Part shown: one piece after another, positions 1 through 50,198 of the stretch
Layout: each line of letters opens with the position of its first letter
How positions within the stretch are numbered: the first letter of the stretch is position 1
From: Spirochaetaceae bacterium
GTDB lineage: Bacteria; Spirochaetota; Spirochaetia; B11-G9
Length of the DNA stretch: 50,198 bases
Direction of reading: 5' to 3'
Assembly: GCA_015493635.1 (NCBI GenBank)
Contig: WGCU01000051.1
Location: forward strand, 1 to 50,198
Notes under the pieces: model-generated
Told to the model about the DNA's origin: nothing
What the model saw: only the letters and a program-made list of their open reading frames with translations
The model's database searches: none
Position numbers and translations under genes: made by a program

Positions 1-378
1 TATGGAGGGTTTGAGAAAGACAGGCAGTCATTAAAGTATAAATGTCCTGCAAAAGCATACGGAATTGAGTGCAAAGGAAAGGATACATGCCCCGTAAAAT
101 CAGGAATAAGAATACCGCTTGCAACAGATAGAAGAGTGTTTACTCCTGTAGCAAGATCAACTTACAAGTGGAAAACGCTATACAAGAAAAGAACGGCGGT
201 TGAGAGGGTTAACAGCAGGCTGGATGTATCATTTGGATTTGAGCATCACACAATACGAGGACAGAAGAAAATGAGTGTGCGGGTAACTATTGCCTTTATC
301 ATCATGCTCAGTTTGGCTGTGGGGCGGGCAAAAGAAGGAAGGAGTGACCTTATCAGGTCCCTTGTAAGAGCCGGATAG
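1..378 (+). CDS. IS transposase, C-terminal fragment (5' end outside the window)
   Basis: The frame is open from base 1 and ends at TAG 376-378, so this is the last 125 residues of a longer transposase. A cysteine-containing stretch (CPAKAYGIEC, then CPVK) precedes the block RTAVERVNSRL, whose glutamate fits the third acidic residue of DDE transposases of the IS4/IS5/IS1182 group. The family is recognised from this motif and the following hydrophobic helix (TIAFIIMLSLAVGRA). An internal GTG at 136 could be read as a start, but the coding frame clearly continues upstream of it. Exact IS family is unresolved. Confidence 0.8.
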   Translation, partial: YGGFEKDRQSLKYKCPAKAYGIECKGKDTCPVKSGIRIPLATDRRVFTPVARSTYKWKTLYKKRTAVERVNSRLDVSFGFEHHTIRGQKKMSVRVTIAFIIMLSLAVGRAKEGRSDLIRSLVRAG

Positions 379-434
379 TATAAATTTGAGTTCAAATAGA
401 GCGTTTTACGGGAGAGGTGTCTGCTGATAGTTTT

Positions 435-586
435 TCAGGAGCCTAAAATCACAAAATAAGAGCTGATTTCACACTTGAGAAGTAAAAAATCAATAAAACA
501 ATGAACACCTCTGTCCAAAAAAACATTCTATTATGAAAATTGTCATGTATTATTTTGCCAGAATGGGGTACTTCGCAAAAAGCTCT
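435..586 (+). repeat. IS terminal region, inverted copy of 50048-50198
   Basis: This segment begins TCAGGAGCCTAAAATCACAAA and ends CTTCGCAAAAAGCTCT. The reverse complement of the window's last 151 bases begins and ends with the same strings, with an internal blocks such as ACATTCTATTAT and TTGTCATGTATTATTT also shared. The middle is diverged, so these are two different copies of one IS family, not one duplicated read. Confidence 0.85.
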
Positions 587-598
587 ATTAATTACTAA

Positions 599-627
599 TC
601 GACATTCAGCAATATATTCACTATACT
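599..627 (+). promoter_or_regulatory. Candidate promoter for the S1-domain gene
   Basis: A -35-like TCGACA (599-604) and a -10 TATACT (622-627) are separated by 17 bases. The pair lies just outside the IS end and about 40 bases upstream of the ATG at 667. A TTGACA at 629-634 has no -10 partner at a normal distance. Confidence 0.45.
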
Positions 628-666
628 ATTGACAGGGATCATACAAAAATATGGAGAAAATGGAAA

Positions 667-1821
667 ATGGATAAAGAGAATTTTGAAGACAATTTTGCTG
701 AACTTTTAGAAAATAGTATCTCCGGAACTGATAAATTTGAACCCGGACAGTTAATAGAAGCTGAAATTGTTTCTATTTCCGGTGATTGTATTTTTTTGCA
801 ATTAAGCGGTAAGAGCGAAGGTCAGCTTGATACTGCAGAAATGATTGATAAAAATGGTAATCTTACTGTAAAAGAGGGAGATTCCATAAAAGCTTTTTTT
901 CTATATTCAAAAAATGGTGAACTGCATTTTACCACCAAAATCAGCGGAGATAAAGCCGGAAAGGCCGTAATGGAAAGTGCTTTTGAAAGTGGAATTCCTG
1001 TTGAGGGTACGGTAGAAAAAGAGATTAAAGGCGGGTTTGAAATAAAAATTGGTGATTCCAGGGCTTTCTGTCCCTATTCTCAAATAGGAAAGAAAAGAGT
1101 AGAAAATCCTGAAGAATATATTGGTAAGACTCTTACCTTTAAAATTTTAGAGTACAGTGAAAATGGGAGAAATATCCTTGTTTCAAACAGAGCTATATTG
1201 AAAGAAGAACAGGATGCTCAGAAAGAAATACTTAAAAAGACATTACATGAAAATATGAATGTGAAAGGTGTTGTAAAATCTTTGCAGAGTTTTGGAGCTT
1301 TTGTTGAGATCAGCGGCGTACAGGCATTACTGCCAATTTCCGAAATTAGCAGATCCCGGGTGGATGATATCCATCAAGTACTGTCTATAGGAGAGGAAAT
1401 TGAGGTTGCTGTTATTAAACTGGACTGGCAAAATGACCGTATCACGGTAAGTATGAAAAAACTCTTGGCCGATCCCTGGGATAAAGCCCAGCAAAAATAT
1501 AAGATCGGTTCCAGACACACCGGAGAAGTTGTACGAATTACCAATTTTGGTGCCTTTGTTTCTCTTGAACCAGGCCTTGACGGACTTATTCATATCTCAG
1601 ATCTTGAAGGTAACAGTAGAGATTTTAATCCCCGTGTAGCTTTAAAAAAAGGGCAAAGGATAATTGTGCAGATTAATAGTATAGACACCCGGAAGAAAAG
1701 AATTTCATTGAAACCAGCAGTAGAAGCTCAGGATGAAGAAGCTTTTAAACAGTATATGAAACCGGAATCAGATACATATAATCCATTTGCCGGTTTGTTA
1801 AAAGGCCAAAAGAAAAAATAA
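667..1821 (+). CDS. S1 RNA-binding domain protein (ribosomal protein S1-like)
   Basis: The 384-residue protein is built of repeated S1 domains, at roughly residues 26-95, 108-178, 195-262 and 280-352. The last two are the clearest, with the S1 pattern G-x-V-x-x-x-x-x-F-G-A-F-V followed by a LPISEIS or LIHISDLE strand. It is shorter than six-domain RpsA of proteobacteria, but four-domain S1 proteins are common outside that group. It should bind single-stranded RNA, either on the ribosome or as a general RNA factor. The ATG at 667 follows GGAG and GGA purine runs. It stands alone between IS debris on both sides. Whether it is the genome's only rpsA cannot be told here. Confidence 0.8.
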   Translation: MDKENFEDNFAELLENSISGTDKFEPGQLIEAEIVSISGDCIFLQLSGKSEGQLDTAEMIDKNGNLTVKEGDSIKAFFLYSKNGELHFTTKISGDKAGKAVMESAFESGIPVEGTVEKEIKGGFEIKIGDSRAFCPYSQIGKKRVENPEEYIGKTLTFKILEYSENGRNILVSNRAILKEEQDAQKEILKKTLHENMNVKGVVKSLQSFGAFVEISGVQALLPISEISRSRVDDIHQVLSIGEEIEVAVIKLDWQNDRITVSMKKLLADPWDKAQQKYKIGSRHTGEVVRITNFGAFVSLEPGLDGLIHISDLEGNSRDFNPRVALKKGQRIIVQINSIDTRKKRISLKPAVEAQDEEAFKQYMKPESDTYNPFAGLLKGQKKK

Positions 1822-1937
1822 AGCAACTTCCTATTGATAAAGTTTGTGTTTTATCCCCGGGTACCATGGCCAAGGTCGATTACGGCATAAGATTAATACT
1901 AAATTTACAGTAATATTAAAGAAGGAACGTAGATTTT

Positions 1938-2250
1938 AGAACTTCTTCAAATTATCACACAGAATAGTTTTGCCTGTAAAAGCTTGTATAAAAGGAATGG
2001 TATGTGAATAGTGCATGACTTTTACAGTGTTTGGATTCTTCTTACGTCACTCTTTCCTCAATAGCTGCCGGGAACGATTGTATGTTTTAATTCTTTTGTA
2101 AGAAGCTAATCACCACTACCGTTTTGGAAATACTGGTTAATTTTTCTATTTGCTGTATCCTAAGTTTTTCGGTACAGCTGTGTTTTAATATTTCTCTAGT
2201 TTTCTTCACGCTTATCCTTACCCTTGCTATATGAACTTCCTTATAGCTTG
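1938..2250 (-). pseudogene. Decayed IS21-type istA remnant inside the 1822-2578 gap
   Basis: Reading the minus strand from about 2250 gives RISVKKTREILKH, then QIEKLTSISKTVVV, which resembles the N-terminal helix-turn-helix of IstA transposases (REILRL..., IA..L.IS..TV). After a frame break comes LRKE-stop-RKKNPNTVKVMHYSH, which resembles the next IstA block (LWEEY...NP.....YS.F). Stops and a frameshift interrupt it, and no intact ORF remains. The rest of the 1822-2578 gap is AT-rich; apart from the promoter and palindrome near its right end I see no gene there. Confidence 0.5.
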
Positions 2251-2453
2251 ATTCCGGGGGTGAATATTATTGATCATTTTCTTCTTGAAAATAATTCTGG
2301 AGCACCTGCTAAAAGTGTCCGTTTATTTCCGGAATAGCTATCTGCTTTGCGTCGGTGTATGCATAACAGATGACTATTCCTAAAAGTTTTTCTACCTCTC
2401 TATCTTTAGATATCGGATTGTTACCTTATTTTAAGGGCTTATTGATTAAAAAA

Positions 2454-2467
2454 TGCACATATGTGCA
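2454..2467. promoter_or_regulatory. Perfect 14-bp palindrome, candidate operator
   Basis: TGCACATATGTGCA is a perfect inverted repeat located 26 bases upstream of the -35 box that drives the sugar locus. Two-fold symmetric sites of this kind are typical for dimeric or tetrameric HTH repressors or activators. The SorC-family regulator encoded in the same locus (9363-10322) is the natural candidate to bind it; this is inference. Confidence 0.5.
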
Positions 2468-2493
2468 CCTACTGCAAAAAAATAAAGTTTTTC

Positions 2494-2522
2494 TTGACTT
2501 GTGCATTTTTGTATGCTTTAAT
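2494..2522 (+). promoter_or_regulatory. Promoter of the MBL/ABC/RLP locus
   Basis: TTGACT (2494-2499) and TTTAAT (2517-2522) are spaced by 17 bases, a good sigma-70-type pair. The expected transcription start lies about 50 bases before the ATG at 2579, which has the ribosome site AAAAGGAG at 2567-2574. Confidence 0.6.
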
Positions 2523-2578
2523 TATTAAGAACTTAGTAATTTTTTATTAAAGGAAACATTTCTCTAAAAGGAGCTTAC

Positions 2579-3364
2579 ATGAATACATATACTATTCAGC
2601 CATTAAATACTGGGTATGCTACAACCAGTAGGTCAACATACATTTATCATCACAGCACTCACAAATATTATGATGTCACAGGAGATCAAGATTTGCCCGT
2701 TATTGCTTTTTTTGTTGAAGGGAATGATCATAAAATACTTGTAGATACGGGTATGTCGTCAACTGAAATTGCACATAAATATCATCATCCTGGATCAACA
2801 CAGCCCGAAGGTTTTGCTATTTATGAACAGCTTGAGAAGATTGGAGTGAAACCAGAAGAGATTGATACCGTGGTTTTAACACATTTACATTGGGACCATT
2901 CTTACTATCTGTCAAAATTTACACATGCAAAATTCTATGTCCAGAAAAAGGAATATGATTTTGCTAATAAGCCCATTCCTTTATACTTTAAATCATATGA
3001 GGAACCTTCTCTTGGTCTAACGCCACAGTTTTACGGTATTGATTTTAAATTGCTTAATGGAGAAGTAGACATCCTTGATGGAATCAGTGTTTATCCAAGT
3101 CCAGGCCATTCAGTAGGGCATCAAACTGTTGTCGTTAATACAAAGGATGGAGAATATCATTGTTGTGGCGACTTGGTTTTTACATATGATAATTTTAAAG
3201 CAATCCCTGAAATAAAATATACGATTACTCCACCATCAAGGTTTCAGGACATTGTGAGTCTCTGGAATAGTATAGAGGACTGTAAAAGACGTGTGGATGG
3301 TCGTATTGATCATATTTTGCCTACTCATGAAATAAAAGTTCTCGAAAGAAAAATTATAGGATAA
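2579..3364 (+). CDS. Metallo-beta-lactamase-fold hydrolase, lactonase-like
   Basis: The 261-residue protein has the complete zinc-binding set of the MBL fold: HLHWDH at residues 102-107, His177 in SPGHS, Asp198 in CCGDLV and His250 in LPTHE. Its size and layout match the AHL-lactonase/AttM branch of the superfamily, whose members open lactone rings. No signal peptide is seen, so it should be cytoplasmic. It is the first gene after the promoter at 2494-2522, and the binding-protein gene follows after about 95 bases without an obvious terminator. In this setting a sugar-lactone hydrolase role is more likely than quorum quenching, but this is inference from neighbours; substrate is unknown. Confidence 0.75.
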   Translation: MNTYTIQPLNTGYATTSRSTYIYHHSTHKYYDVTGDQDLPVIAFFVEGNDHKILVDTGMSSTEIAHKYHHPGSTQPEGFAIYEQLEKIGVKPEEIDTVVLTHLHWDHSYYLSKFTHAKFYVQKKEYDFANKPIPLYFKSYEEPSLGLTPQFYGIDFKLLNGEVDILDGISVYPSPGHSVGHQTVVVNTKDGEYHCCGDLVFTYDNFKAIPEIKYTITPPSRFQDIVSLWNSIEDCKRRVDGRIDHILPTHEIKVLERKIIG

Positions 3365-3459
3365 TTCATTGTTCACAAAATTACTTTAAAGGAGGTTAAA
3401 AGGTTTAATAAAATTGTTAGAGAAAAAATAAAATGACAAGAAGGAGAGTGGTAAAGAAA

Positions 3460-4563
3460 ATGAAAAAATTTTTATTAATGATTACGTTGGTTATGTTTAC
3501 AGTTGGTTTTGTTTTTGCAAATGGAAATGCAGAACAAAGTAAAGCAAAGACTTCAGTTTCCAAGAAAAATTTTGGTGCTAACTATTATTCCAATAAGCCG
3601 GGAGAAAGAAATTTTAAACTTCCAACAACCGGTGTAGGTACAAAAATAAGTACCAATGTTGTTGCTAAAGATGAATATTCACTAGCTTGTGTTGTTAAGA
3701 ACGCAACAAACCCCTACATGATAAAAATGCTGGATGGAGCAAAAAAGGCAGCAAAAGATATGGGTTGTAAAATGGTAGTACTTGGTCCCTCAAAGGCTGA
3801 CAATATTGAAGAACAGGTTAGTATAGTAGAAGACTTGATACAGAAAGGAGTTCAAGGCTTTATTCTACATCCAAGTGATTCCAAAGGAATAATGCCGGCA
3901 GTACGGAAAGCCAATGAAAAAAATATTCCTGTAGCAACAATTGGAACACCAACTGCTGATCCCACTGTAGCTTATTTGAGATCTGGTGTTGATTATTATA
4001 AAACAGGTGTTGTTGTAGCAGCTGCAGTTGCCAAAAAGCTTGGTGACAAAGGTAACATTATTGTTCTTGAAGGAGCTCCAGGAGCACAGAATGGTCAGGA
4101 ACGGTTACAGGGAATTAAAGATGAATTTGCCAAATATCCTGATATTAAAATTATTGCCTCACAAACTGCTAGGTGGAATCGTGTAAAAGGTATGCAGGTT
4201 ATGGAAAATCTTCTTCAACGGTTTGATACAGTAGATGCAGTGATTGGATGTAATGATGAAATGGCCATAGGTGCTATTCAGGCTTTAAAAGCTGCAGGGA
4301 TTGCTGATAAAGTTGTTGTAGCAGGGTTTGATGCAAATAAAGATGGATGCCTAGCTATAAAGAATGGAGATATGCTTGTTAGTTACAATACCGATCCTTT
4401 TGGGTCTACCTATTTAGCAACCGTTTATCTTGTTAAACATTTAAATGATCCTTCATTTTACCCGCCTCAATATTTTATCCCATTTCCAGATACTCAGGAA
4501 CATCCTCTGATTGATAAGTCAAATGTAGACGAATTCATGAAAAATCAGGCTTGGTGGTTGTAA
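3460..4563 (+). CDS. Sugar ABC transporter periplasmic binding protein (RbsB type)
   Basis: A signal peptide (MKKFLLMITLVMFTVGFVFA) is followed by a Peripla_BP_4-type body with the ribose-family features VVKNATNPYMIKMLDG, GVQGFILHPSD, and IGCNDEMAIGAIQAL. There is no lipobox cysteine, so it is probably soluble or anchored through its uncleaved helix. I chose ATG 3460 rather than ATG 3433, because AAGGAGAG at 3440-3447 lies in front of it and the signal peptide then begins directly with MKK. It should bind a monosaccharide or a small polyol in the periplasm and deliver it to the permeases encoded downstream. A strong terminator follows, so it may be made in excess of the other transporter parts. 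Confidence 0.85.
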   Translation: MKKFLLMITLVMFTVGFVFANGNAEQSKAKTSVSKKNFGANYYSNKPGERNFKLPTTGVGTKISTNVVAKDEYSLACVVKNATNPYMIKMLDGAKKAAKDMGCKMVVLGPSKADNIEEQVSIVEDLIQKGVQGFILHPSDSKGIMPAVRKANEKNIPVATIGTPTADPTVAYLRSGVDYYKTGVVVAAAVAKKLGDKGNIIVLEGAPGAQNGQERLQGIKDEFAKYPDIKIIASQTARWNRVKGMQVMENLLQRFDTVDAVIGCNDEMAIGAIQALKAAGIADKVVVAGFDANKDGCLAIKNGDMLVSYNTDPFGSTYLATVYLVKHLNDPSFYPPQYFIPFPDTQEHPLIDKSNVDEFMKNQAWWL

Positions 4564-4573
4564 AAGAGTAAAT

Positions 4574-4617
4574 AAGTACCCAGTAAAAAACAAACGTATT
4601 TACTGGGTACTTTTTTT
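4574..4617 (+). terminator. Rho-independent (probably partial) terminator inside the operon
   Basis: A perfect 14-bp stem (AAGTACCCAGTAAA at 4574-4587 with its complement at 4599-4612) with an 11-base loop is followed by a run of T from 4611. It sits between the binding-protein and ATPase genes, where transporters often use attenuation to keep binding-protein mRNA more abundant. Confidence 0.85.
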
Positions 4618-4672
4618 GTTAAAATTTTGTGATGTAGAATATTTTTCTTTTAATTAGGAAGGGGTTGTTATA

Positions 4673-6169
4673 GTGGAGCCGATTCTTTCAGTAAGAGGGC
4701 TAAGTAAAAGTTTTCCAGGTGTTCAGGCATTAGATGGTGTAAATTTTGATCTGTATCCTGGTGAAGTTCACATAATAGTTGGAGAGAATGGTGCTGGGAA
4801 GAGCACATTAACTAAATGTATTCTTGGTGCTTATATTCCCGAAAAAGGTGAAATATATTTTAATGGTGAAAGAGTGGAATTCAAACACTCTCGGGATGCT
4901 ATAGAAAAAGGAATTTCGGCTGTTTATCAGGAATTTAATTTGGTTCCATATCTTGATGTTGCCCATAATATATTTTTTAATCGAGAGTACATGTCTAAAA
5001 TTCCGGGAATTATAGACAAAAAGAAAATGCATAATGAAGCAAAAAAGATTTTGGAATCACTCAATGTTGATTATATTAATACTGCAACCAAAGTAAAAGA
5101 TCTTGATGTAGCAGAGAAGCAAATGGTTGAAATTGCAAAAGCGCTTTCAACAAATCCTAAAATTATTGTTTTTGATGAACCTACTGCTCCTCTTTCCAGT
5201 AGAGAAGTAGACGCATTTTTTAAGAAAATTAACCAGTTAAAAGAATCCGGTATCGCTGTTATATACATTTCTCACAGAATGCATGAGTTTGAATTTATTG
5301 GCGACAGGATAACAGTGCTTCGTGATGGTAAATATATAGGCACTGTCAATATAGGTGACGTCAGTGATGATGAATTAGTTGAGATGATGGTTGGTAGATC
5401 AGTTTCTCAAATATATACAAGAACTGAAAATAAATATTCAAAGGAAGCTTTAAGAGTAGAGAATCTTTTTGATAAAAAAGGAAATGTTATTGATGCTTCT
5501 TTATATGTAAGAAAAGGTGAAATTGTAGGACTGGCCGGTTTAGTAGGAGCCGGACGTACAGAATTAGTACGGTTGGTTTTCGGGATAGATAAAATAGAGA
5601 AAGGTAGTATTTTTGTTAATGGGGAAAAAGTAATCCCAAAATCACCAACTCACATGATGAAACTTGGAGTCGGGTTGTTGCCGGAAGACAGAAAAGAACA
5701 AGGATTAGCATTGAGTTTACCGGTTGCATTAAATATAGTTATGGTTAGTCTACGGCAATTATTTAAAAAATATTTTATAAACAAGAAAAAGACTGAACAA
5801 ATTTCAAATAAGTATATAAAGGAACTAAATATTGTCACTCCTTCTGTGAATAGTATTGTTAAATATTTAAGTGGCGGAAATCAGCAGAAAGTGGTTATAG
5901 CAAAATGGCTGTTACCTGATCCAGACATTATTATCTTTGATGAACCGACAAGAGGTATTGATGTAGGTGCTAAAATGGAAATATATGGTCTTATGGATAA
6001 GCTTGCTTCTGCCGGGAAGGCAATTTTGATGATATCTTCTGAATTGCAGGAAGTTATTGGACTTTCTGATAGATTTTATATTTTGTATGAGGGACGAATT
6101 GTGAGTGAAAGTAAAAAAGGGGAACTCAGCGAACAGGAAATTGGCATGAAAATGCTAGCAGGGCGGTAA
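4673..6169 (+). CDS. Sugar ABC transporter ATPase with two nucleotide-binding domains (RbsA/MglA type)
   Basis: The 498-residue protein has two ABC domains in tandem, the usual form for ribose- and galactose-type importers. Domain 1 has Walker A GENGAGKST, Walker B IIVFDEPTAPL, and a divergent signature (LDVAEKQMVEIAKAL), which is normal for this family. Domain 2 has the degenerate Walker A GLVGAGRTE, the signature LSGGNQQKV and Walker B IIIFDEPTRGID. The start is GTG at 4673, preceded by AGGAAGGGG. It drives uptake through the two permeases encoded immediately downstream; only 4 bases separate it from the next gene. Confidence 0.92.
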   Translation: MEPILSVRGLSKSFPGVQALDGVNFDLYPGEVHIIVGENGAGKSTLTKCILGAYIPEKGEIYFNGERVEFKHSRDAIEKGISAVYQEFNLVPYLDVAHNIFFNREYMSKIPGIIDKKKMHNEAKKILESLNVDYINTATKVKDLDVAEKQMVEIAKALSTNPKIIVFDEPTAPLSSREVDAFFKKINQLKESGIAVIYISHRMHEFEFIGDRITVLRDGKYIGTVNIGDVSDDELVEMMVGRSVSQIYTRTENKYSKEALRVENLFDKKGNVIDASLYVRKGEIVGLAGLVGAGRTELVRLVFGIDKIEKGSIFVNGEKVIPKSPTHMMKLGVGLLPEDRKEQGLALSLPVALNIVMVSLRQLFKKYFINKKKTEQISNKYIKELNIVTPSVNSIVKYLSGGNQQKVVIAKWLLPDPDIIIFDEPTRGIDVGAKMEIYGLMDKLASAGKAILMISSELQEVIGLSDRFYILYEGRIVSESKKGELSEQEIGMKMLAGR

Positions 6170-6173
6170 ACTA

Positions 6174-7130
6174 ATGAGAAAAAAATCTTTTAAATTTTAC
6201 AATATCCCACCTGTTCTTTGGATGCTGGGAATAGGAATAATAATAATTACTTTTTTTGCATCTAGCTTTCTGAGCATTAATAATTTAAAAAATATTTTGA
6301 TCCAGGCATCACCTCTTCTTATTCTCTCTATAGGTTCAACCATGGTTATCCTGTCGGAAGAGATAGATCTTTCTGTGGGAGGAATTATTTCACTCTCAAC
6401 TGTTTTGTGGATAACTTTCTTGAATTTGGGAATTCCAATGTTTTTTGCGATAATTCTGACACTTTTGGCATCATCTTCTATTGGTGCTGTGAGTGGGATA
6501 ATTGTAGCAAAAGGAAATGTCCCTTCGTTTATAGTAACATTAGGGGTTGCTAGTATAGCATCAGGTATTGCTTTAGTAATAACACAGGGATCTTCCGTCT
6601 ATTATTCCAGTAAAATATTTTCAGCATTTATAAATGGGCAAATACTGTTTCTTCCTATTCCACTTATTCTTGCAATTGTTGTATATGCTATCTCCTGGCT
6701 TGTGTTATATCGAACAAGATTTGGGGCACAAATATTTGGTCTTGGCGGTAACAGAGATGCTCTTTCTCTTGGTGGTATTGACGACAGTAGAAGTATTATA
6801 GGAGTCTTTTCTTATTCTGCTTTAATGGCTGGGATTACGGGATTGATAATTGCAAGCAGAATTGAGTCAGGAAATCCTACTACAGGAGCGGGGTGGGAAT
6901 TCGATGCTATAGCTGCAACTTTGATAGGAGGAACTTCTTTCACGGAAGGGCAGGGAGGAATAAAAGGTACAATTCTCGGGGTATTACTACTCGTCGTTAT
7001 ACGGAATGGATTAAATGTAATCGGAGTACAGCCAATGTACCAAAGTGGATTAATTGGAGGTATGGTTTTGCTTGCAATAATCATTGATGTTTATATATCT
7101 AATTACAAAGCTGAAAGAGTCAAGGTGTAA
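6174..7130 (+). CDS. Sugar ABC transporter permease 1 (RbsC family)
   Basis: This 318-residue, very hydrophobic protein belongs to the BPD_transp_2 family. The family hallmarks are visible: SIGSTMVILSEEIDLSVGGI after the second membrane segment, NVPSFIVTLGVASIASG, and AATLIGGTSFTEGQGG near the C-terminus. It forms one half of the membrane channel of the importer. It lies 4 bases after the ATPase gene and 3 bases before a second, different permease gene, which indicates a heterodimeric channel. Confidence 0.9.
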   Translation: MRKKSFKFYNIPPVLWMLGIGIIIITFFASSFLSINNLKNILIQASPLLILSIGSTMVILSEEIDLSVGGIISLSTVLWITFLNLGIPMFFAIILTLLASSSIGAVSGIIVAKGNVPSFIVTLGVASIASGIALVITQGSSVYYSSKIFSAFINGQILFLPIPLILAIVVYAISWLVLYRTRFGAQIFGLGGNRDALSLGGIDDSRSIIGVFSYSALMAGITGLIIASRIESGNPTTGAGWEFDAIAATLIGGTSFTEGQGGIKGTILGVLLLVVIRNGLNVIGVQPMYQSGLIGGMVLLAIIIDVYISNYKAERVKV

Positions 7131-7133
7131 TTC

Positions 7134-8078
7134 ATGAGAGATAATTATATATTAAAAAATAGTCTTAAACAGCTATTTAGTCTTTTTGGTTTGATTGCTA
7201 TTATAATAATTTCGAGCATTCTTTCTCCACGATTTCTTAAAATTGAAAATCTAATAACAATTTTAAGACAATCCAGTATTCTTCTAATTCTAAGCCTTGG
7301 TCTAACTGGTGTTGTATTAACGGGCGGTATTGATCTTTCAATCAGTGCAATTGCTGCATTTGTTGGTTGTACAATTGCACAGTTGCTGAAAAGTGGTATG
7401 TCTATTCCTCTGGTCTTTGGTATAGGTTTAATTGTCGGGGGTGTTATTGGAATATTTAACGGTATATTAGTAGGAAAATTAAAAATGCCGCCTTTCGTAG
7501 CAACTTATGGTATGATGATGGTTGTCAACGGTTTATCATTAATAATGATGCAGGGAGCTGTTATATATGGACTTCCAAAAAAGTTTACCTGGCTTGGAGT
7601 TGGTTATATGGGCTCTATTCCTATACCTGTAGTTCTAGCATTTCTGGTTTCATTATTTTTTATTATTTTATTCAGAAAAACTGTATTTGGGGCGGAGCTG
7701 TATATTTTAGGGGCAAATAAGACTGCAGCACGCTACTCTTCAATACCTGTTGATAAAAATCTTATTTTAATATATGGAATATCTGGATTAACTGCAGGAT
7801 TTGCCGGAATAATACTAACAGCACGTCTTGATGCTGCTGAAGTTGCCATGACTGATGTTTTTGGTCTGCAGACAGTTGCTGCAGTAGTTATTGGGGGGAC
7901 ATCCCTCCTTGGAGGAGAAGGAGGTGCCTTCGGAACAGTTATTGGTGCTTTGATTCTAACGATTGTTGTTAATATAATGAACCTTACTGGTATTTCTTCT
8001 TTTTTCCAACCTATAGTTATGGGAGTTGTTATTATTTTTACTGTATTTATTGATGTTGTTTCAAAAAGACGACAATAA
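7134..8078 (+). CDS. Sugar ABC transporter permease 2 (RbsC family)
   Basis: The 314-residue protein is a paralogue of the preceding permease, with the matching motifs SLGLTGVVLTGGIDLSISAI, KMPPFVATYGMMMVVNGLS and AAVVIGGTSLLGGEGG. Several membrane helices are evident by eye. The pairing of two non-identical permeases with one double ATPase is common for pentose, rhamnose-like and autoinducer-2-type importers. Translation is probably coupled, since only 3 bases separate it from permease 1. Confidence 0.9.
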   Translation: MRDNYILKNSLKQLFSLFGLIAIIIISSILSPRFLKIENLITILRQSSILLILSLGLTGVVLTGGIDLSISAIAAFVGCTIAQLLKSGMSIPLVFGIGLIVGGVIGIFNGILVGKLKMPPFVATYGMMMVVNGLSLIMMQGAVIYGLPKKFTWLGVGYMGSIPIPVVLAFLVSLFFIILFRKTVFGAELYILGANKTAARYSSIPVDKNLILIYGISGLTAGFAGIILTARLDAAEVAMTDVFGLQTVAAVVIGGTSLLGGEGGAFGTVIGALILTIVVNIMNLTGISSFFQPIVMGVVIIFTVFIDVVSKRRQ

Positions 8079-8120
8079 GTACTATTTTCAAAGACGCTAT
8101 ATACTTTTGGTGATAAATAC

Positions 8121-9341
8121 ATGAAACGAGTTATTGGAATTATTGCAAGTCTGGATACAAAGGGTGAAGAAGTTATATTTATAAAAAACTTGTTAGACAA
8201 GTTTGGGTATTCACCTTTTATTATTGATATAGGTGCCGGTAGAAACAGTTTCCTAAAACCAGATATAGATGCGCTTTACATTGCCAAAAAAGCGAGGTAC
8301 AACTGGCAATCACCATTTGATGTTTCAAAGAGTAAGATGATTGATATTCTTAAATATGGAATTGAAAAGGCGATACCAGAACTATATAAAAAAGGGTTGT
8401 TTGATGGGCTTCTTTCTATTGGTGGATTACAAAATACCACTATCGCTGTAAGTGCTATGAAAGTATTACCCATTGGATTTCCTAAAGTTATTGTGTCTAC
8501 TGTAGCCAGTGGGAAAAGGTCCTTTGACTCAATTGTTGGAATTACAGATACCGTAGTTATCCCATCACTCACGGATTTTTCGGGAAGTAATGTTATAACA
8601 GATAAAGTTTTAAGTAATGCAGTAGCAGCGATAACAGGAATGACTGAAAGAGCTGGGAAAACTTTGCAAAAGGTTCCTGATATGTTAATCGGTATGACAA
8701 CTATGGGTGTAGTAGAGCGAGGATCTTCTAATTTGATCAGAACACTAAAAAGGAAAGGTTTCCAGGTTGTAAGTTTTCATTCTACTGGGGTTGGTGGTCA
8801 ATTACTGGATAAGTTGGTAACTCAAGGAATTATTAAGGCAACTATTGAGTTTTCTTTGCATGAAATTGTAGGGGAATTATTAGGAGGATATTCCAGCGGA
8901 GTTTTAAACAGGTTGCTTGCTTCTTCAAGAAAAGGTATTCCTCAGATAGTAATTCCCGGTGCCTGTGACTTTATTGACTATGGAGTAGAAGAAGTATCAG
9001 AAAAAATGCTGGAGAGGAAACACATTTATCATAATTCTGATTTAGTACATTTAAAACTCTCAAGGAAAGAAATTGTCGAAGTAGGAAAAATAATTGTTGA
9101 ACGATTGAAAGAATCAAAAGGTCCTGTAACTGTTATTCTTCCTTTAAAGGGAATGCGATCTGGTTCTACCAAGGGTGGAGCTTTATATGACCCTGAAGTA
9201 GATAATGCATTGTTTGATATACTTAAATCAGGTTTAGAAAATAAAGCAAAAGTAATTGATGTTAATGCTAATATAAATGATGATGAATTTAGTGTAATAG
9301 TGCAGAATGAGGTAAAACAATTACTTCATTCAAATGCATGA
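8121..9341 (+). CDS. UPF0261 / Tm-1-like ATP-binding domain protein
   Basis: The N-terminus RVIGIIASLDTKGEE and the later blocks GLLSIGGLQNT, VSTVASGKRSFDSIVGITD and FHSTGVGGQLLDKLV are characteristic of the UPF0261 family, related to the ATP-binding domain of the tomato Tm-1 resistance protein. At 406 residues it has the full family length (N-terminal Rossmann-like part, C-terminal part ending near ILPLKGMRSGSTKGG). The biochemical role of the bacterial family is not established as far as I know. It lies between the importer genes and the regulator, and it is the only plausible ATP-using enzyme among the catabolic genes, since no standard sugar kinase is present. Confidence 0.8.
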   Translation: MKRVIGIIASLDTKGEEVIFIKNLLDKFGYSPFIIDIGAGRNSFLKPDIDALYIAKKARYNWQSPFDVSKSKMIDILKYGIEKAIPELYKKGLFDGLLSIGGLQNTTIAVSAMKVLPIGFPKVIVSTVASGKRSFDSIVGITDTVVIPSLTDFSGSNVITDKVLSNAVAAITGMTERAGKTLQKVPDMLIGMTTMGVVERGSSNLIRTLKRKGFQVVSFHSTGVGGQLLDKLVTQGIIKATIEFSLHEIVGELLGGYSSGVLNRLLASSRKGIPQIVIPGACDFIDYGVEEVSEKMLERKHIYHNSDLVHLKLSRKEIVEVGKIIVERLKESKGPVTVILPLKGMRSGSTKGGALYDPEVDNALFDILKSGLENKAKVIDVNANINDDEFSVIVQNEVKQLLHSNA

Positions 9342-9362
9342 TTGATCCTACAGGAATTTTAG

Positions 9363-10322
9363 ATGATAAGGTTTGACCGAGAGTCGCTAACAATACGATG
9401 TGCATATTTATTCTATCAGGAAAAAATGAATATAAAACAGATAGGAGAAAGACTTAATATTTCGAGGTTTAAAGTATCCCGCTATCTTAAGAAAGCTGAA
9501 GAAAAAGGGTATGTTCAGATTAAATTTAATTTTCCGGGTATCCTGTATGAGACATTGGCTTTGAGTCTTGAGAGCAAGTTTGGAATTAAACGGGTGGAAA
9601 TTGTTCCTGTTACACCGGAAATGGATTCTGAAACAGTAAGGAAAGCTGTAGGTCATAAAGGTTCTGAGATTCTAAAAGAAATGGAAGATGTAAAATCCAT
9701 CGGGATAACTTGGGGAAGAACAATAGCACATATGGTTGAGGATCTTCCGTATGCTTCAATTCATTTAAAGAAGATTAATGAACTAACTGGAGGATACGGT
9801 ATGATAAATACTAACATCCAATCAAGCTCTTTGGCTCCATTACTTGCAAAAAAGACTGGGGCTTCCTGTTTCCAAATGCACGCGCCAATTATTACAAGTG
9901 ATGATATGATTGCTAAAAGTATATTATCAGATGAAAGCCTTTACAGAACCATTGATATGGCAAAAAAAAGCGATGCTGCAATATTTGGTGTTGCTAATCT
10001 AACAAAGAGTTCAATGCTTCAAGTTTCAGGTATGTTAAGTGAAGAGAATATGGAATATTTAAAAAATATTGGTGTAATCGGTTCAATTATTGGCCGGTTT
10101 ATGGATACAGCTGGAAAGGAAATTGATACAAAATATAAGACAAGATCCATAGCTATAGAATGGGATGATTTTATGAAGATTCCTGAACGAATTGCTCTTG
10201 TTGGTGGATGGCATAAAATTGAAAGTACAAAAGCTCTTCTTAAAGGTGGTATTCCGACAACTCTTGTATTAGATAGTATAACAGCTACTGCCATTATGGG
10301 GGATCAATTAAAAAATAACTAA
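9363..10322 (+). CDS. SorC/DeoR-type transcriptional regulator with sugar-binding domain
   Basis: Residues about 8-55 form a helix-turn-helix (IRCAYLFYQEKMNIKQIGERL, then ISRFKVSRYLKKAEEKGYVQI). The rest matches the SorC effector-binding domain, with the family blocks SIGITWGRT, ELTGGYG and IALVGGWHKIESTKALLKGG. Such regulators sense phosphorylated sugars and control the adjoining catabolic operon. The gene is inside the operon (21 bases after UPF0261, 40 before the aldolase gene), so it probably controls its own synthesis. The palindrome at 2454-2467 is its candidate site. No cognate ligand can be assigned. Confidence 0.88.
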   Translation: MIRFDRESLTIRCAYLFYQEKMNIKQIGERLNISRFKVSRYLKKAEEKGYVQIKFNFPGILYETLALSLESKFGIKRVEIVPVTPEMDSETVRKAVGHKGSEILKEMEDVKSIGITWGRTIAHMVEDLPYASIHLKKINELTGGYGMINTNIQSSSLAPLLAKKTGASCFQMHAPIITSDDMIAKSILSDESLYRTIDMAKKSDAAIFGVANLTKSSMLQVSGMLSEENMEYLKNIGVIGSIIGRFMDTAGKEIDTKYKTRSIAIEWDDFMKIPERIALVGGWHKIESTKALLKGGIPTTLVLDSITATAIMGDQLKNN

Positions 10323-10362
10323 TTTTGTATAGAAAGATACAGTAAAATAGGAGGTATATGTA

Positions 10363-10956
10363 ATGAGTGAATATGGCTATTTAAAGGATGAGATGAAAAA
10401 GGCTGCTAAACGAGCTTATGATATAAGTTTACAATCGGGGGATGGGGGTAATTTGAGTGTACGAATTGATGGAAAGGAATTGATTCTTATTAAAGCGTCC
10501 GGTGCTTCATTTGGTCATTTGGAAGATGATGATATTGTTCTGGTTGATTTTAATGGAACTTTGGTTAGCGGAGATAAGAAACCTTCAAGAGAGATTTTGA
10601 CACATATCGCAATTTACACACAAAGGAAAGATGTTACAGCAATTTTTCACAGTCATTCTCCCTGGAGTGTTTCTATTGCTCAATCTTCAGAAATTTTACC
10701 CACAATTTCACTTCCCCTGGAAATGAAAGTTGGCAGGGTTCCTGTTTTTAATATTGGTGCAAGTCATGCAGATGAAGAAGTAGCTGCTACTGTAAAAGAA
10801 CTATTAAAAGATAATCCTTTGATAAAGGCTTTTATTCAGAAGAGACATGGAATTTTTAGTTTATCGTCAGATATTGTAAAGGCGGAGCATACTGCCGAAT
10901 TGATAGAGGAAGCTGCACAAATAGCTTTGCTCTCAAAAATATCTTCACCGAACTAG
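10363..10956 (+). CDS. Class II (zinc) aldolase, fuculose-1-phosphate aldolase/ribulose-phosphate epimerase family
   Basis: The 197-residue protein shows the family pattern: GDGGNLS at residues 26-32, SGASFG at 46-51, PSRE with Glu77, the zinc pair His96 and His98 in HSHSPWS, and the third zinc histidine His162 in KRHG. Members retro-aldol cleave ketose-1-phosphates to DHAP plus an aldehyde, or epimerise ribulose-5-phosphate. Length is near the low end of the family. The clean ribosome site AGGAGG precedes the ATG. It stands directly before the RuBisCO-like gene, as in several sugar-phosphate pathways that end in aldol cleavage. The actual substrate is unknown. Confidence 0.85.
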   Translation: MSEYGYLKDEMKKAAKRAYDISLQSGDGGNLSVRIDGKELILIKASGASFGHLEDDDIVLVDFNGTLVSGDKKPSREILTHIAIYTQRKDVTAIFHSHSPWSVSIAQSSEILPTISLPLEMKVGRVPVFNIGASHADEEVAATVKELLKDNPLIKAFIQKRHGIFSLSSDIVKAEHTAELIEEAAQIALLSKISSPN

Positions 10957-10988
10957 GATTACAATTCACTATATTGGAGGGAATGAAA

Positions 10989-12293
10989 ATGAGTTATGAT
11001 AAAATTTATTATCAAGATTGGGAGAAAATGGATCAGGAGAAATACCTGATACTGGATTATTATTTTGAGTCTACAATTGATCCACATGAGGCTGCAGCTC
11101 ATTTATGTCAGGAGCAGTCAACTGCACAATGGAAGAGGGTAGGTGTTGATGAAGATTTAAGACCTGAATTTGCATCAAAGATTATAGATCTTCAGGTAGA
11201 GCGGGAACTAGAAACCCCTTCTCTACCTTTTCAAATTGATAAATGGGAAAAATTGTGGGGTACTCGGTTAAAAATAGCTTACCCTATTGCTAATTTTGGT
11301 CCCCGAATACCAAATATGCTCACCGCGGTAGGTGGTGAAGGTGCATATTACAGCCCTGGAATTTATACAATAAAGCTCCATGATATTATTTTCCCGGATA
11401 GTTATTTGGATCAATTTGAAGGACCAAAATTTGGAGTGGAAGGATTAAGGAAATGGACAAATGTATTTGATCGACCTCTATTCCTTGGAGTAATTAAACC
11501 AAACATTGGCCTTGCTCCTGAACCCTTTGGTGATCTGGCCTATCAAAGTTGGTTGGGTGGATTGGATATTGCAAAGGATGATGAGCTTCTTTGTGATACT
11601 GAGTGGTCACCTTTTGCAGAAAGGACTAAGGTCTTAGGAAAACTTAGAGCTCAAGCTGAGCAGAAAACCGGTAAAAGATGTGTGTATTTAGCAAATATTA
11701 CCGATGAGGTTGATCGTATGATTGAACTTCATGATATTGGTGTAAAGAATGGTGCTGATATGCTGATGATAAATGCGATGTGTACTGGCCTTTCTGGAGT
11801 AAGAATGGTTCGGAAACATACGGAGGTTCCCCTGGTTGCTCATTTTGATTTTATAGCTCCTTTAGTAAAAGCTCCTTACTATGGAATTCATTCCAGGGTG
11901 ATTACAAAATTGCAACGGCTTTCTGGATGCGATATGATAATTTTCCCTGGTCTTGGTAGTCGCATGAAAACACCTGAAATAGAGGTTTTTGAAAATGTTA
12001 ATACTTGTTTAGATCCTATGGGTCCAATTAAACCATCCCTGCCAGTTCCAGCAGGAAGCCAGTGGGCAGGTTCATTGGGCCCATTAAGTAAAAGAGTAGG
12101 ACATACTGACTTTGCTATAGTTCCAGGCAGGGCAGTTTTTAGTCATCCTGGAGGACCTGCTTCAGGGGCAAAAAGCCTGCATCAAGGTTGGGAGGCTGTT
12201 GAAAAGGGTGTATCCCTGGAAGAATATGCAAAAGAACATTTTGAATTAGCACAGGCAATTCAACAATTTACAGGAAAGGAGAAAGTAAAATGA
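10989..12293 (+). CDS. RuBisCO-like protein (form IV), not a CO2-fixing RuBisCO
   Basis: The 434-residue protein is a clear RuBisCO large-subunit homologue. It keeps Lys170 (KPNIGL, equivalent to K175), the carbamylated-lysine motif AKDDE (Lys196, Asp198, Glu199) and His285 (H294 position). Other RuBP-contacting residues are changed: TGTW is TAQW, the N123 position is Glu117, KPK is KPN, HIH (H327) is replaced by MII, and loop 6 lacks the normal GKLEG. It therefore should bind Mg and enolise a different sugar-phosphate-like substrate. Known form IV enzymes are enolases, isomerases, decarboxylases or transcarboxylases. Start ATG 10989 is chosen over ATG 10983 or TTG 10974 because GGAGG (10976-10980) then has 8-base spacing. 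It overlaps the next gene by 4 bases. Confidence 0.93.
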   Translation: MSYDKIYYQDWEKMDQEKYLILDYYFESTIDPHEAAAHLCQEQSTAQWKRVGVDEDLRPEFASKIIDLQVERELETPSLPFQIDKWEKLWGTRLKIAYPIANFGPRIPNMLTAVGGEGAYYSPGIYTIKLHDIIFPDSYLDQFEGPKFGVEGLRKWTNVFDRPLFLGVIKPNIGLAPEPFGDLAYQSWLGGLDIAKDDELLCDTEWSPFAERTKVLGKLRAQAEQKTGKRCVYLANITDEVDRMIELHDIGVKNGADMLMINAMCTGLSGVRMVRKHTEVPLVAHFDFIAPLVKAPYYGIHSRVITKLQRLSGCDMIIFPGLGSRMKTPEIEVFENVNTCLDPMGPIKPSLPVPAGSQWAGSLGPLSKRVGHTDFAIVPGRAVFSHPGGPASGAKSLHQGWEAVEKGVSLEEYAKEHFELAQAIQQFTGKEKVK

Positions 12294-12727
12294 AATATGC
12301 AATAGGTTGTGATCCGAATGCAAGCTCATTAAAAAAACTGGTAGCAGAAGAACTTACTAAATTGGGCCATGAAGTTACTGATTTTGGCAGTGAGGATAAA
12401 ATTTATGCAAATGTAGCGATTAAAGTATCCGAATCAGTTGCTTCTGGTGAATTCGATAGAGGTGTTCTTGTTTGCGGTACTGGTATAGGAATGAGTATAG
12501 CTGCCAATAAGGTAAAAGGTGCAATTGCTGCACATGTCTCTGATGTATATTCAGCAGAGCGTGCTATTAAAAGTAATAATGCAAATATTTTATGTATGGG
12601 AGCTTTTACTTTGGGTACAGAAGTTGCTAAAGTGATTCTTAAAACATTTGATTCTTCTGAGTTTGATTGGAATTCAAGATCTGCGCAAAAAGTTAGAAGA
12701 TATATGGATTATGACAAAAACCGGTAG
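12290..12727 (+). CDS. RpiB/LacA/LacB-family sugar-phosphate isomerase
   Basis: The 145-residue protein has the RpiB core: catalytic Cys62 in VCGTGIGMSIAANK and the SNNANILCMGAFTLG block. The usual DHAG-type motif near the N-terminus is D-P-N-A (residues 8-11), so the phosphate- or ring-opening histidine position differs from ribose-5-phosphate isomerase B. This suggests a substrate other than ribose 5-phosphate; homologues are known to isomerise allose-, galactose-, and tetrulose-phosphates. The ATG overlaps the TGA of the RuBisCO-like gene (ATGA), so the two are translationally coupled and probably act in consecutive steps. It is the last gene of the locus, and no clear terminator follows. 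Confidence 0.87.
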   Translation: MKYAIGCDPNASSLKKLVAEELTKLGHEVTDFGSEDKIYANVAIKVSESVASGEFDRGVLVCGTGIGMSIAANKVKGAIAAHVSDVYSAERAIKSNNANILCMGAFTLGTEVAKVILKTFDSSEFDWNSRSAQKVRRYMDYDKNR

Positions 12728-12788
12728 TAAGACGGAGTATGTCAAGAAAGATGATACACGATTTTTGAAATATTTTCCAATTTTATGA

Positions 12789-13147
12789 TGTCTCTTTCAA
12801 TCTTTACTCAATGAATTAATAAAACAAGGAAAAGATCGGCGCATAGAATTTAGAGAGCATAACTACAGATTTCGGTTAAAACGGACAGTTACTCTGGAGT
12901 TCTCCAGAAACCTCTATCAATCTGAAACAGGAAGATCTGGATATGGGATAAATGTAATGGACCTCTTTGCAATGACTAACCTTTGTTACAGCAATAGCGA
13001 GGTCCGCCGTCTGGTAACCCAGGGAGGAGTTTCGGGAACCAGTAAAAAGGTCAACGATATAAAAATCGCGGTTGATACCTACTTTGTTGGGGAGAAGCTT
13101 CTTCTTAAAGCGGAAAAAAGCGGTACTTCCGGGTAATTGTTACATAG
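12789..13147 (+). pseudogene. 3' fragment of a tyrosyl-tRNA synthetase gene (tyrS), frameshifted
   Basis: One frame reads LNELIKQG, LKRTVTLEFSRNLYQSE and then MDLFAMTNLCYSNSEVRRLV followed by TQGGVS, which matches the C-terminal S4 RNA-binding domain of TyrRS (SNSEARRLI.QGGVS.NG.KV.D). Near the end the frame stops early, but shifting by one base in the A-rich run at about 13112-13120 restores RYFRVIVT and a stop at 13145-13147, the standard TyrRS terminus. The catalytic domain is absent. It is therefore a dead fragment left by recombination or insertion. The identification rests on motif memory only. Confidence 0.65.
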
Positions 13148-13148
13148 A

Positions 13149-13300
13149 ATCTGTATTTAAAGGGGGAAGTTTCCCCCTGTCTTCAGCCCTGCTGGTTCCG
13201 TCTCCGCATTCCCGGCTTGCTTACGCGCCGCCGGGCGGAGCCGGGCAAGTCTTCCGCCACCCCCTCTGTGAGGCTGCGCGTCCGGTGATGGACTTGTATA
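13149..13300. repeat. GC-rich hairpin island between the tyrS fragment and the VWA gene
   Basis: Within AT-rich surroundings this stretch is strongly GC-rich. It contains an 8-bp inverted repeat with a 2-base centre (AGGGGGAA 13161-13168, TTCCCCCT 13171-13178) and a second hairpin (CCCGGCT 13211-13217, AGCCGGG 13239-13245) enclosing GCCGCCGGGCGG. No credible gene is read here. It looks like a small intergenic repeat or a composite of terminator-like hairpins; whether it is repeated in the genome cannot be seen. Confidence 0.45.
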
Positions 13301-13348
13301 ATTTCACTTCTTGCAATAACATAAAGTATCAAAAAAAGGAGGAAAACA

Positions 13349-13558
13349 ATGAAAAAATCATTCTTGCTTTTGCTTTAAGGGTTCTTTTTTCTTTTAAACA
13401 TTTCCCCAATCAGTTCAGAAGAGATTTCTAAAGTTTCAATACAATCTCTCGATCTATCCGAATATCCCATTGTAAAGCTCTTCTACAACACTACCGACAA
13501 AAACGGCAAGTATCAGAATGGCTTTTCTGAGGATGAAGTTAAGTTATTCGAGGACGAG
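13349..13558 (+). pseudogene. 5' part of the VWA gene interrupted by an in-frame stop
   Basis: An ideal ribosome site (AAAGGAGG) precedes ATG 13349, which begins MKKSFLLLL, a signal-peptide start. Codon 10 is TAA (13376-13378), and the same frame continues as GFFFLLNISPISSEE and on into the VWA protein without further stops. No other start codon occurs in frame before ATG 13559. The hydrophobic stretch on both sides of the stop is one signal peptide, so this is a single nonsense change or a sequencing error. Confidence 0.75.
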
Positions 13559-15388
13559 ATGTACAATAAAGTGTGGGGAGATGGTGATTACGATCATGCA
13601 AAGTCCAATATTGTTATGATAATAGATTCGAGCGGCAGCATGCGAGGTGTAATGGACAAGGTGCTCTCTGCAGCCTCCAGGCTCTTGAACAAGATGGACA
13701 ATGCCGACAGAATAATGCTCGTAGATTTTGATTCAACAGTAAAACCGCTTACAGATTTTACCAAAGACAAGGATGATCTTTTAAATAACCTGTCCAGAAT
13801 CAAGGCTGGTGGTGCAACTTCGCTTTACGATTCTATTACTATCGGTCTTAATAGATTACTTACAAATCCGGACAAAAATGGCGGGCTCAATCTAATAGTT
13901 CTTCTCACAGATGGAAAAGATGAAAATGCAAGTGGAGGACCGGGAAGTAAGACATCCTTCTCTCAACTTAAAAACCTCCTTGAATCTTCCCAGATTCCTG
14001 TATACTCGATAGGACTTGGAAGTAATGTAGACAAGAATACACTTGGGAGTATAAGTAAAATATCCGGGGGCAAAGCATTCTATGCAGAGAATGCTGAAAA
14101 CCTTGCCAATATTTATCGGGATATTATAGGCTATATTCATTCACTGCATATATTCCAGTATGTTACGGGAAATGGTAAGTGGGACGGTACAAAAAGAGAG
14201 GTACTCCTTTACTTTAAAGAACTGGATAAAGCCCGAAAACTTGAATATGATGCCCCAACTGCAGATAAAATCAGCGGGTCTCTTAATATGTACGGGAACC
14301 TGGTTGACAATTCTGACCTGAGAGGAGCAGACATAAAGTGGTCCTACTGTTTTGAGCCTTTTGGAGGGGAGAGCGGCCGCTTTATCAGCAACCTTGCAAT
14401 AACACCCGACGGCAAATACATTATAGACGGATCCGTTCTCGGCATATTGAATGTGTATGGAGAAAGACTGTTCCTTGCAACATACGACTCTCTGGATACC
14501 TTCAACATGAATGTTTCCAACCATCTGTACCAGTACACACACGGTTACGGTATCTATGGAGAAACGTATTTTATAGATAACGTGAGAAAATTGAAGGACC
14601 TGGCAACAATAAAGAAAGAGAAACCTGAAAATGTTGAAATGCCAGGTCTAAACTATCCTGCACTGCTGAATGCAGCAAAGGGAAGCTTCCACAAGGAATG
14701 GCTTAAGATCGAGCATTCGTACGAACCTGTAAGTATCTCAAAAAACGGCAGATTTATCGTACTTGCCGCAAGGCCGGAAGACCAGAAATATAAGTTTTAC
14801 TTTCTGCTTTACGATAGAGAAAACAAGGAAATCCCGTGGGAAAGAGGTGTTTTTAATCTTTGGGGGGACAGTGCTGAACCGGGGGCTGTCAAAGTTTCAG
14901 ACAAAGGTTTCACCCTCATTATACAGGACCACAACATTGCCGGTGTGGATAAAACGGGTACTATTAAATTAAACCTGATGTGGGAAAAGACCGGAATGAG
15001 ATTCTCAAGGCTGGATATCAATAGCAGCGGCAATGCCTTTGCAGGCTATTACGATTACAAACATTCTACCCGTTTTGGCTACTTTGAGATCCCGGCTTCC
15101 AATGATACCGGTAATAAAATTGAATCTCTTAAGCCGGTTTTTTCCGTAGATGCAGACCCAAACGATAGTCCCGGCTGCATAAGTATATCTCAAAACGGAA
15201 AATACCTTGCCTTCAACGACAGATACGGGCCGAAGATCTATGACGATAGCGGAAAATTAATATGGAGCCTGAAGTTTAAAAATCCCATACATTCATACAA
15301 CAAGGGCAACGGCATCTATGTAATTGATAATGGAACATTCGTTTTCTCAGAGGCAAACAGGTTCTACTACGGGCAGCTGGTACAATAA
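13559..15388 (+). CDS. VWA-domain protein, remaining open frame (true gene probably begins at 13349)
   Basis: The open part encodes 609 residues. A von Willebrand A domain occupies about residues 13-200, with the MIDAS motif DSSGSM, GGATSLYDS as the threonine/serine motif, and LLTDGKDENAS. The C-terminal two thirds have several S-x-NG-x-F/Y-I-x repeats (LAITPDGKYI, SISKNGRFIV, SISQNGKYLA) suggestive of a beta-propeller-like or periplasmic sensor fold. With the upstream 70 codons the protein would be exported. Starting at 13559 it would lack a signal peptide and part of the fold, so this copy may be inactive. The next gene follows after 29 bases. Confidence 0.75.
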   Translation: MYNKVWGDGDYDHAKSNIVMIIDSSGSMRGVMDKVLSAASRLLNKMDNADRIMLVDFDSTVKPLTDFTKDKDDLLNNLSRIKAGGATSLYDSITIGLNRLLTNPDKNGGLNLIVLLTDGKDENASGGPGSKTSFSQLKNLLESSQIPVYSIGLGSNVDKNTLGSISKISGGKAFYAENAENLANIYRDIIGYIHSLHIFQYVTGNGKWDGTKREVLLYFKELDKARKLEYDAPTADKISGSLNMYGNLVDNSDLRGADIKWSYCFEPFGGESGRFISNLAITPDGKYIIDGSVLGILNVYGERLFLATYDSLDTFNMNVSNHLYQYTHGYGIYGETYFIDNVRKLKDLATIKKEKPENVEMPGLNYPALLNAAKGSFHKEWLKIEHSYEPVSISKNGRFIVLAARPEDQKYKFYFLLYDRENKEIPWERGVFNLWGDSAEPGAVKVSDKGFTLIIQDHNIAGVDKTGTIKLNLMWEKTGMRFSRLDINSSGNAFAGYYDYKHSTRFGYFEIPASNDTGNKIESLKPVFSVDADPNDSPGCISISQNGKYLAFNDRYGPKIYDDSGKLIWSLKFKNPIHSYNKGNGIYVIDNGTFVFSEANRFYYGQLVQ

Positions 15389-15417
15389 TCTGAAAAACAA
15401 GATGTAGTCGCCAGAGT

Positions 15418-16176
15418 ATGATTGAACTGCAAGTATTTCAAATAATTAAATATATTTTTTCCACCATTGCAGGAATAGCCTTCATTGCGCTCTTCTTTGT
15501 GGCAGCAGGCTACGGCAGGTTCAACAGTAAGAAATGGGGCCCGCAGATGGACAACCGGCTCGGCTGGGTAGTAATGGAGTCAGTATCACCAATCGTCTTT
15601 TTGATCCTCTTTCTTGCAGGAGACAGAACCGGCAATACGGTTGCCATAGTTTTTCTTTTGATATGGGAGCTTCACTATGTACAGCGGGCCTTCATATACC
15701 CTCTGCTGATTCGGAGCAGCAAAACAATCCCCATAACGATAGTTGCCATGGGCATGACCTTCAACCTTGTTAACAGTTACCTTCAGGGAAGGTACCTCTT
15801 TGCACTTTCTGGTCCCTATCCGTTAAGCTGGCTTACGGACATCAGGTTTATTTCAGGCTCTATCATCTTCATTTCGGGCTATATCATAAACCTCCGCTCC
15901 GACTACATTCTTAGAAATCTTAGAAAACCGGGAGACACGGGCTACTACATCCCCTACGGCGGCATGTTCAGGTTCGTAACAAGCCCCAACTACCTGGGCG
16001 AGATCATGGAATGGACAGGTTGGGCACTTCTTACGTGGTCGGTGATCGGCCTGATATTTACTTTCTGGACAATGGCAAACCTGATACCCCGTGCCATCAC
16101 GTACCACAAGTGGTACCATAAAAATTTTCCCGATTATCCTAAAAACAGAAAGGCCATAATTCCTTTTATACTTTAG
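15418..16176 (+). CDS. Steroid 5-alpha-reductase-family membrane protein
   Basis: The 252-residue protein has about six membrane helices. Its C-terminal half has the hallmark of the 3-oxo-5-alpha-steroid 4-dehydrogenase family (PF02544): GYYIPYGGMFRFVTSPNYLG, then GEIMEWTGWAL and finally HKWYHKNFPDYPKNRKAIIPF. In eukaryotic SRD5A enzymes this region binds NADPH. Bacterial relatives are scattered and of unknown substrate; reduction of an enone in a polyprenyl or steroid-like lipid is possible. The ribosome site is weak (CCAGAG) and it lies 29 bases behind the VWA gene, so the two may be co-transcribed. Confidence 0.8.
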   Translation: MIELQVFQIIKYIFSTIAGIAFIALFFVAAGYGRFNSKKWGPQMDNRLGWVVMESVSPIVFLILFLAGDRTGNTVAIVFLLIWELHYVQRAFIYPLLIRSSKTIPITIVAMGMTFNLVNSYLQGRYLFALSGPYPLSWLTDIRFISGSIIFISGYIINLRSDYILRNLRKPGDTGYYIPYGGMFRFVTSPNYLGEIMEWTGWALLTWSVIGLIFTFWTMANLIPRAITYHKWYHKNFPDYPKNRKAIIPFIL

Positions 16177-16219
16177 AAAGTACCGATTTTCCAATAACTT
16201 ACAGATTATGCAATTATTC

Positions 16220-16247
16220 TTGCTTTCCCGAAATTGAGGGATATAAT
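16220..16247 (+). promoter_or_regulatory. Candidate promoter for the 49-residue peptide gene
   Basis: TTGCTT (16220-16225) and a consensus -10 TATAAT (16242-16247) are separated by 16 bases. The ATG at 16267 follows 19 bases downstream with AAGGACAAGGA between. Confidence 0.55.
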
Positions 16248-16266
16248 TTAAACTAAGGACAAGGAT

Positions 16267-16416
16267 ATGAATAAAAGAATAAAAAGGGTAATAATCGGTA
16301 TAGCATCAGTTATTCTCATCGTGATAATAGCAGGTATGTATAAGTTTAATTACCTGGCCAATAAACCCGGATACAATGTTGATGGCAATAAAATAGAAGG
16401 AATACATAAGCCGTAA
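16267..16416 (+). CDS. Small single-pass membrane protein, 49 residues
   Basis: The frame starts with the basic segment MNKRIKRV, has one hydrophobic helix (IIGIASVILIVIIAGMY) and a short polar tail ending NKPGYNVDGNKIEGIHKP. Its own promoter (16220-16247) and ribosome site AAGGACAAGGAT support expression. I do not recognise a family with certainty. It may be a shortened form of a longer membrane-anchored protein, since the tail ends abruptly before a region of GC-rich repeat-like sequence. Confidence 0.55.
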   Translation: MNKRIKRVIIGIASVILIVIIAGMYKFNYLANKPGYNVDGNKIEGIHKP

Positions 16417-16760
16417 GTTTTGTTGAATTGGTTTAATGTAAGTAACCTCAAACTGTTTTAACGTTATGAAGTCTGTAATTTTATTCTCAAACGAGTGAGT
16501 GGAGCGGGACAACTTGTTGGTTCCGTTCCCGAGGGAGTGCAGAGAACGAAAGGTTATACCCCGCAGCTCTGCCGCGGAATAGACCGCCATAGCGGCCTGG
16601 GTGCAAAAGGACTTTTGAGTAAATATGATATTGATATTGACTAAATGAGACCAGAAATAGATATGTTGGCAAAAGAAAAAGCAAGCCTTCCTACAAGTTT
16701 TACTGCCCTCTATCTTGCCATATTTCGATAGGGCAGATACGGGAAAGGTTTTTATAAAAA
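16417..16760. other. Noncoding gap with a GC-rich, hairpin-prone block
   Basis: No credible gene is seen in this gap. Positions 16496-16610 are GC-rich in an AT-rich context and contain short inverted repeats (for example CCGC-CATA-GCGG near 16583). It shares the string GGTTCCGT with the GC-rich island at 13149-13300. It may be a degenerate intergenic repeat. Confidence 0.4.
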
Positions 16761-16785
16761 AAGAGGCAGGATTTACCTGCCTCTT
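16761..16785 (-). terminator. Rho-independent terminator of the tRNA-Phe gene
   Basis: A perfect 10-bp stem (AAGAGGCAGG and CCTGCCTCTT) with the loop ATTTA is followed, on the minus strand, by a T-run (A-run at 16756-16762 on the plus strand). It lies 10 bases beyond the tRNA 3' end. Confidence 0.85.
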
Positions 16786-16795
16786 GTACTTTCTG

Positions 16796-16868
<73 letters not shown>

Positions 16869-16879
16869 ACTGTTTGATA

Positions 16880-16908
16880 TATATACATTGAAAGAGAAAA
16901 ACTGTCAA
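16880..16908 (-). promoter_or_regulatory. Promoter of tRNA-Phe
   Basis: On the minus strand a consensus TTGACA (16908-16903) and TATATA (16885-16880) are separated by 17 bases. The expected start lies just before the tRNA 5' end at 16868. Confidence 0.75.
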
Positions 16909-16931
16909 TATCCCTTTGAAAATAAAATTTC

Positions 16932-18362
16932 TCATGCGGGGCTGTAGACAGTAATCTTCTGGCTGTGGTGTATAATTTCCCTCCCTTCTGCTATGGTGCT
17001 TATTTCCCCTGCAGCAAGCTCCTGTACAAGGATATTTCCAAGGGCTGTTGCCTCCACAGGCCCTGCGGAAACAGTTTTTCCCGATACTTCAGCGGTTAGT
17101 CGGCAGAGAAGGCTTTCCTGGCTTCCCCCTCCGACAAGGTGGAGCGTCTGACAGGTCTTTCCGGTAATGGTTTCCAGTGTTTCTATTGTATCCGCGTAGG
17201 TCCGGGCAAGGCCCTGGAAAATGCCTCTGACCATCTCTCCGGTGGATCCGGGTACCGGTTCTCCGTTGGCTATACACTGCATCCGGATACGCTCAGGCAT
17301 GGGATCCGCTTTACTGGAGGGGTGAAAAAATATTGGGTCATCGGGATGTATCTGCCACGGGACCGGCCCTGCCGCTTCAGCCATGGCGGACAGCTCTTCC
17401 CAGGAATACTGCTTCTCATGTTCATCCCACCATTTTTTTGATTCCTGGAGGATCCACATCCCCATAATATTTTTTAGAAGGCGTATCTTTCCTGAAACGG
17501 TGCCTTCATTGGTGAAAGAAGCTTCCATGGTCTGCTTGTTTATTACCGGTTTTTCGGATTCGACACCGAGGAGGGACCACGTACCGCTGCTTAAGAAAAG
17601 ATTTTCTTCTCCACCGGTGACAGGGACTGCGGCTACAGCAGATGCGGTATCGTGGGATCCAACAGCCAGTACCATTATCTGGTTTTCCTGTGTAATACCA
17701 AGTTCAGAGCGGATATCTTCTTTCAGCGGGCCAAGGACAGTTCCCGGAGGGATAACTTCCTGAAAAATATCTTTCGGTAAATCAAGTTTCTCCAGTATTT
17801 CCTCTGCCCATCTTTTTTGTAACGGATTGTACAGCTGTGTTGTTGTTGCATGGGTATACTCATTTTTTATGGTTCCCGAGAGCCAGAAGTTCAAAAGATC
17901 AGGAATCGATAGATAGTAGCGTGCTGCTTTCAAAAGTCCGGGGTTGTCCCTTTTATCGGCCCATAACTGGTACAGAGTATTGAATTGAGCGAGTTGAATG
18001 CCTGTCTGCCGGTAAATTTCATCTTTCGGAATAAGGGAAAACACCTCTTCCATAGAGGTATCAGTTCTGTGATCCCTGTACATACAGGGGTTGCCGAGTA
18101 GCCGTTTGTGTATATCCAGAAGGCCGTAATCCACTCCCCAGGAATCAATGCCGATACTGCGTATTTCGCCGGGGAAAAGTTTAACGGCTTCCTTTATGCC
18201 TGCTTTTATTTCAGAAAAAATATATATGATATCCCAAAAATAGATGTCGTTTATATATTCGTTTTTCATGGGGAACCGGTTTACCACAGTGAACTGTTCA
18301 AGATCCCCTACAATAACCCGTCCATTAGATGCTCCCAGATCAATGGCGATATATTTTGCCAT
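16932..18362 (-). CDS. rhaB: Rhamnulokinase (FGGY family)
   Basis: The 476-residue protein has the FGGY-kinase layout with both ATPase-fold halves: IDLGASNGRVIVGDL at the N-terminus, GIDSWGVDYGLLD and YRDHRTD in the first domain, then LSSGTWSLLG and LVGGGSQESLLCRLTAEVSG in the second. The ASNGR start and SWGVDYGL pattern fit RhaB better than xylulo- or glycerol kinase. It should phosphorylate L-rhamnulose at C1. The ribosome site AAGGAG precedes the ATG. No rhamnose isomerase, aldolase or transporter lies next to it, so it is either a lone unit or acts with genes elsewhere. It is on the opposite strand and about 4 kb from the RuBisCO-like locus. Confidence 0.88.
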   Translation of the reverse strand: MAKYIAIDLGASNGRVIVGDLEQFTVVNRFPMKNEYINDIYFWDIIYIFSEIKAGIKEAVKLFPGEIRSIGIDSWGVDYGLLDIHKRLLGNPCMYRDHRTDTSMEEVFSLIPKDEIYRQTGIQLAQFNTLYQLWADKRDNPGLLKAARYYLSIPDLLNFWLSGTIKNEYTHATTTQLYNPLQKRWAEEILEKLDLPKDIFQEVIPPGTVLGPLKEDIRSELGITQENQIMVLAVGSHDTASAVAAVPVTGGEENLFLSSGTWSLLGVESEKPVINKQTMEASFTNEGTVSGKIRLLKNIMGMWILQESKKWWDEHEKQYSWEELSAMAEAAGPVPWQIHPDDPIFFHPSSKADPMPERIRMQCIANGEPVPGSTGEMVRGIFQGLARTYADTIETLETITGKTCQTLHLVGGGSQESLLCRLTAEVSGKTVSAGPVEATALGNILVQELAAGEISTIAEGREIIHHSQKITVYSPA

Positions 18363-18468
18363 GTAACGCTCCTTAAAGTTTACAATGAGTTTCAGTATGC
18401 TTAACGAATACTTACATTATAAGGCAAACGGTGGATAATGACAAGGATGGTGATCGGTATTTGTCTCA

Positions 18469-18497
18469 TTGACCTCCTTACGCTGTGTGGGTATTAT
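18469..18497 (+). promoter_or_regulatory. Promoter-like pair in front of fliG-like start
   Basis: TTGACC (18469-18474) and TATTAT (18492-18497) are spaced by exactly 17 bases. The predicted start of RNA falls at or next to the ATG at 18504, so translation from that ATG would be leaderless. The pair could also be a chance match within the N-terminal extension. Confidence 0.4.
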
Positions 18498-18503
18498 TAT
18501 TCC

Positions 18504-19583
18504 ATGGATAAACGCCAGATGGCTGCCAAAGCATATCAGTCAGCTTCTGTAAAAAAACCGGAAGGGTTTTTCAAGGAAGCGGTAAAAGAAACAGGACAGC
18601 AGGGATACCGGAAAGCGGCAAAGTTTCTTCTCCTTCTGGGGAAAAAAGAAGCTGCCAGGGTGCTGAGTCATTTCTCAGAGGAAGAAATTCAGATTATTAC
18701 AAAAGAGATTGCCTCCATTAAAAAGATAAGCAAAGAGGAATCCCAGGTGCTGCTGCAGGAGTTCGGTTACCTGAAACCGAAAAAACCGCATGAATCAGGA
18801 GGCGGTATTGAAGCAGCCCGGGAGATGCTTGTTAATGCTTTCGGAGAAGAAAAAGGTCAGAAAGTACTGGATAAAGTGCTTCCCTTTGGAGGTGAGAAAC
18901 CGTTTGCGTTTTTGGAGGACCTGGAGAATGAACAGCTGATAATGGTTTTACGGAAGGAAAGTGTATCGGTCCTGGCTGTTGTCTGTTCGTATCTTGACCC
19001 TGCCAAGGCATCGGTGGTGCTGGAAACACTTCACCCGGATATGCAGAAGGAGCTTATTACCCGTATGGCTGGAATCCGCCGGATTGCTCCTGAAGCTATC
19101 CGGGCAATAGAGGCCACACTGATAGAAAGAATACGTACCCAGGGTAAGGTGGTTACCGAGGAAATAGACGGGCAGAGTGTTCTTGCCTCAATTCTTAAAA
19201 ATATGAATCTTTCGGATGAGGACAGGATCCTTTCAAGCCTTTCCCAGGAGGACAGTGAATTATCATCTTCCATCAGGGAAAAGCTTTTTACCGTTGATAC
19301 TGTTCTTGATATGAGGGATAAGGATCTTCAGAAAGTACTGCGTGATTTCAGTGATAAAGAGGTTGCGGTTCTTCTTAAAGGCAGAGAGATGAACCTTCGG
19401 GAGAAAATTCTTTCTAATGTATCGGAGCGGAGAAAAGAGTTTATCCGGCTGGAGGAAGAGGCTCTCGGTGTTATGCTTCGCTCTGAAGTAGATAAAGCCA
19501 TGAAGGATTTTCTGGATTACCTCCGGGAATGTGAAATTCAGGGTTCAATACTGTTCGACAGGGAAAAAGATCAGTATATTTAA
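18504..19583 (+). CDS. FliG-family flagellar motor switch protein (FliG1-like)
   Basis: The protein has the FliG middle and C-terminal repeats: KAAKFLLLLGKKEAARVLSH near the N-terminus, EEEIQIITKEIASIKKIS, the middle-domain YLDPAKASVVLETLHP with EIL-like block, and a C-terminal armadillo part with DMRDKDLQKVLRDFSDKEVA. The torque-helix charged residues are less clear than in classical FliG, as in the second FliG of spirochaetes. An open frame extends back to 18438, but the added 22 residues are hydrophobic and unlike FliG; I prefer ATG 18504. The gene order FliG-type, then alaS, resembles Borrelia. It may adjust motor position rather than be the main rotor protein. Confidence 0.8.
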   Translation: MDKRQMAAKAYQSASVKKPEGFFKEAVKETGQQGYRKAAKFLLLLGKKEAARVLSHFSEEEIQIITKEIASIKKISKEESQVLLQEFGYLKPKKPHESGGGIEAAREMLVNAFGEEKGQKVLDKVLPFGGEKPFAFLEDLENEQLIMVLRKESVSVLAVVCSYLDPAKASVVLETLHPDMQKELITRMAGIRRIAPEAIRAIEATLIERIRTQGKVVTEEIDGQSVLASILKNMNLSDEDRILSSLSQEDSELSSSIREKLFTVDTVLDMRDKDLQKVLRDFSDKEVAVLLKGREMNLREKILSNVSERRKEFIRLEEEALGVMLRSEVDKAMKDFLDYLRECEIQGSILFDREKDQYI

Positions 19584-19603
19584 CAGTAAAAGGAGAAATT
19601 GTA

Positions 19604-20107
19604 TTGTATTCGACAGGAATTGCATACTTTTTATGGTTCATTTCAGGGTTTGGTGCTCTCGGTTTCCACCGTTTTTATCTTGGCAAGTTCGGAACAGGAC
19701 TCCTGTACATGTTTACCGGAGGGCTTGCGGGTATAGGCTCAATCTATGATCTTCTCACACTTCCGCTGCAGGTGCAGGAGGCAAATTTAAGGGCAGGGTA
19801 CCGGCAGGCTATATGGGGAGCAGGCGGTTTCAACAGGTTTTCTGAAAATACTCCGCATCAGACAGCATCTTCAAAGCGGGAAACCCTGGAGCAGGTCATT
19901 TTAAAGGTCGCAAAAAAGAATAACGGTATTGTAACGCCCTCGGAAGTGGCTCTGGACGGTGGATTTGACCTTGACGAAGCAAAAAGAGCTCTCGAAAAAC
20001 TAGTATCAAACGGATATGCGGAAATCAGGGTTAAAAAGTCAGGAATGTACGTTTACTTTTTTCATGAGTTTTCAAAGGGAATACATCCTGATCTGGAAGA
20101 CTTTTAA
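19604..20107 (+). CDS. TM2-domain membrane protein with C-terminal winged-helix part
   Basis: Residues 1-60 form a TM2 domain: two membrane helices joined by the family signature GFHRFYLGKFGTGLLYM and ending in a GIGSIYDL turn. After a polar linker, residues about 95-160 (ETLEQVILKVAKKNNGIVTP followed by SEVALDGGFDLDEAKRALEK) look like a winged helix-turn-helix. The start is TTG at 19604 behind AAAGGAG. It lies 20 bases after the fliG-like gene and before alaS. A cytoplasmic winged helix tethered to a TM2 hairpin could be a membrane-bound regulator or a protein-binding module; function is unknown. Confidence 0.75.
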   Translation: MYSTGIAYFLWFISGFGALGFHRFYLGKFGTGLLYMFTGGLAGIGSIYDLLTLPLQVQEANLRAGYRQAIWGAGGFNRFSENTPHQTASSKRETLEQVILKVAKKNNGIVTPSEVALDGGFDLDEAKRALEKLVSNGYAEIRVKKSGMYVYFFHEFSKGIHPDLEDF

Positions 20108-20221
20108 CCGTTCCTCTGGAGGTATCCGATTTTCGGTAAATCCGGCAGGGTCTCCCTTGTAATTGATCGTACCGTTACGTATAATTCAACTCACACAATC
20201 TTATTGTCAAAAGGATTACAC

Positions 20222-22012
20222 ATGACTATTGAAGAATTACGCACCGCATATATTAAATTTTTTGTTTCAAAAAACCACAGGCAGATAAACGGAAAGTCCC
20301 TTATTCCTGAAAATGATCCTACCGTTCTCTTTACCACGGCAGGAATGCATCCTCTGGTACCGTATCTTCTGGGAGAAGAACATCCTTCCGGGACCCGGCT
20401 GGTGGACTTTCAGAAGTGTATCAGGACCGGTGATATTGATGAAGTCGGCGATGCAAGCCATCTGACTTTTTTTGAGATGCTGGGCAACTGGTCCTTGGGA
20501 GACTATTTCAAAAAAGAAGCGATTACCATGAGTTATGAATTCCTTACATCTTTCGAGTGGCTTGGATTCTCCCCGGAATCCCTTTCTGTTACCGTTTTCA
20601 AAGGAGACGGTGAGGTTGCCGCGGATACGGAATCCGCTGATGTATGGCGGTCCCTCGGTATACCCGATGAACGTATTTACTTTCTGCCCCGGAAAGATAA
20701 CTGGTGGGGGCCTGCCGGTGCCACGGGACCCTGCGGTCCTGATACGGAGATGTTTATTGACACGGGAAAGGAACCCTGCGGAGATACGTGCAGACCCGGA
20801 TGCTCCTGCGGTAAATATTTCGAAATATGGAATGATGTGTTCATGGAATATGAAAAAAAGGAAGACGGTACCTATGTCCCGCTGGAAAGGAAATGTGTGG
20901 ATACGGGAATGGGTATAGAGAGAACAGCCGCAATGCTGCAGGGTAAAGACTCGGTGTACGAAACAGAATACTTTACCGAGCTTATCAGCGAGATTGAAAC
21001 CATTTCAGGGAAGTCCTACAGCAGCTCCGGTAACCGTACATCCATCCGTATTATTACCGATCATATACGGACTGCAGTTTTTATCCTTGGTGATGAGCGG
21101 GGAGTCCTCCCGTCAAATCTTGGGCAGGGATACATCCTCCGCCGCCTTATACGGCGGGCTATCAGGCATGGGAGAAAGCTGGATATTGAAGGTTCCTTTC
21201 TTCCTGTACTGGCGGGGGTGGTTATTGAACAGTATAAAAATGTATATCCCGAACTTGAAGATAACAGGGCCTTTATTCTGAAAGAACTGGCTGCGGAAGA
21301 GGAACGCTTTTCTCTTACCCTCAAGAAAGGGGAGAAAGAGTTTGAAAAGATGCTTCCGAACCTTTTAAAAAGTAAAAATCCCGTTATTCCCGGAAGAACA
21401 GCGTTCAAGCTGTATGATACCTATGGTTTCCCGGTGGAACTGACTGAGGAACTGGCCCGGGAGAATGGTCTTGGTATTGACAGGGAAGGGTTTGAGAAAG
21501 CCTTCGCGAAACATCAGGAGCTGTCAAAGAAGGGCGCGGATAAGTTGTTCAAGGGGGGGCTTGCGGATCATTCGGAAATGACAACAGCCCTCCACACAGC
21601 AACACACCTGCTCCATAAGGCTCTCAGAACCGTTCTGGGTGATCATGTACAGCAGAAGGGGAGTAATATCACTGTGGAACGGCTCAGGTTTGATTTTACC
21701 CATCCGGAAAAAATGACGCCTGAACAGATTCAGGAGGTTGAAGATATTGTAAACGCGCAGATTGAAGCTGATCTTCCGGTTACCATGGAGGTTATGTCCC
21801 TTGATGAGGCAAAAGCCCGGGGTGCCCTGGCATTTTTTGGAGATAAGTACGGAGAACAGGTAAAGGTGTACTCTATCGGAGATTTTTCCAAGGAAGTCTG
21901 TGGAGGGCCCCATGTGGAACGTACAGGAAAGATGGGGCACTTCAGAATTAAAAAGGAGCAGTCATCATCGGCCGGAGTCAGAAGGATCCGTGCTGTTCTC
22001 GAAAACAGCTAA
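20222..22012 (+). CDS. alaS: Alanyl-tRNA synthetase, short form
   Basis: The 596-residue protein begins with the class II catalytic core (MTIEELRTAYIKFF, FTTAGMHPLVPYL, and GIERTAAMLQG), followed by the tRNA-recognition part and the editing domain with the zinc motifs HTATHLLHKAL and CGGPHVERTG. It ends there, so the usual C-terminal C-Ala domain and coiled coil are missing; short AlaRS of this type is known in spirochaetes such as Borrelia. Start ATG 20222 has AAGGA 7 bases upstream; the open frame begins 18 bases earlier at a TTG. The 3' end overlaps the convergent rlmN gene by 48 bases. Confidence 0.95.
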   Translation: MTIEELRTAYIKFFVSKNHRQINGKSLIPENDPTVLFTTAGMHPLVPYLLGEEHPSGTRLVDFQKCIRTGDIDEVGDASHLTFFEMLGNWSLGDYFKKEAITMSYEFLTSFEWLGFSPESLSVTVFKGDGEVAADTESADVWRSLGIPDERIYFLPRKDNWWGPAGATGPCGPDTEMFIDTGKEPCGDTCRPGCSCGKYFEIWNDVFMEYEKKEDGTYVPLERKCVDTGMGIERTAAMLQGKDSVYETEYFTELISEIETISGKSYSSSGNRTSIRIITDHIRTAVFILGDERGVLPSNLGQGYILRRLIRRAIRHGRKLDIEGSFLPVLAGVVIEQYKNVYPELEDNRAFILKELAAEEERFSLTLKKGEKEFEKMLPNLLKSKNPVIPGRTAFKLYDTYGFPVELTEELARENGLGIDREGFEKAFAKHQELSKKGADKLFKGGLADHSEMTTALHTATHLLHKALRTVLGDHVQQKGSNITVERLRFDFTHPEKMTPEQIQEVEDIVNAQIEADLPVTMEVMSLDEAKARGALAFFGDKYGEQVKVYSIGDFSKEVCGGPHVERTGKMGHFRIKKEQSSSAGVRRIRAVLENS

Positions 22013-23005
22013 CTGTCCGCATGCCCCGTTTATTCCGCGGCCTCTGCGGTACCGCCGGGTAACAGGAACCCGAAGTTCTTCAAGACGTTCGGTAAAGGCT
22101 GCCGTTGTTTCTTCGCCGGGCTCTTTGTAGGGGAGCCCTTCTGCGGGATTCCACGGAATAACATTTACAACCGCTTTTAGATTTCCTATAAAATGCCTTA
22201 CTTTTTCCGCATCGATTCTCCGGTCATTGATGCCGCCGAGAAGAACATATTCCAGGGTAAATCTCCGGTTTGTTTTCTCCTGATACCGTTTTAATGCCCT
22301 TTTAAGGTGGTCAAGGGAATTCTTCAGGGTAACAGGCATGATACGTTCCCTGGTCTCTTCATCGGCACTGACAAGGGAAACAGCAAGTTTAACAAGCGGT
22401 CCATGCTGGACAAGGTCATCGATACCCTCTACAAGACCGCAGGTTGATATGGTTATTTTTCTAAGACCGATATGAGGACCTTCGGGATGATGAAAAATTT
22501 CTATGGATTTTCTTACATTTTCAAGATTTGCCAGCGGTTCCCCCATCCCCATAAAAACGATGTTTGATATTTTACCGTATTTATTTGATAAGAGAATATA
22601 CTGTTCTACAATTTCACCGGGATCAAGATTTCGTATTAATCCCATGGTTCCTGTTCTGCAGAAGGTGCATCCCATGGCACATCCTGCCTGGCTGGATATA
22701 CAGGCTGTTTTCCTTCCCCGTTCATCTTCAAGAAGTACTGCTTCCACAAAATGGCCGTCGTAAAGCTTCAGCGTAACCTTTGCTGTTCCGTCACTGTCTA
22801 TAACCTCCCGGGAGATCCCGGAAGAAAACAACATGGTGTTTTCAGCTAGTTCTTCTCTGAGTTTGACAGGGAGATCTGTCATTTCATCAAAGGACAAGGC
22901 TCCTGAATGGATCCATTTGAATATTTGTTTTCCCCGGTATTTCTGAGGCAGTGCCAGTTCTGCTGAAATTTCTTCCGGCAGTAATCCTGTTATAATTGTT
23001 TTCAT
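21965..23005 (-). CDS. rlmN: Dual-specificity 23S rRNA/tRNA adenine C2-methyltransferase
   Basis: The radical SAM cluster motif C-x3-C-x2-C is present as CAMGCTFC, with FCRTGTMGLIRNLDPGEIV next to it. GMGEPLANLENV and the C-terminal cysteine in GACGQLA, needed for the methyl-transfer mechanism, are also seen. Length (346 residues) is typical. It modifies A2503 of 23S rRNA and A37 of some tRNAs. Its 3' end reaches into the 3' end of alaS on the other strand. Three bases separate its ATG from the upstream TPR gene, so they are co-transcribed. Confidence 0.95.
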   Translation of the reverse strand: MKTIITGLLPEEISAELALPQKYRGKQIFKWIHSGALSFDEMTDLPVKLREELAENTMLFSSGISREVIDSDGTAKVTLKLYDGHFVEAVLLEDERGRKTACISSQAGCAMGCTFCRTGTMGLIRNLDPGEIVEQYILLSNKYGKISNIVFMGMGEPLANLENVRKSIEIFHHPEGPHIGLRKITISTCGLVEGIDDLVQHGPLVKLAVSLVSADEETRERIMPVTLKNSLDHLKRALKRYQEKTNRRFTLEYVLLGGINDRRIDAEKVRHFIGNLKAVVNVIPWNPAEGLPYKEPGEETTAAFTERLEELRVPVTRRYRRGRGINGACGQLAVFENSTDPSDSGR

Positions 23006-23008
23006 TAT

Positions 23009-24151
23009 TTATCTTTCGTGCCGTATCCTGTCAATAAGATGGTTGACAAAGGAGTTATGCATGCCCTTTTTTTGATATTCGCTCAAGATGTCAAGCGCCT
23101 TGTTTTTATCGCCCAGTGCCAGATAACATTCCGCTGTTTCAGTATAGAGACGGTGATTCCTCGGATCATTCAGTATGAGAGAGGTAAGGCTTTCAATAGC
23201 TTCCCGGTAGTTTCCCCGTGCTTTGTTTAAAAGCGCCAGCCCGATGACAGCAAAGGAATCAAACTCTATATTCAACGCTTTTTGATAGTATTTTTCCGCG
23301 TTGTTGTAATCTCCCATCTCACGGTATGCATCGCCTGCACGGGTTAATATAACCTTGTTATCCGGATCATTTTCCAGAATGCTCTGCCAGCATTCCAGGG
23401 ATTCCTCGTTTCTGTTAAGGCCACGGTAGCAGTCTGCCAGGCCGAAAAGCGCGTAGAAATTGTGAGGAGCAAGTTCAAGCGCCATATTAAAATAAGTAAG
23501 ACCTTCTTCGTAGGTTCTCAGCTTTCTGTGGCAGTTTCCTATGGAGGTCAGTACCCGGATATCAACATTGTTTTTATGCAATGTGACCATCTTCTCCCAG
23601 TAGTAGAGAGCCTCTTTATACTCTTTAAAATCATAATGAAGATGCCCAAGACCAATGAGCGCGTAGGCGTTATTTTCTTCAAGCTCAAGTACCCGTTCGT
23701 AAATGGCTTTTGATTTGATAAAACTCCGTACTTTACGGTATGCGTCGGCAACCCGGGTAAGGACGGTAATGTTATCAGGATCCTGCAGAAGATACTCTTC
23801 CCATATCTGAATTGCTTTATTGTACTGATTCATGGCCTTGTAGCAGTCTGCCAGGCCGAAAAGGGCATAATTATTTGCTTCATAGAGATCAAGGCATTTC
23901 CGGTAGTGTTTAATGGCATCATTGAACCGTCCGGATTTCCGTGCAGCGTCTCCCAGTCCTACGAGGGCATAGTTATTATTTTCTTCCATGTTGAGGATTG
24001 AAGAGAAGCATTCTTCCGCTTCTTTAAGATTATCCTCTTTCAATAACTGATACCCTTTTTTAGAAAGCTCAGCGATCTTGTCGGCTTTTAGTTTTTCAGG
24101 GGATATATCGGTTTCTGTTGAAGGTACTTCTTTTTCTTCATCCATTGTCAT
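23009..24151 (-). CDS. TPR-repeat protein
   Basis: The 380-residue protein is almost entirely tetratricopeptide repeats of about 34 residues (for example NNYALVGLGDAARKSGRFND, NNYALFGLADCYKAMNQYNK). The repeat unit N-N-Y-A-L-x-G-L-G/A-D recurs at least eight times. There is no signal peptide, so it is a cytoplasmic scaffold or adaptor. An ATG at 24145 is an alternative start with a better distance to GAGGAG. The upstream small gene ends one base before this start, so both are translated together. Confidence 0.85.
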   Translation of the reverse strand: MTMDEEKEVPSTETDISPEKLKADKIAELSKKGYQLLKEDNLKEAEECFSSILNMEENNNYALVGLGDAARKSGRFNDAIKHYRKCLDLYEANNYALFGLADCYKAMNQYNKAIQIWEEYLLQDPDNITVLTRVADAYRKVRSFIKSKAIYERVLELEENNAYALIGLGHLHYDFKEYKEALYYWEKMVTLHKNNVDIRVLTSIGNCHRKLRTYEEGLTYFNMALELAPHNFYALFGLADCYRGLNRNEESLECWQSILENDPDNKVILTRAGDAYREMGDYNNAEKYYQKALNIEFDSFAVIGLALLNKARGNYREAIESLTSLILNDPRNHRLYTETAECYLALGDKNKALDILSEYQKKGMHNSFVNHLIDRIRHER

Positions 24152-24152
24152 T

Positions 24153-24470
24153 TCACTCCTCTTCCAGCCATCCTCTCAGAATTTCAGCTGTTTCTTCAAG
24201 TAAAAGATTGAGCTTTTCTTTTGCCGGGGCGATTCTGTACATTTTAAGTGCTTCCAGGGGGTCTCCCTTTTTTCTGTAGTAATCGCCCATCCGTATTAGT
24301 CCATCACTGTACGAGGTTGTAACAAAAATTTTTCTCGCAATTTCATACTCACCCGAATTGAACAGCTCGTTGCCCTTCCGGATGAGTGCCGAACGCTGTG
24401 ATGGAGTTACGGTACTTTGTTCAGAACTTCCAACTTTTAGAAATCCCGTACTTCTGACATTTTCAGACAT
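24153..24470 (-). CDS. Small conserved TPR-like protein
   Basis: The 105-residue protein has one to two helical TPR-like hairpins (ALIRKGNELFNSGEYEIARK, RMGDYYRKKGDPLEALKMY) after a polar N-terminus. It is directly coupled to the larger TPR gene, with its stop one base before that gene's ATG. The pair is probably one functional unit; no specific function is recognised. Confidence 0.7.
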   Translation of the reverse strand: MSENVRSTGFLKVGSSEQSTVTPSQRSALIRKGNELFNSGEYEIARKIFVTTSYSDGLIRMGDYYRKKGDPLEALKMYRIAPAKEKLNLLLEETAEILRGWLEEE

Positions 24471-24537
24471 AACTACTCATAAAAGGTCATCATAAAAGAA
24501 AAAAACAAATGTATCAAGTTTAAAGTGTCATGTGTAG

Positions 24538-25122
24538 TCATATTTTCCCCTTTGTTGAAAGAACTCCCTCTCTTTTACTGAGGCAAAAAGCAGCAGAAAG
24601 TGTTTTCCCCAATGCTTTAAACAGAGATTCTGCCATGTGGTGGCTATTTTCACCGTACCGGCATTCAAGATGAAGCGTGATGCTTCCGGATGAAGCAAGA
24701 GCAATAAAGAATTCCCGGAGAAGCGGCATATGAAAATTACCGGAATATTCCTGGGGAAAAACTGCTTTTATAACAGCATACCCTCTTCCTCCCGCATCAA
24801 TCGTAACTTCAGAAAGTGATTCGTCCATAGGGATAACGGTGTGTCCGAAGCGTATAATGGATCCGTATGTTGCAACGGTATCTTTTAAAGCCTCTCCCAG
24901 GACTATCCCGGTATCTTCAACAAGATGATGAGGATCAACGTCCGTATCTCCTGATGCCTGTATGGTAAGCCCGAAATTCCCATGAAAAGCCATAGCGTGG
25001 AGCATGTGGTCAAAAAACGGGATGCCTGTATCAATGGAAATCTTATCCCCGTCCATATCCAGTACCATCGAAATGGACGTTTCTTTTGTTACTCTTTCTT
25101 TCTTTATTTCTCTTGTACTCAT
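24538..25122 (-). CDS. hisB: Imidazoleglycerol-phosphate dehydratase
   Basis: The 194-residue enzyme has the two metal-binding repeats of the family, with PFFDHMLHAMAFHG and DPHHLVEDTGIVLG in the first half, and RYGENSHHMAESLFKALG in the second. It is the monofunctional form without the histidinol phosphatase domain. It catalyses the sixth step of histidine synthesis. Its ATG overlaps the hisG stop by 4 bases. Confidence 0.95.
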   Translation of the reverse strand: MSTREIKKERVTKETSISMVLDMDGDKISIDTGIPFFDHMLHAMAFHGNFGLTIQASGDTDVDPHHLVEDTGIVLGEALKDTVATYGSIIRFGHTVIPMDESLSEVTIDAGGRGYAVIKAVFPQEYSGNFHMPLLREFFIALASSGSITLHLECRYGENSHHMAESLFKALGKTLSAAFCLSKREGVLSTKGKI

Positions 25123-25730
25123 TCGGTAATCCTTGCGACAAAATTATTAACTGCTTGATAGTGCAGCTTATAATAAGAAGGGTTCACTATAAGATGAACC
25201 TTTATGTCTTTTAATTTTTCGTATATTTCAAGATTATTTGCCTTCAGAGTATTTCCTGTTTCCACAAGATCAACGATGTAGCGGGTAAGGCCCAGTACCG
25301 GAGCAAGCTCCACTGAGCCGTTAAGTTTGACAATTTCCACCGGAATACCTTTACTGTGGTAATAGTCTCTCGTAAACCGGGTGAATTTGGTCGCTATTGT
25401 CAGTTTTCTTCCTCTTTTCTCCAGGGTTTGTCCTTTCTTGCCGGCGATGCACATTGATGTACTGCCAAAATCAAAGGTGTGAAGTTTGAAAAATTTATAT
25501 CCTGTTTCATAGAGAACATCGGAACCGCAAATTCCTAGACCGGCTATTCCGTGGTTGACGTATGTCGGAAGATCTGAATTTTTTACAAGAAATATTTTTA
25601 AAAGACCTGAAGCGTCATGAGCAACAAGTTTCCGGTTATCAAATGAAAATCCCATACCCTTTAAGGAAAACTGTTTTTTAACTTCCTCAAATAACCGCCC
25701 TTTCGGCAGTGCCAGTGTTAATGGTGTCAT
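25119..25730 (-). CDS. hisG: ATP phosphoribosyltransferase catalytic subunit, short form
   Basis: At 203 residues this is the HisG-S form, without the C-terminal regulatory domain. LALPKGRLFEEV at the N-terminus and the PRPP-binding segment DLVETGNTLKAN are diagnostic. Short HisG needs HisZ, which is encoded just upstream with a 4-base overlap. The first committed step of histidine synthesis is thus encoded as hisZ-hisG, followed by hisB. Confidence 0.95.
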   Translation of the reverse strand: MTPLTLALPKGRLFEEVKKQFSLKGMGFSFDNRKLVAHDASGLLKIFLVKNSDLPTYVNHGIAGLGICGSDVLYETGYKFFKLHTFDFGSTSMCIAGKKGQTLEKRGRKLTIATKFTRFTRDYYHSKGIPVEIVKLNGSVELAPVLGLTRYIVDLVETGNTLKANNLEIYEKLKDIKVHLIVNPSYYKLHYQAVNNFVARITE

Positions 25731-26812
25731 AACAGTACTATCCTTCCCTGCTGCCGCAGTTTATCAGCTTCCCTGTATGCTGAGGTAAAATCCTGCTGTT
25801 CCAGAGCCGTGTGATCCGGTATTGAAAAATCAGAACTCATCAGTTTTTCAACTTTTCTCAGCAATATTGAAAACCCTATGGAAGGCGAATCGAAACCGAA
25901 CTCTTTCAGCAGCGTATCGTATCTCCCCCCGGACACCACAGCTGAATCAACACCCTCCAGATATCCCTGAAAAACAATGCCTGTATAATAGTGCTGGCTT
26001 CCGGTTTCTGACATGTCAATGCGGAAATGATTCTCCAAGTTAAGTTCAGTAAGCATAGCCCATAAAGAGAGCAGGTGGTTAATTGCTTCCTGTTCCTGCA
26101 TATCCGGTTTGTAGGCACTCTTTTTAAGCAAGTTCTCAAAATCAGTAGCTGTTCCGATAAAAGAAATCAAATCAAGGATGAAAGATTTTTTATCAGCGCT
26201 GATGCGTCCGTTAATAAAGTGTTCAAGTTCTCCGAAATTTCTGTTTCCGGAAAGACTGATAACATGTGAAAACTCTTCCCCGGAAAAATCAGCAAATAAC
26301 TTTGCCAGAATGTCCCTTGACCCAAGATGAATACGGGGACTCAGATCAAGAGCCTTGAAGGTCGCGATAAGCAGGGTAAGAACTTCCATATCCGCATACT
26401 TCCCTTCTTTCCCTATCAGTTCAACTCCTGTCTGGAAAAACTCATTTTTGGAAATATCCTCCTGGTTCTGATGGCGGAGGATGGCCCCGGAATAGTAAAC
26501 CCGTAAGGGAAGATCGGTAGATCCGGAAAGAAGGCCTATCTGCTTTGCCAGAAAAAGCGTAATATCTGACCGCAGCATGAGCAGGTCACCTTCTCTGTCT
26601 ATAAGGCGGTATATATCCTTTTCCCGGCCGGAAATCATATCCTGATAAATATCAAAAAAATCAAACAGCGGTGTTTCCACCGGCAGGTATCCCCAGCTTG
26701 TGAAAAGATTATGCAGCCGGGCTACTGCCTGCTGATGCCGATATGCTTCTTCCAGGTAGAGACTTTCAGTACCCTGGGGCAGCTGAAGAAGCCGGTTTTT
26801 TTTTCCTGTCAA
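25727..26812 (-). CDS. hisZ: ATP phosphoribosyltransferase regulatory subunit (HisRS paralogue)
   Basis: The 361-residue protein is a class II synthetase-like paralogue of HisRS without the anticodon-binding domain. It shows LRSDITLFLAKQ (motif 2-like), YYTGIVFQGYLEG and SGGRYDTLLKEFG (motif 3-like). It activates and feedback-regulates short HisG. The start is TTG, with AAGGAGG 6 bases upstream. Synthetase activity is not expected. Confidence rests on its place in the hisZ-hisG-hisB order. Confidence 0.88.
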   Translation of the reverse strand: MTGKKNRLLQLPQGTESLYLEEAYRHQQAVARLHNLFTSWGYLPVETPLFDFFDIYQDMISGREKDIYRLIDREGDLLMLRSDITLFLAKQIGLLSGSTDLPLRVYYSGAILRHQNQEDISKNEFFQTGVELIGKEGKYADMEVLTLLIATFKALDLSPRIHLGSRDILAKLFADFSGEEFSHVISLSGNRNFGELEHFINGRISADKKSFILDLISFIGTATDFENLLKKSAYKPDMQEQEAINHLLSLWAMLTELNLENHFRIDMSETGSQHYYTGIVFQGYLEGVDSAVVSGGRYDTLLKEFGFDSPSIGFSILLRKVEKLMSSDFSIPDHTALEQQDFTSAYREADKLRQQGRIVLL

Positions 26813-26881
26813 TGATGGCCTCCTTGTATCTGTCTTTCATGGTATCAGAATAGGGTATCAGTGGCAATTACCTGATTCTTG

Positions 26882-26909
26882 TTGAAAAAAATAAAAAATG
26901 GTGTACACT
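26882..26909 (+). promoter_or_regulatory. Promoter for the 48-residue gene
   Basis: TTGAAA (26882-26887) and TACACT (26904-26909) are separated by 16 bases. The ATG at 26917 is only 7 bases after the -10, so the transcript would start at or near the start codon. Confidence 0.5.
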
Positions 26910-26916
26910 GTTGATT

Positions 26917-27063
26917 ATGAGTGATGAATACAAAGTTGAAGACCTCTTCTTCCTGCAGAGGGATGATGCGCAAATTGATCAGATTCAGTCCCTGGAATCC
27001 GTCGAGTATCCTGAAAGTCTTATAGATAGATGGGATCAATGGATAAAAGCTGTTAAAGGGTAG
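26917..27063 (+). CDS. Small acidic protein, 48 residues
   Basis: The frame encodes a hydrophilic, acidic peptide (MSDEYKVEDLFFLQRDDAQI near the start, ending in DRWDQWIKAVKG). There is no ribosome site, but a good promoter ends 7 bases before the ATG, which suggests a leaderless message. Its last 11 bases overlap the 3' end of rsmD on the other strand. I do not recognise it; the codon-like composition and the promoter are the main support. Confidence 0.5.
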   Translation: MSDEYKVEDLFFLQRDDAQIDQIQSLESVEYPESLIDRWDQWIKAVKG

Positions 27064-27595
27064 AGCCTGTCTTTCTGAAAAATCTTACGATGGAACCTCC
27101 GTACTTTCTTATATCGTAGCATTCCATATTTCCTGCTGTTTCTTCCCATATATCTGATGAGGGATGGTGGATCATAACGATGGTACCGGCTGTTACAAGC
27201 CGGGATTTTCCTATTTTTTCGATTAATTCCTGTTTTTTGGAGAAAATAAACGGGGGATCAGCATAGATAAGATCAAAACTTTCTTTGGCCAATTCAATAT
27301 ACCGTTGTACATTCATCATCTTCAGGGTTATTTCGGATTCAACCATCTCCATATTTTTCAGGATAGTACTTTTCTTTTTATAGTCCCGTTCCACAAGGAC
27401 AACGGGTTCAGCTCCTCTGGATGCTGCTTCAATACCGACGAGCCCCGAGCCTGAGAATAGATCGAGAAAAGAAAGCCCTTCTATATCATGCAAAATGGAA
27501 AAGAGGGATTCTCTCATCCGGTCCATGGCAGGACGTATAATTCCCGCGGGACATGCTACCTTACGGCTTCTGTATTTTCCTCCGGTAATACGCAT
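27053..27595 (-). CDS. rsmD: 16S rRNA guanine-N2 methyltransferase (RsmD)
   Basis: The 180-residue protein starts MRITGGKYRSRKV, carries the SAM-binding FLDLFSGSGLVGIEAASRG and the catalytic YADPPF motif, and has the PAMDRMRESLFSIL block near the N-terminus typical of RsmD. It methylates G966 of 16S rRNA. It lies 13 bases downstream of recG on the same strand. Confidence 0.93.
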   Translation of the reverse strand: MRITGGKYRSRKVACPAGIIRPAMDRMRESLFSILHDIEGLSFLDLFSGSGLVGIEAASRGAEPVVLVERDYKKKSTILKNMEMVESEITLKMMNVQRYIELAKESFDLIYADPPFIFSKKQELIEKIGKSRLVTAGTIVMIHHPSSDIWEETAGNMECYDIRKYGGSIVRFFRKTGSTL

Positions 27596-27608
27596 CTACA
27601 GAACTCCT

Positions 27609-29684
27609 TTATCCGCTGGAAAGAAGGTTGTCCTCGAAAGGAGGACACCTCTCAAAAACTTCCCGTATCATCCGGTGAGAACTCTCAATAAATCCCGGGT
27701 CAGTATTCAGGATAGCCGCCGCATCCTGCCGGGCGGTATTGCGTATACGGGTATCCCGCAGTATATCAGCAAAGGTAAGTTTCAGGAATCCCGACTGCTG
27801 CCTTCCTGCAAGTTCTCCGGGGCCTCTTATCCGGAGATCTTCCTCCGACAGTGAGAAGCCGTCCCGGTGCTCCATCATCACACGCAGACGTTCCTTTCCC
27901 TCATCACCCAGCAGATCAGAGTAGATAAGGAAAGCGTAGGATTGTGCTTCCCCTCTGCCGACCCTTCCTCTCAGCTGATGAAGTCCGGATAGACCAAACC
28001 GCTCAGCATGCTCTATAACCATACAGGTTGCATTTTTTACATCCACCCCGACCTCTACAACGCTTGTGGCCACGAGGATATCAATAGTGCCGGAAATGAA
28101 TCCTTCCATAACCGTTTCTTTGCGGTCTTCAGGTACTTTGGAATGTACAAGACCAAGACGGAATTCGGGATATACTTTCTTTTTAAGATATGAAAACATC
28201 GTTTCCGCGTCGTGCAGCTGCGCCGGTTCTTCTTTTTCTGTCTGTCCTATCCGGGGATAAACAAAATAAGCCTGATGACCTTTTTTAAGTTCACTTCTGA
28301 CAGCTTCAAATACTTTTCTCCGGTTGTCCATCTTTGAAAGGTGGGTTATGACCGCTTTCCTCCCTTCAGGCATTGTTTTAATGACAGAGATGTCAAGATC
28401 CGCGAAAACAGTCATTGTCAGGGTCCGGGGAATTGGTGTTGCAGTCATAAGAAGCAGGTCCGGTGTCTGCCCTTTGTCAAGAAGCGCAAGTCGTTGAAGA
28501 ACACCGAATTTATGCTGTTCATCAACAATGACAAACTGCAGGTTTTTAAAGGTTACATCACGGGTAAAGAGTGCGTGAGTTCCTATAAGAAGATCTATAC
28601 TGCCTTCTTTCAGTGCTTTCAGAAGAAGCCTGCGCTGTTTTGCCGGAATACTGCCGCTGAGATAAGCGATCCGCACTCCCAGAGAAGCCAGCAGTCTGCC
28701 GGCATTTTCACCATGCTGTCTTGCCAGCAGCTCTGTGGGAGCCATAAATGCCGTCTGTCCGCCTCCTTCAATAATGCCTAAAGCGGCTATAAACGCAACG
28801 AGGGTTTTCCCGCATCCTACATCTCCCTGCAGCAGCCGGTACATCGGTGCTTCCGATTCCATGTCCTTTTGTATCTCGCCAAGGACCGTTTTTTGATCAG
28901 GAGTAAGAGAGAAGGGAAGGGACTGAACCAGCTTATTCTTGAGGGAAAAAGGCAGCTTTCGGGTGCTTCTTGTTTTACGTTTGTATTTTAAAGCACGGCG
29001 GGCGATAATAAGCTGCAGATAAAAAAGCTCTTCATACTTCAAGAGCTGCATGGATGCGTGAAGCTTTTCCATGGATTCCGGGAAATGAATATTCTTTAAC
29101 GCCTGTGACCGTGAAGGGAAGCTGTATTTCCGGTTAATTGTTTCCGGCAGCTGGTTTTCTATGGAAGCAGTATACGTTGAAATAACATAGTTCATAATTC
29201 TGCGCATGGTTCCCTGCTTTATATTTCCGGACAGGGGATACACGGGGAGTATTATGTTAAAATGCCGGGGATCGGGAGAATATTCCTCTACTTCAAACTG
29301 GGTTGACTGAATTTCTCCGTATTTATGAGAGAAAACACCGTAGAGGAAAAACCGTTTACCGACAGCAAGTTTATTCTGAAGAAAGTTTCTGCCGAAACAG
29401 ATAAGTACTCCTGTTGCGGATGAATCCGAAATGTATACTTTTAGTGTTTTCTTTCTTCCAAAACCTATAAAGTCATGTGCCTGTACCTCAACGATGGTGT
29501 TAACTGCCTTTCCTGAAGCAAAATCTGAAAGGGGTACCTGTTCTTTTCTGTCCTCATAGGTCCGGGGAAGCATGCGGAGCAGATCCGCAACAGTTATTAT
29601 ACCTGCTTTGGAAAGGATTCCGGCTGTTACGCTGCCGATACCTTTGATATCTTTAATGGAATATTTAAGCTCGTCAGCATACAT
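27609..29684 (-). CDS. recG: ATP-dependent DNA helicase RecG
   Basis: The 691-residue protein has the N-terminal wedge domain (ADLLRMLPRTYEDRK, an OB fold with HDFIGFGRKKTLKVYISD) and a superfamily 2 helicase core: LLQGDVGCGKT, FMAPTELLARQH, DEQHKFGVLQR, TATPIPRTL, and VEVGVDVKNATCMVIEHAER with QLRGRVGRG. It rescues stalled forks and processes branched DNA. It lies 8 bases downstream of the YggT gene. Confidence 0.96.
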   Translation of the reverse strand: MYADELKYSIKDIKGIGSVTAGILSKAGIITVADLLRMLPRTYEDRKEQVPLSDFASGKAVNTIVEVQAHDFIGFGRKKTLKVYISDSSATGVLICFGRNFLQNKLAVGKRFFLYGVFSHKYGEIQSTQFEVEEYSPDPRHFNIILPVYPLSGNIKQGTMRRIMNYVISTYTASIENQLPETINRKYSFPSRSQALKNIHFPESMEKLHASMQLLKYEELFYLQLIIARRALKYKRKTRSTRKLPFSLKNKLVQSLPFSLTPDQKTVLGEIQKDMESEAPMYRLLQGDVGCGKTLVAFIAALGIIEGGGQTAFMAPTELLARQHGENAGRLLASLGVRIAYLSGSIPAKQRRLLLKALKEGSIDLLIGTHALFTRDVTFKNLQFVIVDEQHKFGVLQRLALLDKGQTPDLLLMTATPIPRTLTMTVFADLDISVIKTMPEGRKAVITHLSKMDNRRKVFEAVRSELKKGHQAYFVYPRIGQTEKEEPAQLHDAETMFSYLKKKVYPEFRLGLVHSKVPEDRKETVMEGFISGTIDILVATSVVEVGVDVKNATCMVIEHAERFGLSGLHQLRGRVGRGEAQSYAFLIYSDLLGDEGKERLRVMMEHRDGFSLSEEDLRIRGPGELAGRQQSGFLKLTFADILRDTRIRNTARQDAAAILNTDPGFIESSHRMIREVFERCPPFEDNLLSSG

Positions 29685-29692
29685 GGAAAGAG

Positions 29693-30280
29693 TTACAGGG
29701 GAATCCGCTGCAGCAGACCGGAAAGTACCTGTATGAGTGCATTTCCGCCAAGGGAAAGGCCGAGAAGTATTCCGCCTGCCATAGCCATCTGCATCCTGTA
29801 GGAGATAAACTGTTTCCGGGCAATAAGATTTTTAGTGTAGGTTACAACCGGATTGATAATTGCTTCAAGGGTTGTTTTTACCGGAGAGTAAGATGTTGGT
29901 GTTATAAGCTCCATCAACAGTCTTACGGCAATAAGAATAATAAAAAAGGTTAAAAGGAAAGACACTGCTGACCATGAAGCCTGAAGAAGAATGGCAAGTA
30001 TGATACCGAGAGTAACTTTTCCGAATACTAAAATAGTACTCAGTACATTCTGTACAACTACGAGTATGATAATAGCGGCAATAGGTGAGAAATCAATCAT
30101 CCCGAACCGGAGAAAGGTAAAACGTTTAAAGTAGTTCAGATAGGGGTCTGTAATAGCACCAAGCATCTCTGAAGCTCTGCCGAAACTTCCTCTTCCAAAC
30201 CAGGTAAGCAAAATTCGTATAAATATCAGCAGCATGTATGCGGAAATTAATCCTGATGTCAATCGAATAAAAAGCAGCAT
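29693..30280 (-). CDS. YggT-family membrane protein, two YGGT repeats
   Basis: The 195-residue protein contains two copies of the YGGT module: the first with FIRILLTWFGRGSFGRASEM followed by TDPYLNYFKRF, the second with a similar pair of helices and INPVVTYTKNLI. About six membrane segments are present. Members are inner-membrane proteins of unclear function, linked to cell division or osmotic tolerance in some bacteria. It sits between dnaE and recG. Confidence 0.8.
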   Translation of the reverse strand: MLLFIRLTSGLISAYMLLIFIRILLTWFGRGSFGRASEMLGAITDPYLNYFKRFTFLRFGMIDFSPIAAIIILVVVQNVLSTILVFGKVTLGIILAILLQASWSAVSFLLTFFIILIAVRLLMELITPTSYSPVKTTLEAIINPVVTYTKNLIARKQFISYRMQMAMAGGILLGLSLGGNALIQVLSGLLQRIPL

Positions 30281-30303
30281 GTGTTTTTTCTCCTTATGTT
30301 CTG

Positions 30304-33300
30304 TTACGCTGTCCAGACATCCTCAATATGAGGATATTCTTTAATTAAACTCAGTACGTTACCGGATGGCTCCAGTTTTATCTGCCCTGATGCTCTGATA
30401 ATAGTATCATTTCCTGCGGCAGGAGAATGAAGGTGAAGATACACCGCACAGTTTCCTGAGAAATCCATCAGGTATTCTCTAAAGGACACAAGATCTTCCT
30501 CCTGGCAGATATCCCTGTTTATTTTTATATGCACTTCAGATGTTTTCAGCTTTTTGAGCTTTTCCAGGGGAATTATTTCATCTACAAGGAACTTCGGATC
30601 TCCCCGGGAGAGGTCAACCTTTCCGGAAAATCCCAAAATTGCATCCTTTTGGATCAACTCCCCTTTCTCTTCCCAGATCTTGGGGAAAAATGTCAGCTCT
30701 ATCGTTCCCTTGAAATCTTCAAGCAGCACGAATGCCATGGGACGGCCTTTTTTTGTTGTGATAACCCGTGGCTCATGTACTGTTCCCAGAATGGTGTACT
30801 TTCTATCGGTTTGGATGGAATCAGGATGTGAAAGATCCAGTGATACTGCTTTTTCCCAGATTTTCCGGTATTTATCCAGAGGGTGTCCCGAAAAATAGTA
30901 TCCGAGAAGTTCTTTCTCATTTCTGAGATTGTCCATCTGAGGCCATTCTTCAACCGTTTCTATCTTTACAGGGGGTATCATGGTTTCATCATTTTCATCA
31001 AAAAGTGATGTTTGACCGAATTTTTCTCCGTCTTTCTTTTTCGTGGTATATTCAAGCATCGTATCCAGATTGTGCATGAGTGTTGCACGGCCTGTCTTGA
31101 AAGAATCAAAAACTCCGCATTTTAGTAATGATTCTATAACTTTCCTGTTTACTACTCTCAGGTCAACCTTATAGAGGAAGTCAAGAAAAGATTCAAAAGC
31201 ACCATTTTCTTCTCTGGAACGGATTATCTCGTCTACTGCGGCTTCTCCGATGTTTTTTATCCCGACAAGGCCGTAAACAATTTTTCCCTGTTCAACGGTA
31301 AAATTCTTGTCTGACAGATTGATATCCGGGGGAAGGATAGCAAGCCCCATACTCTTTGTTTCATTGATATACTGGGTCATCTTGTCGGGGTTGTTAATTT
31401 CATTTGTCAGGTTGGCAGCCATGAACTCGGCGGGATAATTTGCTTTCAGATATGCTGTTTTGTATGCGATTACTGAGTATGCAGCGGCATGGGATTTATT
31501 AAAGCCGTATCCTGCGAAGGGTTTAAGCATTTCGTAAATATCCGAAGCCAGTTTTTCACTGTATCCCTTCTCTTTTGCCCCGGCAAGGAATTCTACCTTC
31601 ATTTTCTCCATTTCTTTGACTTTTTTCTTACCCATGGCCCTGCGTAAAATATCTGCTTTGCCAAGGCTGAATCCGCCGATAATCTGAGCCACTTTCATGA
31701 CCTGTTCCTGATAGACGATAACACCGTAGGTTGGTTCCAGAACTTCTTTAAGACTGGGATCAGGGTAACGGATAGGGGTTCTTCCCCTTTTGCTGTCAAT
31801 AAACTGCGGTATATTCTGCATGGGGCCGGGGCGGTACAATGCATTTAACGCAATAAGGTCTTCTATGGAGTCAGGCTTTGCCTGCTTCAGGATTCCCTGC
31901 ATCCCTGAGCTCTCAAACTGGAAGACACAGACACTTTTCCCTTCGCCGAGGAGTTTGAATGTTTTTCTATCATATTCAGGAATAGCTTCACTGCTGAAAT
32001 CTGCTTCCCGTTTTCTGATAAGGTCTTCAGTATGTTTTATAAGGGTAAGGGTTTTAAGCCCGAGAAAGTCCATCTTTACAAGACCGCACTCTTCAAGCTG
32101 ATCCATGGTGTACTGGGTTGAAATGGATCCGGTCTTGGCATCACGGTATAGAGGAACATAATCGGTTAGTTTACTTTTCCCGATAACCACCCCCGCGGCA
32201 TGGGTTGAGGCATGCCGGGAGAGCCCTTCCAGACGTTTACCCGTATCGATCAGTTCCCGGTAAATTTCTCCTCTGCTTTCGTAGACTTTAAGTTTCGGTT
32301 CCTTCTCCAGAGCCTCTTCAATAGTTATTTTATTTTCTGAGGGAATAAGTTTTGATATCTGATCCGCCTCTGAATAGGGAATATCAAGAACCCGGGCTAC
32401 ATCACGGATAACAGCTTTTGCTTTTAATGTTCCAAAGGTAATAATCTGGCCGACTCTGTCTTTCCCGTACTTCCGGGTAACGTAATCTATTACCTCCTGG
32501 CGCCTTTCAAAACAGAAATCTATATCAAAATCAGGCATGGATATCCGTTCAGGATTAAGAAACCGTTCAAAGAGGAGTTTGTACTTCAGCGGATCAATAT
32601 CCGTAATTTTTAAGGAGTAGGCCACAATGGAGCCTGCTCCCGAGCCTCTGCCGGGGCCGACGGGAATATCATTTTCTCTGGCAAAATGAATAAAATCCCA
32701 GACAATGAGGAAGTAGCCGGTAAACTTCATACTAATGATAATATCCAGCTCATATTCTACCCGGGCTTTGATCTCTTCCGTAATAACCGGATACCGTTCT
32801 TTGAGACCTTCTTCTGTCAGCGACCGTAAATAATCATCCGGGGTCTTGAATTGAGACGGAATTTCGTAATCAGGAAGCAGCGGACCCGGAAGCTCTATTT
32901 CAAGATGACATTTTTCCGCAAGTTTTACCGTATTTTCCAGTGCTTCAGGGACATCCTTAAAGACTTCGTACATCTCTTCGCGGCTTTTCATATAGAATTC
33001 ACTGGAACTGAACTTCATTCTCTTTGTTTCATGTTTTTTACGGTTTGTTCCAATACAGATAAGAATATCCTGGGCATTTGCATCTTCTTTTGAAAGATAA
33101 TGAATATCGTTCGTTGCTATAAGAGGAATCCCTGTTTCCCGGGACAGGGAACGTATCTGCTCGTTGGCAATTTTCTGCTCAGGAATACCGTGGTCCTGAA
33201 GTTCCAGGTAGAAGTTACCGTCACCGAATATTTTGTTGTAGTAAAGTACCGCTTCTCTGGCCTCATCAATCTTGCCTTCCAGGATTTTTCTTGGAACAAT

Positions 33301-33735
33301 TCCGACAAGACAGGCCGTAGAGCAGATAAGTCCCTCGTGGTACTTTTCTATAAGTTCATTATCAATCCGAGGTTTATAGTAAAATCCCTCAGTATATGCC
33401 AGGGAAGATAGCATGAGGAGATTCCGGTACCCGGTAATATTTTTTGCAAGAAGGATAAGGTGATTATATCTGTTTCCCTTATCCAATCCGGATTTAATTT
33501 TTCTACTGGTTGAGGATACATAAAACTCACAGCCTATGACAGGATTGATATCATGGGCTTTACATTCTTTATAAAAGCGCAGGGCGCCGAACATATTCCC
33601 GTGATCAGTGATAGCGAGATGTTTCATTCCCAGAGAAACAGCTTTTTCCACCATTTTTTTTATGGGAACCGCTCCATCCAGAAGAGAGTAATCGGTATGG
33701 TTGTGCAGGTGAACAAAATCAGGTACGTGTGACAT
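30304..33735 (-). CDS. dnaE: DNA polymerase III alpha subunit (DnaE)
   Basis: The 1143-residue protein has the N-terminal PHP domain (HLHNHTDYSLLDG, AITDHGNMFG), the C-family polymerase palm with GPGRGSGAGSIVAYSL and the catalytic PDFDIDF, the fingers (YRPGPMQNIP), the KSHAAAYSVIAYKTAYLK block and, towards the end, an OB fold (YTILGTVHEPRVITT). No exonuclease insertion is present, so it is DnaE and not PolC. The gene follows the XDH-like trio by 25 bases and may share its transcript. Confidence 0.97.
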   Translation of the reverse strand: MSHVPDFVHLHNHTDYSLLDGAVPIKKMVEKAVSLGMKHLAITDHGNMFGALRFYKECKAHDINPVIGCEFYVSSTSRKIKSGLDKGNRYNHLILLAKNITGYRNLLMLSSLAYTEGFYYKPRIDNELIEKYHEGLICSTACLVGIVPRKILEGKIDEAREAVLYYNKIFGDGNFYLELQDHGIPEQKIANEQIRSLSRETGIPLIATNDIHYLSKEDANAQDILICIGTNRKKHETKRMKFSSSEFYMKSREEMYEVFKDVPEALENTVKLAEKCHLEIELPGPLLPDYEIPSQFKTPDDYLRSLTEEGLKERYPVITEEIKARVEYELDIIISMKFTGYFLIVWDFIHFARENDIPVGPGRGSGAGSIVAYSLKITDIDPLKYKLLFERFLNPERISMPDFDIDFCFERRQEVIDYVTRKYGKDRVGQIITFGTLKAKAVIRDVARVLDIPYSEADQISKLIPSENKITIEEALEKEPKLKVYESRGEIYRELIDTGKRLEGLSRHASTHAAGVVIGKSKLTDYVPLYRDAKTGSISTQYTMDQLEECGLVKMDFLGLKTLTLIKHTEDLIRKREADFSSEAIPEYDRKTFKLLGEGKSVCVFQFESSGMQGILKQAKPDSIEDLIALNALYRPGPMQNIPQFIDSKRGRTPIRYPDPSLKEVLEPTYGVIVYQEQVMKVAQIIGGFSLGKADILRRAMGKKKVKEMEKMKVEFLAGAKEKGYSEKLASDIYEMLKPFAGYGFNKSHAAAYSVIAYKTAYLKANYPAEFMAANLTNEINNPDKMTQYINETKSMGLAILPPDINLSDKNFTVEQGKIVYGLVGIKNIGEAAVDEIIRSREENGAFESFLDFLYKVDLRVVNRKVIESLLKCGVFDSFKTGRATLMHNLDTMLEYTTKKKDGEKFGQTSLFDENDETMIPPVKIETVEEWPQMDNLRNEKELLGYYFSGHPLDKYRKIWEKAVSLDLSHPDSIQTDRKYTILGTVHEPRVITTKKGRPMAFVLLEDFKGTIELTFFPKIWEEKGELIQKDAILGFSGKVDLSRGDPKFLVDEIIPLEKLKKLKTSEVHIKINRDICQEEDLVSFREYLMDFSGNCAVYLHLHSPAAGNDTIIRASGQIKLEPSGNVLSLIKEYPHIEDVWTA

Positions 33736-33760
33736 TAATGAAGAATATACCGTGTAGGAG

Positions 33761-34630
33761 TCATTCTGTAAAGAGATTATAGTCTCTCAATTCATGAAGA
33801 AACCATAGTATGAACCGTATTGTTCTCTCTTTCTGAAAGGAAGTAAGTACTTCTGTCTGCTCCATGGCTTTTTTGAAATATTCAACCGCGTTATCAATTT
33901 CTTTCGGCCGGAGTTTCAGTTTCTTTTCGGTGAGATACGATTCAAAATCAATACTGCGTACAATGGTTTTCCCGATGTTTCCAACGGCAAACCGTACCTG
34001 CGAGATAAGCCCTTTGTGTGTTTCCATTAAGAGACTGAAGGAAATTGCGTTGAACGGGTCATAAAAAGGATCTCCCACCGCTGTGAAATACTGTAAATTC
34101 CATACATTGAGGGGGATACGTATACGGGTAACCACCTCGTTATCCTGAATACTGTCCTTGCCTTTTCTGGTGAAAAGCCTGTTCAGCCCCACCCATCTGC
34201 TTTTTCCGCTTTTCCGAATTTCAAGAATTGCATCCATCAGGATGAGAACACTGTACGTGTTAAGTCTTCTGCTTCTGCAGCAAAGGTTACCGCCGAGGGT
34301 TGCTCTGTTCCGGATATGCGGAGGCGCAATACTCCGTAAAGCTTCCGAGAGAGCAAAAGGGAGAACATGCTGCCCGACGTTAAGTATTTTTTTTATCGGG
34401 ACACAGGCGCCTATCTCCAGGTACCGTTCTGTACGCCGTATCTTTTTTAGTTCGCGTATTCCTGAAAGCTGGATAATATCTTTTGAAAATGACGGATGGA
34501 TGTTCTGCTGTCTCATCAGAGCCGTTCCTCCGGCCCATAGAAGGGTATCAGGGTGCTGCTGTTTTATAGAAAGGAGTTCACTTACCGATTTTGGGGCAAA
34601 AATGTTTCGTCCGGTTCTATTTTCTGCCAA
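33761..34630 (-). CDS. FAD-binding subunit of a xanthine-dehydrogenase-family enzyme
   Basis: The 289-residue protein belongs to the CoxM/XdhB family. The FAD pyrophosphate-binding AGGTALMRQQ (from AGGTDL) and IRNRATLGGNLCCRSR motifs are present. It is downstream of, and overlaps by 14 bases, the 2Fe-2S subunit gene. Together with that and the large subunit it makes a complete XDH-type set, though the large subunit is atypical. Substrate is unknown. Confidence 0.85.
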   Translation of the reverse strand: MAENRTGRNIFAPKSVSELLSIKQQHPDTLLWAGGTALMRQQNIHPSFSKDIIQLSGIRELKKIRRTERYLEIGACVPIKKILNVGQHVLPFALSEALRSIAPPHIRNRATLGGNLCCRSRRLNTYSVLILMDAILEIRKSGKSRWVGLNRLFTRKGKDSIQDNEVVTRIRIPLNVWNLQYFTAVGDPFYDPFNAISFSLLMETHKGLISQVRFAVGNIGKTIVRSIDFESYLTEKKLKLRPKEIDNAVEYFKKAMEQTEVLTSFQKERTIRFILWFLHELRDYNLFTE

Positions 34631-35099
34631 AACGTTTCCTTCTCCTGTACAGTGCTGTTTTTTTTACTACCTGTATTATAATTCTTATGTTCGTACAGGG
34701 ACATATACTTCCTCTGAACGCGTCCAGAATCTGTCCCTCATCCGGTTCGGCAAACCGCTCAAGAATGGAGTATATCGTGAGTATTGTCCCCCCCCTGCAT
34801 AAGTCACAGAGAGTGGTTCCTGTTTCCTCGAAGGCCTGCATTATATCATGGTAATCATCCGTTTTACTGAAGCCTTCAAGGGTCACAATCTCTGAAGACC
34901 TGGCCTCAAAAGCGGGTATGAGACAGGAGGCGGCAGCATCACCATTAAAGAGTATGGTGCAGCTTCTGCATTCTCCCTTATTGCAGGCAGTATGGACACT
35001 GCCTATTTTCGCGTTATCTTTAAGAATATCAGAAAGTCTTGTCTCAGAGGGAGTTTCTACATCAACGTTTCTACCGTTTAATGAAAAATTTATTTTCAT
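34617..35099 (-). CDS. 2Fe-2S subunit of a xanthine-dehydrogenase-family enzyme
   Basis: The 160-residue protein keeps all eight cluster cysteines: C-x4-C-x2-C-x11-C in CNKGECRSCTILFNGDAAAS and C, and the second cluster pairs CDLC and CPC. The usual surrounding residues are changed (CGYC to CDLC, CRCTGY to CPCTNI). So electron transfer is probably retained while the domain surface has diverged. The ATG overlaps the large-subunit stop by 4 bases. Confidence 0.85.
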   Translation of the reverse strand: MKINFSLNGRNVDVETPSETRLSDILKDNAKIGSVHTACNKGECRSCTILFNGDAAASCLIPAFEARSSEIVTLEGFSKTDDYHDIMQAFEETGTTLCDLCRGGTILTIYSILERFAEPDEGQILDAFRGSICPCTNIRIIIQVVKKTALYRRRKRFGRK

Positions 35100-37135
35100 T
35101 TTCCCTCCATGTGCGTATGAAGAACTTCGGGGGTAAGAGGAAGTGTATCAAAGTAGATTCCTGTAGCCTGGGTAACAGCTGAAATAATAGCGGACGGTAG
35201 CAGTGAACCAGGTATTCCTGATATTCCTCCGGGTGTATTTTTCCTTGTTTCTTCGATCTCTATTGAAATAAGGGGCAAATGCCGTTCCAACGGTACATTG
35301 AAACCGGTATCAAAGGTGGATGGAAGTGTTAGATCATCTTTGATGAGGGTTTCCGTGAGGGTTTCAAGAATTGAGGTTTCGAGAGCATCAACAGCTATTT
35401 TCTTATTATAAATTTTACCACTGTCAATAATAAGCCAGATACCGCGTACAAGAACTCTCAAAAAAACAGGATCAATCTCTATTTCCGCTATTGCCGCTCC
35501 CCATGAAAGAGAATGGAAAGGCAGACCCTTGAACTTTTCAGGGTCCCACCGTCTCGTTCCGGGCATACGGTAGGAACGTTTTACAACAATCGGCAGAGCA
35601 TGATGGAATCGTTGTTTTTTTATTTCAATACAGCATTTTTCCACAAGACTTGTAATAATACTGATCCCGCTTGATAGAAATGCAGGTCCCGAATTCGGCA
35701 GATTTGACGTATCTCCCTGCTGTACAATTACCGATGATGGGTCTGTTCCGAGAATAGCAGCAGCTGTTTCTTTCCATATAGCTGTAGATTGTGAACCGTA
35801 CGCGCTGCTGAGGATGGTAACAGTGTCATCCCTGTCCAATCTGACTTTTATGGAGTATGTTTCATTTTTTTCCCGTTTAATGGTTGGTCCATTACCGGTA
35901 AACCCGAATGAGAGACCAATCCCGCGGATATTTCCTTTTCCAATGGGACCCTGTTTTCTATTTTTTCTGAGTAGTTCGTATGCTGCATATTTTCTGTTAA
36001 AATCTGAATTGTCTAGAACCTTTTGAAGAAGTGTTTTTCCATGAAAATCTTTAAGAATTCCCCCGGTGGGAAGGTATGCTTTTTTACCTGGAAGAAAGGA
36101 AAGACGCCACTGCCCCGGAGTTTTCCCATAAAGCTCTGCTATTCTTGAAAAATGGGTTTCAACGGAAAAAGTACCGGCAGAAAAACTCAACCCTTTAAAA
36201 GCATTCATGGGAGGTTCACTGGTAATAATCCCCCTGCAGGTTATTTTCATATTAGGGATTATGTATGATCCGGCTGCACCAATGAGTATCTGACTTAAAA
36301 GTTCATCAGTAAAGAGAGGATAAGCACCCATATTTACCTCAATAACGGCTTTCTCTGCAAGAACCTTGCCCTTTTCATCCACAGCCGAGAGCCGGGTTAT
36401 CATTACTTCCGGCCTTTGTACCGCATACACTGCATGATCTTCTTCTCCAGGTATAAGACTGACCGGTTTTCCAGCTTTAAGCGAAAGAACGGCGGCTAAA
36501 GAAGCGTACAACGATGGTATAACAAGTTTTTCATCATAGGTGGGATTAAATTTTCCGATTTTTACCCGTACATTCTTCAGGGGGAAATTACAGACTGCCG
36601 CGACGCACCGGCGTAGTTGAAAAGGCCATTGCGTTTCGCCTTGTATCGTTGCAATACCTTTAGATACAGCAGCAATTACACCCTGAAAACTGGAGAATCC
36701 AGCCGGCTGAGAATGGACATGATATTTCCCTTCTACTGTCTGATATGCCCCGCCCAATATCTTGTCAACATTTCCTTTGGTAAAGGATTTTTCAGCAGCA
36801 ATCTGATCCTCAGTGTATTTGTTGAAACCAAGGAGTGAGTAGTCTGTTTCGTATTCAACCCTTGTCTGTCTGCAGAGCGAAAGTACCGTTTGTTTGTCCG
36901 GACCGCAGATAACCGCCAGCGGTTCACCCTTATAGGAGATTATATTTTCACAGAGCAGGGGCCGTGAGTCCTTAAAAGCGGTAAGGGTATTCCGGCCGGG
37001 GATGTCTTTATAGGTTATGCCATAATATCCTTCAGGCAGAAGCGGGAACTGTATGGACTGCAGTTTTCCCCGGGGAATTGTTGAAGCGATGATGTATGCA
37101 TCCAGTACTTTCGTACCGGGATAGTCACGAGCCAC
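35096..37135 (-). CDS. Divergent large (molybdopterin-type) subunit of an XDH-family enzyme
   Basis: The protein aligns along its length with XdhA/CoxL (LDAYIIASTIPRGKLQSIQF at the N-terminus, ETQWPFQLRRCVAAVCNFPL, and the C-terminal SAVTQATGIYFDTLPLTPEVL). However, the cofactor motif GG-x-FGGK is KFNPTYDEK, the E-x-GQG block is SAYGSQ, and GxGEPP with its catalytic glutamate is GISGIPG (residues about 637-643). The start is GTG 37135, which has AGGAG 8 bases upstream. The open frame extends 210 bases further into the aminotransferase gene but that part is not XDH-like. Length 679 is shorter than usual. Molybdenum hydroxylase activity is doubtful. Confidence 0.75.
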   Translation of the reverse strand: MARDYPGTKVLDAYIIASTIPRGKLQSIQFPLLPEGYYGITYKDIPGRNTLTAFKDSRPLLCENIISYKGEPLAVICGPDKQTVLSLCRQTRVEYETDYSLLGFNKYTEDQIAAEKSFTKGNVDKILGGAYQTVEGKYHVHSQPAGFSSFQGVIAAVSKGIATIQGETQWPFQLRRCVAAVCNFPLKNVRVKIGKFNPTYDEKLVIPSLYASLAAVLSLKAGKPVSLIPGEEDHAVYAVQRPEVMITRLSAVDEKGKVLAEKAVIEVNMGAYPLFTDELLSQILIGAAGSYIIPNMKITCRGIITSEPPMNAFKGLSFSAGTFSVETHFSRIAELYGKTPGQWRLSFLPGKKAYLPTGGILKDFHGKTLLQKVLDNSDFNRKYAAYELLRKNRKQGPIGKGNIRGIGLSFGFTGNGPTIKREKNETYSIKVRLDRDDTVTILSSAYGSQSTAIWKETAAAILGTDPSSVIVQQGDTSNLPNSGPAFLSSGISIITSLVEKCCIEIKKQRFHHALPIVVKRSYRMPGTRRWDPEKFKGLPFHSLSWGAAIAEIEIDPVFLRVLVRGIWLIIDSGKIYNKKIAVDALETSILETLTETLIKDDLTLPSTFDTGFNVPLERHLPLISIEIEETRKNTPGGISGIPGSLLPSAIISAVTQATGIYFDTLPLTPEVLHTHMEGK

Positions 37136-38312
37136 GGCCGGTGCTCCTGTAATGCGATTCCCCGATGGCACGGACAGCCGCTGCAACTCTGCTGCACTGC
37201 TCTTCGGTAAGCCCGGGATAAATAGGAAGGCTGAAGACGGTTTGGTATACATGAAGAGCATGGGGAAAGTCTTCCGGTTTAAATCCGTATTTTTTCCTGT
37301 AGTACGGCATAATGTGCAGGGGAATGTAATGAACCGATGTTCCAATACCTTTTTCTTTCATATACCGAAGAAATGTATCTCTCCCAATAGTACATTTTTC
37401 TTCTTTGAGACGGACAATATAGAGGTGCCATGCGTTAAGTTCTGAAGGGGGGGGGAGTATCAGAAAATCAAGACCGCCCAGTTCTTTTTCATAGTAAGCT
37501 GCTATCTGTCTGCGCCGGGATAGAAATGCTGCGCCTTTCTTTAGTTGTTCTCTTCCCATGGCGGCTAGAATATCCGGCATATTATATTTAAAGCCTGCTT
37601 CAACAACACGGTACTGCCAGGACGCTTTTTTCGATGTATAGCGGTCCCATATTTCCCGGTCAATACCATGAAGCCTCATAACAGCTATCCTGCCTGCAAT
37701 CTCATCGTTATCCGTAACAATCATTCCGCCTTCACCAGTGGTAATTGTTTTTGTCGCGTAGAAAGAATAAACCCCTGCGTCACCCAGGGTCCCCAGAAAT
37801 TTTCCTTTAAGGGAGAGAGGAAACGCGTGAGCGGCGTCTTCTATAACCGGAATAGTATATTTCTTTTTCAGTTTGAGAATTTCATCCATTGCCGCAGGTT
37901 TTCCCCCGATATGCACAGGAAGAATACATTTTATCTTTCGGTTTTCGGCGAGAGCGCGGGACAGGGCAGCGGGATCCATGTTGTACGTTGACAGATCGAT
38001 ATCAATAAAAACAGGATCTGCTCCAAGATACCGGATTACCTCTGCTGTCGCGGTAAAGGTGTAGGGTGTTGTAACCACCTTATCTCCGGGACCAATTCCT
38101 GCTGCTTCGAGAGCCAGATGCAGTCCGGCCGTCGCGGAATTTACAGCCAGGGCATAGCGGGCTCCGACATAATCTGCAAATTCCTGTTCAAAAGCTTTTG
38201 CTTCTTTTCCCGTTGTCAGCCATCCGCTTCGAAGAACACGGAGCACAGCCTGTTCTTCCTCTTCACCAAGAGAAGGAAGGGCAAAAGGAATAAAATCAGA
38301 TTTCCGGTTCAT
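37125..38312 (-). CDS. DegT/DnrJ/EryC1-family sugar aminotransferase
   Basis: The 395-residue protein has the PLP-dependent aminotransferase pattern of the PglE/WecE/PseC group: NSATAGLHLALEAAGIGPGD, EDAAHAFPLSLKGK with GTLGDAGVYSFYATKTITTG, where the lysine in ATK holds PLP. It should transfer an amino group to a keto-sugar nucleotide made by the upstream dehydratase. It overlaps the dehydratase gene by 17 bases and the XDH-like gene by 11 bases, so the genes are translated in series. Confidence 0.9.
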   Translation of the reverse strand: MNRKSDFIPFALPSLGEEEEQAVLRVLRSGWLTTGKEAKAFEQEFADYVGARYALAVNSATAGLHLALEAAGIGPGDKVVTTPYTFTATAEVIRYLGADPVFIDIDLSTYNMDPAALSRALAENRKIKCILPVHIGGKPAAMDEILKLKKKYTIPVIEDAAHAFPLSLKGKFLGTLGDAGVYSFYATKTITTGEGGMIVTDNDEIAGRIAVMRLHGIDREIWDRYTSKKASWQYRVVEAGFKYNMPDILAAMGREQLKKGAAFLSRRRQIAAYYEKELGGLDFLILPPPSELNAWHLYIVRLKEEKCTIGRDTFLRYMKEKGIGTSVHYIPLHIMPYYRKKYGFKPEDFPHALHVYQTVFSLPIYPGLTEEQCSRVAAAVRAIGESHYRSTGRGS

Positions 38313-39780
38313 TGTCTATCATGGGAATGGTCTTGATTATTTTTTTTAACGAAGCCCGTAAAAACCGCCGGTTTCTGTAATGGGTATTTGGTTCATCTTT
38401 TGAGAGAAAGCATACCTGATGCAGTTCTTTCAGGAGACTGTCAAGCTGGCCGTTCAGTCTGCTCCTGTTTTTCAGCTGGATAATACCCGGGTATTCGGTT
38501 TTTATAACCGTATCGTCGTCTGTCCAGAGACGTTCTGTCAGCTTTTCTCCGGGACGGAGCCCGATATAGGTAAGTTTGATTTCTTTCTGGGGTACAAATC
38601 CGTAAAACCGGATCATCTGTTCAGCAAGATCCTTTATCAGTACCGGTTCTCCCATTTCAAGGATATATAAATTACCGCCTTTTCCGACCCCTCCTGTTTT
38701 AAGAACAAGAGAGGCTGCCTCAGGGATTGTCATAAAAAACCGTTTGACCTTTTCATGAGTAATGGTAACCGGTCCTCCTTTAAGAATCTGCCGGGTAAAA
38801 AGAGGAACAATACTTCCCCGGGAGGCAAGAACATTACCGAAACGGACAACCATAAAATCAGTTTCTCCTTTATTACTTGAAAGGACAAGTTCTTCCGCAA
38901 TAAGTTTACTGGCTCCATAGATGCTTTTCGGTTCTACAGCCTTATCGGTAGATATAAAAACAAAACGTGAAACATGTGCTTCCTGTGCGGCTTCAATAAT
39001 ATTCTTTGTCCCGAAAACGTTGTTTTTCACTGCCTCCACAGGGTTTGCTTCTCCCATGGGAACATGTTTGTATGCTGCACAATGGAAAATAACATCCGCT
39101 TTCAAGCGGTTTATAATAAACTTGATAAAGTATTTATCCTGAAGTTCTCCTACAATCGGAACAATGGTAGCTGCCCCTCCTACACCTTCTTCCTGAAGAA
39201 TGGTAAGTTCCTTATTAATTTCATACACATTGTTTTCACTGTGATCGAAAAGGTACAGTCTCTCAGCGCCTCCGTACAGAAGCTGCCGCGCCAGTTCGCT
39301 TCCTATACTTCCTCCTGCCCCGGTTATGAGGACCCTCTTACCGCGGAGGTAGGTAAGACTTTCTTTAAGATTCAAACGAATAGGTTTTCTGGCCAGGAGA
39401 TCCTGCACTTTTATTTCTCTCGTCTGAATAAGATGTGCTTCCCCTTCTATTATCTGGGAAACACCGGGAAGTATCCGTATTCTTTCTATATCCGACTGTT
39501 TAAGGGCTGAATATATACGTCTCAGCTGTTCTTTTGTTGCCCGTGGGATTGCGATGATAGCTTCATCAGCTTTAGTCCGGGTTTGGATTTCCTTTATAGT
39601 GGACAGAGGACCGTATACAGGGATGCCTTCAATAGTGGTACCGATTTTTGCAGCGTCATCATCCACAAAAGCGGCAACCTCGCCAAGAATACCCTTGGAG
39701 GAAATTTCAGCTGCTATTCCTCTTCCTGCAAATCCTCCGCCGATAATGAGGATTTTATCTTTCTGTATCTTTTTCATCAT
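38296..39780 (-). CDS. FlaA1/CapD-type nucleoside-diphosphate-sugar dehydratase
   Basis: The 494-residue protein has an N-terminal CoA-binding-like Rossmann domain (LIIGGGFAGRGIAAEI) and a C-terminal SDR domain with GAGGSIGSELARQLLYGG, HCAAYKHVPMGEANP and STDKAVEPKSIYGASK. The four N-terminal membrane helices of WbpM/PglF are absent. It has Tyr in the Y-x3-K site, as in PseB/FlaA1, rather than the Met of WbpM. With the aminotransferase it would make a 4-amino-4,6-dideoxy sugar nucleotide for a surface glycan or flagellin. Confidence 0.88.
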   Translation of the reverse strand: MMKKIQKDKILIIGGGFAGRGIAAEISSKGILGEVAAFVDDDAAKIGTTIEGIPVYGPLSTIKEIQTRTKADEAIIAIPRATKEQLRRIYSALKQSDIERIRILPGVSQIIEGEAHLIQTREIKVQDLLARKPIRLNLKESLTYLRGKRVLITGAGGSIGSELARQLLYGGAERLYLFDHSENNVYEINKELTILQEEGVGGAATIVPIVGELQDKYFIKFIINRLKADVIFHCAAYKHVPMGEANPVEAVKNNVFGTKNIIEAAQEAHVSRFVFISTDKAVEPKSIYGASKLIAEELVLSSNKGETDFMVVRFGNVLASRGSIVPLFTRQILKGGPVTITHEKVKRFFMTIPEAASLVLKTGGVGKGGNLYILEMGEPVLIKDLAEQMIRFYGFVPQKEIKLTYIGLRPGEKLTERLWTDDDTVIKTEYPGIIQLKNRSRLNGQLDSLLKELHQVCFLSKDEPNTHYRNRRFLRASLKKIIKTIPMIDNEPEI

Positions 39781-40312
39781 CCTCTACTTTTTCCAGTATT
39801 TCAAAACCAAAATCCACTTTAAAAGATTCTTTATAAAGCGATAGTTTGATTTTAGCACGTTTTTTCCTTCTGTCTACCTTTAGTATTTTACCTTCAAGCC
39901 CTTTCATCGGTCCATTGACGACTCGGATACGGTTATTTTTATCAAACCAGACAGTCGATTTCTCCACAATCTCACCGTAGGACAGGAAATGCAGAAGCAG
40001 TTTTTTATCTTCACCGACTATCGGCTGAATATTTTGGTTACTCTCTAAAAACCGGATAAACCCGGAGGTTTTTTTTAAAATCCAGTAAATATCAGGGTCA
40101 AGGGTATCCTTATCAAAAAAAAGATATCCGGGAAAGATGGGAGCAATTGTTTCTTGCTGTTTTCCCCTCTTTCGGAGGGTCAGTTTCCTTTGAGGCCAGA
40201 TTATTTTTCCCCTTTTTTCCACAGGTACATGATGTACGTTAAAATTATATTCTGCAAGGCGAATATATTTTTTTTCCTGACCGGTTAGTACCTGAAAAAC
40301 ATAGAAGTTCAT
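39755..40312 (-). CDS. NusG-paralogue transcription antiterminator (LoaP/RfaH type)
   Basis: The 185-residue protein has an NGN domain (YVFQVLTGQEKKYIRLAEYN, PIFPGYLFF, GFIRFLESN) and a C-terminal KOW motif (NRIRVVNGPMKGLEGKILKV). It is a NusG paralogue, not the housekeeping nusG, since it is not next to rplK or secE. It heads a minus-strand glycan operon, the typical position of LoaP and RfaH, which let RNA polymerase read through long operons. It overlaps the next gene by 26 bases. Confidence 0.87.
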   Translation of the reverse strand: MNFYVFQVLTGQEKKYIRLAEYNFNVHHVPVEKRGKIIWPQRKLTLRKRGKQQETIAPIFPGYLFFDKDTLDPDIYWILKKTSGFIRFLESNQNIQPIVGEDKKLLLHFLSYGEIVEKSTVWFDKNNRIRVVNGPMKGLEGKILKVDRRKKRAKIKLSLYKESFKVDFGFEILEKVEDDEKDTER

Positions 40313-40399
40313 ATCCTGTCAAATTATCATTAAATAGAAATGTCTTCAACTCCCGGTACAATCCATAAATAGAAAGGATATTATGCCGATAAGTATGAT

Positions 40400-40885
40400 A
40401 TGAAAAACAAACTATTGCTTGGAATACTGCTTTTAATCCCTGCGTTGTTTATGTACGGAGAAACAATTTTCGTCTATACCGTTTCTAAGGGTACAGAAAA
40501 AACGTTAAAAAACGCTGTGCCCTATCTGGAGGACGGCGTCCTGAGTGTTCTTTTTGATGCGGGGCATATTGTTTTTAACGCATCTTCTACAGAATCTGTT
40601 AAAAAAAGAGGGCTCCCTTCCTACAAAGAACCGGAAGATTTTCTTACAGCAAAGTCCGGCGGTGCCTCATACCTCCTGGAAATAGCGATGCATTATATGG
40701 AAAAGGATAAGAAAGAAGTACCGGAATTTGCGGATTACCGGCTCTTTAACGTTATTTCAGGTAAGTTGTTGACGGATGGAAAGATACGAATTGAAAAAGA
40801 TCCCCCCGGTGAAAAAAAGTCTGATGAAGAAAAACTTACTGATATGGGACGGAATATGGTTCAGGGACTTTTAGGCTTTTTGTAA
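40400..40885 (+). CDS. Exported protein of unknown function
   Basis: The 161-residue protein begins with a signal peptide (MKNKLLLGILLLIPALFMYG) without a lipobox cysteine. The mature part contains ETIFVYTVSKGTEKTLKNAV and a conserved-looking ASYLLEIAMHYMEKD segment. It probably works in the periplasm. It precedes the SPOR-domain protein gene, which has its own promoter. I do not recognise the family. Confidence 0.65.
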   Translation: MKNKLLLGILLLIPALFMYGETIFVYTVSKGTEKTLKNAVPYLEDGVLSVLFDAGHIVFNASSTESVKKRGLPSYKEPEDFLTAKSGGASYLLEIAMHYMEKDKKEVPEFADYRLFNVISGKLLTDGKIRIEKDPPGEKKSDEEKLTDMGRNMVQGLLGFL

Positions 40886-40908
40886 TTTTTCCTAACTTCG
40901 GGTATACT
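40880..40908 (+). promoter_or_regulatory. Candidate promoter for the SPOR-protein/ligA/TylF genes
   Basis: TTGTAA (40880-40885) and TATACT (40903-40908) are separated by 17 bases, overlapping the stop region of the preceding gene. The start would be about 26 bases before the ATG at 40941. Confidence 0.5.
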
Positions 40909-40940
40909 ATTCTCCGACAATGGATACAGAGGTGTTATGT

Positions 40941-42470
40941 ATGATGAAAAGGTTATCCGGGGGTAACAGGATACTGACAGCCCTCCTTCTGATAGTATGT
41001 GTATCCGCGTTTGGTTTTGCGGATTCTTTTTGGGAAGGTTCGGTTACGACTGCGAATTATGGTGATTTACCGAATACAGGGTTCTACGGCGCATCGAATG
41101 CCTTTCCTCCTGACACCGATGTGATTGTAACCAACACAGAAAACGGGAAAAGTGTTGAAGTAAAAATTGTAAAACGTCTTGATACTGCGAATGTATTTAT
41201 AGCTCTTTCCTCTGAAGCTGGAGAAAAAATCGGTCTGACCCGTGGTAAAATGATAAACGGTTCAATATCTGTCAAAACACCTGAGAAAACCGGCAATCAA
41301 TCTGAGCTGGTGAATAGCAGAGATCCTGAAGTTAACCCTGCAGGGGGAGAAGATAAAGAATTGTCCCTCATCCAGGAGTATATAGACACTGAATTGAGTG
41401 GGAAAAGTGTGCAGAAAAAGATAGAACCATCCCCGGAAACAAACGTCCCTGAAAAAAGCCCGGAACCTGCTGTTGTTAAGAAAATGAATCAGCCTCCCAT
41501 AAAGAAAACACCTGAAAAGAATCCGGCAGAAGTATCATCCTCTTCTCCTGATGTTATCATACTGACACAGGGTGTCCCTGCCGGTTCAACGGGGAAACCT
41601 GTTCCCTTCCCTGTTCCCTTTATAGCTCAGAAAGCAATCAAGGAAAATGAACAGCCTTCTGTGTATGATTTTCCAGTTTCAATTCCGGAACTAACCGGGA
41701 AAAAAACATTCAGGGAAAATGCTTTTCCAGCCCTTTCAGAAGTAAAAACTGATACCCCCCTTGTCTTAAGTATGATTGCCCGTCCTGAAGAAAAAAAATT
41801 CACTCCTTTAAAAATGAGTCTTCCCATAGTGGCTGCGGAAAGAAAAACTCAAACGGCCGGGAAACCTGATATTATCATTGCCAGGGAGCCGAAAGCAGTA
41901 CAGCCTGCCAGGATAACGGAACCTTCTGCTCTCCCTGAAATTGCATCGGAAAGCATACCAGTAGAAACGGTTGAAACGGTAAAAGCCGTTCCGAAAAAAG
42001 AACCGGTAGTACATCCTGCGGTAGAAGCGCCGCTTCCTCCGGTTATACCCTCAAAAATGAAAACGGTAGCCATTGTACTTGAACCGGCTCAACCTAAACC
42101 TCCGGTTCCTGTTAAAACGATTAATCCTTCCGAAGAAAAACCTGAACCCTCCGCTCCTGTTTCTGAAGCAGCGAACAGACCGGCGGAAGAAGTTATAGCT
42201 CCGGGATCAACGTATACCATGACGACAAAATTGGAAAAGGGTGCGTTTTATCTTCAGCTTGGTGTGTATGATGAAGAGTTTTCTGCAAAAGATCTTGCCG
42301 TAACACTTTCGGGGCACTATCCTGTAACCGTTCTCGTTGCTTCCAAACCTGAGAAATCAAGGTACAAAGTTATGGTCGGTCCCTTGAATCAGGATGAAGG
42401 GGGTGCTCTTCTCTTCAATTTCAGGGCAAGAGGGTATAAAGATGCATTTCTAAGAAGGGGTATCAAGTAG
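40941..42470 (+). CDS. RlpA-like, proline-rich, SPOR-domain exported protein
   Basis: After a signal peptide (about residues 1-27, ending FGFA), an N-terminal double-psi beta-barrel region is suggested by TANYGDLPNTGFYGASNAF and VKRLDTANVFIALSSEAGEK, as in RlpA. A long Pro/Lys/Glu-rich linker of about 280 residues follows. The last 75 residues form a SPOR domain (AFYLQLGVYDEEFSAKDLAV, YKVMVGPLNQDEGGALLFNF), which binds denuded peptidoglycan at division sites. I chose ATG 40941 over ATG 40920, because AGAGGTG lies 8 bases upstream. Four bases separate it from ligA. Confidence 0.8.
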   Translation: MMKRLSGGNRILTALLLIVCVSAFGFADSFWEGSVTTANYGDLPNTGFYGASNAFPPDTDVIVTNTENGKSVEVKIVKRLDTANVFIALSSEAGEKIGLTRGKMINGSISVKTPEKTGNQSELVNSRDPEVNPAGGEDKELSLIQEYIDTELSGKSVQKKIEPSPETNVPEKSPEPAVVKKMNQPPIKKTPEKNPAEVSSSSPDVIILTQGVPAGSTGKPVPFPVPFIAQKAIKENEQPSVYDFPVSIPELTGKKTFRENAFPALSEVKTDTPLVLSMIARPEEKKFTPLKMSLPIVAAERKTQTAGKPDIIIAREPKAVQPARITEPSALPEIASESIPVETVETVKAVPKKEPVVHPAVEAPLPPVIPSKMKTVAIVLEPAQPKPPVPVKTINPSEEKPEPSAPVSEAANRPAEEVIAPGSTYTMTTKLEKGAFYLQLGVYDEEFSAKDLAVTLSGHYPVTVLVASKPEKSRYKVMVGPLNQDEGGALLFNFRARGYKDAFLRRGIK

Positions 42471-42474
42471 GCTT

Positions 42475-44544
42475 ATGTCAGTTGAAGACGTAAAAAAGGA
42501 GATCAGAGAACTTTCTGATCTCCTTACTTTATATCAGCATGCGTATTATGTTGAGAATGCCCCGAAAGTAAGTGATCTGGAATATGACAGATTGTATGAC
42601 AAGCTGGTAAAACTGGAGCATGAGTATCCGCAGTACCGCTTTCCGGAATCTCCTTCTTCCCGTGTAGGTTCTGATTTAAACAGTGATTTTCCGGAGGTAG
42701 AGCATACTATACCGGTGCTCAGCCTTGATAAAGCGTATTCTTCCGATGATGTATTAGACTGGATGGAGAGAACTGCCCGGAAAAGTAACAGAGACCTTAC
42801 CTTTGTCGTCGAGGAAAAAATTGATGGAGCTTCCATTGTTCTTTACTACGAGAAAGGTCTTCTTGTCCGGGGAGTAACCCGGGGGAACGGTACGGTAGGT
42901 AATGATATTACTCCCAATATACGGACAATCCGTTCGGTGCCTTTAAAACTTTCCGAACCCATAGATATAGCAGTACGGGGTGAAATTTTTCTCCCTCTGG
43001 AGAGTTTTGAAAAGATCAATACGGAAATGGATGTGCCCTACGCTAATCCGAGAAATCTTGCTGCGGGAACACTCAGACGGCAGAAAAGTTCTGAAGCGGC
43101 GCAGGTTCCTCTTGATATTTTTGTGTATGAAGGATTTCTGGCAGAGCATGTAGGGGATCATATAGAAATACTTCAGTATTTAACCCGCCTCGGGTTTAAA
43201 GTCAGCAGCAGGATCGGTGTTTTTTCATCCCGGAATAATCAGGAAAAAAACAGAAATCTTCCTGCCCTCTGGACCCGCGGGGTATTTGAGGATCTGGAAT
43301 CGTACATAAAAAGAGCTGTAGAAAGCAGAAAACAGCTCCCTTATGAAATTGACGGCCTTGTACTGAAAGTTAATGAACTGGATGTACGGGAGGCACTTGG
43401 TTATACCGGGCATCATCCCCGGTGGGCTATTGCCTACAAGTTTGTGTCACCAAAGGGAGAGACGGTAATAAAAGCAATTGATGTACAGGTCGGCAGAACT
43501 GGAAGGGTAACACCGGTCGCCAGGGTTGATGCGGTACGTATCGGCGGTTCAACTATTTCAAATGTAACACTACACAATCAGGATTATATTGATATGCTTG
43601 AGCTGGGGATAGGAGATACCGTTTCTGTTTCCCGGAGAGGTGATGTTATCCCGGCTGTTGAAGAGGTCCTGGAGAAAAATGACAGAGGGAACCCTGTCTG
43701 GAAGATGCCCCTTATCTGTCCTTCCTGCGGAACTCCTCTTGTACGGATTGGGTCTCATCATTTCTGCCGTAACCCTAAATGTCCGGCTCAAATTAAGGGG
43801 AGGCTTTACCATTTTGTAGGTAGAGATCAGATGGATATAGAGAATTTCGGTCCCGAAACGGTTGATTTTCTTCTAGACAACGGTTTTATTCGGGATATTC
43901 CGGATCTCTATTCCTTTAACTATGATAACCTAAAGGATTTTCCCGGATTCGGAGAGAAAAAAATTGAACTTATGAAGAAGGGTATTGAGAAAAGTAAGAA
44001 GATGCCCTTCAGCAGAGTTCTTCCCTCATTAGGTATTCCGGAAGTAGGCAAAAAAGCTGCTTCTCTTCTCATAAATGCGGGTTTCAGGGATATAGATACG
44101 CTTCTTGCAGCTGCGGACAGGGGTAATAGTGAAGTTCTCACTGAAGTGAAAGGTATTGGAGAAAAAACAGCCGAAATTATAATCCGTGAGTTTTCAAATC
44201 CGGCCTTTCGTTCCATGATAGCAGCTCTCAAAGAAAAGGGGCTTTCATTTTCTGAAGCGGAGGATACTGCTGCTGATAAATATCCGCAAACGTTTTCCGG
44301 GCAGGTATGGTGTGTCACAGGAAGTTTTAAGAACTTTAAACCGAGGTCTCTGGCAGCGGATGAAATTGAGAAGAGGGGCGGCAGGACAGTTTCTGCGGTA
44401 ACAGGAAAGACAACACACCTTCTTGCAGGATCCGGCGGCGGGAGTAAGCTGTCAAAAGCAGCATCGCTGGCTATTCCGGTTGTTTCCGAAGAGGTATTTA
44501 TCAAGATGCTCAGAAATAGAGAGGGGGACAGCAATGGAAACTGA
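42475..44544 (+). CDS. ligA: NAD-dependent DNA ligase
   Basis: The 689-residue protein has the full LigA order: Ia domain (YHAYYVEN-like YQHAYYVENAPKVSDLEYD), the adenylation lysine Lys115 in VEEKIDGAS, the OB fold (TGRVTPVARVDAVRIGGSTI), the four-cysteine zinc finger (CPSCG, CRNPKCP), HhH motifs and a C-terminal BRCT domain (VTGSFKNFKPRSLAADEIEK). It seals nicks in replication and repair. The TylF-type gene starts inside its last 11 bases. Confidence 0.97.
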   Translation: MSVEDVKKEIRELSDLLTLYQHAYYVENAPKVSDLEYDRLYDKLVKLEHEYPQYRFPESPSSRVGSDLNSDFPEVEHTIPVLSLDKAYSSDDVLDWMERTARKSNRDLTFVVEEKIDGASIVLYYEKGLLVRGVTRGNGTVGNDITPNIRTIRSVPLKLSEPIDIAVRGEIFLPLESFEKINTEMDVPYANPRNLAAGTLRRQKSSEAAQVPLDIFVYEGFLAEHVGDHIEILQYLTRLGFKVSSRIGVFSSRNNQEKNRNLPALWTRGVFEDLESYIKRAVESRKQLPYEIDGLVLKVNELDVREALGYTGHHPRWAIAYKFVSPKGETVIKAIDVQVGRTGRVTPVARVDAVRIGGSTISNVTLHNQDYIDMLELGIGDTVSVSRRGDVIPAVEEVLEKNDRGNPVWKMPLICPSCGTPLVRIGSHHFCRNPKCPAQIKGRLYHFVGRDQMDIENFGPETVDFLLDNGFIRDIPDLYSFNYDNLKDFPGFGEKKIELMKKGIEKSKKMPFSRVLPSLGIPEVGKKAASLLINAGFRDIDTLLAAADRGNSEVLTEVKGIGEKTAEIIIREFSNPAFRSMIAALKEKGLSFSEAEDTAADKYPQTFSGQVWCVTGSFKNFKPRSLAADEIEKRGGRTVSAVTGKTTHLLAGSGGGSKLSKAASLAIPVVSEEVFIKMLRNREGDSNGN

Positions 44545-45265
44545 ACAAGCTGTCGGAAAATTAAAAGAGGAAGGGTGGGGGATTATACCGCCTCAGCAGT
44601 ATTGTATTGATATGGAAGATTCTTTTAAAACTCTGTGGGACATTATTAAACCATATACGATGATCTCCATTGAGCGGGGGTATACGCTTTACAAAAGTGT
44701 TGAATATATTGTAAAAAAAAAGATTCCCGGTGATTTTGTTGAATGCGGTGTATGGAAGGGCGGTTCATGTCTTCTTATGGCACTGACTCTTATGCAGATG
44801 GATGCTGTGGACAGGAATATTTATCTGTACGATACATTCACAGGAATGAGTGAGCCGACTGATGAAGATGTTATTGCATGGAATGGGAAACATGTGCGTG
44901 AAAAATGGGAACGGGACGACTTTAAGTCCTGGGCAGTGAGCAGAGAAAGGGTATACAGAAATCTCGTTTCCGCAGGAGTTAATCAGGATATGCTCCGCTT
45001 CGTTGAAGGTGATGTGTTGGAAACCCTCTCTACTACTGTTCCTGATAAAATAGCTCTTCTGCGTCTGGATACAGACTGGTATGCTTCGACAGCAAAGGAA
45101 CTCAAGGTTCTGTACCCCCTTCTGTCAACAGGAGGTGTTCTGGTTATTGATGATTACGGTCATTTTGAAGGAGCAAAGAAAGCTGTGGATGACTACTTCG
45201 AACATGATCCCATCCTGTTGACGAGGGTTGATTATACGGGCCGTCAGGGGATCAAGATCAATTGA
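44534..45265 (+). CDS. TylF/MycF-type O-methyltransferase
   Basis: The 243-residue protein matches the macrocin-O-methyltransferase family (PF05711): GDFVECGVWKGGSCLLMALT with the SAM-binding glycine block, YLYDTFTGMSEPT, and ALLRLDTDWYASTAKELKVL with VLVIDDYGHFEGAKKAVDDY, which carries the metal-binding aspartates. In spirochaetes such enzymes may modify surface glycans. ATG 44534 is preceded by AGAGGGGG; a longer upstream reading (from 44423) lies inside ligA and is rejected. The gene ends 8 bases past the convergent PEGA-protein stop. Confidence 0.85.
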   Translation: METEQAVGKLKEEGWGIIPPQQYCIDMEDSFKTLWDIIKPYTMISIERGYTLYKSVEYIVKKKIPGDFVECGVWKGGSCLLMALTLMQMDAVDRNIYLYDTFTGMSEPTDEDVIAWNGKHVREKWERDDFKSWAVSRERVYRNLVSAGVNQDMLRFVEGDVLETLSTTVPDKIALLRLDTDWYASTAKELKVLYPLLSTGGVLVIDDYGHFEGAKKAVDDYFEHDPILLTRVDYTGRQGIKIN

Positions 45266-46886
45266 TAAAGCCTACGCCTCCTCCCGCGTTCAGATAGTAC
45301 CCTCTGTCCGGATCGAAAGCACCTGTTAGATACCCTGAGAGGATAATTCCCGTATCGGGGAGAATCCAGTTTACTTCCCATCCTGCAGATACAGGGTAGT
45401 CCATTGAAAAACCCTCATTAAAAGGAAGTGTTCTCACTGAAGCGGAAACAGCAGTCCAGACCGGCCCTGCATCAAGCAAAATTCCTCCCCGGGCATACCC
45501 CCAGGCATATATTCCCAAAGGAGAAGTTTCATTTACGGATGATACCTGAAAAGGTGAAACAGTCAGTTCAGGGGTGAAAAAGAGGGAAAAGGCGCCAAAG
45601 GTGATTCCCGAAGGAATACCTAACGTAAAACCGGTAAAATTATGCATCGTGTCAAGAGATGTTCCAAAAAGGTACGTTCCCTTAACAAGGGCTGATAACC
45701 CGAAAGAAACAGTACCTTTTGTTTTTATAATTTTGTTTTTTGCCGCAAGAGAGATGAAATAGACAGTATCAGCAGGGGCCTGTATGATAATACCTCCGGA
45801 AATATCAGTTTCCAGTTTTTCGGCCGGTACTGCCCTGAAAGACACAGCGGAAGGGAAACGGTAGCCGGAGGTATCTGCGTGTCCCAGACTGCTTAATAAA
45901 AACTGAAAGCTTCCCCGGGGAAGTATATCCGGAGTGGGTGTGAAAAGGGTTCCCGAGACCCCTGAAAAAACATTCCGTGCTTTAATAATAAACGACTGGT
46001 CAATGGTGATGAAAGCTGTTTTACGGTCATGCGCTGTCCCGTCTTCACTTTCTCCGCTCACTATAACGGTGTATGTACCGTCTTCGAGTTTTTTTCCACT
46101 GCTATCCGTACCGTTCCAGGTGAAACGCTGATTCCAGTTGTCGAAATGCCGGAAAGAATGCACCAGTACCGTGGAATGTGACGGTGATAGGATGGAAAGT
46201 TTACCTCTCCCATACGAGGAAACAGTAAAGGTAATACTGCTCTGACCGAGTCCGGAGGGGTTCCCGGGGTTAAGGATACTGCGTGAAACAGAGAGTTCTG
46301 AAAGGGTAAATGGCGCCGGCAGAAGGTTGATAAAGAGTCTTGTTGTGTCTTTGTTTCTGATTGTTACAGAGGTAGTATAGGGAATATATCCAAAGAGCCG
46401 GGCTTCTATCTGATATGTTCCTACGGGAAGTTCATTCACCCCCCTCTGAAGGGGTGCCCCATTACTTGTTATTTCTGCATGGGGAGGTACTGCTTCCAGG
46501 TAGAGATATCCTGTAATCTGTTTGAGTGTGATATCTATTCCCCGTTTGTCTCCTTCTGTATAGTCAATCCACCGTGTTTCTTTATGATATCCTTCCTGCT
46601 TGACTGTTAACCTGTATTGTCCTGTTTTCAGGTTCAGACTTAGCGGCGTTACTCCCATAAATTCACCGTCAATATAGACATTACTCCCTGTCGGGTCACT
46701 GGTAACCGTTAGACCGTCTGCTGTGTCATCTGTATTGCTGGAAGAGGATGATGTCCATGTTTTGGATTGTCCAGCCGGCTCTGCTGCTGATTTTTTAACA
46801 ACATCTTTAAATAGGGTTCCTCCTGAAGTAGCACAGCCGGATAAAATTATCGCAATGAAGAGAAAAGATACTGTGAAATATTTCAT
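45258..46886 (-). CDS. PEGA-domain lipoprotein with C-terminal barrel-like domain
   Basis: The signal peptide ends in the lipobox LSGC, so it is a lipoprotein. Two to three PEGA domains follow (TVTSDPTGSNVYIDGEFMGV, LYLEAVPPHAEITSNG, ARLFGYIPYTTSVTIRN), then a FlgD-like Ig fold (FTWNGTDSSGKKLEDGTYTV). The last 200 residues are rich in short beta strands with alternating small and aromatic residues and end GGGVGFIN, like an outer-membrane barrel. Start ATG 46886 gives the signal peptide directly; an open frame runs 8 codons further to 46910. It may anchor to the envelope and display the Ig fold outwards. Function unknown. Confidence 0.75.
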   Translation of the reverse strand: MKYFTVSFLFIAIILSGCATSGGTLFKDVVKKSAAEPAGQSKTWTSSSSSNTDDTADGLTVTSDPTGSNVYIDGEFMGVTPLSLNLKTGQYRLTVKQEGYHKETRWIDYTEGDKRGIDITLKQITGYLYLEAVPPHAEITSNGAPLQRGVNELPVGTYQIEARLFGYIPYTTSVTIRNKDTTRLFINLLPAPFTLSELSVSRSILNPGNPSGLGQSSITFTVSSYGRGKLSILSPSHSTVLVHSFRHFDNWNQRFTWNGTDSSGKKLEDGTYTVIVSGESEDGTAHDRKTAFITIDQSFIIKARNVFSGVSGTLFTPTPDILPRGSFQFLLSSLGHADTSGYRFPSAVSFRAVPAEKLETDISGGIIIQAPADTVYFISLAAKNKIIKTKGTVSFGLSALVKGTYLFGTSLDTMHNFTGFTLGIPSGITFGAFSLFFTPELTVSPFQVSSVNETSPLGIYAWGYARGGILLDAGPVWTAVSASVRTLPFNEGFSMDYPVSAGWEVNWILPDTGIILSGYLTGAFDPDRGYYLNAGGGVGFIN

Positions 46887-46957
46887 ACTCATACTCTTAA
46901 GTATTATCACAAAAATTTAAAAATCAACAGTTTTTTTAATTGTGCCGATAGAAAAGT

Positions 46958-47524
46958 ATGAAAATGTTTTTAAAAGAGATACATAAAAGAATCTTTTTCC
47001 TGCTGTTTATTGGAATCTTTTGTATAACAGACTCTTTTGCTCAAAGTGTAAACGCCGGTGGTGAAGTTCCGGATCATTTTGGAGAAATATATCTGGGTAT
47101 GACTATGGATCAGGTAAAGAAAGCGTTGAAAAGTGATCCTAATTTTAATTTTACCGGAGATCCGGATATAAGTATCCTGAAACGGCCTGATGAAACACTT
47201 ATTGAATGCAGCGGAACTTATTTTATTAGCAGAGGAATTTTTCAATTTTATAAAGATAAACTCTATACCATTATTTTATCACTTGATACTGATGAACTTG
47301 ACCATTATGGTATGTTTACGACACTGAGCGGTAAATATGGGAGTCCCGAATCACTCAGTCCTCAGGAAGCAGTCTGGAAATCAAAAAAGTACATTCTTGT
47401 TCTTGAAAGGCCGCTCTCTGTAAAGTATATGGATCGGCAGGTTCTTGATACAATCCGTACCGCGGGAAGGACAGAAAAGACTCTCCATGAACTTTCCCGT
47501 GAGCAGTTCATGCAGCAGTTTTAG
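46958..47524 (+). CDS. Exported protein of unknown function
   Basis: The 188-residue protein starts with a basic segment and hydrophobic helix (RIFFLLFIGIFCITDSFAQS), probably a signal peptide cut after FAQ. The mature part has LGMTMDQVKKALKSDPNF and, further on, an alternating pattern like the bottom-of-operon DUF proteins that assess calcium or cell-wall load (GKYGSPESLSPQEAVWKSKK). It is divergent from the PEGA lipoprotein with 48 bases between frames, so the two share a promoter region. No family assigned. Confidence 0.65.
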   Translation: MKMFLKEIHKRIFFLLFIGIFCITDSFAQSVNAGGEVPDHFGEIYLGMTMDQVKKALKSDPNFNFTGDPDISILKRPDETLIECSGTYFISRGIFQFYKDKLYTIILSLDTDELDHYGMFTTLSGKYGSPESLSPQEAVWKSKKYILVLERPLSVKYMDRQVLDTIRTAGRTEKTLHELSREQFMQQF

Positions 47525-47569
47525 GTTGTCATACAGGGCCTCTTGATAATTTTCAAAAAAACCGGTACT

Positions 47570-47588
47570 ACACTTTATAAAGTGTTTT
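47570..47588 (+). terminator. Weak terminator-like hairpin
   Basis: ACACTTTATAAAGTGT is a perfect palindrome followed by TTTT. It is AT-rich and has almost no loop, so it would be weak, but it sits between two plus-strand genes where a terminator would be expected. Confidence 0.3.
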
Positions 47589-47617
47589 AATAATTTTACA
47601 AGCAACAGAGGATTTAT

Positions 47618-48049
47618 ATGTTTAGGATGAGGTACCTGTTTCTGGCAGCGCTTGTTTCTATACTTGCTTCCTGTGGAAGCAGTATGGAGAAAACCACCAT
47701 GATTATTGGCCGGGACCGGTATTCTATTGAAATAGCCCGGACACAGGAAGAGCTGCAGAAAGGGCTGATGGATAGAAGAACACTACCGGCGTACTCAGGA
47801 ATGCTTTTTGTTTTTGATAACGACCGGCGTTTAAGCTTCTGGATGAAAAATACTCTTGTTCCTCTTTCCATAGCGTATCTTTCCTCTGACGGAGTAGTGA
47901 AGGAGATGTATACAATGGTTCCTGAATCACTGGCTCCGGTAAATTCGAAACATTTTGTGCGGTATGCTCTTGAATTACCGAAAGGTTCTTTCGTACGGTC
48001 GGGGGTGCATATAGGCGACTGTATTACCATTCCAGCCGCAGCCAGATGA
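47618..48049 (+). CDS. DUF192 lipoprotein
   Basis: A lipobox (LASCGSS) follows a short signal peptide. The rest fits DUF192: ARTQEELQKGLMDRRTLPAY, GMLFVFDNDRRLSFWMKNTL (with the family FWMKNT motif), and YALELPKGSF. These are small secreted or membrane proteins of unknown biochemical role found in many bacteria. The ATG follows AGAGG at a normal distance. Confidence 0.85.
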   Translation: MFRMRYLFLAALVSILASCGSSMEKTTMIIGRDRYSIEIARTQEELQKGLMDRRTLPAYSGMLFVFDNDRRLSFWMKNTLVPLSIAYLSSDGVVKEMYTMVPESLAPVNSKHFVRYALELPKGSFVRSGVHIGDCITIPAAAR

Positions 48050-48067
48050 TACGGATACCATCACGGG

Positions 48068-48481
48068 TTATGTTAGTTTCAGTATTCCCACGGCAAATCC
48101 TGCTACCGTAACGATAAATCCGAATGACCAGATCATGAAGTGAAACATCTTTGTCTGGATAGCTTCTATCTGCTTTCCAATCTGCTCAAATTGTCTGCCT
48201 ATCTGTATAAATTGTTTGCTGTCCTGTTCGAAACGTTTGTCAACTTGCTCAAAGTGTTTATCAACCTGTTCGAAACGCTTATCAACCTGTTCGAAACGTT
48301 TTTCCATCTGCTCAAAACCTTGTTTCATCAACTCCCGTTGACTTTTAAGTTCTTCCTCCACCCTGACCATTCTTTCCAGCAGTTCAAAACTGTACTTCTG
48401 ATCAGGAAGCCATTCCTGTAAATGATTCTGAACGTATTCTCCGATTACCTGTAATTCTTCCTGCTTTAATGCCATTGCCAT
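48068..48481 (-). CDS. Heptad-repeat coiled-coil protein with C-terminal membrane helix (Bdr-like)
   Basis: The 137-residue protein has a polar N-terminus, a central coiled coil of near-perfect 7-residue repeats (FEQVDKR, FEQVDKH, FEQVDKR, FEQDSKQ), and a C-terminal membrane helix (MIWSFGFIVTVAGFAVGILK). The plan of a coiled-coil stalk made of heptads and one C-terminal helix resembles Borrelia Bdr proteins, although I cannot show common descent. The DNA repeat unit is 21 bases, so the number of repeats can change without frameshift. The ribosome site AAGGAG precedes ATG 48481. Confidence 0.75.
   Translation of the reverse strand: MAMALKQEELQVIGEYVQNHLQEWLPDQKYSFELLERMVRVEEELKSQRELMKQGFEQMEKRFEQVDKRFEQVDKHFEQVDKRFEQDSKQFIQIGRQFEQIGKQIEAIQTKMFHFMIWSFGFIVTVAGFAVGILKLT
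48225..48308 (-). repeat. Four tandem 21-base repeats inside the coiled-coil gene
   Basis: Units of 21 bases (plus-strand form TGTTCGAAACGCTTATCAACC) occur at 48225, 48246, 48267 and 48288, with the second and fourth diverged. Each encodes one heptad. The third unit and part of the first are almost identical, which suggests recent slippage or unequal exchange. Confidence 0.8.
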
Positions 48482-48557
48482 ACCCTTCTCCTTTCATTAT
48501 ACAAGTTTTTAATAAATAATTACAGGATGAAAGGGAATCCTGATTCAAAATTGTTGA

Positions 48558-48794
48558 TTATTCAGTATCAGGTTTGTCAAATAATTCAAGATTTGGAGAT
48601 TCATCAGGTGTTTCCGGCTTATTAACGAGGATTTCAACCTTCCGCTCAATTTTATTCAGATCCTTTTCAAGGCTTTTTGCCAGTTTAATTCCTTCCTCAA
48701 AAAGAGAAACAGCTTTATCCAGTGGAAGATTCCCCGCTCTCATGGTGGTATTCAGATTCTCCAGCCGTTCAAGACGTTCTTCAAAAGTTTTCAT
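48558..48794 (-). CDS. xseB: Exodeoxyribonuclease VII small subunit
   Basis: The 78-residue protein has the XseB helix pair: TFEERLERLENLNTTMRAGN, LPLDKAVSLFEEGIKLAKSL. It ends with a polar tail. It overlaps the xseA stop by 4 bases, so it is coupled to the large subunit. Confidence 0.93.
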   Translation of the reverse strand: MKTFEERLERLENLNTTMRAGNLPLDKAVSLFEEGIKLAKSLEKDLNKIERKVEILVNKPETPDESPNLELFDKPDTE

Positions 48795-49999
48795 TTTTCT
48801 ATCTCCTTGATCACAGCTGCAGCTTTACCGGTGTAAAACCGGATGCTGACCTTGCTGTCTCCTTTTAGTTGATGTGATGAAGTAATGAGGGTATCCGTTC
48901 CTTTCTGTGTTACGATGGAATATCCCTTTTTTAGCAGCTCCATGGGAGAGTAGGTTGTAAGTTCAGTTTTCAACAGTTCTATGTAATGTTTTTTCTCAAT
49001 AATCACATTACTAAAAGAGGAAAGAAGTGTCTCTTTACTGTCATCAAGCCGCAGCATTATCGGCTGCATTATTTGAAAGAAAGAAATTTTTAGATTTTCA
49101 GGAGTAAATCTCTCTACCAGGAAGTGGACCCTTTCAATCATTGCAGTCAAACTTTCTGTGAGAGACCTCCGGTAGGTTTCAACCTGCTGAATAAGCTGTA
49201 ACCGGCTTTCACTAACAATTTCAGCAGCCGCAGAAGGTGTCGGTGCTCTTCTGTCTGCTGCAAGGTCGGAAAGTGATGTATCAATTTCATGGCCTACAGC
49301 AGAGATTACAGGAATTTCTGATTCAGCAATGGCCTGTACAACTTCTTCATCCGAGAAGGGAAGGAGATCCTCCAGCGAGCCTCCGCCGCGCCCTGCAATA
49401 ATGACATCTCCGAGATGCAGCATATTGGCTCTGCGGATCTGCGCGGCAATTTCAGCTCCCGCCGCGTCCCCCTGAACAGGCGCCGGAAGAATGACAACGT
49501 CAATACCTGAACTTCTTCTCCCGAGAACCTGCAGAATATCTTTCAGGGCGGCACCGGTCGGCGATGTGACAACAGCTATCCGGGAGGGGAAAGAAGGCAG
49601 TGATTTCTTTCTGGTCTCGTCAAAATATCCACGGGCTGCCAGTTTCCTTTTTCTCCGTTCCAGCATGGCAAGGATATCTCCTTCACCCGATTTTTCCATG
49701 GATGTACAGATAATCTGGTAGGTCCCCCGTTTTGCGTAAACAGAAAGGGTCCCGCGAATAATAATTTTCTGGCCGTCAGCCGGTGAGAATGCGACAGATG
49801 GTATCCTCCCTTTAAACATAACACACGATATCATTGCAGAGGCATCTTTCAGAGAAAAATACCAGTGACCGGTACTTGAAGGTCTAAAATTTGAACATTC
49901 ACCTTCTACCGTCAACGTTGGTAATGAGGATTCAAGAACTTCCTTAATAAGATACGTTATATCAGAGACTTGATAAACTTTTTCATACGCTGCTGCCAT
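48791..49999 (-). CDS. xseA: Exodeoxyribonuclease VII large subunit
   Basis: The 402-residue protein has the N-terminal OB fold (VEGECSNFRPSSTGHWYFSL, GDGQKIIIRGTLSVYAKRGT-like) and the catalytic domain with RIAVVTSPTGAALKDILQVL, GDVIIAGRGGGSLEDLLPF, and AVGHEIDTSLSDLAADRRAP, all standard for XseA. It degrades single-stranded DNA in mismatch and damage repair with XseB. Its start lies 48 bases from the IS end at 50048. Confidence 0.94.
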   Translation of the reverse strand: MAAAYEKVYQVSDITYLIKEVLESSLPTLTVEGECSNFRPSSTGHWYFSLKDASAMISCVMFKGRIPSVAFSPADGQKIIIRGTLSVYAKRGTYQIICTSMEKSGEGDILAMLERRKRKLAARGYFDETRKKSLPSFPSRIAVVTSPTGAALKDILQVLGRRSSGIDVVILPAPVQGDAAGAEIAAQIRRANMLHLGDVIIAGRGGGSLEDLLPFSDEEVVQAIAESEIPVISAVGHEIDTSLSDLAADRRAPTPSAAAEIVSESRLQLIQQVETYRRSLTESLTAMIERVHFLVERFTPENLKISFFQIMQPIMLRLDDSKETLLSSFSNVIIEKKHYIELLKTELTTYSPMELLKKGYSIVTQKGTDTLITSSHQLKGDSKVSIRFYTGKAAAVIKEIEK

Positions 50000-50047
50000 G
50001 AACTCACCATAAGGGAATATCCGTTTTTTTTCAATGTGTTCTCAGGG

Positions 50048-50198
50048 AGAGCTTTTTGCGAAGTACCCCATTTTAGCGAAATAATACATGACAATATTTA
50101 TAATAGAATGTCCGTTGTATCAAGATGACCTCTATTTTATTGAATTTCCTCTTCTCAAAGGTAAAATCAGTACTTTTTTTGTGATTTTAGGCTCCTGA
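50048..50198 (-). mobile_element. IS end, second diverged copy in inverse orientation
   Basis: From AGAGCTTTTTGCGAAGTACCCC (50048-50069) to the window end, the reverse complement matches positions 435-586. The transposase lies beyond the window, read on the minus strand towards it. The boundary is taken from where similarity with the left copy stops. Confidence 0.8.

Follow-up and report, generated by a model that had tools for sequence, protein, structure and literature searches.

A three-subunit complex with the fold of xanthine dehydrogenase (XDH) has very probably been repurposed without Moco in the Spirochaetia. It is near-universal in the Treponemataceae, apparently including T. pallidum, is found in many other members of the class, and would represent a functionally new branch within the XDH superfamily, carried under 'xanthine dehydrogenase' annotations. 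What stands out is that, throughout the class, selection has kept a complex of this fold that lacks its molybdenum site. The sequence evidence consists of gene order, motif loss, co-occurrence and purifying selection; the trio should not be classed with the molybdenum hydroxylases, because the cofactor motifs were tested for and are missing.

Gene order in the window and across the class

The window, the whole stretch of DNA that was analysed (50,198 nucleotides), carries the trio at the end of a run of overlapping genes, listed here in the order of transcription together with the next gene downstream:

39755..40312, minus strand: LoaP-family NusG paralogue, 185 aa (NF033641, 147.1 bits, cut-off 125)
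38296..39780, minus strand: CapD/PglF-like NDP-sugar 4,6-dehydratase, 494 aa (PF02719, 361.7 bits)
37125..38312, minus strand: DegT/PseC/ArnB-like sugar aminotransferase, 395 aa (PF01041, 424 bits)
35096..37135, minus strand: XdhL, predicted XDH-fold large subunit without molybdopterin site, 679 aa, GTG start (PF02738/PF20256/PF01315)
34617..35099, minus strand: XdhS, 2x[2Fe-2S] subunit, 160 aa (PF01799/PF00111)
33761..34630, minus strand: XdhF, FAD-binding subunit, 289 aa, TTG start (PF00941, 132 bits)
30304..33735, minus strand: dnaE, downstream neighbour outside the overlapping unit, after a 25 bp gap behind XdhF

Successive genes overlap by 26 nt (LoaP/CapD), 17 nt (CapD/DegT), 11 nt (DegT/XdhL), 4 nt (XdhL/XdhS, as ATGA) and 14 nt (XdhS/XdhF), and the GTG start of XdhL at 37135 is backed by orthologues. 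The sequence-only reading had described six overlapping or nearly overlapping genes from 40312 to 33761, namely a NusG paralogue, a dehydratase, an aminotransferase and three XDH-type subunits. All six ORFs are present, each matches the expected family, and the overlaps range over 4-26 nt. That reading had also placed the locus at 34617-40312; its text rightly counted the FAD subunit, whereas the span leaves out the gene encoding it. The NusG paralogue can be named as LoaP from its NF033641 score (147 bits against 125), a separate housekeeping NusG being encoded elsewhere in the window genome (G000:C26). Promoter and terminator scans of the window operon gave results no better than those for shuffled sequences.

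Across the class, 77 orthologous loci from about 30 families were compared, and adjacency was scored where enough flank was available. Adjacency is kept for XdhF in 74/74 loci, DegT in 68/74, CapD in 63/72, LoaP in 48/71 and dnaE in 33/71. All eight genomes of the window's own family show this gene order, up to the ends of their contigs; the named relatives of this family are uncultured spirochaete MAGs. The same junctions overlap throughout the class, at CapD/DegT in 44 of 50 loci, XdhL/XdhS in 49 of 56, XdhS/XdhF in 43 of 54 and DegT/XdhL in 28 of 59; an XdhF/dnaE overlap was found in none of 24 loci. Because the same junctions overlap across the class, the arrangement in the window is neither due to chance nor unique to one genome. 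An operon-like unit behind a NusG paralogue had been proposed from the window and is supported here. The check suggested with it, conservation of the neighbourhood in other spirochaetes, shows the order kept class-wide and excludes a gene order unique to this genome, which had been named as an observation that would speak against the proposal.

Family names were inferred by us (f24 Treponemataceae, f20 Borreliaceae, f9 Sphaerochaetaceae, f53 Brachyspiraceae). A single contig of 1,139,633 bp (G081), the carrier of which is apparently T. pallidum, has CapD, DegT, XdhL, XdhS and XdhF contiguous, and in another genome (G165) the trio and the sugar genes lie on separate contigs. About ten same-strand genes separate LoaP-CapD from DegT and the trio in a T. 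denticola-like genome (L191:2768-16798 in G185), where CapD is 15 kb off and the DegT-XdhL adjacency is still kept. The genes inserted between CapD and DegT in this genome are not sugar genes; they encode S41 peptidases and a C39 ABC exporter with HlyD. The apparent absence of XdhS from several GC-rich loci was an ORF-picking artefact.

Upstream of LoaP, a divergent gene pair (40400-42470, plus strand) encodes a 161-aa protein without family and a 516-aa protein with a SPOR domain, and is kept next to the operon across many families. Next to it lie genes for an NAD-dependent DNA ligase (42475-44544), a TylF-like methyltransferase (44423-45265) and a PEGA-domain protein (45258-46910); the ligase and the methyltransferase are again found beside the operon in several families.

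Fold, cofactor sites and selection in the trio

XdhL was compared with canonical paralogues encoded in other gene clusters of the same genomes. The motifs GGxFGG(K), RGFGxPQ and (M)GQG are lost in all 77 XdhL orthologues examined (45 and 32 more), whereas these motifs are intact in the canonical paralogues aligned with them. The catalytic-Glu motif, GAKGxGE in canonical enzymes, reads GGISGIPGS in the window and the catalytic Glu is gone; some other lineages retain GxGE or GIGE at this position, which counts against a Moco-free reading. About 50 columns near-fixed in canonical XDHs are lost in the XdhL family, and the family has fixed residues of its own: W170 (94%), R381 (99%), R509 (92%) and L514-P515 (96-97%). 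W170 directly follows a Gln that we take to match Gln767 of bovine xanthine oxidase, which faces molybdenum.

The AlphaFold2 model of the window XdhL (pLDDT 88.7, pTM 0.90) has XDH/AOR structures as its top Foldseek matches, with TM scores mostly of 0.82-0.88 at 16-20% identity (0.86 against 1jro_B). Both the a/b hammerhead and the MoCoBD domains of the large-subunit fold were recovered, PF01315 falling just below its own cut-off. Judged by its motifs and predicted structure, XdhL keeps the XDH fold yet has lost the molybdopterin site.

The scores of a class-wide XdhL profile fail to split degenerate from canonical proteins (the latter at roughly 515-585 bits), and loci were sorted by motif instead; the f9, f48 and f53 loci examined in this manner carry canonical XDH only. 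A family-restricted profile run against the genome contigs matched the window's own family only, and the distribution of XdhL was therefore taken from the wider genome search. The window's own genome also encodes a canonical XDH trio in which the Moco motifs are intact (L038:8959-17434, G000:C32); this trio sits in a larger cluster with a further XDH-type protein of 965 aa.

All eight Cys are present in the window XdhS, and both [2Fe-2S] ligand sets are intact. The Gln of the QCGFC motif is found in 8/8 canonical XdhS proteins versus 0/67 family members and is lost in the window too (residue before C98). All eight Cys are kept in 53 of the 67 family members (61 full sets less the 8 canonical ones) and at least one is lost in 14. 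Ligand loss with the gene intact affects the N-terminal cluster at L151 (G081), and most or all ligands of both clusters at L104 (G033) and L106 (G008); at L151 and L104 the ligands are eroded though CapD and DegT are kept. In columns compared with canonical FAD subunits, the window XdhF has AGGT and RNxATLGGN and has lost the SPxxD segment; AGGT and TxGGN persist in the family, in which the canonical SPxxD segment is lost. An electron relay would be possible in the window complex because both cluster ligand sets are intact there, but it would not be a universally conserved feature of the family.

XdhL has dN/dS values of 0.05-0.16 in close pairs, and one close pair gave 0.06 for XdhL, 0.06 for XdhS and 0.05 for XdhF (two of six loci, in opposite orientation, were left out). 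Such ratios are those of genes under purifying selection, not of pseudogenes. In a FastTree phylogeny the degenerate XdhL proteins form one clade with the canonical XDHs outside. The tree path between the window and G001 amounts to 0.79 changes per column for XdhL; between the canonical paralogues of these two genomes it is 0.26.

Hosts, sugar genes and flagellin

XdhL occurs in 142 of 145 Treponemataceae-like genomes, including all 106 that are at least 90% complete. By contrast with this carriage, moaA is found in 17/145 of these genomes (11/106 near-complete ones, leaving 95/106 without it) and moaC in 18/145 (12/106). Given this rarity of moaA and moaC, most Treponemataceae-like carriers would be unable to make molybdopterin by the known pathway. 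The window genome has a partial MoaA-like match plus canonical XDHs. This match (G000:C67:10010-10591), like similar ones in many Spirochaetia, covers positions 1-198 of 336 and stays below the family cut-off; such matches are mostly in ORFs of about 265-290 aa, though the window genome has canonical XDHs. They possibly represent a MoaA that is truncated or split, or else a different radical-SAM protein.

The best solved relatives of CapD are WlaL (PglF) entries (5bjy and others), and its orthologues share 53-76% identity with the window protein. DegT carries the SFYATKTITTGEGG motif, including the position of the PLP lysine, and has ArnB (1mdo) as solved relative. The curated PseB and PseC cut-offs are not reached (CapD 188 of 408 bits, DegT 380 of 423 bits). 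A NeuB/PseI-type synthase is encoded in the window genome at G000:C77, unlinked to the operon. NeuB was found in 11/11 genomes with CapD, DegT and flagellin (ten with DegT adjoining the trio) versus 0/11 without the pair (eight of the f3/f4/f18 set, two f9 and one f20), an association that spans 22 genomes and about three independent absences. Because the pair co-occurs with NeuB, CapD and DegT look like the first steps of nonulosonic-acid synthesis, a sugar type that we infer and that is plausibly used on flagellin. The flagellin glycan of T. denticola is reportedly a pseudaminic-acid-type sugar (Kurniyati, 2017). The link of CapD and DegT to NeuB and flagellin makes them candidate first genes for this glycan. 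T. denticola flagellins carry a 450.2-Da glycan that filament assembly requires (as cited in PMC9481697).

Flagellin is present in 99 of 108 trio-positive genomes of a class sample. The nine without it all belong to f3, f4 and f18, and no CapD orthologue or full-length DegT orthologue was found in them; G009 has a 195-aa DegT fragment at a contig edge (46% identity). The trio-only lineages group as a single clade in the XdhL tree, placed among carriers of all six genes and sister to the window's family. Given this placement, the loss of the sugar module was probably secondary and went along with that of flagellin. As the trio persists in flagellin-negative lineages without NeuB and CapD, its action would not be obligately on the CapD/DegT sugar, and these genomes show that it can be kept without that pathway.

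Function of the trio

The reading we favour, and consider likely, is that an XDH-fold complex has been repurposed to work Moco-free and is expressed together with a flagellin-sugar module. LoaP, CapD and DegT would form the sugar module: LoaP would drive read-through of the operon, CapD would yield a 4-keto-6-deoxy NDP-amino sugar and DegT would then aminate the product, the nonulosonic-acid pathway being completed by the unlinked NeuB and plausibly used on flagellin. The second module, XdhL-XdhS-XdhF, would no longer bind molybdopterin, its pocket motifs being dismantled and the near-invariant W170 standing beside the Gln that presumably faces molybdenum in xanthine oxidase. In the window, where both 2Fe-2S ligand sets and the FAD phosphate-binding motifs remain, the complex may bind FAD and relay electrons between the flavin and some ligand or partner. 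All three proteins persist in several lineages that have lost cluster ligands, the T. pallidum-like one among them, so the conserved core role would not lie in molybdenum catalysis; binding or scaffolding is the probable one. We lean towards such a core, with electron relay kept in many lineages. That DegT and XdhL stay adjacent points to some functional link with the sugar, perhaps lost secondarily in decoupled lineages.

The sequence-only reading had rightly recognized nucleotide-sugar genes in the unit. Its further proposal, XDH-type redox chemistry on a glycan precursor, is not supported, given the loss of the molybdenum site in all orthologues examined, the lack of moaA and moaC in most Treponemataceae-like genomes, and the persistence of the trio in the nine flagellin-negative genomes. 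A related possibility, which we regard as rather unlikely, is a dedicated sugar-pathway enzyme whose FAD/2Fe-2S electrons oxidize or reduce the CapD/DegT product or a derivative with no molybdenum. It fits the DegT-XdhL adjacency in 68/74 loci, with frequent overlap, kept even with CapD 15 kb away; however, the trio is retained in f3/f4/f18 genomes that have neither NeuB nor a CapD orthologue, lies on a different contig from the sugar genes in G165, and has eroded cluster ligands in several lineages with both CapD and DegT, L151 and L104 included.

A molybdenum hydroxylase with an unusual mode of cofactor binding is very improbable: every pterin-binding motif is gone and the 95 near-complete Treponemataceae-like genomes without moaA all carry XdhL, a result with which moaC agrees, although the overall fold and subunit set are retained and, outside the Treponemataceae, 31 of 46 well-assembled trio-positive genomes have a MoaA-like match (15 have none). 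There is equally little to recommend the idea that the trio is a decaying relic which its neighbours carry along. XdhL does diverge fast (22-36% identity between families, versus mostly 48-67% for CapD and DegT) and cofactor ligands of the trio have been lost, but each of the three genes has a dN/dS of about 0.06 in a close pair, XdhL ORFs are kept in 142/145 genomes including one of 1.14 Mb, new family-specific invariant residues have appeared and the trio outlives the sugar genes.

The trio resembles the xanthine oxidase family (R. capsulatus XDH 1jro, D. gigas AOR 1sij, quinoline 2-oxidoreductase 1t3q) in its L/S/F three-subunit set, full large-subunit fold (TM 0.82-0.88), eight Cys in most XdhS proteins and FAD phosphate-binding motifs. 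It differs in lacking the Moco-binding loops, the QCGFC Gln of XdhS and, in the window, the catalytic Glu as well, and in that moaA and moaC are missing from most of its Treponemataceae-like hosts. TPASS_0079 and TPASS_0081 are listed as xanthine dehydrogenase (PMC4403809), and our literature search on a Moco-less XDH-fold family found no report beyond automatic annotation. For the trio this annotation is probably wrong, and loss of the molybdenum site under such names points to systematic misannotation. The defining metal site is gone class-wide, yet all three subunits are kept under purifying selection, and are kept even in a pathogen genome of 1.14 Mb; this suggests a function that has gone unrecognised.

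The sugar genes recall the PglF/PseB and PseC initiation pair, as an SDR dehydratase adjoins a DegT aminotransferase and co-occurs with NeuB; unlike that pair, they score below the curated PseB/PseC cut-offs, lie apart from neuB and are linked to an XDH-fold trio. LoaP resembles the antiterminators of B. velezensis/amyloliquefaciens in passing the NF033641 cut-off and heading the operon it would serve, which here is a short sugar/XDH-fold unit of 6-7 genes, unlike the antibiotic clusters of those antiterminators.

Follow-up and report, generated by a model that had tools for sequence, protein, structure and literature searches.

Automated annotation treats proteins of the xanthine dehydrogenase (XDH) type as dependent on molybdenum, but most of the Spirochaetia carry members whose sequences say otherwise. 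What does such a complex bind, and what is it kept for, once its large subunit has lost the site of the molybdenum cofactor (Moco)? The question is raised here by a three-subunit locus in the window, i.e. the whole stretch of DNA analysed, 50,198 nucleotides of contig WGCU01000051.1 (assembly GCA_015493635.1) from a Spirochaetaceae bacterium. The locus and its neighbours are as follows:

30304–33735, minus strand: dnaE, downstream neighbour (gene annotation)
33761–34630, minus strand: FAD subunit of 289 aa with a TTG start, in which the AGGT and TLGGN loops are kept and the fold is that of XDH FAD domains
34617–35099, minus strand: subunit with two [2Fe-2S] clusters (FeS subunit), 160 aa (profile match, ligand table)
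35096–37135, minus strand: large subunit, 679 aa, XDH molybdopterin-subunit fold without the Moco site
37125–38312, minus strand: DegT/PseC-type sugar aminotransferase, conserved upstream neighbour (profile matches)
38296–39780, minus strand: PglF/PseB-type UDP-GlcNAc 4,6-dehydratase-like protein, conserved upstream neighbour (profile matches)
39755–40312, minus strand: LoaP-type NusG paralog (processive antiterminator), first gene of the run (NCBIfam LoaP)

The position given to the large-subunit gene by the initial annotation is exact. Its frame runs uninterrupted over 679 codons from a GTG start at 37135, which overlaps the 3′ end of the aminotransferase gene and lies 8 bases downstream of an AGGAG, to 35096. 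The initial annotation had also reported that this subunit lacks the FGGK site, the GQG block and the catalytic glutamate, which is borne out by an alignment that includes 16 intact paralogs, one of Selenomonas and the other 15 of Spirochaetia. Residue equivalents are taken from that alignment, and the six Moco-loop landmarks (Phe798, Gly799, Glu802, Arg912, Gly1039 and Gln1040), like the other reference residues, carry what we take to be bovine XDH numbers. Four positions of the paralog alignment are concerned:

36524–36550, minus strand: position of the lost GGxFGGKE Moco loop, large-subunit residues 196–204, FNPTYDEKL
36188–36202, minus strand: position of the canonical A(F/Y)RGF motif, residues 312–316, AFKGL
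35786–35812, minus strand: position of the lost EMGQG phosphate/pterin loop, residues 442–450
35210–35233, minus strand: position of the canonical KGxGEL motif, residues 635–642, PGGISGIP

At the FGGKE position the subunit reads Y200-D-E-K-L204, with Leu as the equivalent of Glu802; Arg912 and Phe914 correspond to Lys314 and Leu316, and the GQG block reads Y-G447-S448-Q, with Ser in place of Gln1040. On the substrate side, Arg880 has become Gln282 and the catalytic Glu1261 has become Gly640, while Gln767 is kept as Gln169. Neither the essential glutamate nor the cofactor loops are thus recovered intact. The FGGKE, Arg880, AFRGF and GQG columns are paired likewise when the PDB search aligns the family profile with human XDH, where Arg880 falls within a VLQR motif and Gln767 matches Gln169, in the strand after GFQEH. 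Chance or misalignment was rejected as the cause of the missing loops, since the 16 intact paralogs show them in the same alignment. The loss is moreover common to a whole clade and hence not peculiar to one damaged copy. The roles of Glu802, Arg880 and Glu1261 in XDH are described in PMC3624778.

The large subunit is nonetheless predicted to keep the XDH fold although its cofactor loops are gone. A structural model, suggested at the outset as a check, gives a complete XDH large subunit (AF2, pLDDT 87.1, pTM 0.89) that matches R. capsulatus XDH 1jro_B with a TM score of 0.87 in Foldseek and the best AOR/XDH chains with Z scores of 41–43 in VIA-align; no fold other than the XDH type appears among the structural matches listed by the two programs. 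At the sequence level, 1t3q_B is among the top PDB matches, Ald_Xan_dh_C of Pfam falls slightly under its cut-off (28.9 against 31.3 bits) and no XDH equivalog cut-off of NCBIfam is even approached (106 bits against 784 for PucD). Two further Pfam domains, MoCoBD_1 (E 2.7e-34) and MoCoBD_2 (E 5.1e-21), exceed their cut-offs. These two matches favour a reading in which Moco would still be bound through altered loops, the complex being an active, divergent molybdenum hydroxylase.

The partner subunits had been credited with intact cofactor residues, and for the clusters and the flavin this holds. The FeS subunit of the window has all eight ligand cysteines (39, 44, 47, 59, 98, 101, 133 and 135). 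The FAD subunit scores 131.9 bits with FAD_binding_5 (cut-off 27), its AF2 model (pLDDT 86.7) is predicted to have the family fold, with Foldseek TM scores of 0.73–0.80 against XDH-family FAD subunits, and its profile matches 4zoh_B with an E value of 2e-31. It does not hold for the glutamine of the QCGFC motif in the FeS subunit, which contacts the pterin and is replaced here by Leu97. As the FAD site and both 2Fe-2S sites of the window's member look intact, electrons can probably still move between its flavin and the pocket of the large subunit, now emptied.

The pattern of loss was then read across the family. With fragments shorter than 600 aa dropped, the large-subunit set comprised 160 degenerate and 16 intact sequences, and reduction at 90% identity gave 129 members including that of the window; the FeS and FAD tables cover 125 and 119 of these 129. 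Four sampled sets were used. Three of them contain the window, together with 19 of the loci L002–L030 (A1), 39 of the 75 named loci (A2) or 27 of these 75 (A4), and the fourth is made of 11 of the 16 intact paralogs (A3). None of the six Moco landmarks is kept in 82 of the 129 members, one is kept in 40, two in five, three in one and four in one, against all six in 15 of the 16 intact paralogs. The Glu802 equivalent is a glutamate in 2/129 members versus 15/16 intact paralogs, and the pterin-contact glutamine of the FeS subunit survives in 2/125 versus 14/14. This joint loss of pterin and phosphate contacts, the FeS glutamine included, speaks against Moco being held by altered loops, while the partial conservation of the substrate side (Gln767 in 86/129 members, Arg880 in 78/129 and Glu1261 in 53/129) speaks for it. 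As a side observation, the persistence of Glu1261 in these 53 relatives means that its loss, seen in the window, is not family-wide.

The distribution of molybdenum genes bears on the same alternative. Of 118 genomes, 50 were found to have MoaC, 48 the MoaA C-terminal domain, 44 MoeA and 18 MoaE. The complex persists where Moco synthesis appears to be missing: 56 of the 103 family-bearing genomes have neither MoaC nor MoeA, as do 46 of the 75 family genomes with a completeness of 90% or more and no more than 5% contamination, and 40 family genomes lack both Moco genes and an intact XDH of at least 900 bits. This absence is support only, not proof, because 17 of the 42 control genomes with an intact XDH (at least 900 bits) also lack MoaA, MoaC and MoeA according to the same searches. 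In the window's own genome the check for Moco biosynthesis genes went against the suggestion of a molybdenum-free complex, since MoaC, MoeA and the MoaA C-terminal domain are present, together with an intact XDH paralog on another contig (C32). Landmark loss is independent of Moco synthesis, with a mean of 0.49 landmarks kept in 41 genomes with molybdenum genes against 0.58 in 45 without (Mann–Whitney P 0.89). The substrate-side residues behave differently, 1.93 of three being kept in the former and 1.31 of three in the latter (P 0.0004, uncorrected for relatedness), which again leans towards retained Moco. On balance, retention of Moco by a divergent hydroxylase appears improbable. The initial suggestion that the complex may lack molybdenum finds good support in the fact that every pterin-binding loop is lost. 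It is further backed by the persistence of the complex in genomes without Moco biosynthesis genes, and the window's complex very probably binds no Moco.

A complex that has lost its defining cofactor could be a functionless relic on its way to pseudogenes, as fast evolution (the large subunit is 23% identical to its copy in G081, a genome of 1,139,633 bp) and the progressive loss of cofactor ligands might suggest. Selection argues otherwise. The dN/dS ratio of the large subunit is 0.055–0.225 in nine degenerate pairs whose dS, unlike that of a tenth, was not saturated, with similar values for the FeS and FAD subunits, and even the FeS subunit of the pair L094/L098, which has only six cysteines, evolves under constraint (dN 0.086, dS 0.75). 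Frames are intact in every large-subunit homologue among the matches listed, the order large subunit–FeS–FAD is kept in all 90 loci with enough sequence, and the genes are retained in the 1.14-Mb genome G081. The complex is under purifying selection. Low dN/dS and intact frames rule against the pseudogene reading, and decay is very improbable.

The family is widespread within the class. With intact paralogs set apart, it is present in 103 of 118 Spirochaetia genomes according to a hand-compiled list that also counts MAG fragments (e.g. G034, G060, G099 and G109); matches to the large subunit at E ≤ 0.001, intact paralogs included, occur in 105 of the 118. It is absent from all seven genomes of one family among the 118 (f20), which seem to resemble Borrelia. 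When 84,980 named species were scanned with a single peptide marker, 75 loci could be confirmed, of which 74 lack FGGK; the one that has it belongs to Selenomonas (L174), the sole non-spirochete with a name, and two records are titled only ‘bacterium’ (L162 and L176). Recent spread by transfer was rejected on the basis of these 74 loci and of the FGGK of the sole named non-spirochete. A plasmid search returned distant matches only, below 60% identity.

Phylogeny of the lineage, also proposed at the outset, recovers one vertically inherited clade of degenerate sequences. Its monophyly is supported at 100/99 in a careful tree of 49 rows (36 degenerate), in which the FGGK-bearing group includes three outside sequences (L227–L229) without the literal FGGK string, and at 99 in a quick tree of 80 rows (64 degenerate). 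Linkage to dnaE, the downstream neighbour in 33 of the 83 loci where the sequence extends far enough, likewise points to vertical inheritance of the locus. The first branch of the clade, L073/L100, keeps four and three of the six landmarks. The second has nine sampled members, among which five loci have xdhC, the gene of a Moco-insertion factor, directly upstream; these xdhC-linked loci also lack FGGK, and MoaC is found in four of their five genomes. The window belongs to the large remaining group, whose loci mostly have sugar genes in place of xdhC. Because early-branching members still adjoin xdhC, the ancestor was probably a normal molybdoenzyme; from the sequences, it was probably a working XDH beside dnaE, with Moco binding lost once. 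The xdhC neighbours, and the presence of MoaC in most of the genomes concerned, were also counted in favour of retained Moco in the weighing above. Two side observations belong here: some cofactor may still be loaded in the five early-branching members beside xdhC, and xdhC also adjoins one intact Selenomonas locus.

Losses did not stop at the Moco site. The full set of eight 2Fe-2S cysteines is found in 100 of 125 members, and the remaining cases take various forms. For example, the closed genome G081, which is probably that of Treponema pallidum since its gene order fits, as we presume, no longer has any of the four plant-type cysteines and keeps the other four. A single cysteine of eight is left in G033 (one contig), the Moco-proximal set is lost in G011 and in the pair L148/L155, and a deletion runs across the plant-type set in G008. 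On an 80-row tree with 75 degenerate rows, complete loss of a cluster requires at least three changes each for the plant-type and the Moco-proximal cluster, and any incomplete cysteine set at least four and at least eight changes, respectively. Every member examined for the FAD domain has retained it, which is true of no other cofactor domain, and all five FAD subunits tested from 2Fe-2S-losing genomes score 87.5 to 128.2 bits with FAD_binding_5 (cut-off 27).

These losses constrain what the old Moco cavity may hold. The large subunit could house a different cofactor there (a metal, heme, flavin or modified pterin) and perform new redox chemistry with electrons supplied by FAD and the 2Fe-2S clusters, as the intact FAD loops and both 2Fe-2S sets of the window, the eight cysteines of 100/125 members and an XdhC able to load something beside early members would allow. 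Family-specific conserved residues also count in its favour: Trp170 (114/129), Trp454 (101/129), Glu278 (106/129), Cys502 (105/129), Arg509 (112/129), Leu514 (116/129) and Pro515 (125/129). The conserved columns of the large subunit nevertheless contain no new invariant set of metal ligands (Cys/His cluster), and the complex is kept where one or both 2Fe-2S sets are lost, which makes a replacement cofactor rather unlikely. The initial proposal of other redox chemistry stands as a possibility for the window's member and fails as a family-wide role, given the 2Fe-2S ligands lost in some lineages. Conversely, retention of the FeS subunit in separate lineages that lost these ligands suits a pure protein scaffold or regulator in which FAD would be structural or sensing only and no member would transfer electrons. 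Against this stand the eight cysteines of 100/125 members, since selection hardly maintains unused clusters and at least a structural use is implied; a scaffold without electron transfer in any member is unlikely, though less so than a new cofactor.

The reading preferred here, to which we give a probability of about 70%, is that of a Moco-free, repurposed flavoprotein complex, redox-competent in the window's member but not everywhere. On the sequence evidence, the pterin-binding loops of an ancestral spirochete XDH beside dnaE disappeared in a single event where the clade begins; the fold, the FeS and FAD partners and the genome position have since been retained under purifying selection, and 2Fe-2S ligand sets were lost later and separately in several lineages. 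The emptied large subunit may now serve as a scaffold or offer a new binding site, its Moco side being gone and its substrate side partly kept in relatives. Because several lineages independently gave up 2Fe-2S sets but not the FAD domain, the common job of the family probably, if by no wide measure, depends on the FAD subunit and on an assembled complex rather than on a complete electron chain. A broader formulation is put forward tentatively: across the class, the syphilis spirochete included, the enzyme would have been stripped stepwise of molybdenum and, in several lineages, of one or both iron–sulfur clusters, until a flavoprotein scaffold was left whose function is new, conserved and possibly non-redox.

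What that function could be is hinted at by the neighbouring genes. No xdhC was detected by profile search of the genes between 30304 and 40312. Among 119 loci with sufficient sequence, 92 have the aminotransferase directly upstream; for PglF the figure is 30 of 42. The complex might serve the LoaP-led amino-sugar operon beside it, with its PglF/PseB dehydratase and PseC/DegT aminotransferase, for instance by providing a surface or flagellar glycan pathway with a redox or regulatory module, a proposal still more tentative than the preceding one. The amino-sugar link is a weak lead because the aminotransferase is absent from the other 27 of the 119 loci and Sphaerochaeta-like loci have LoaP directly before the large subunit, without sugar genes.

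The consequences reach beyond the window. Genome annotation counts Moco-stripped members as molybdoenzymes, apparently in T. pallidum too. In tables of PMC5951579 and PMC4403809, TPASS_0079 and TPASS_0081 appear as predicted xanthine dehydrogenase by automated annotation, and these entries carry no remark on a missing Moco site. A literature search covering few subscription journals returned nothing on spirochete XDH-like complexes that lack Moco, and only automated XDH annotation of the spirochete complex. Survival of the locus in a much reduced genome suggests a non-trivial role, and the stepwise loss of Moco and then of 2Fe-2S sets, with the FAD domain kept, amounts to a natural experiment on the purpose for which the complex is retained.

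Several known systems can be compared with the window's locus. The T. pallidum genes TPASS_0079–TPASS_0081 apparently represent the same locus with the same gene order, which reads PglF–aminotransferase–large subunit–FeS–FAD in G081. Operons of the LoaP antiterminator resemble the window's run in that it is headed by a gene scoring above the NCBIfam cut-off for LoaP (147.1 against 125 bits); LoaP control of the XDH-like genes here is hypothetical. With the three-subunit bacterial XDH (XdhABC/PucCDE) the complex shares its fold, its three subunits in the order large subunit–FeS–FAD, the eight 2Fe-2S cysteines, the FAD domain and common descent. It differs by a large subunit without Moco-binding loops and without equivalents of Glu802 and Glu1261, and by the lack of the pterin-contact glutamine and of an adjoining xdhC. 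Quinoline 2-oxidoreductase and CO dehydrogenase have the same superfamily fold and, unlike the window's large subunit, both belong to molybdoenzymes. Judged by its sequence, the complex is homologous to the molybdenum hydroxylases but without their defining feature, and it is not classed as one. A precedent for the fold standing without Moco is provided by 1ffu, a CO dehydrogenase without the Mo-pyranopterin moiety according to its PDB title, which we take to be an experimental state of a normal enzyme and not an evolved loss.

Whole-genome searches returned no match to any of the molybdenum cofactor (Moco) biosynthesis proteins MoaA, MoaC and MoeA in 17 of the 42 related genomes that encode an intact XDH large subunit, counted at 900 bits or more, and some of these 17 (G005, G007, G010, G011, G024, G035, G036, G040, G047, G052, G055, G063, G067, G073, G077, G096 and G106) are incomplete assemblies. 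Either Moco is supplied externally in such genomes, or their Moco pathway is divergent or was overlooked.

Cofactor residues are replaced in the FeS subunit of G081, a genome probably of Treponema pallidum, where His, Asn, Ser and Tyr occupy the positions of the four plant-type 2Fe-2S cysteines (locus L040, 9240-9734). At four apparently Sphaerochaeta-like loci (L076, L084, L096 and L104), a LoaP-type gene lies immediately upstream of the degenerate large subunit, and the PglF and aminotransferase genes are absent.

Elsewhere in the window, a short tandem array with a period of 21 bases is found at 48223-48329, and a RuBisCO-like protein (PF00016, PF02788) is encoded on the forward strand at 10974-12290, within a stretch at about 3433-12293, together with a sugar ABC transporter, a UPF0261 protein and a sugar-binding regulator-type protein as its neighbours. 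The G+C content of this stretch is 34-37%, compared with 41-47% over most of the remaining window, and the stretch appears to be an acquired island of carbohydrate catabolism genes.
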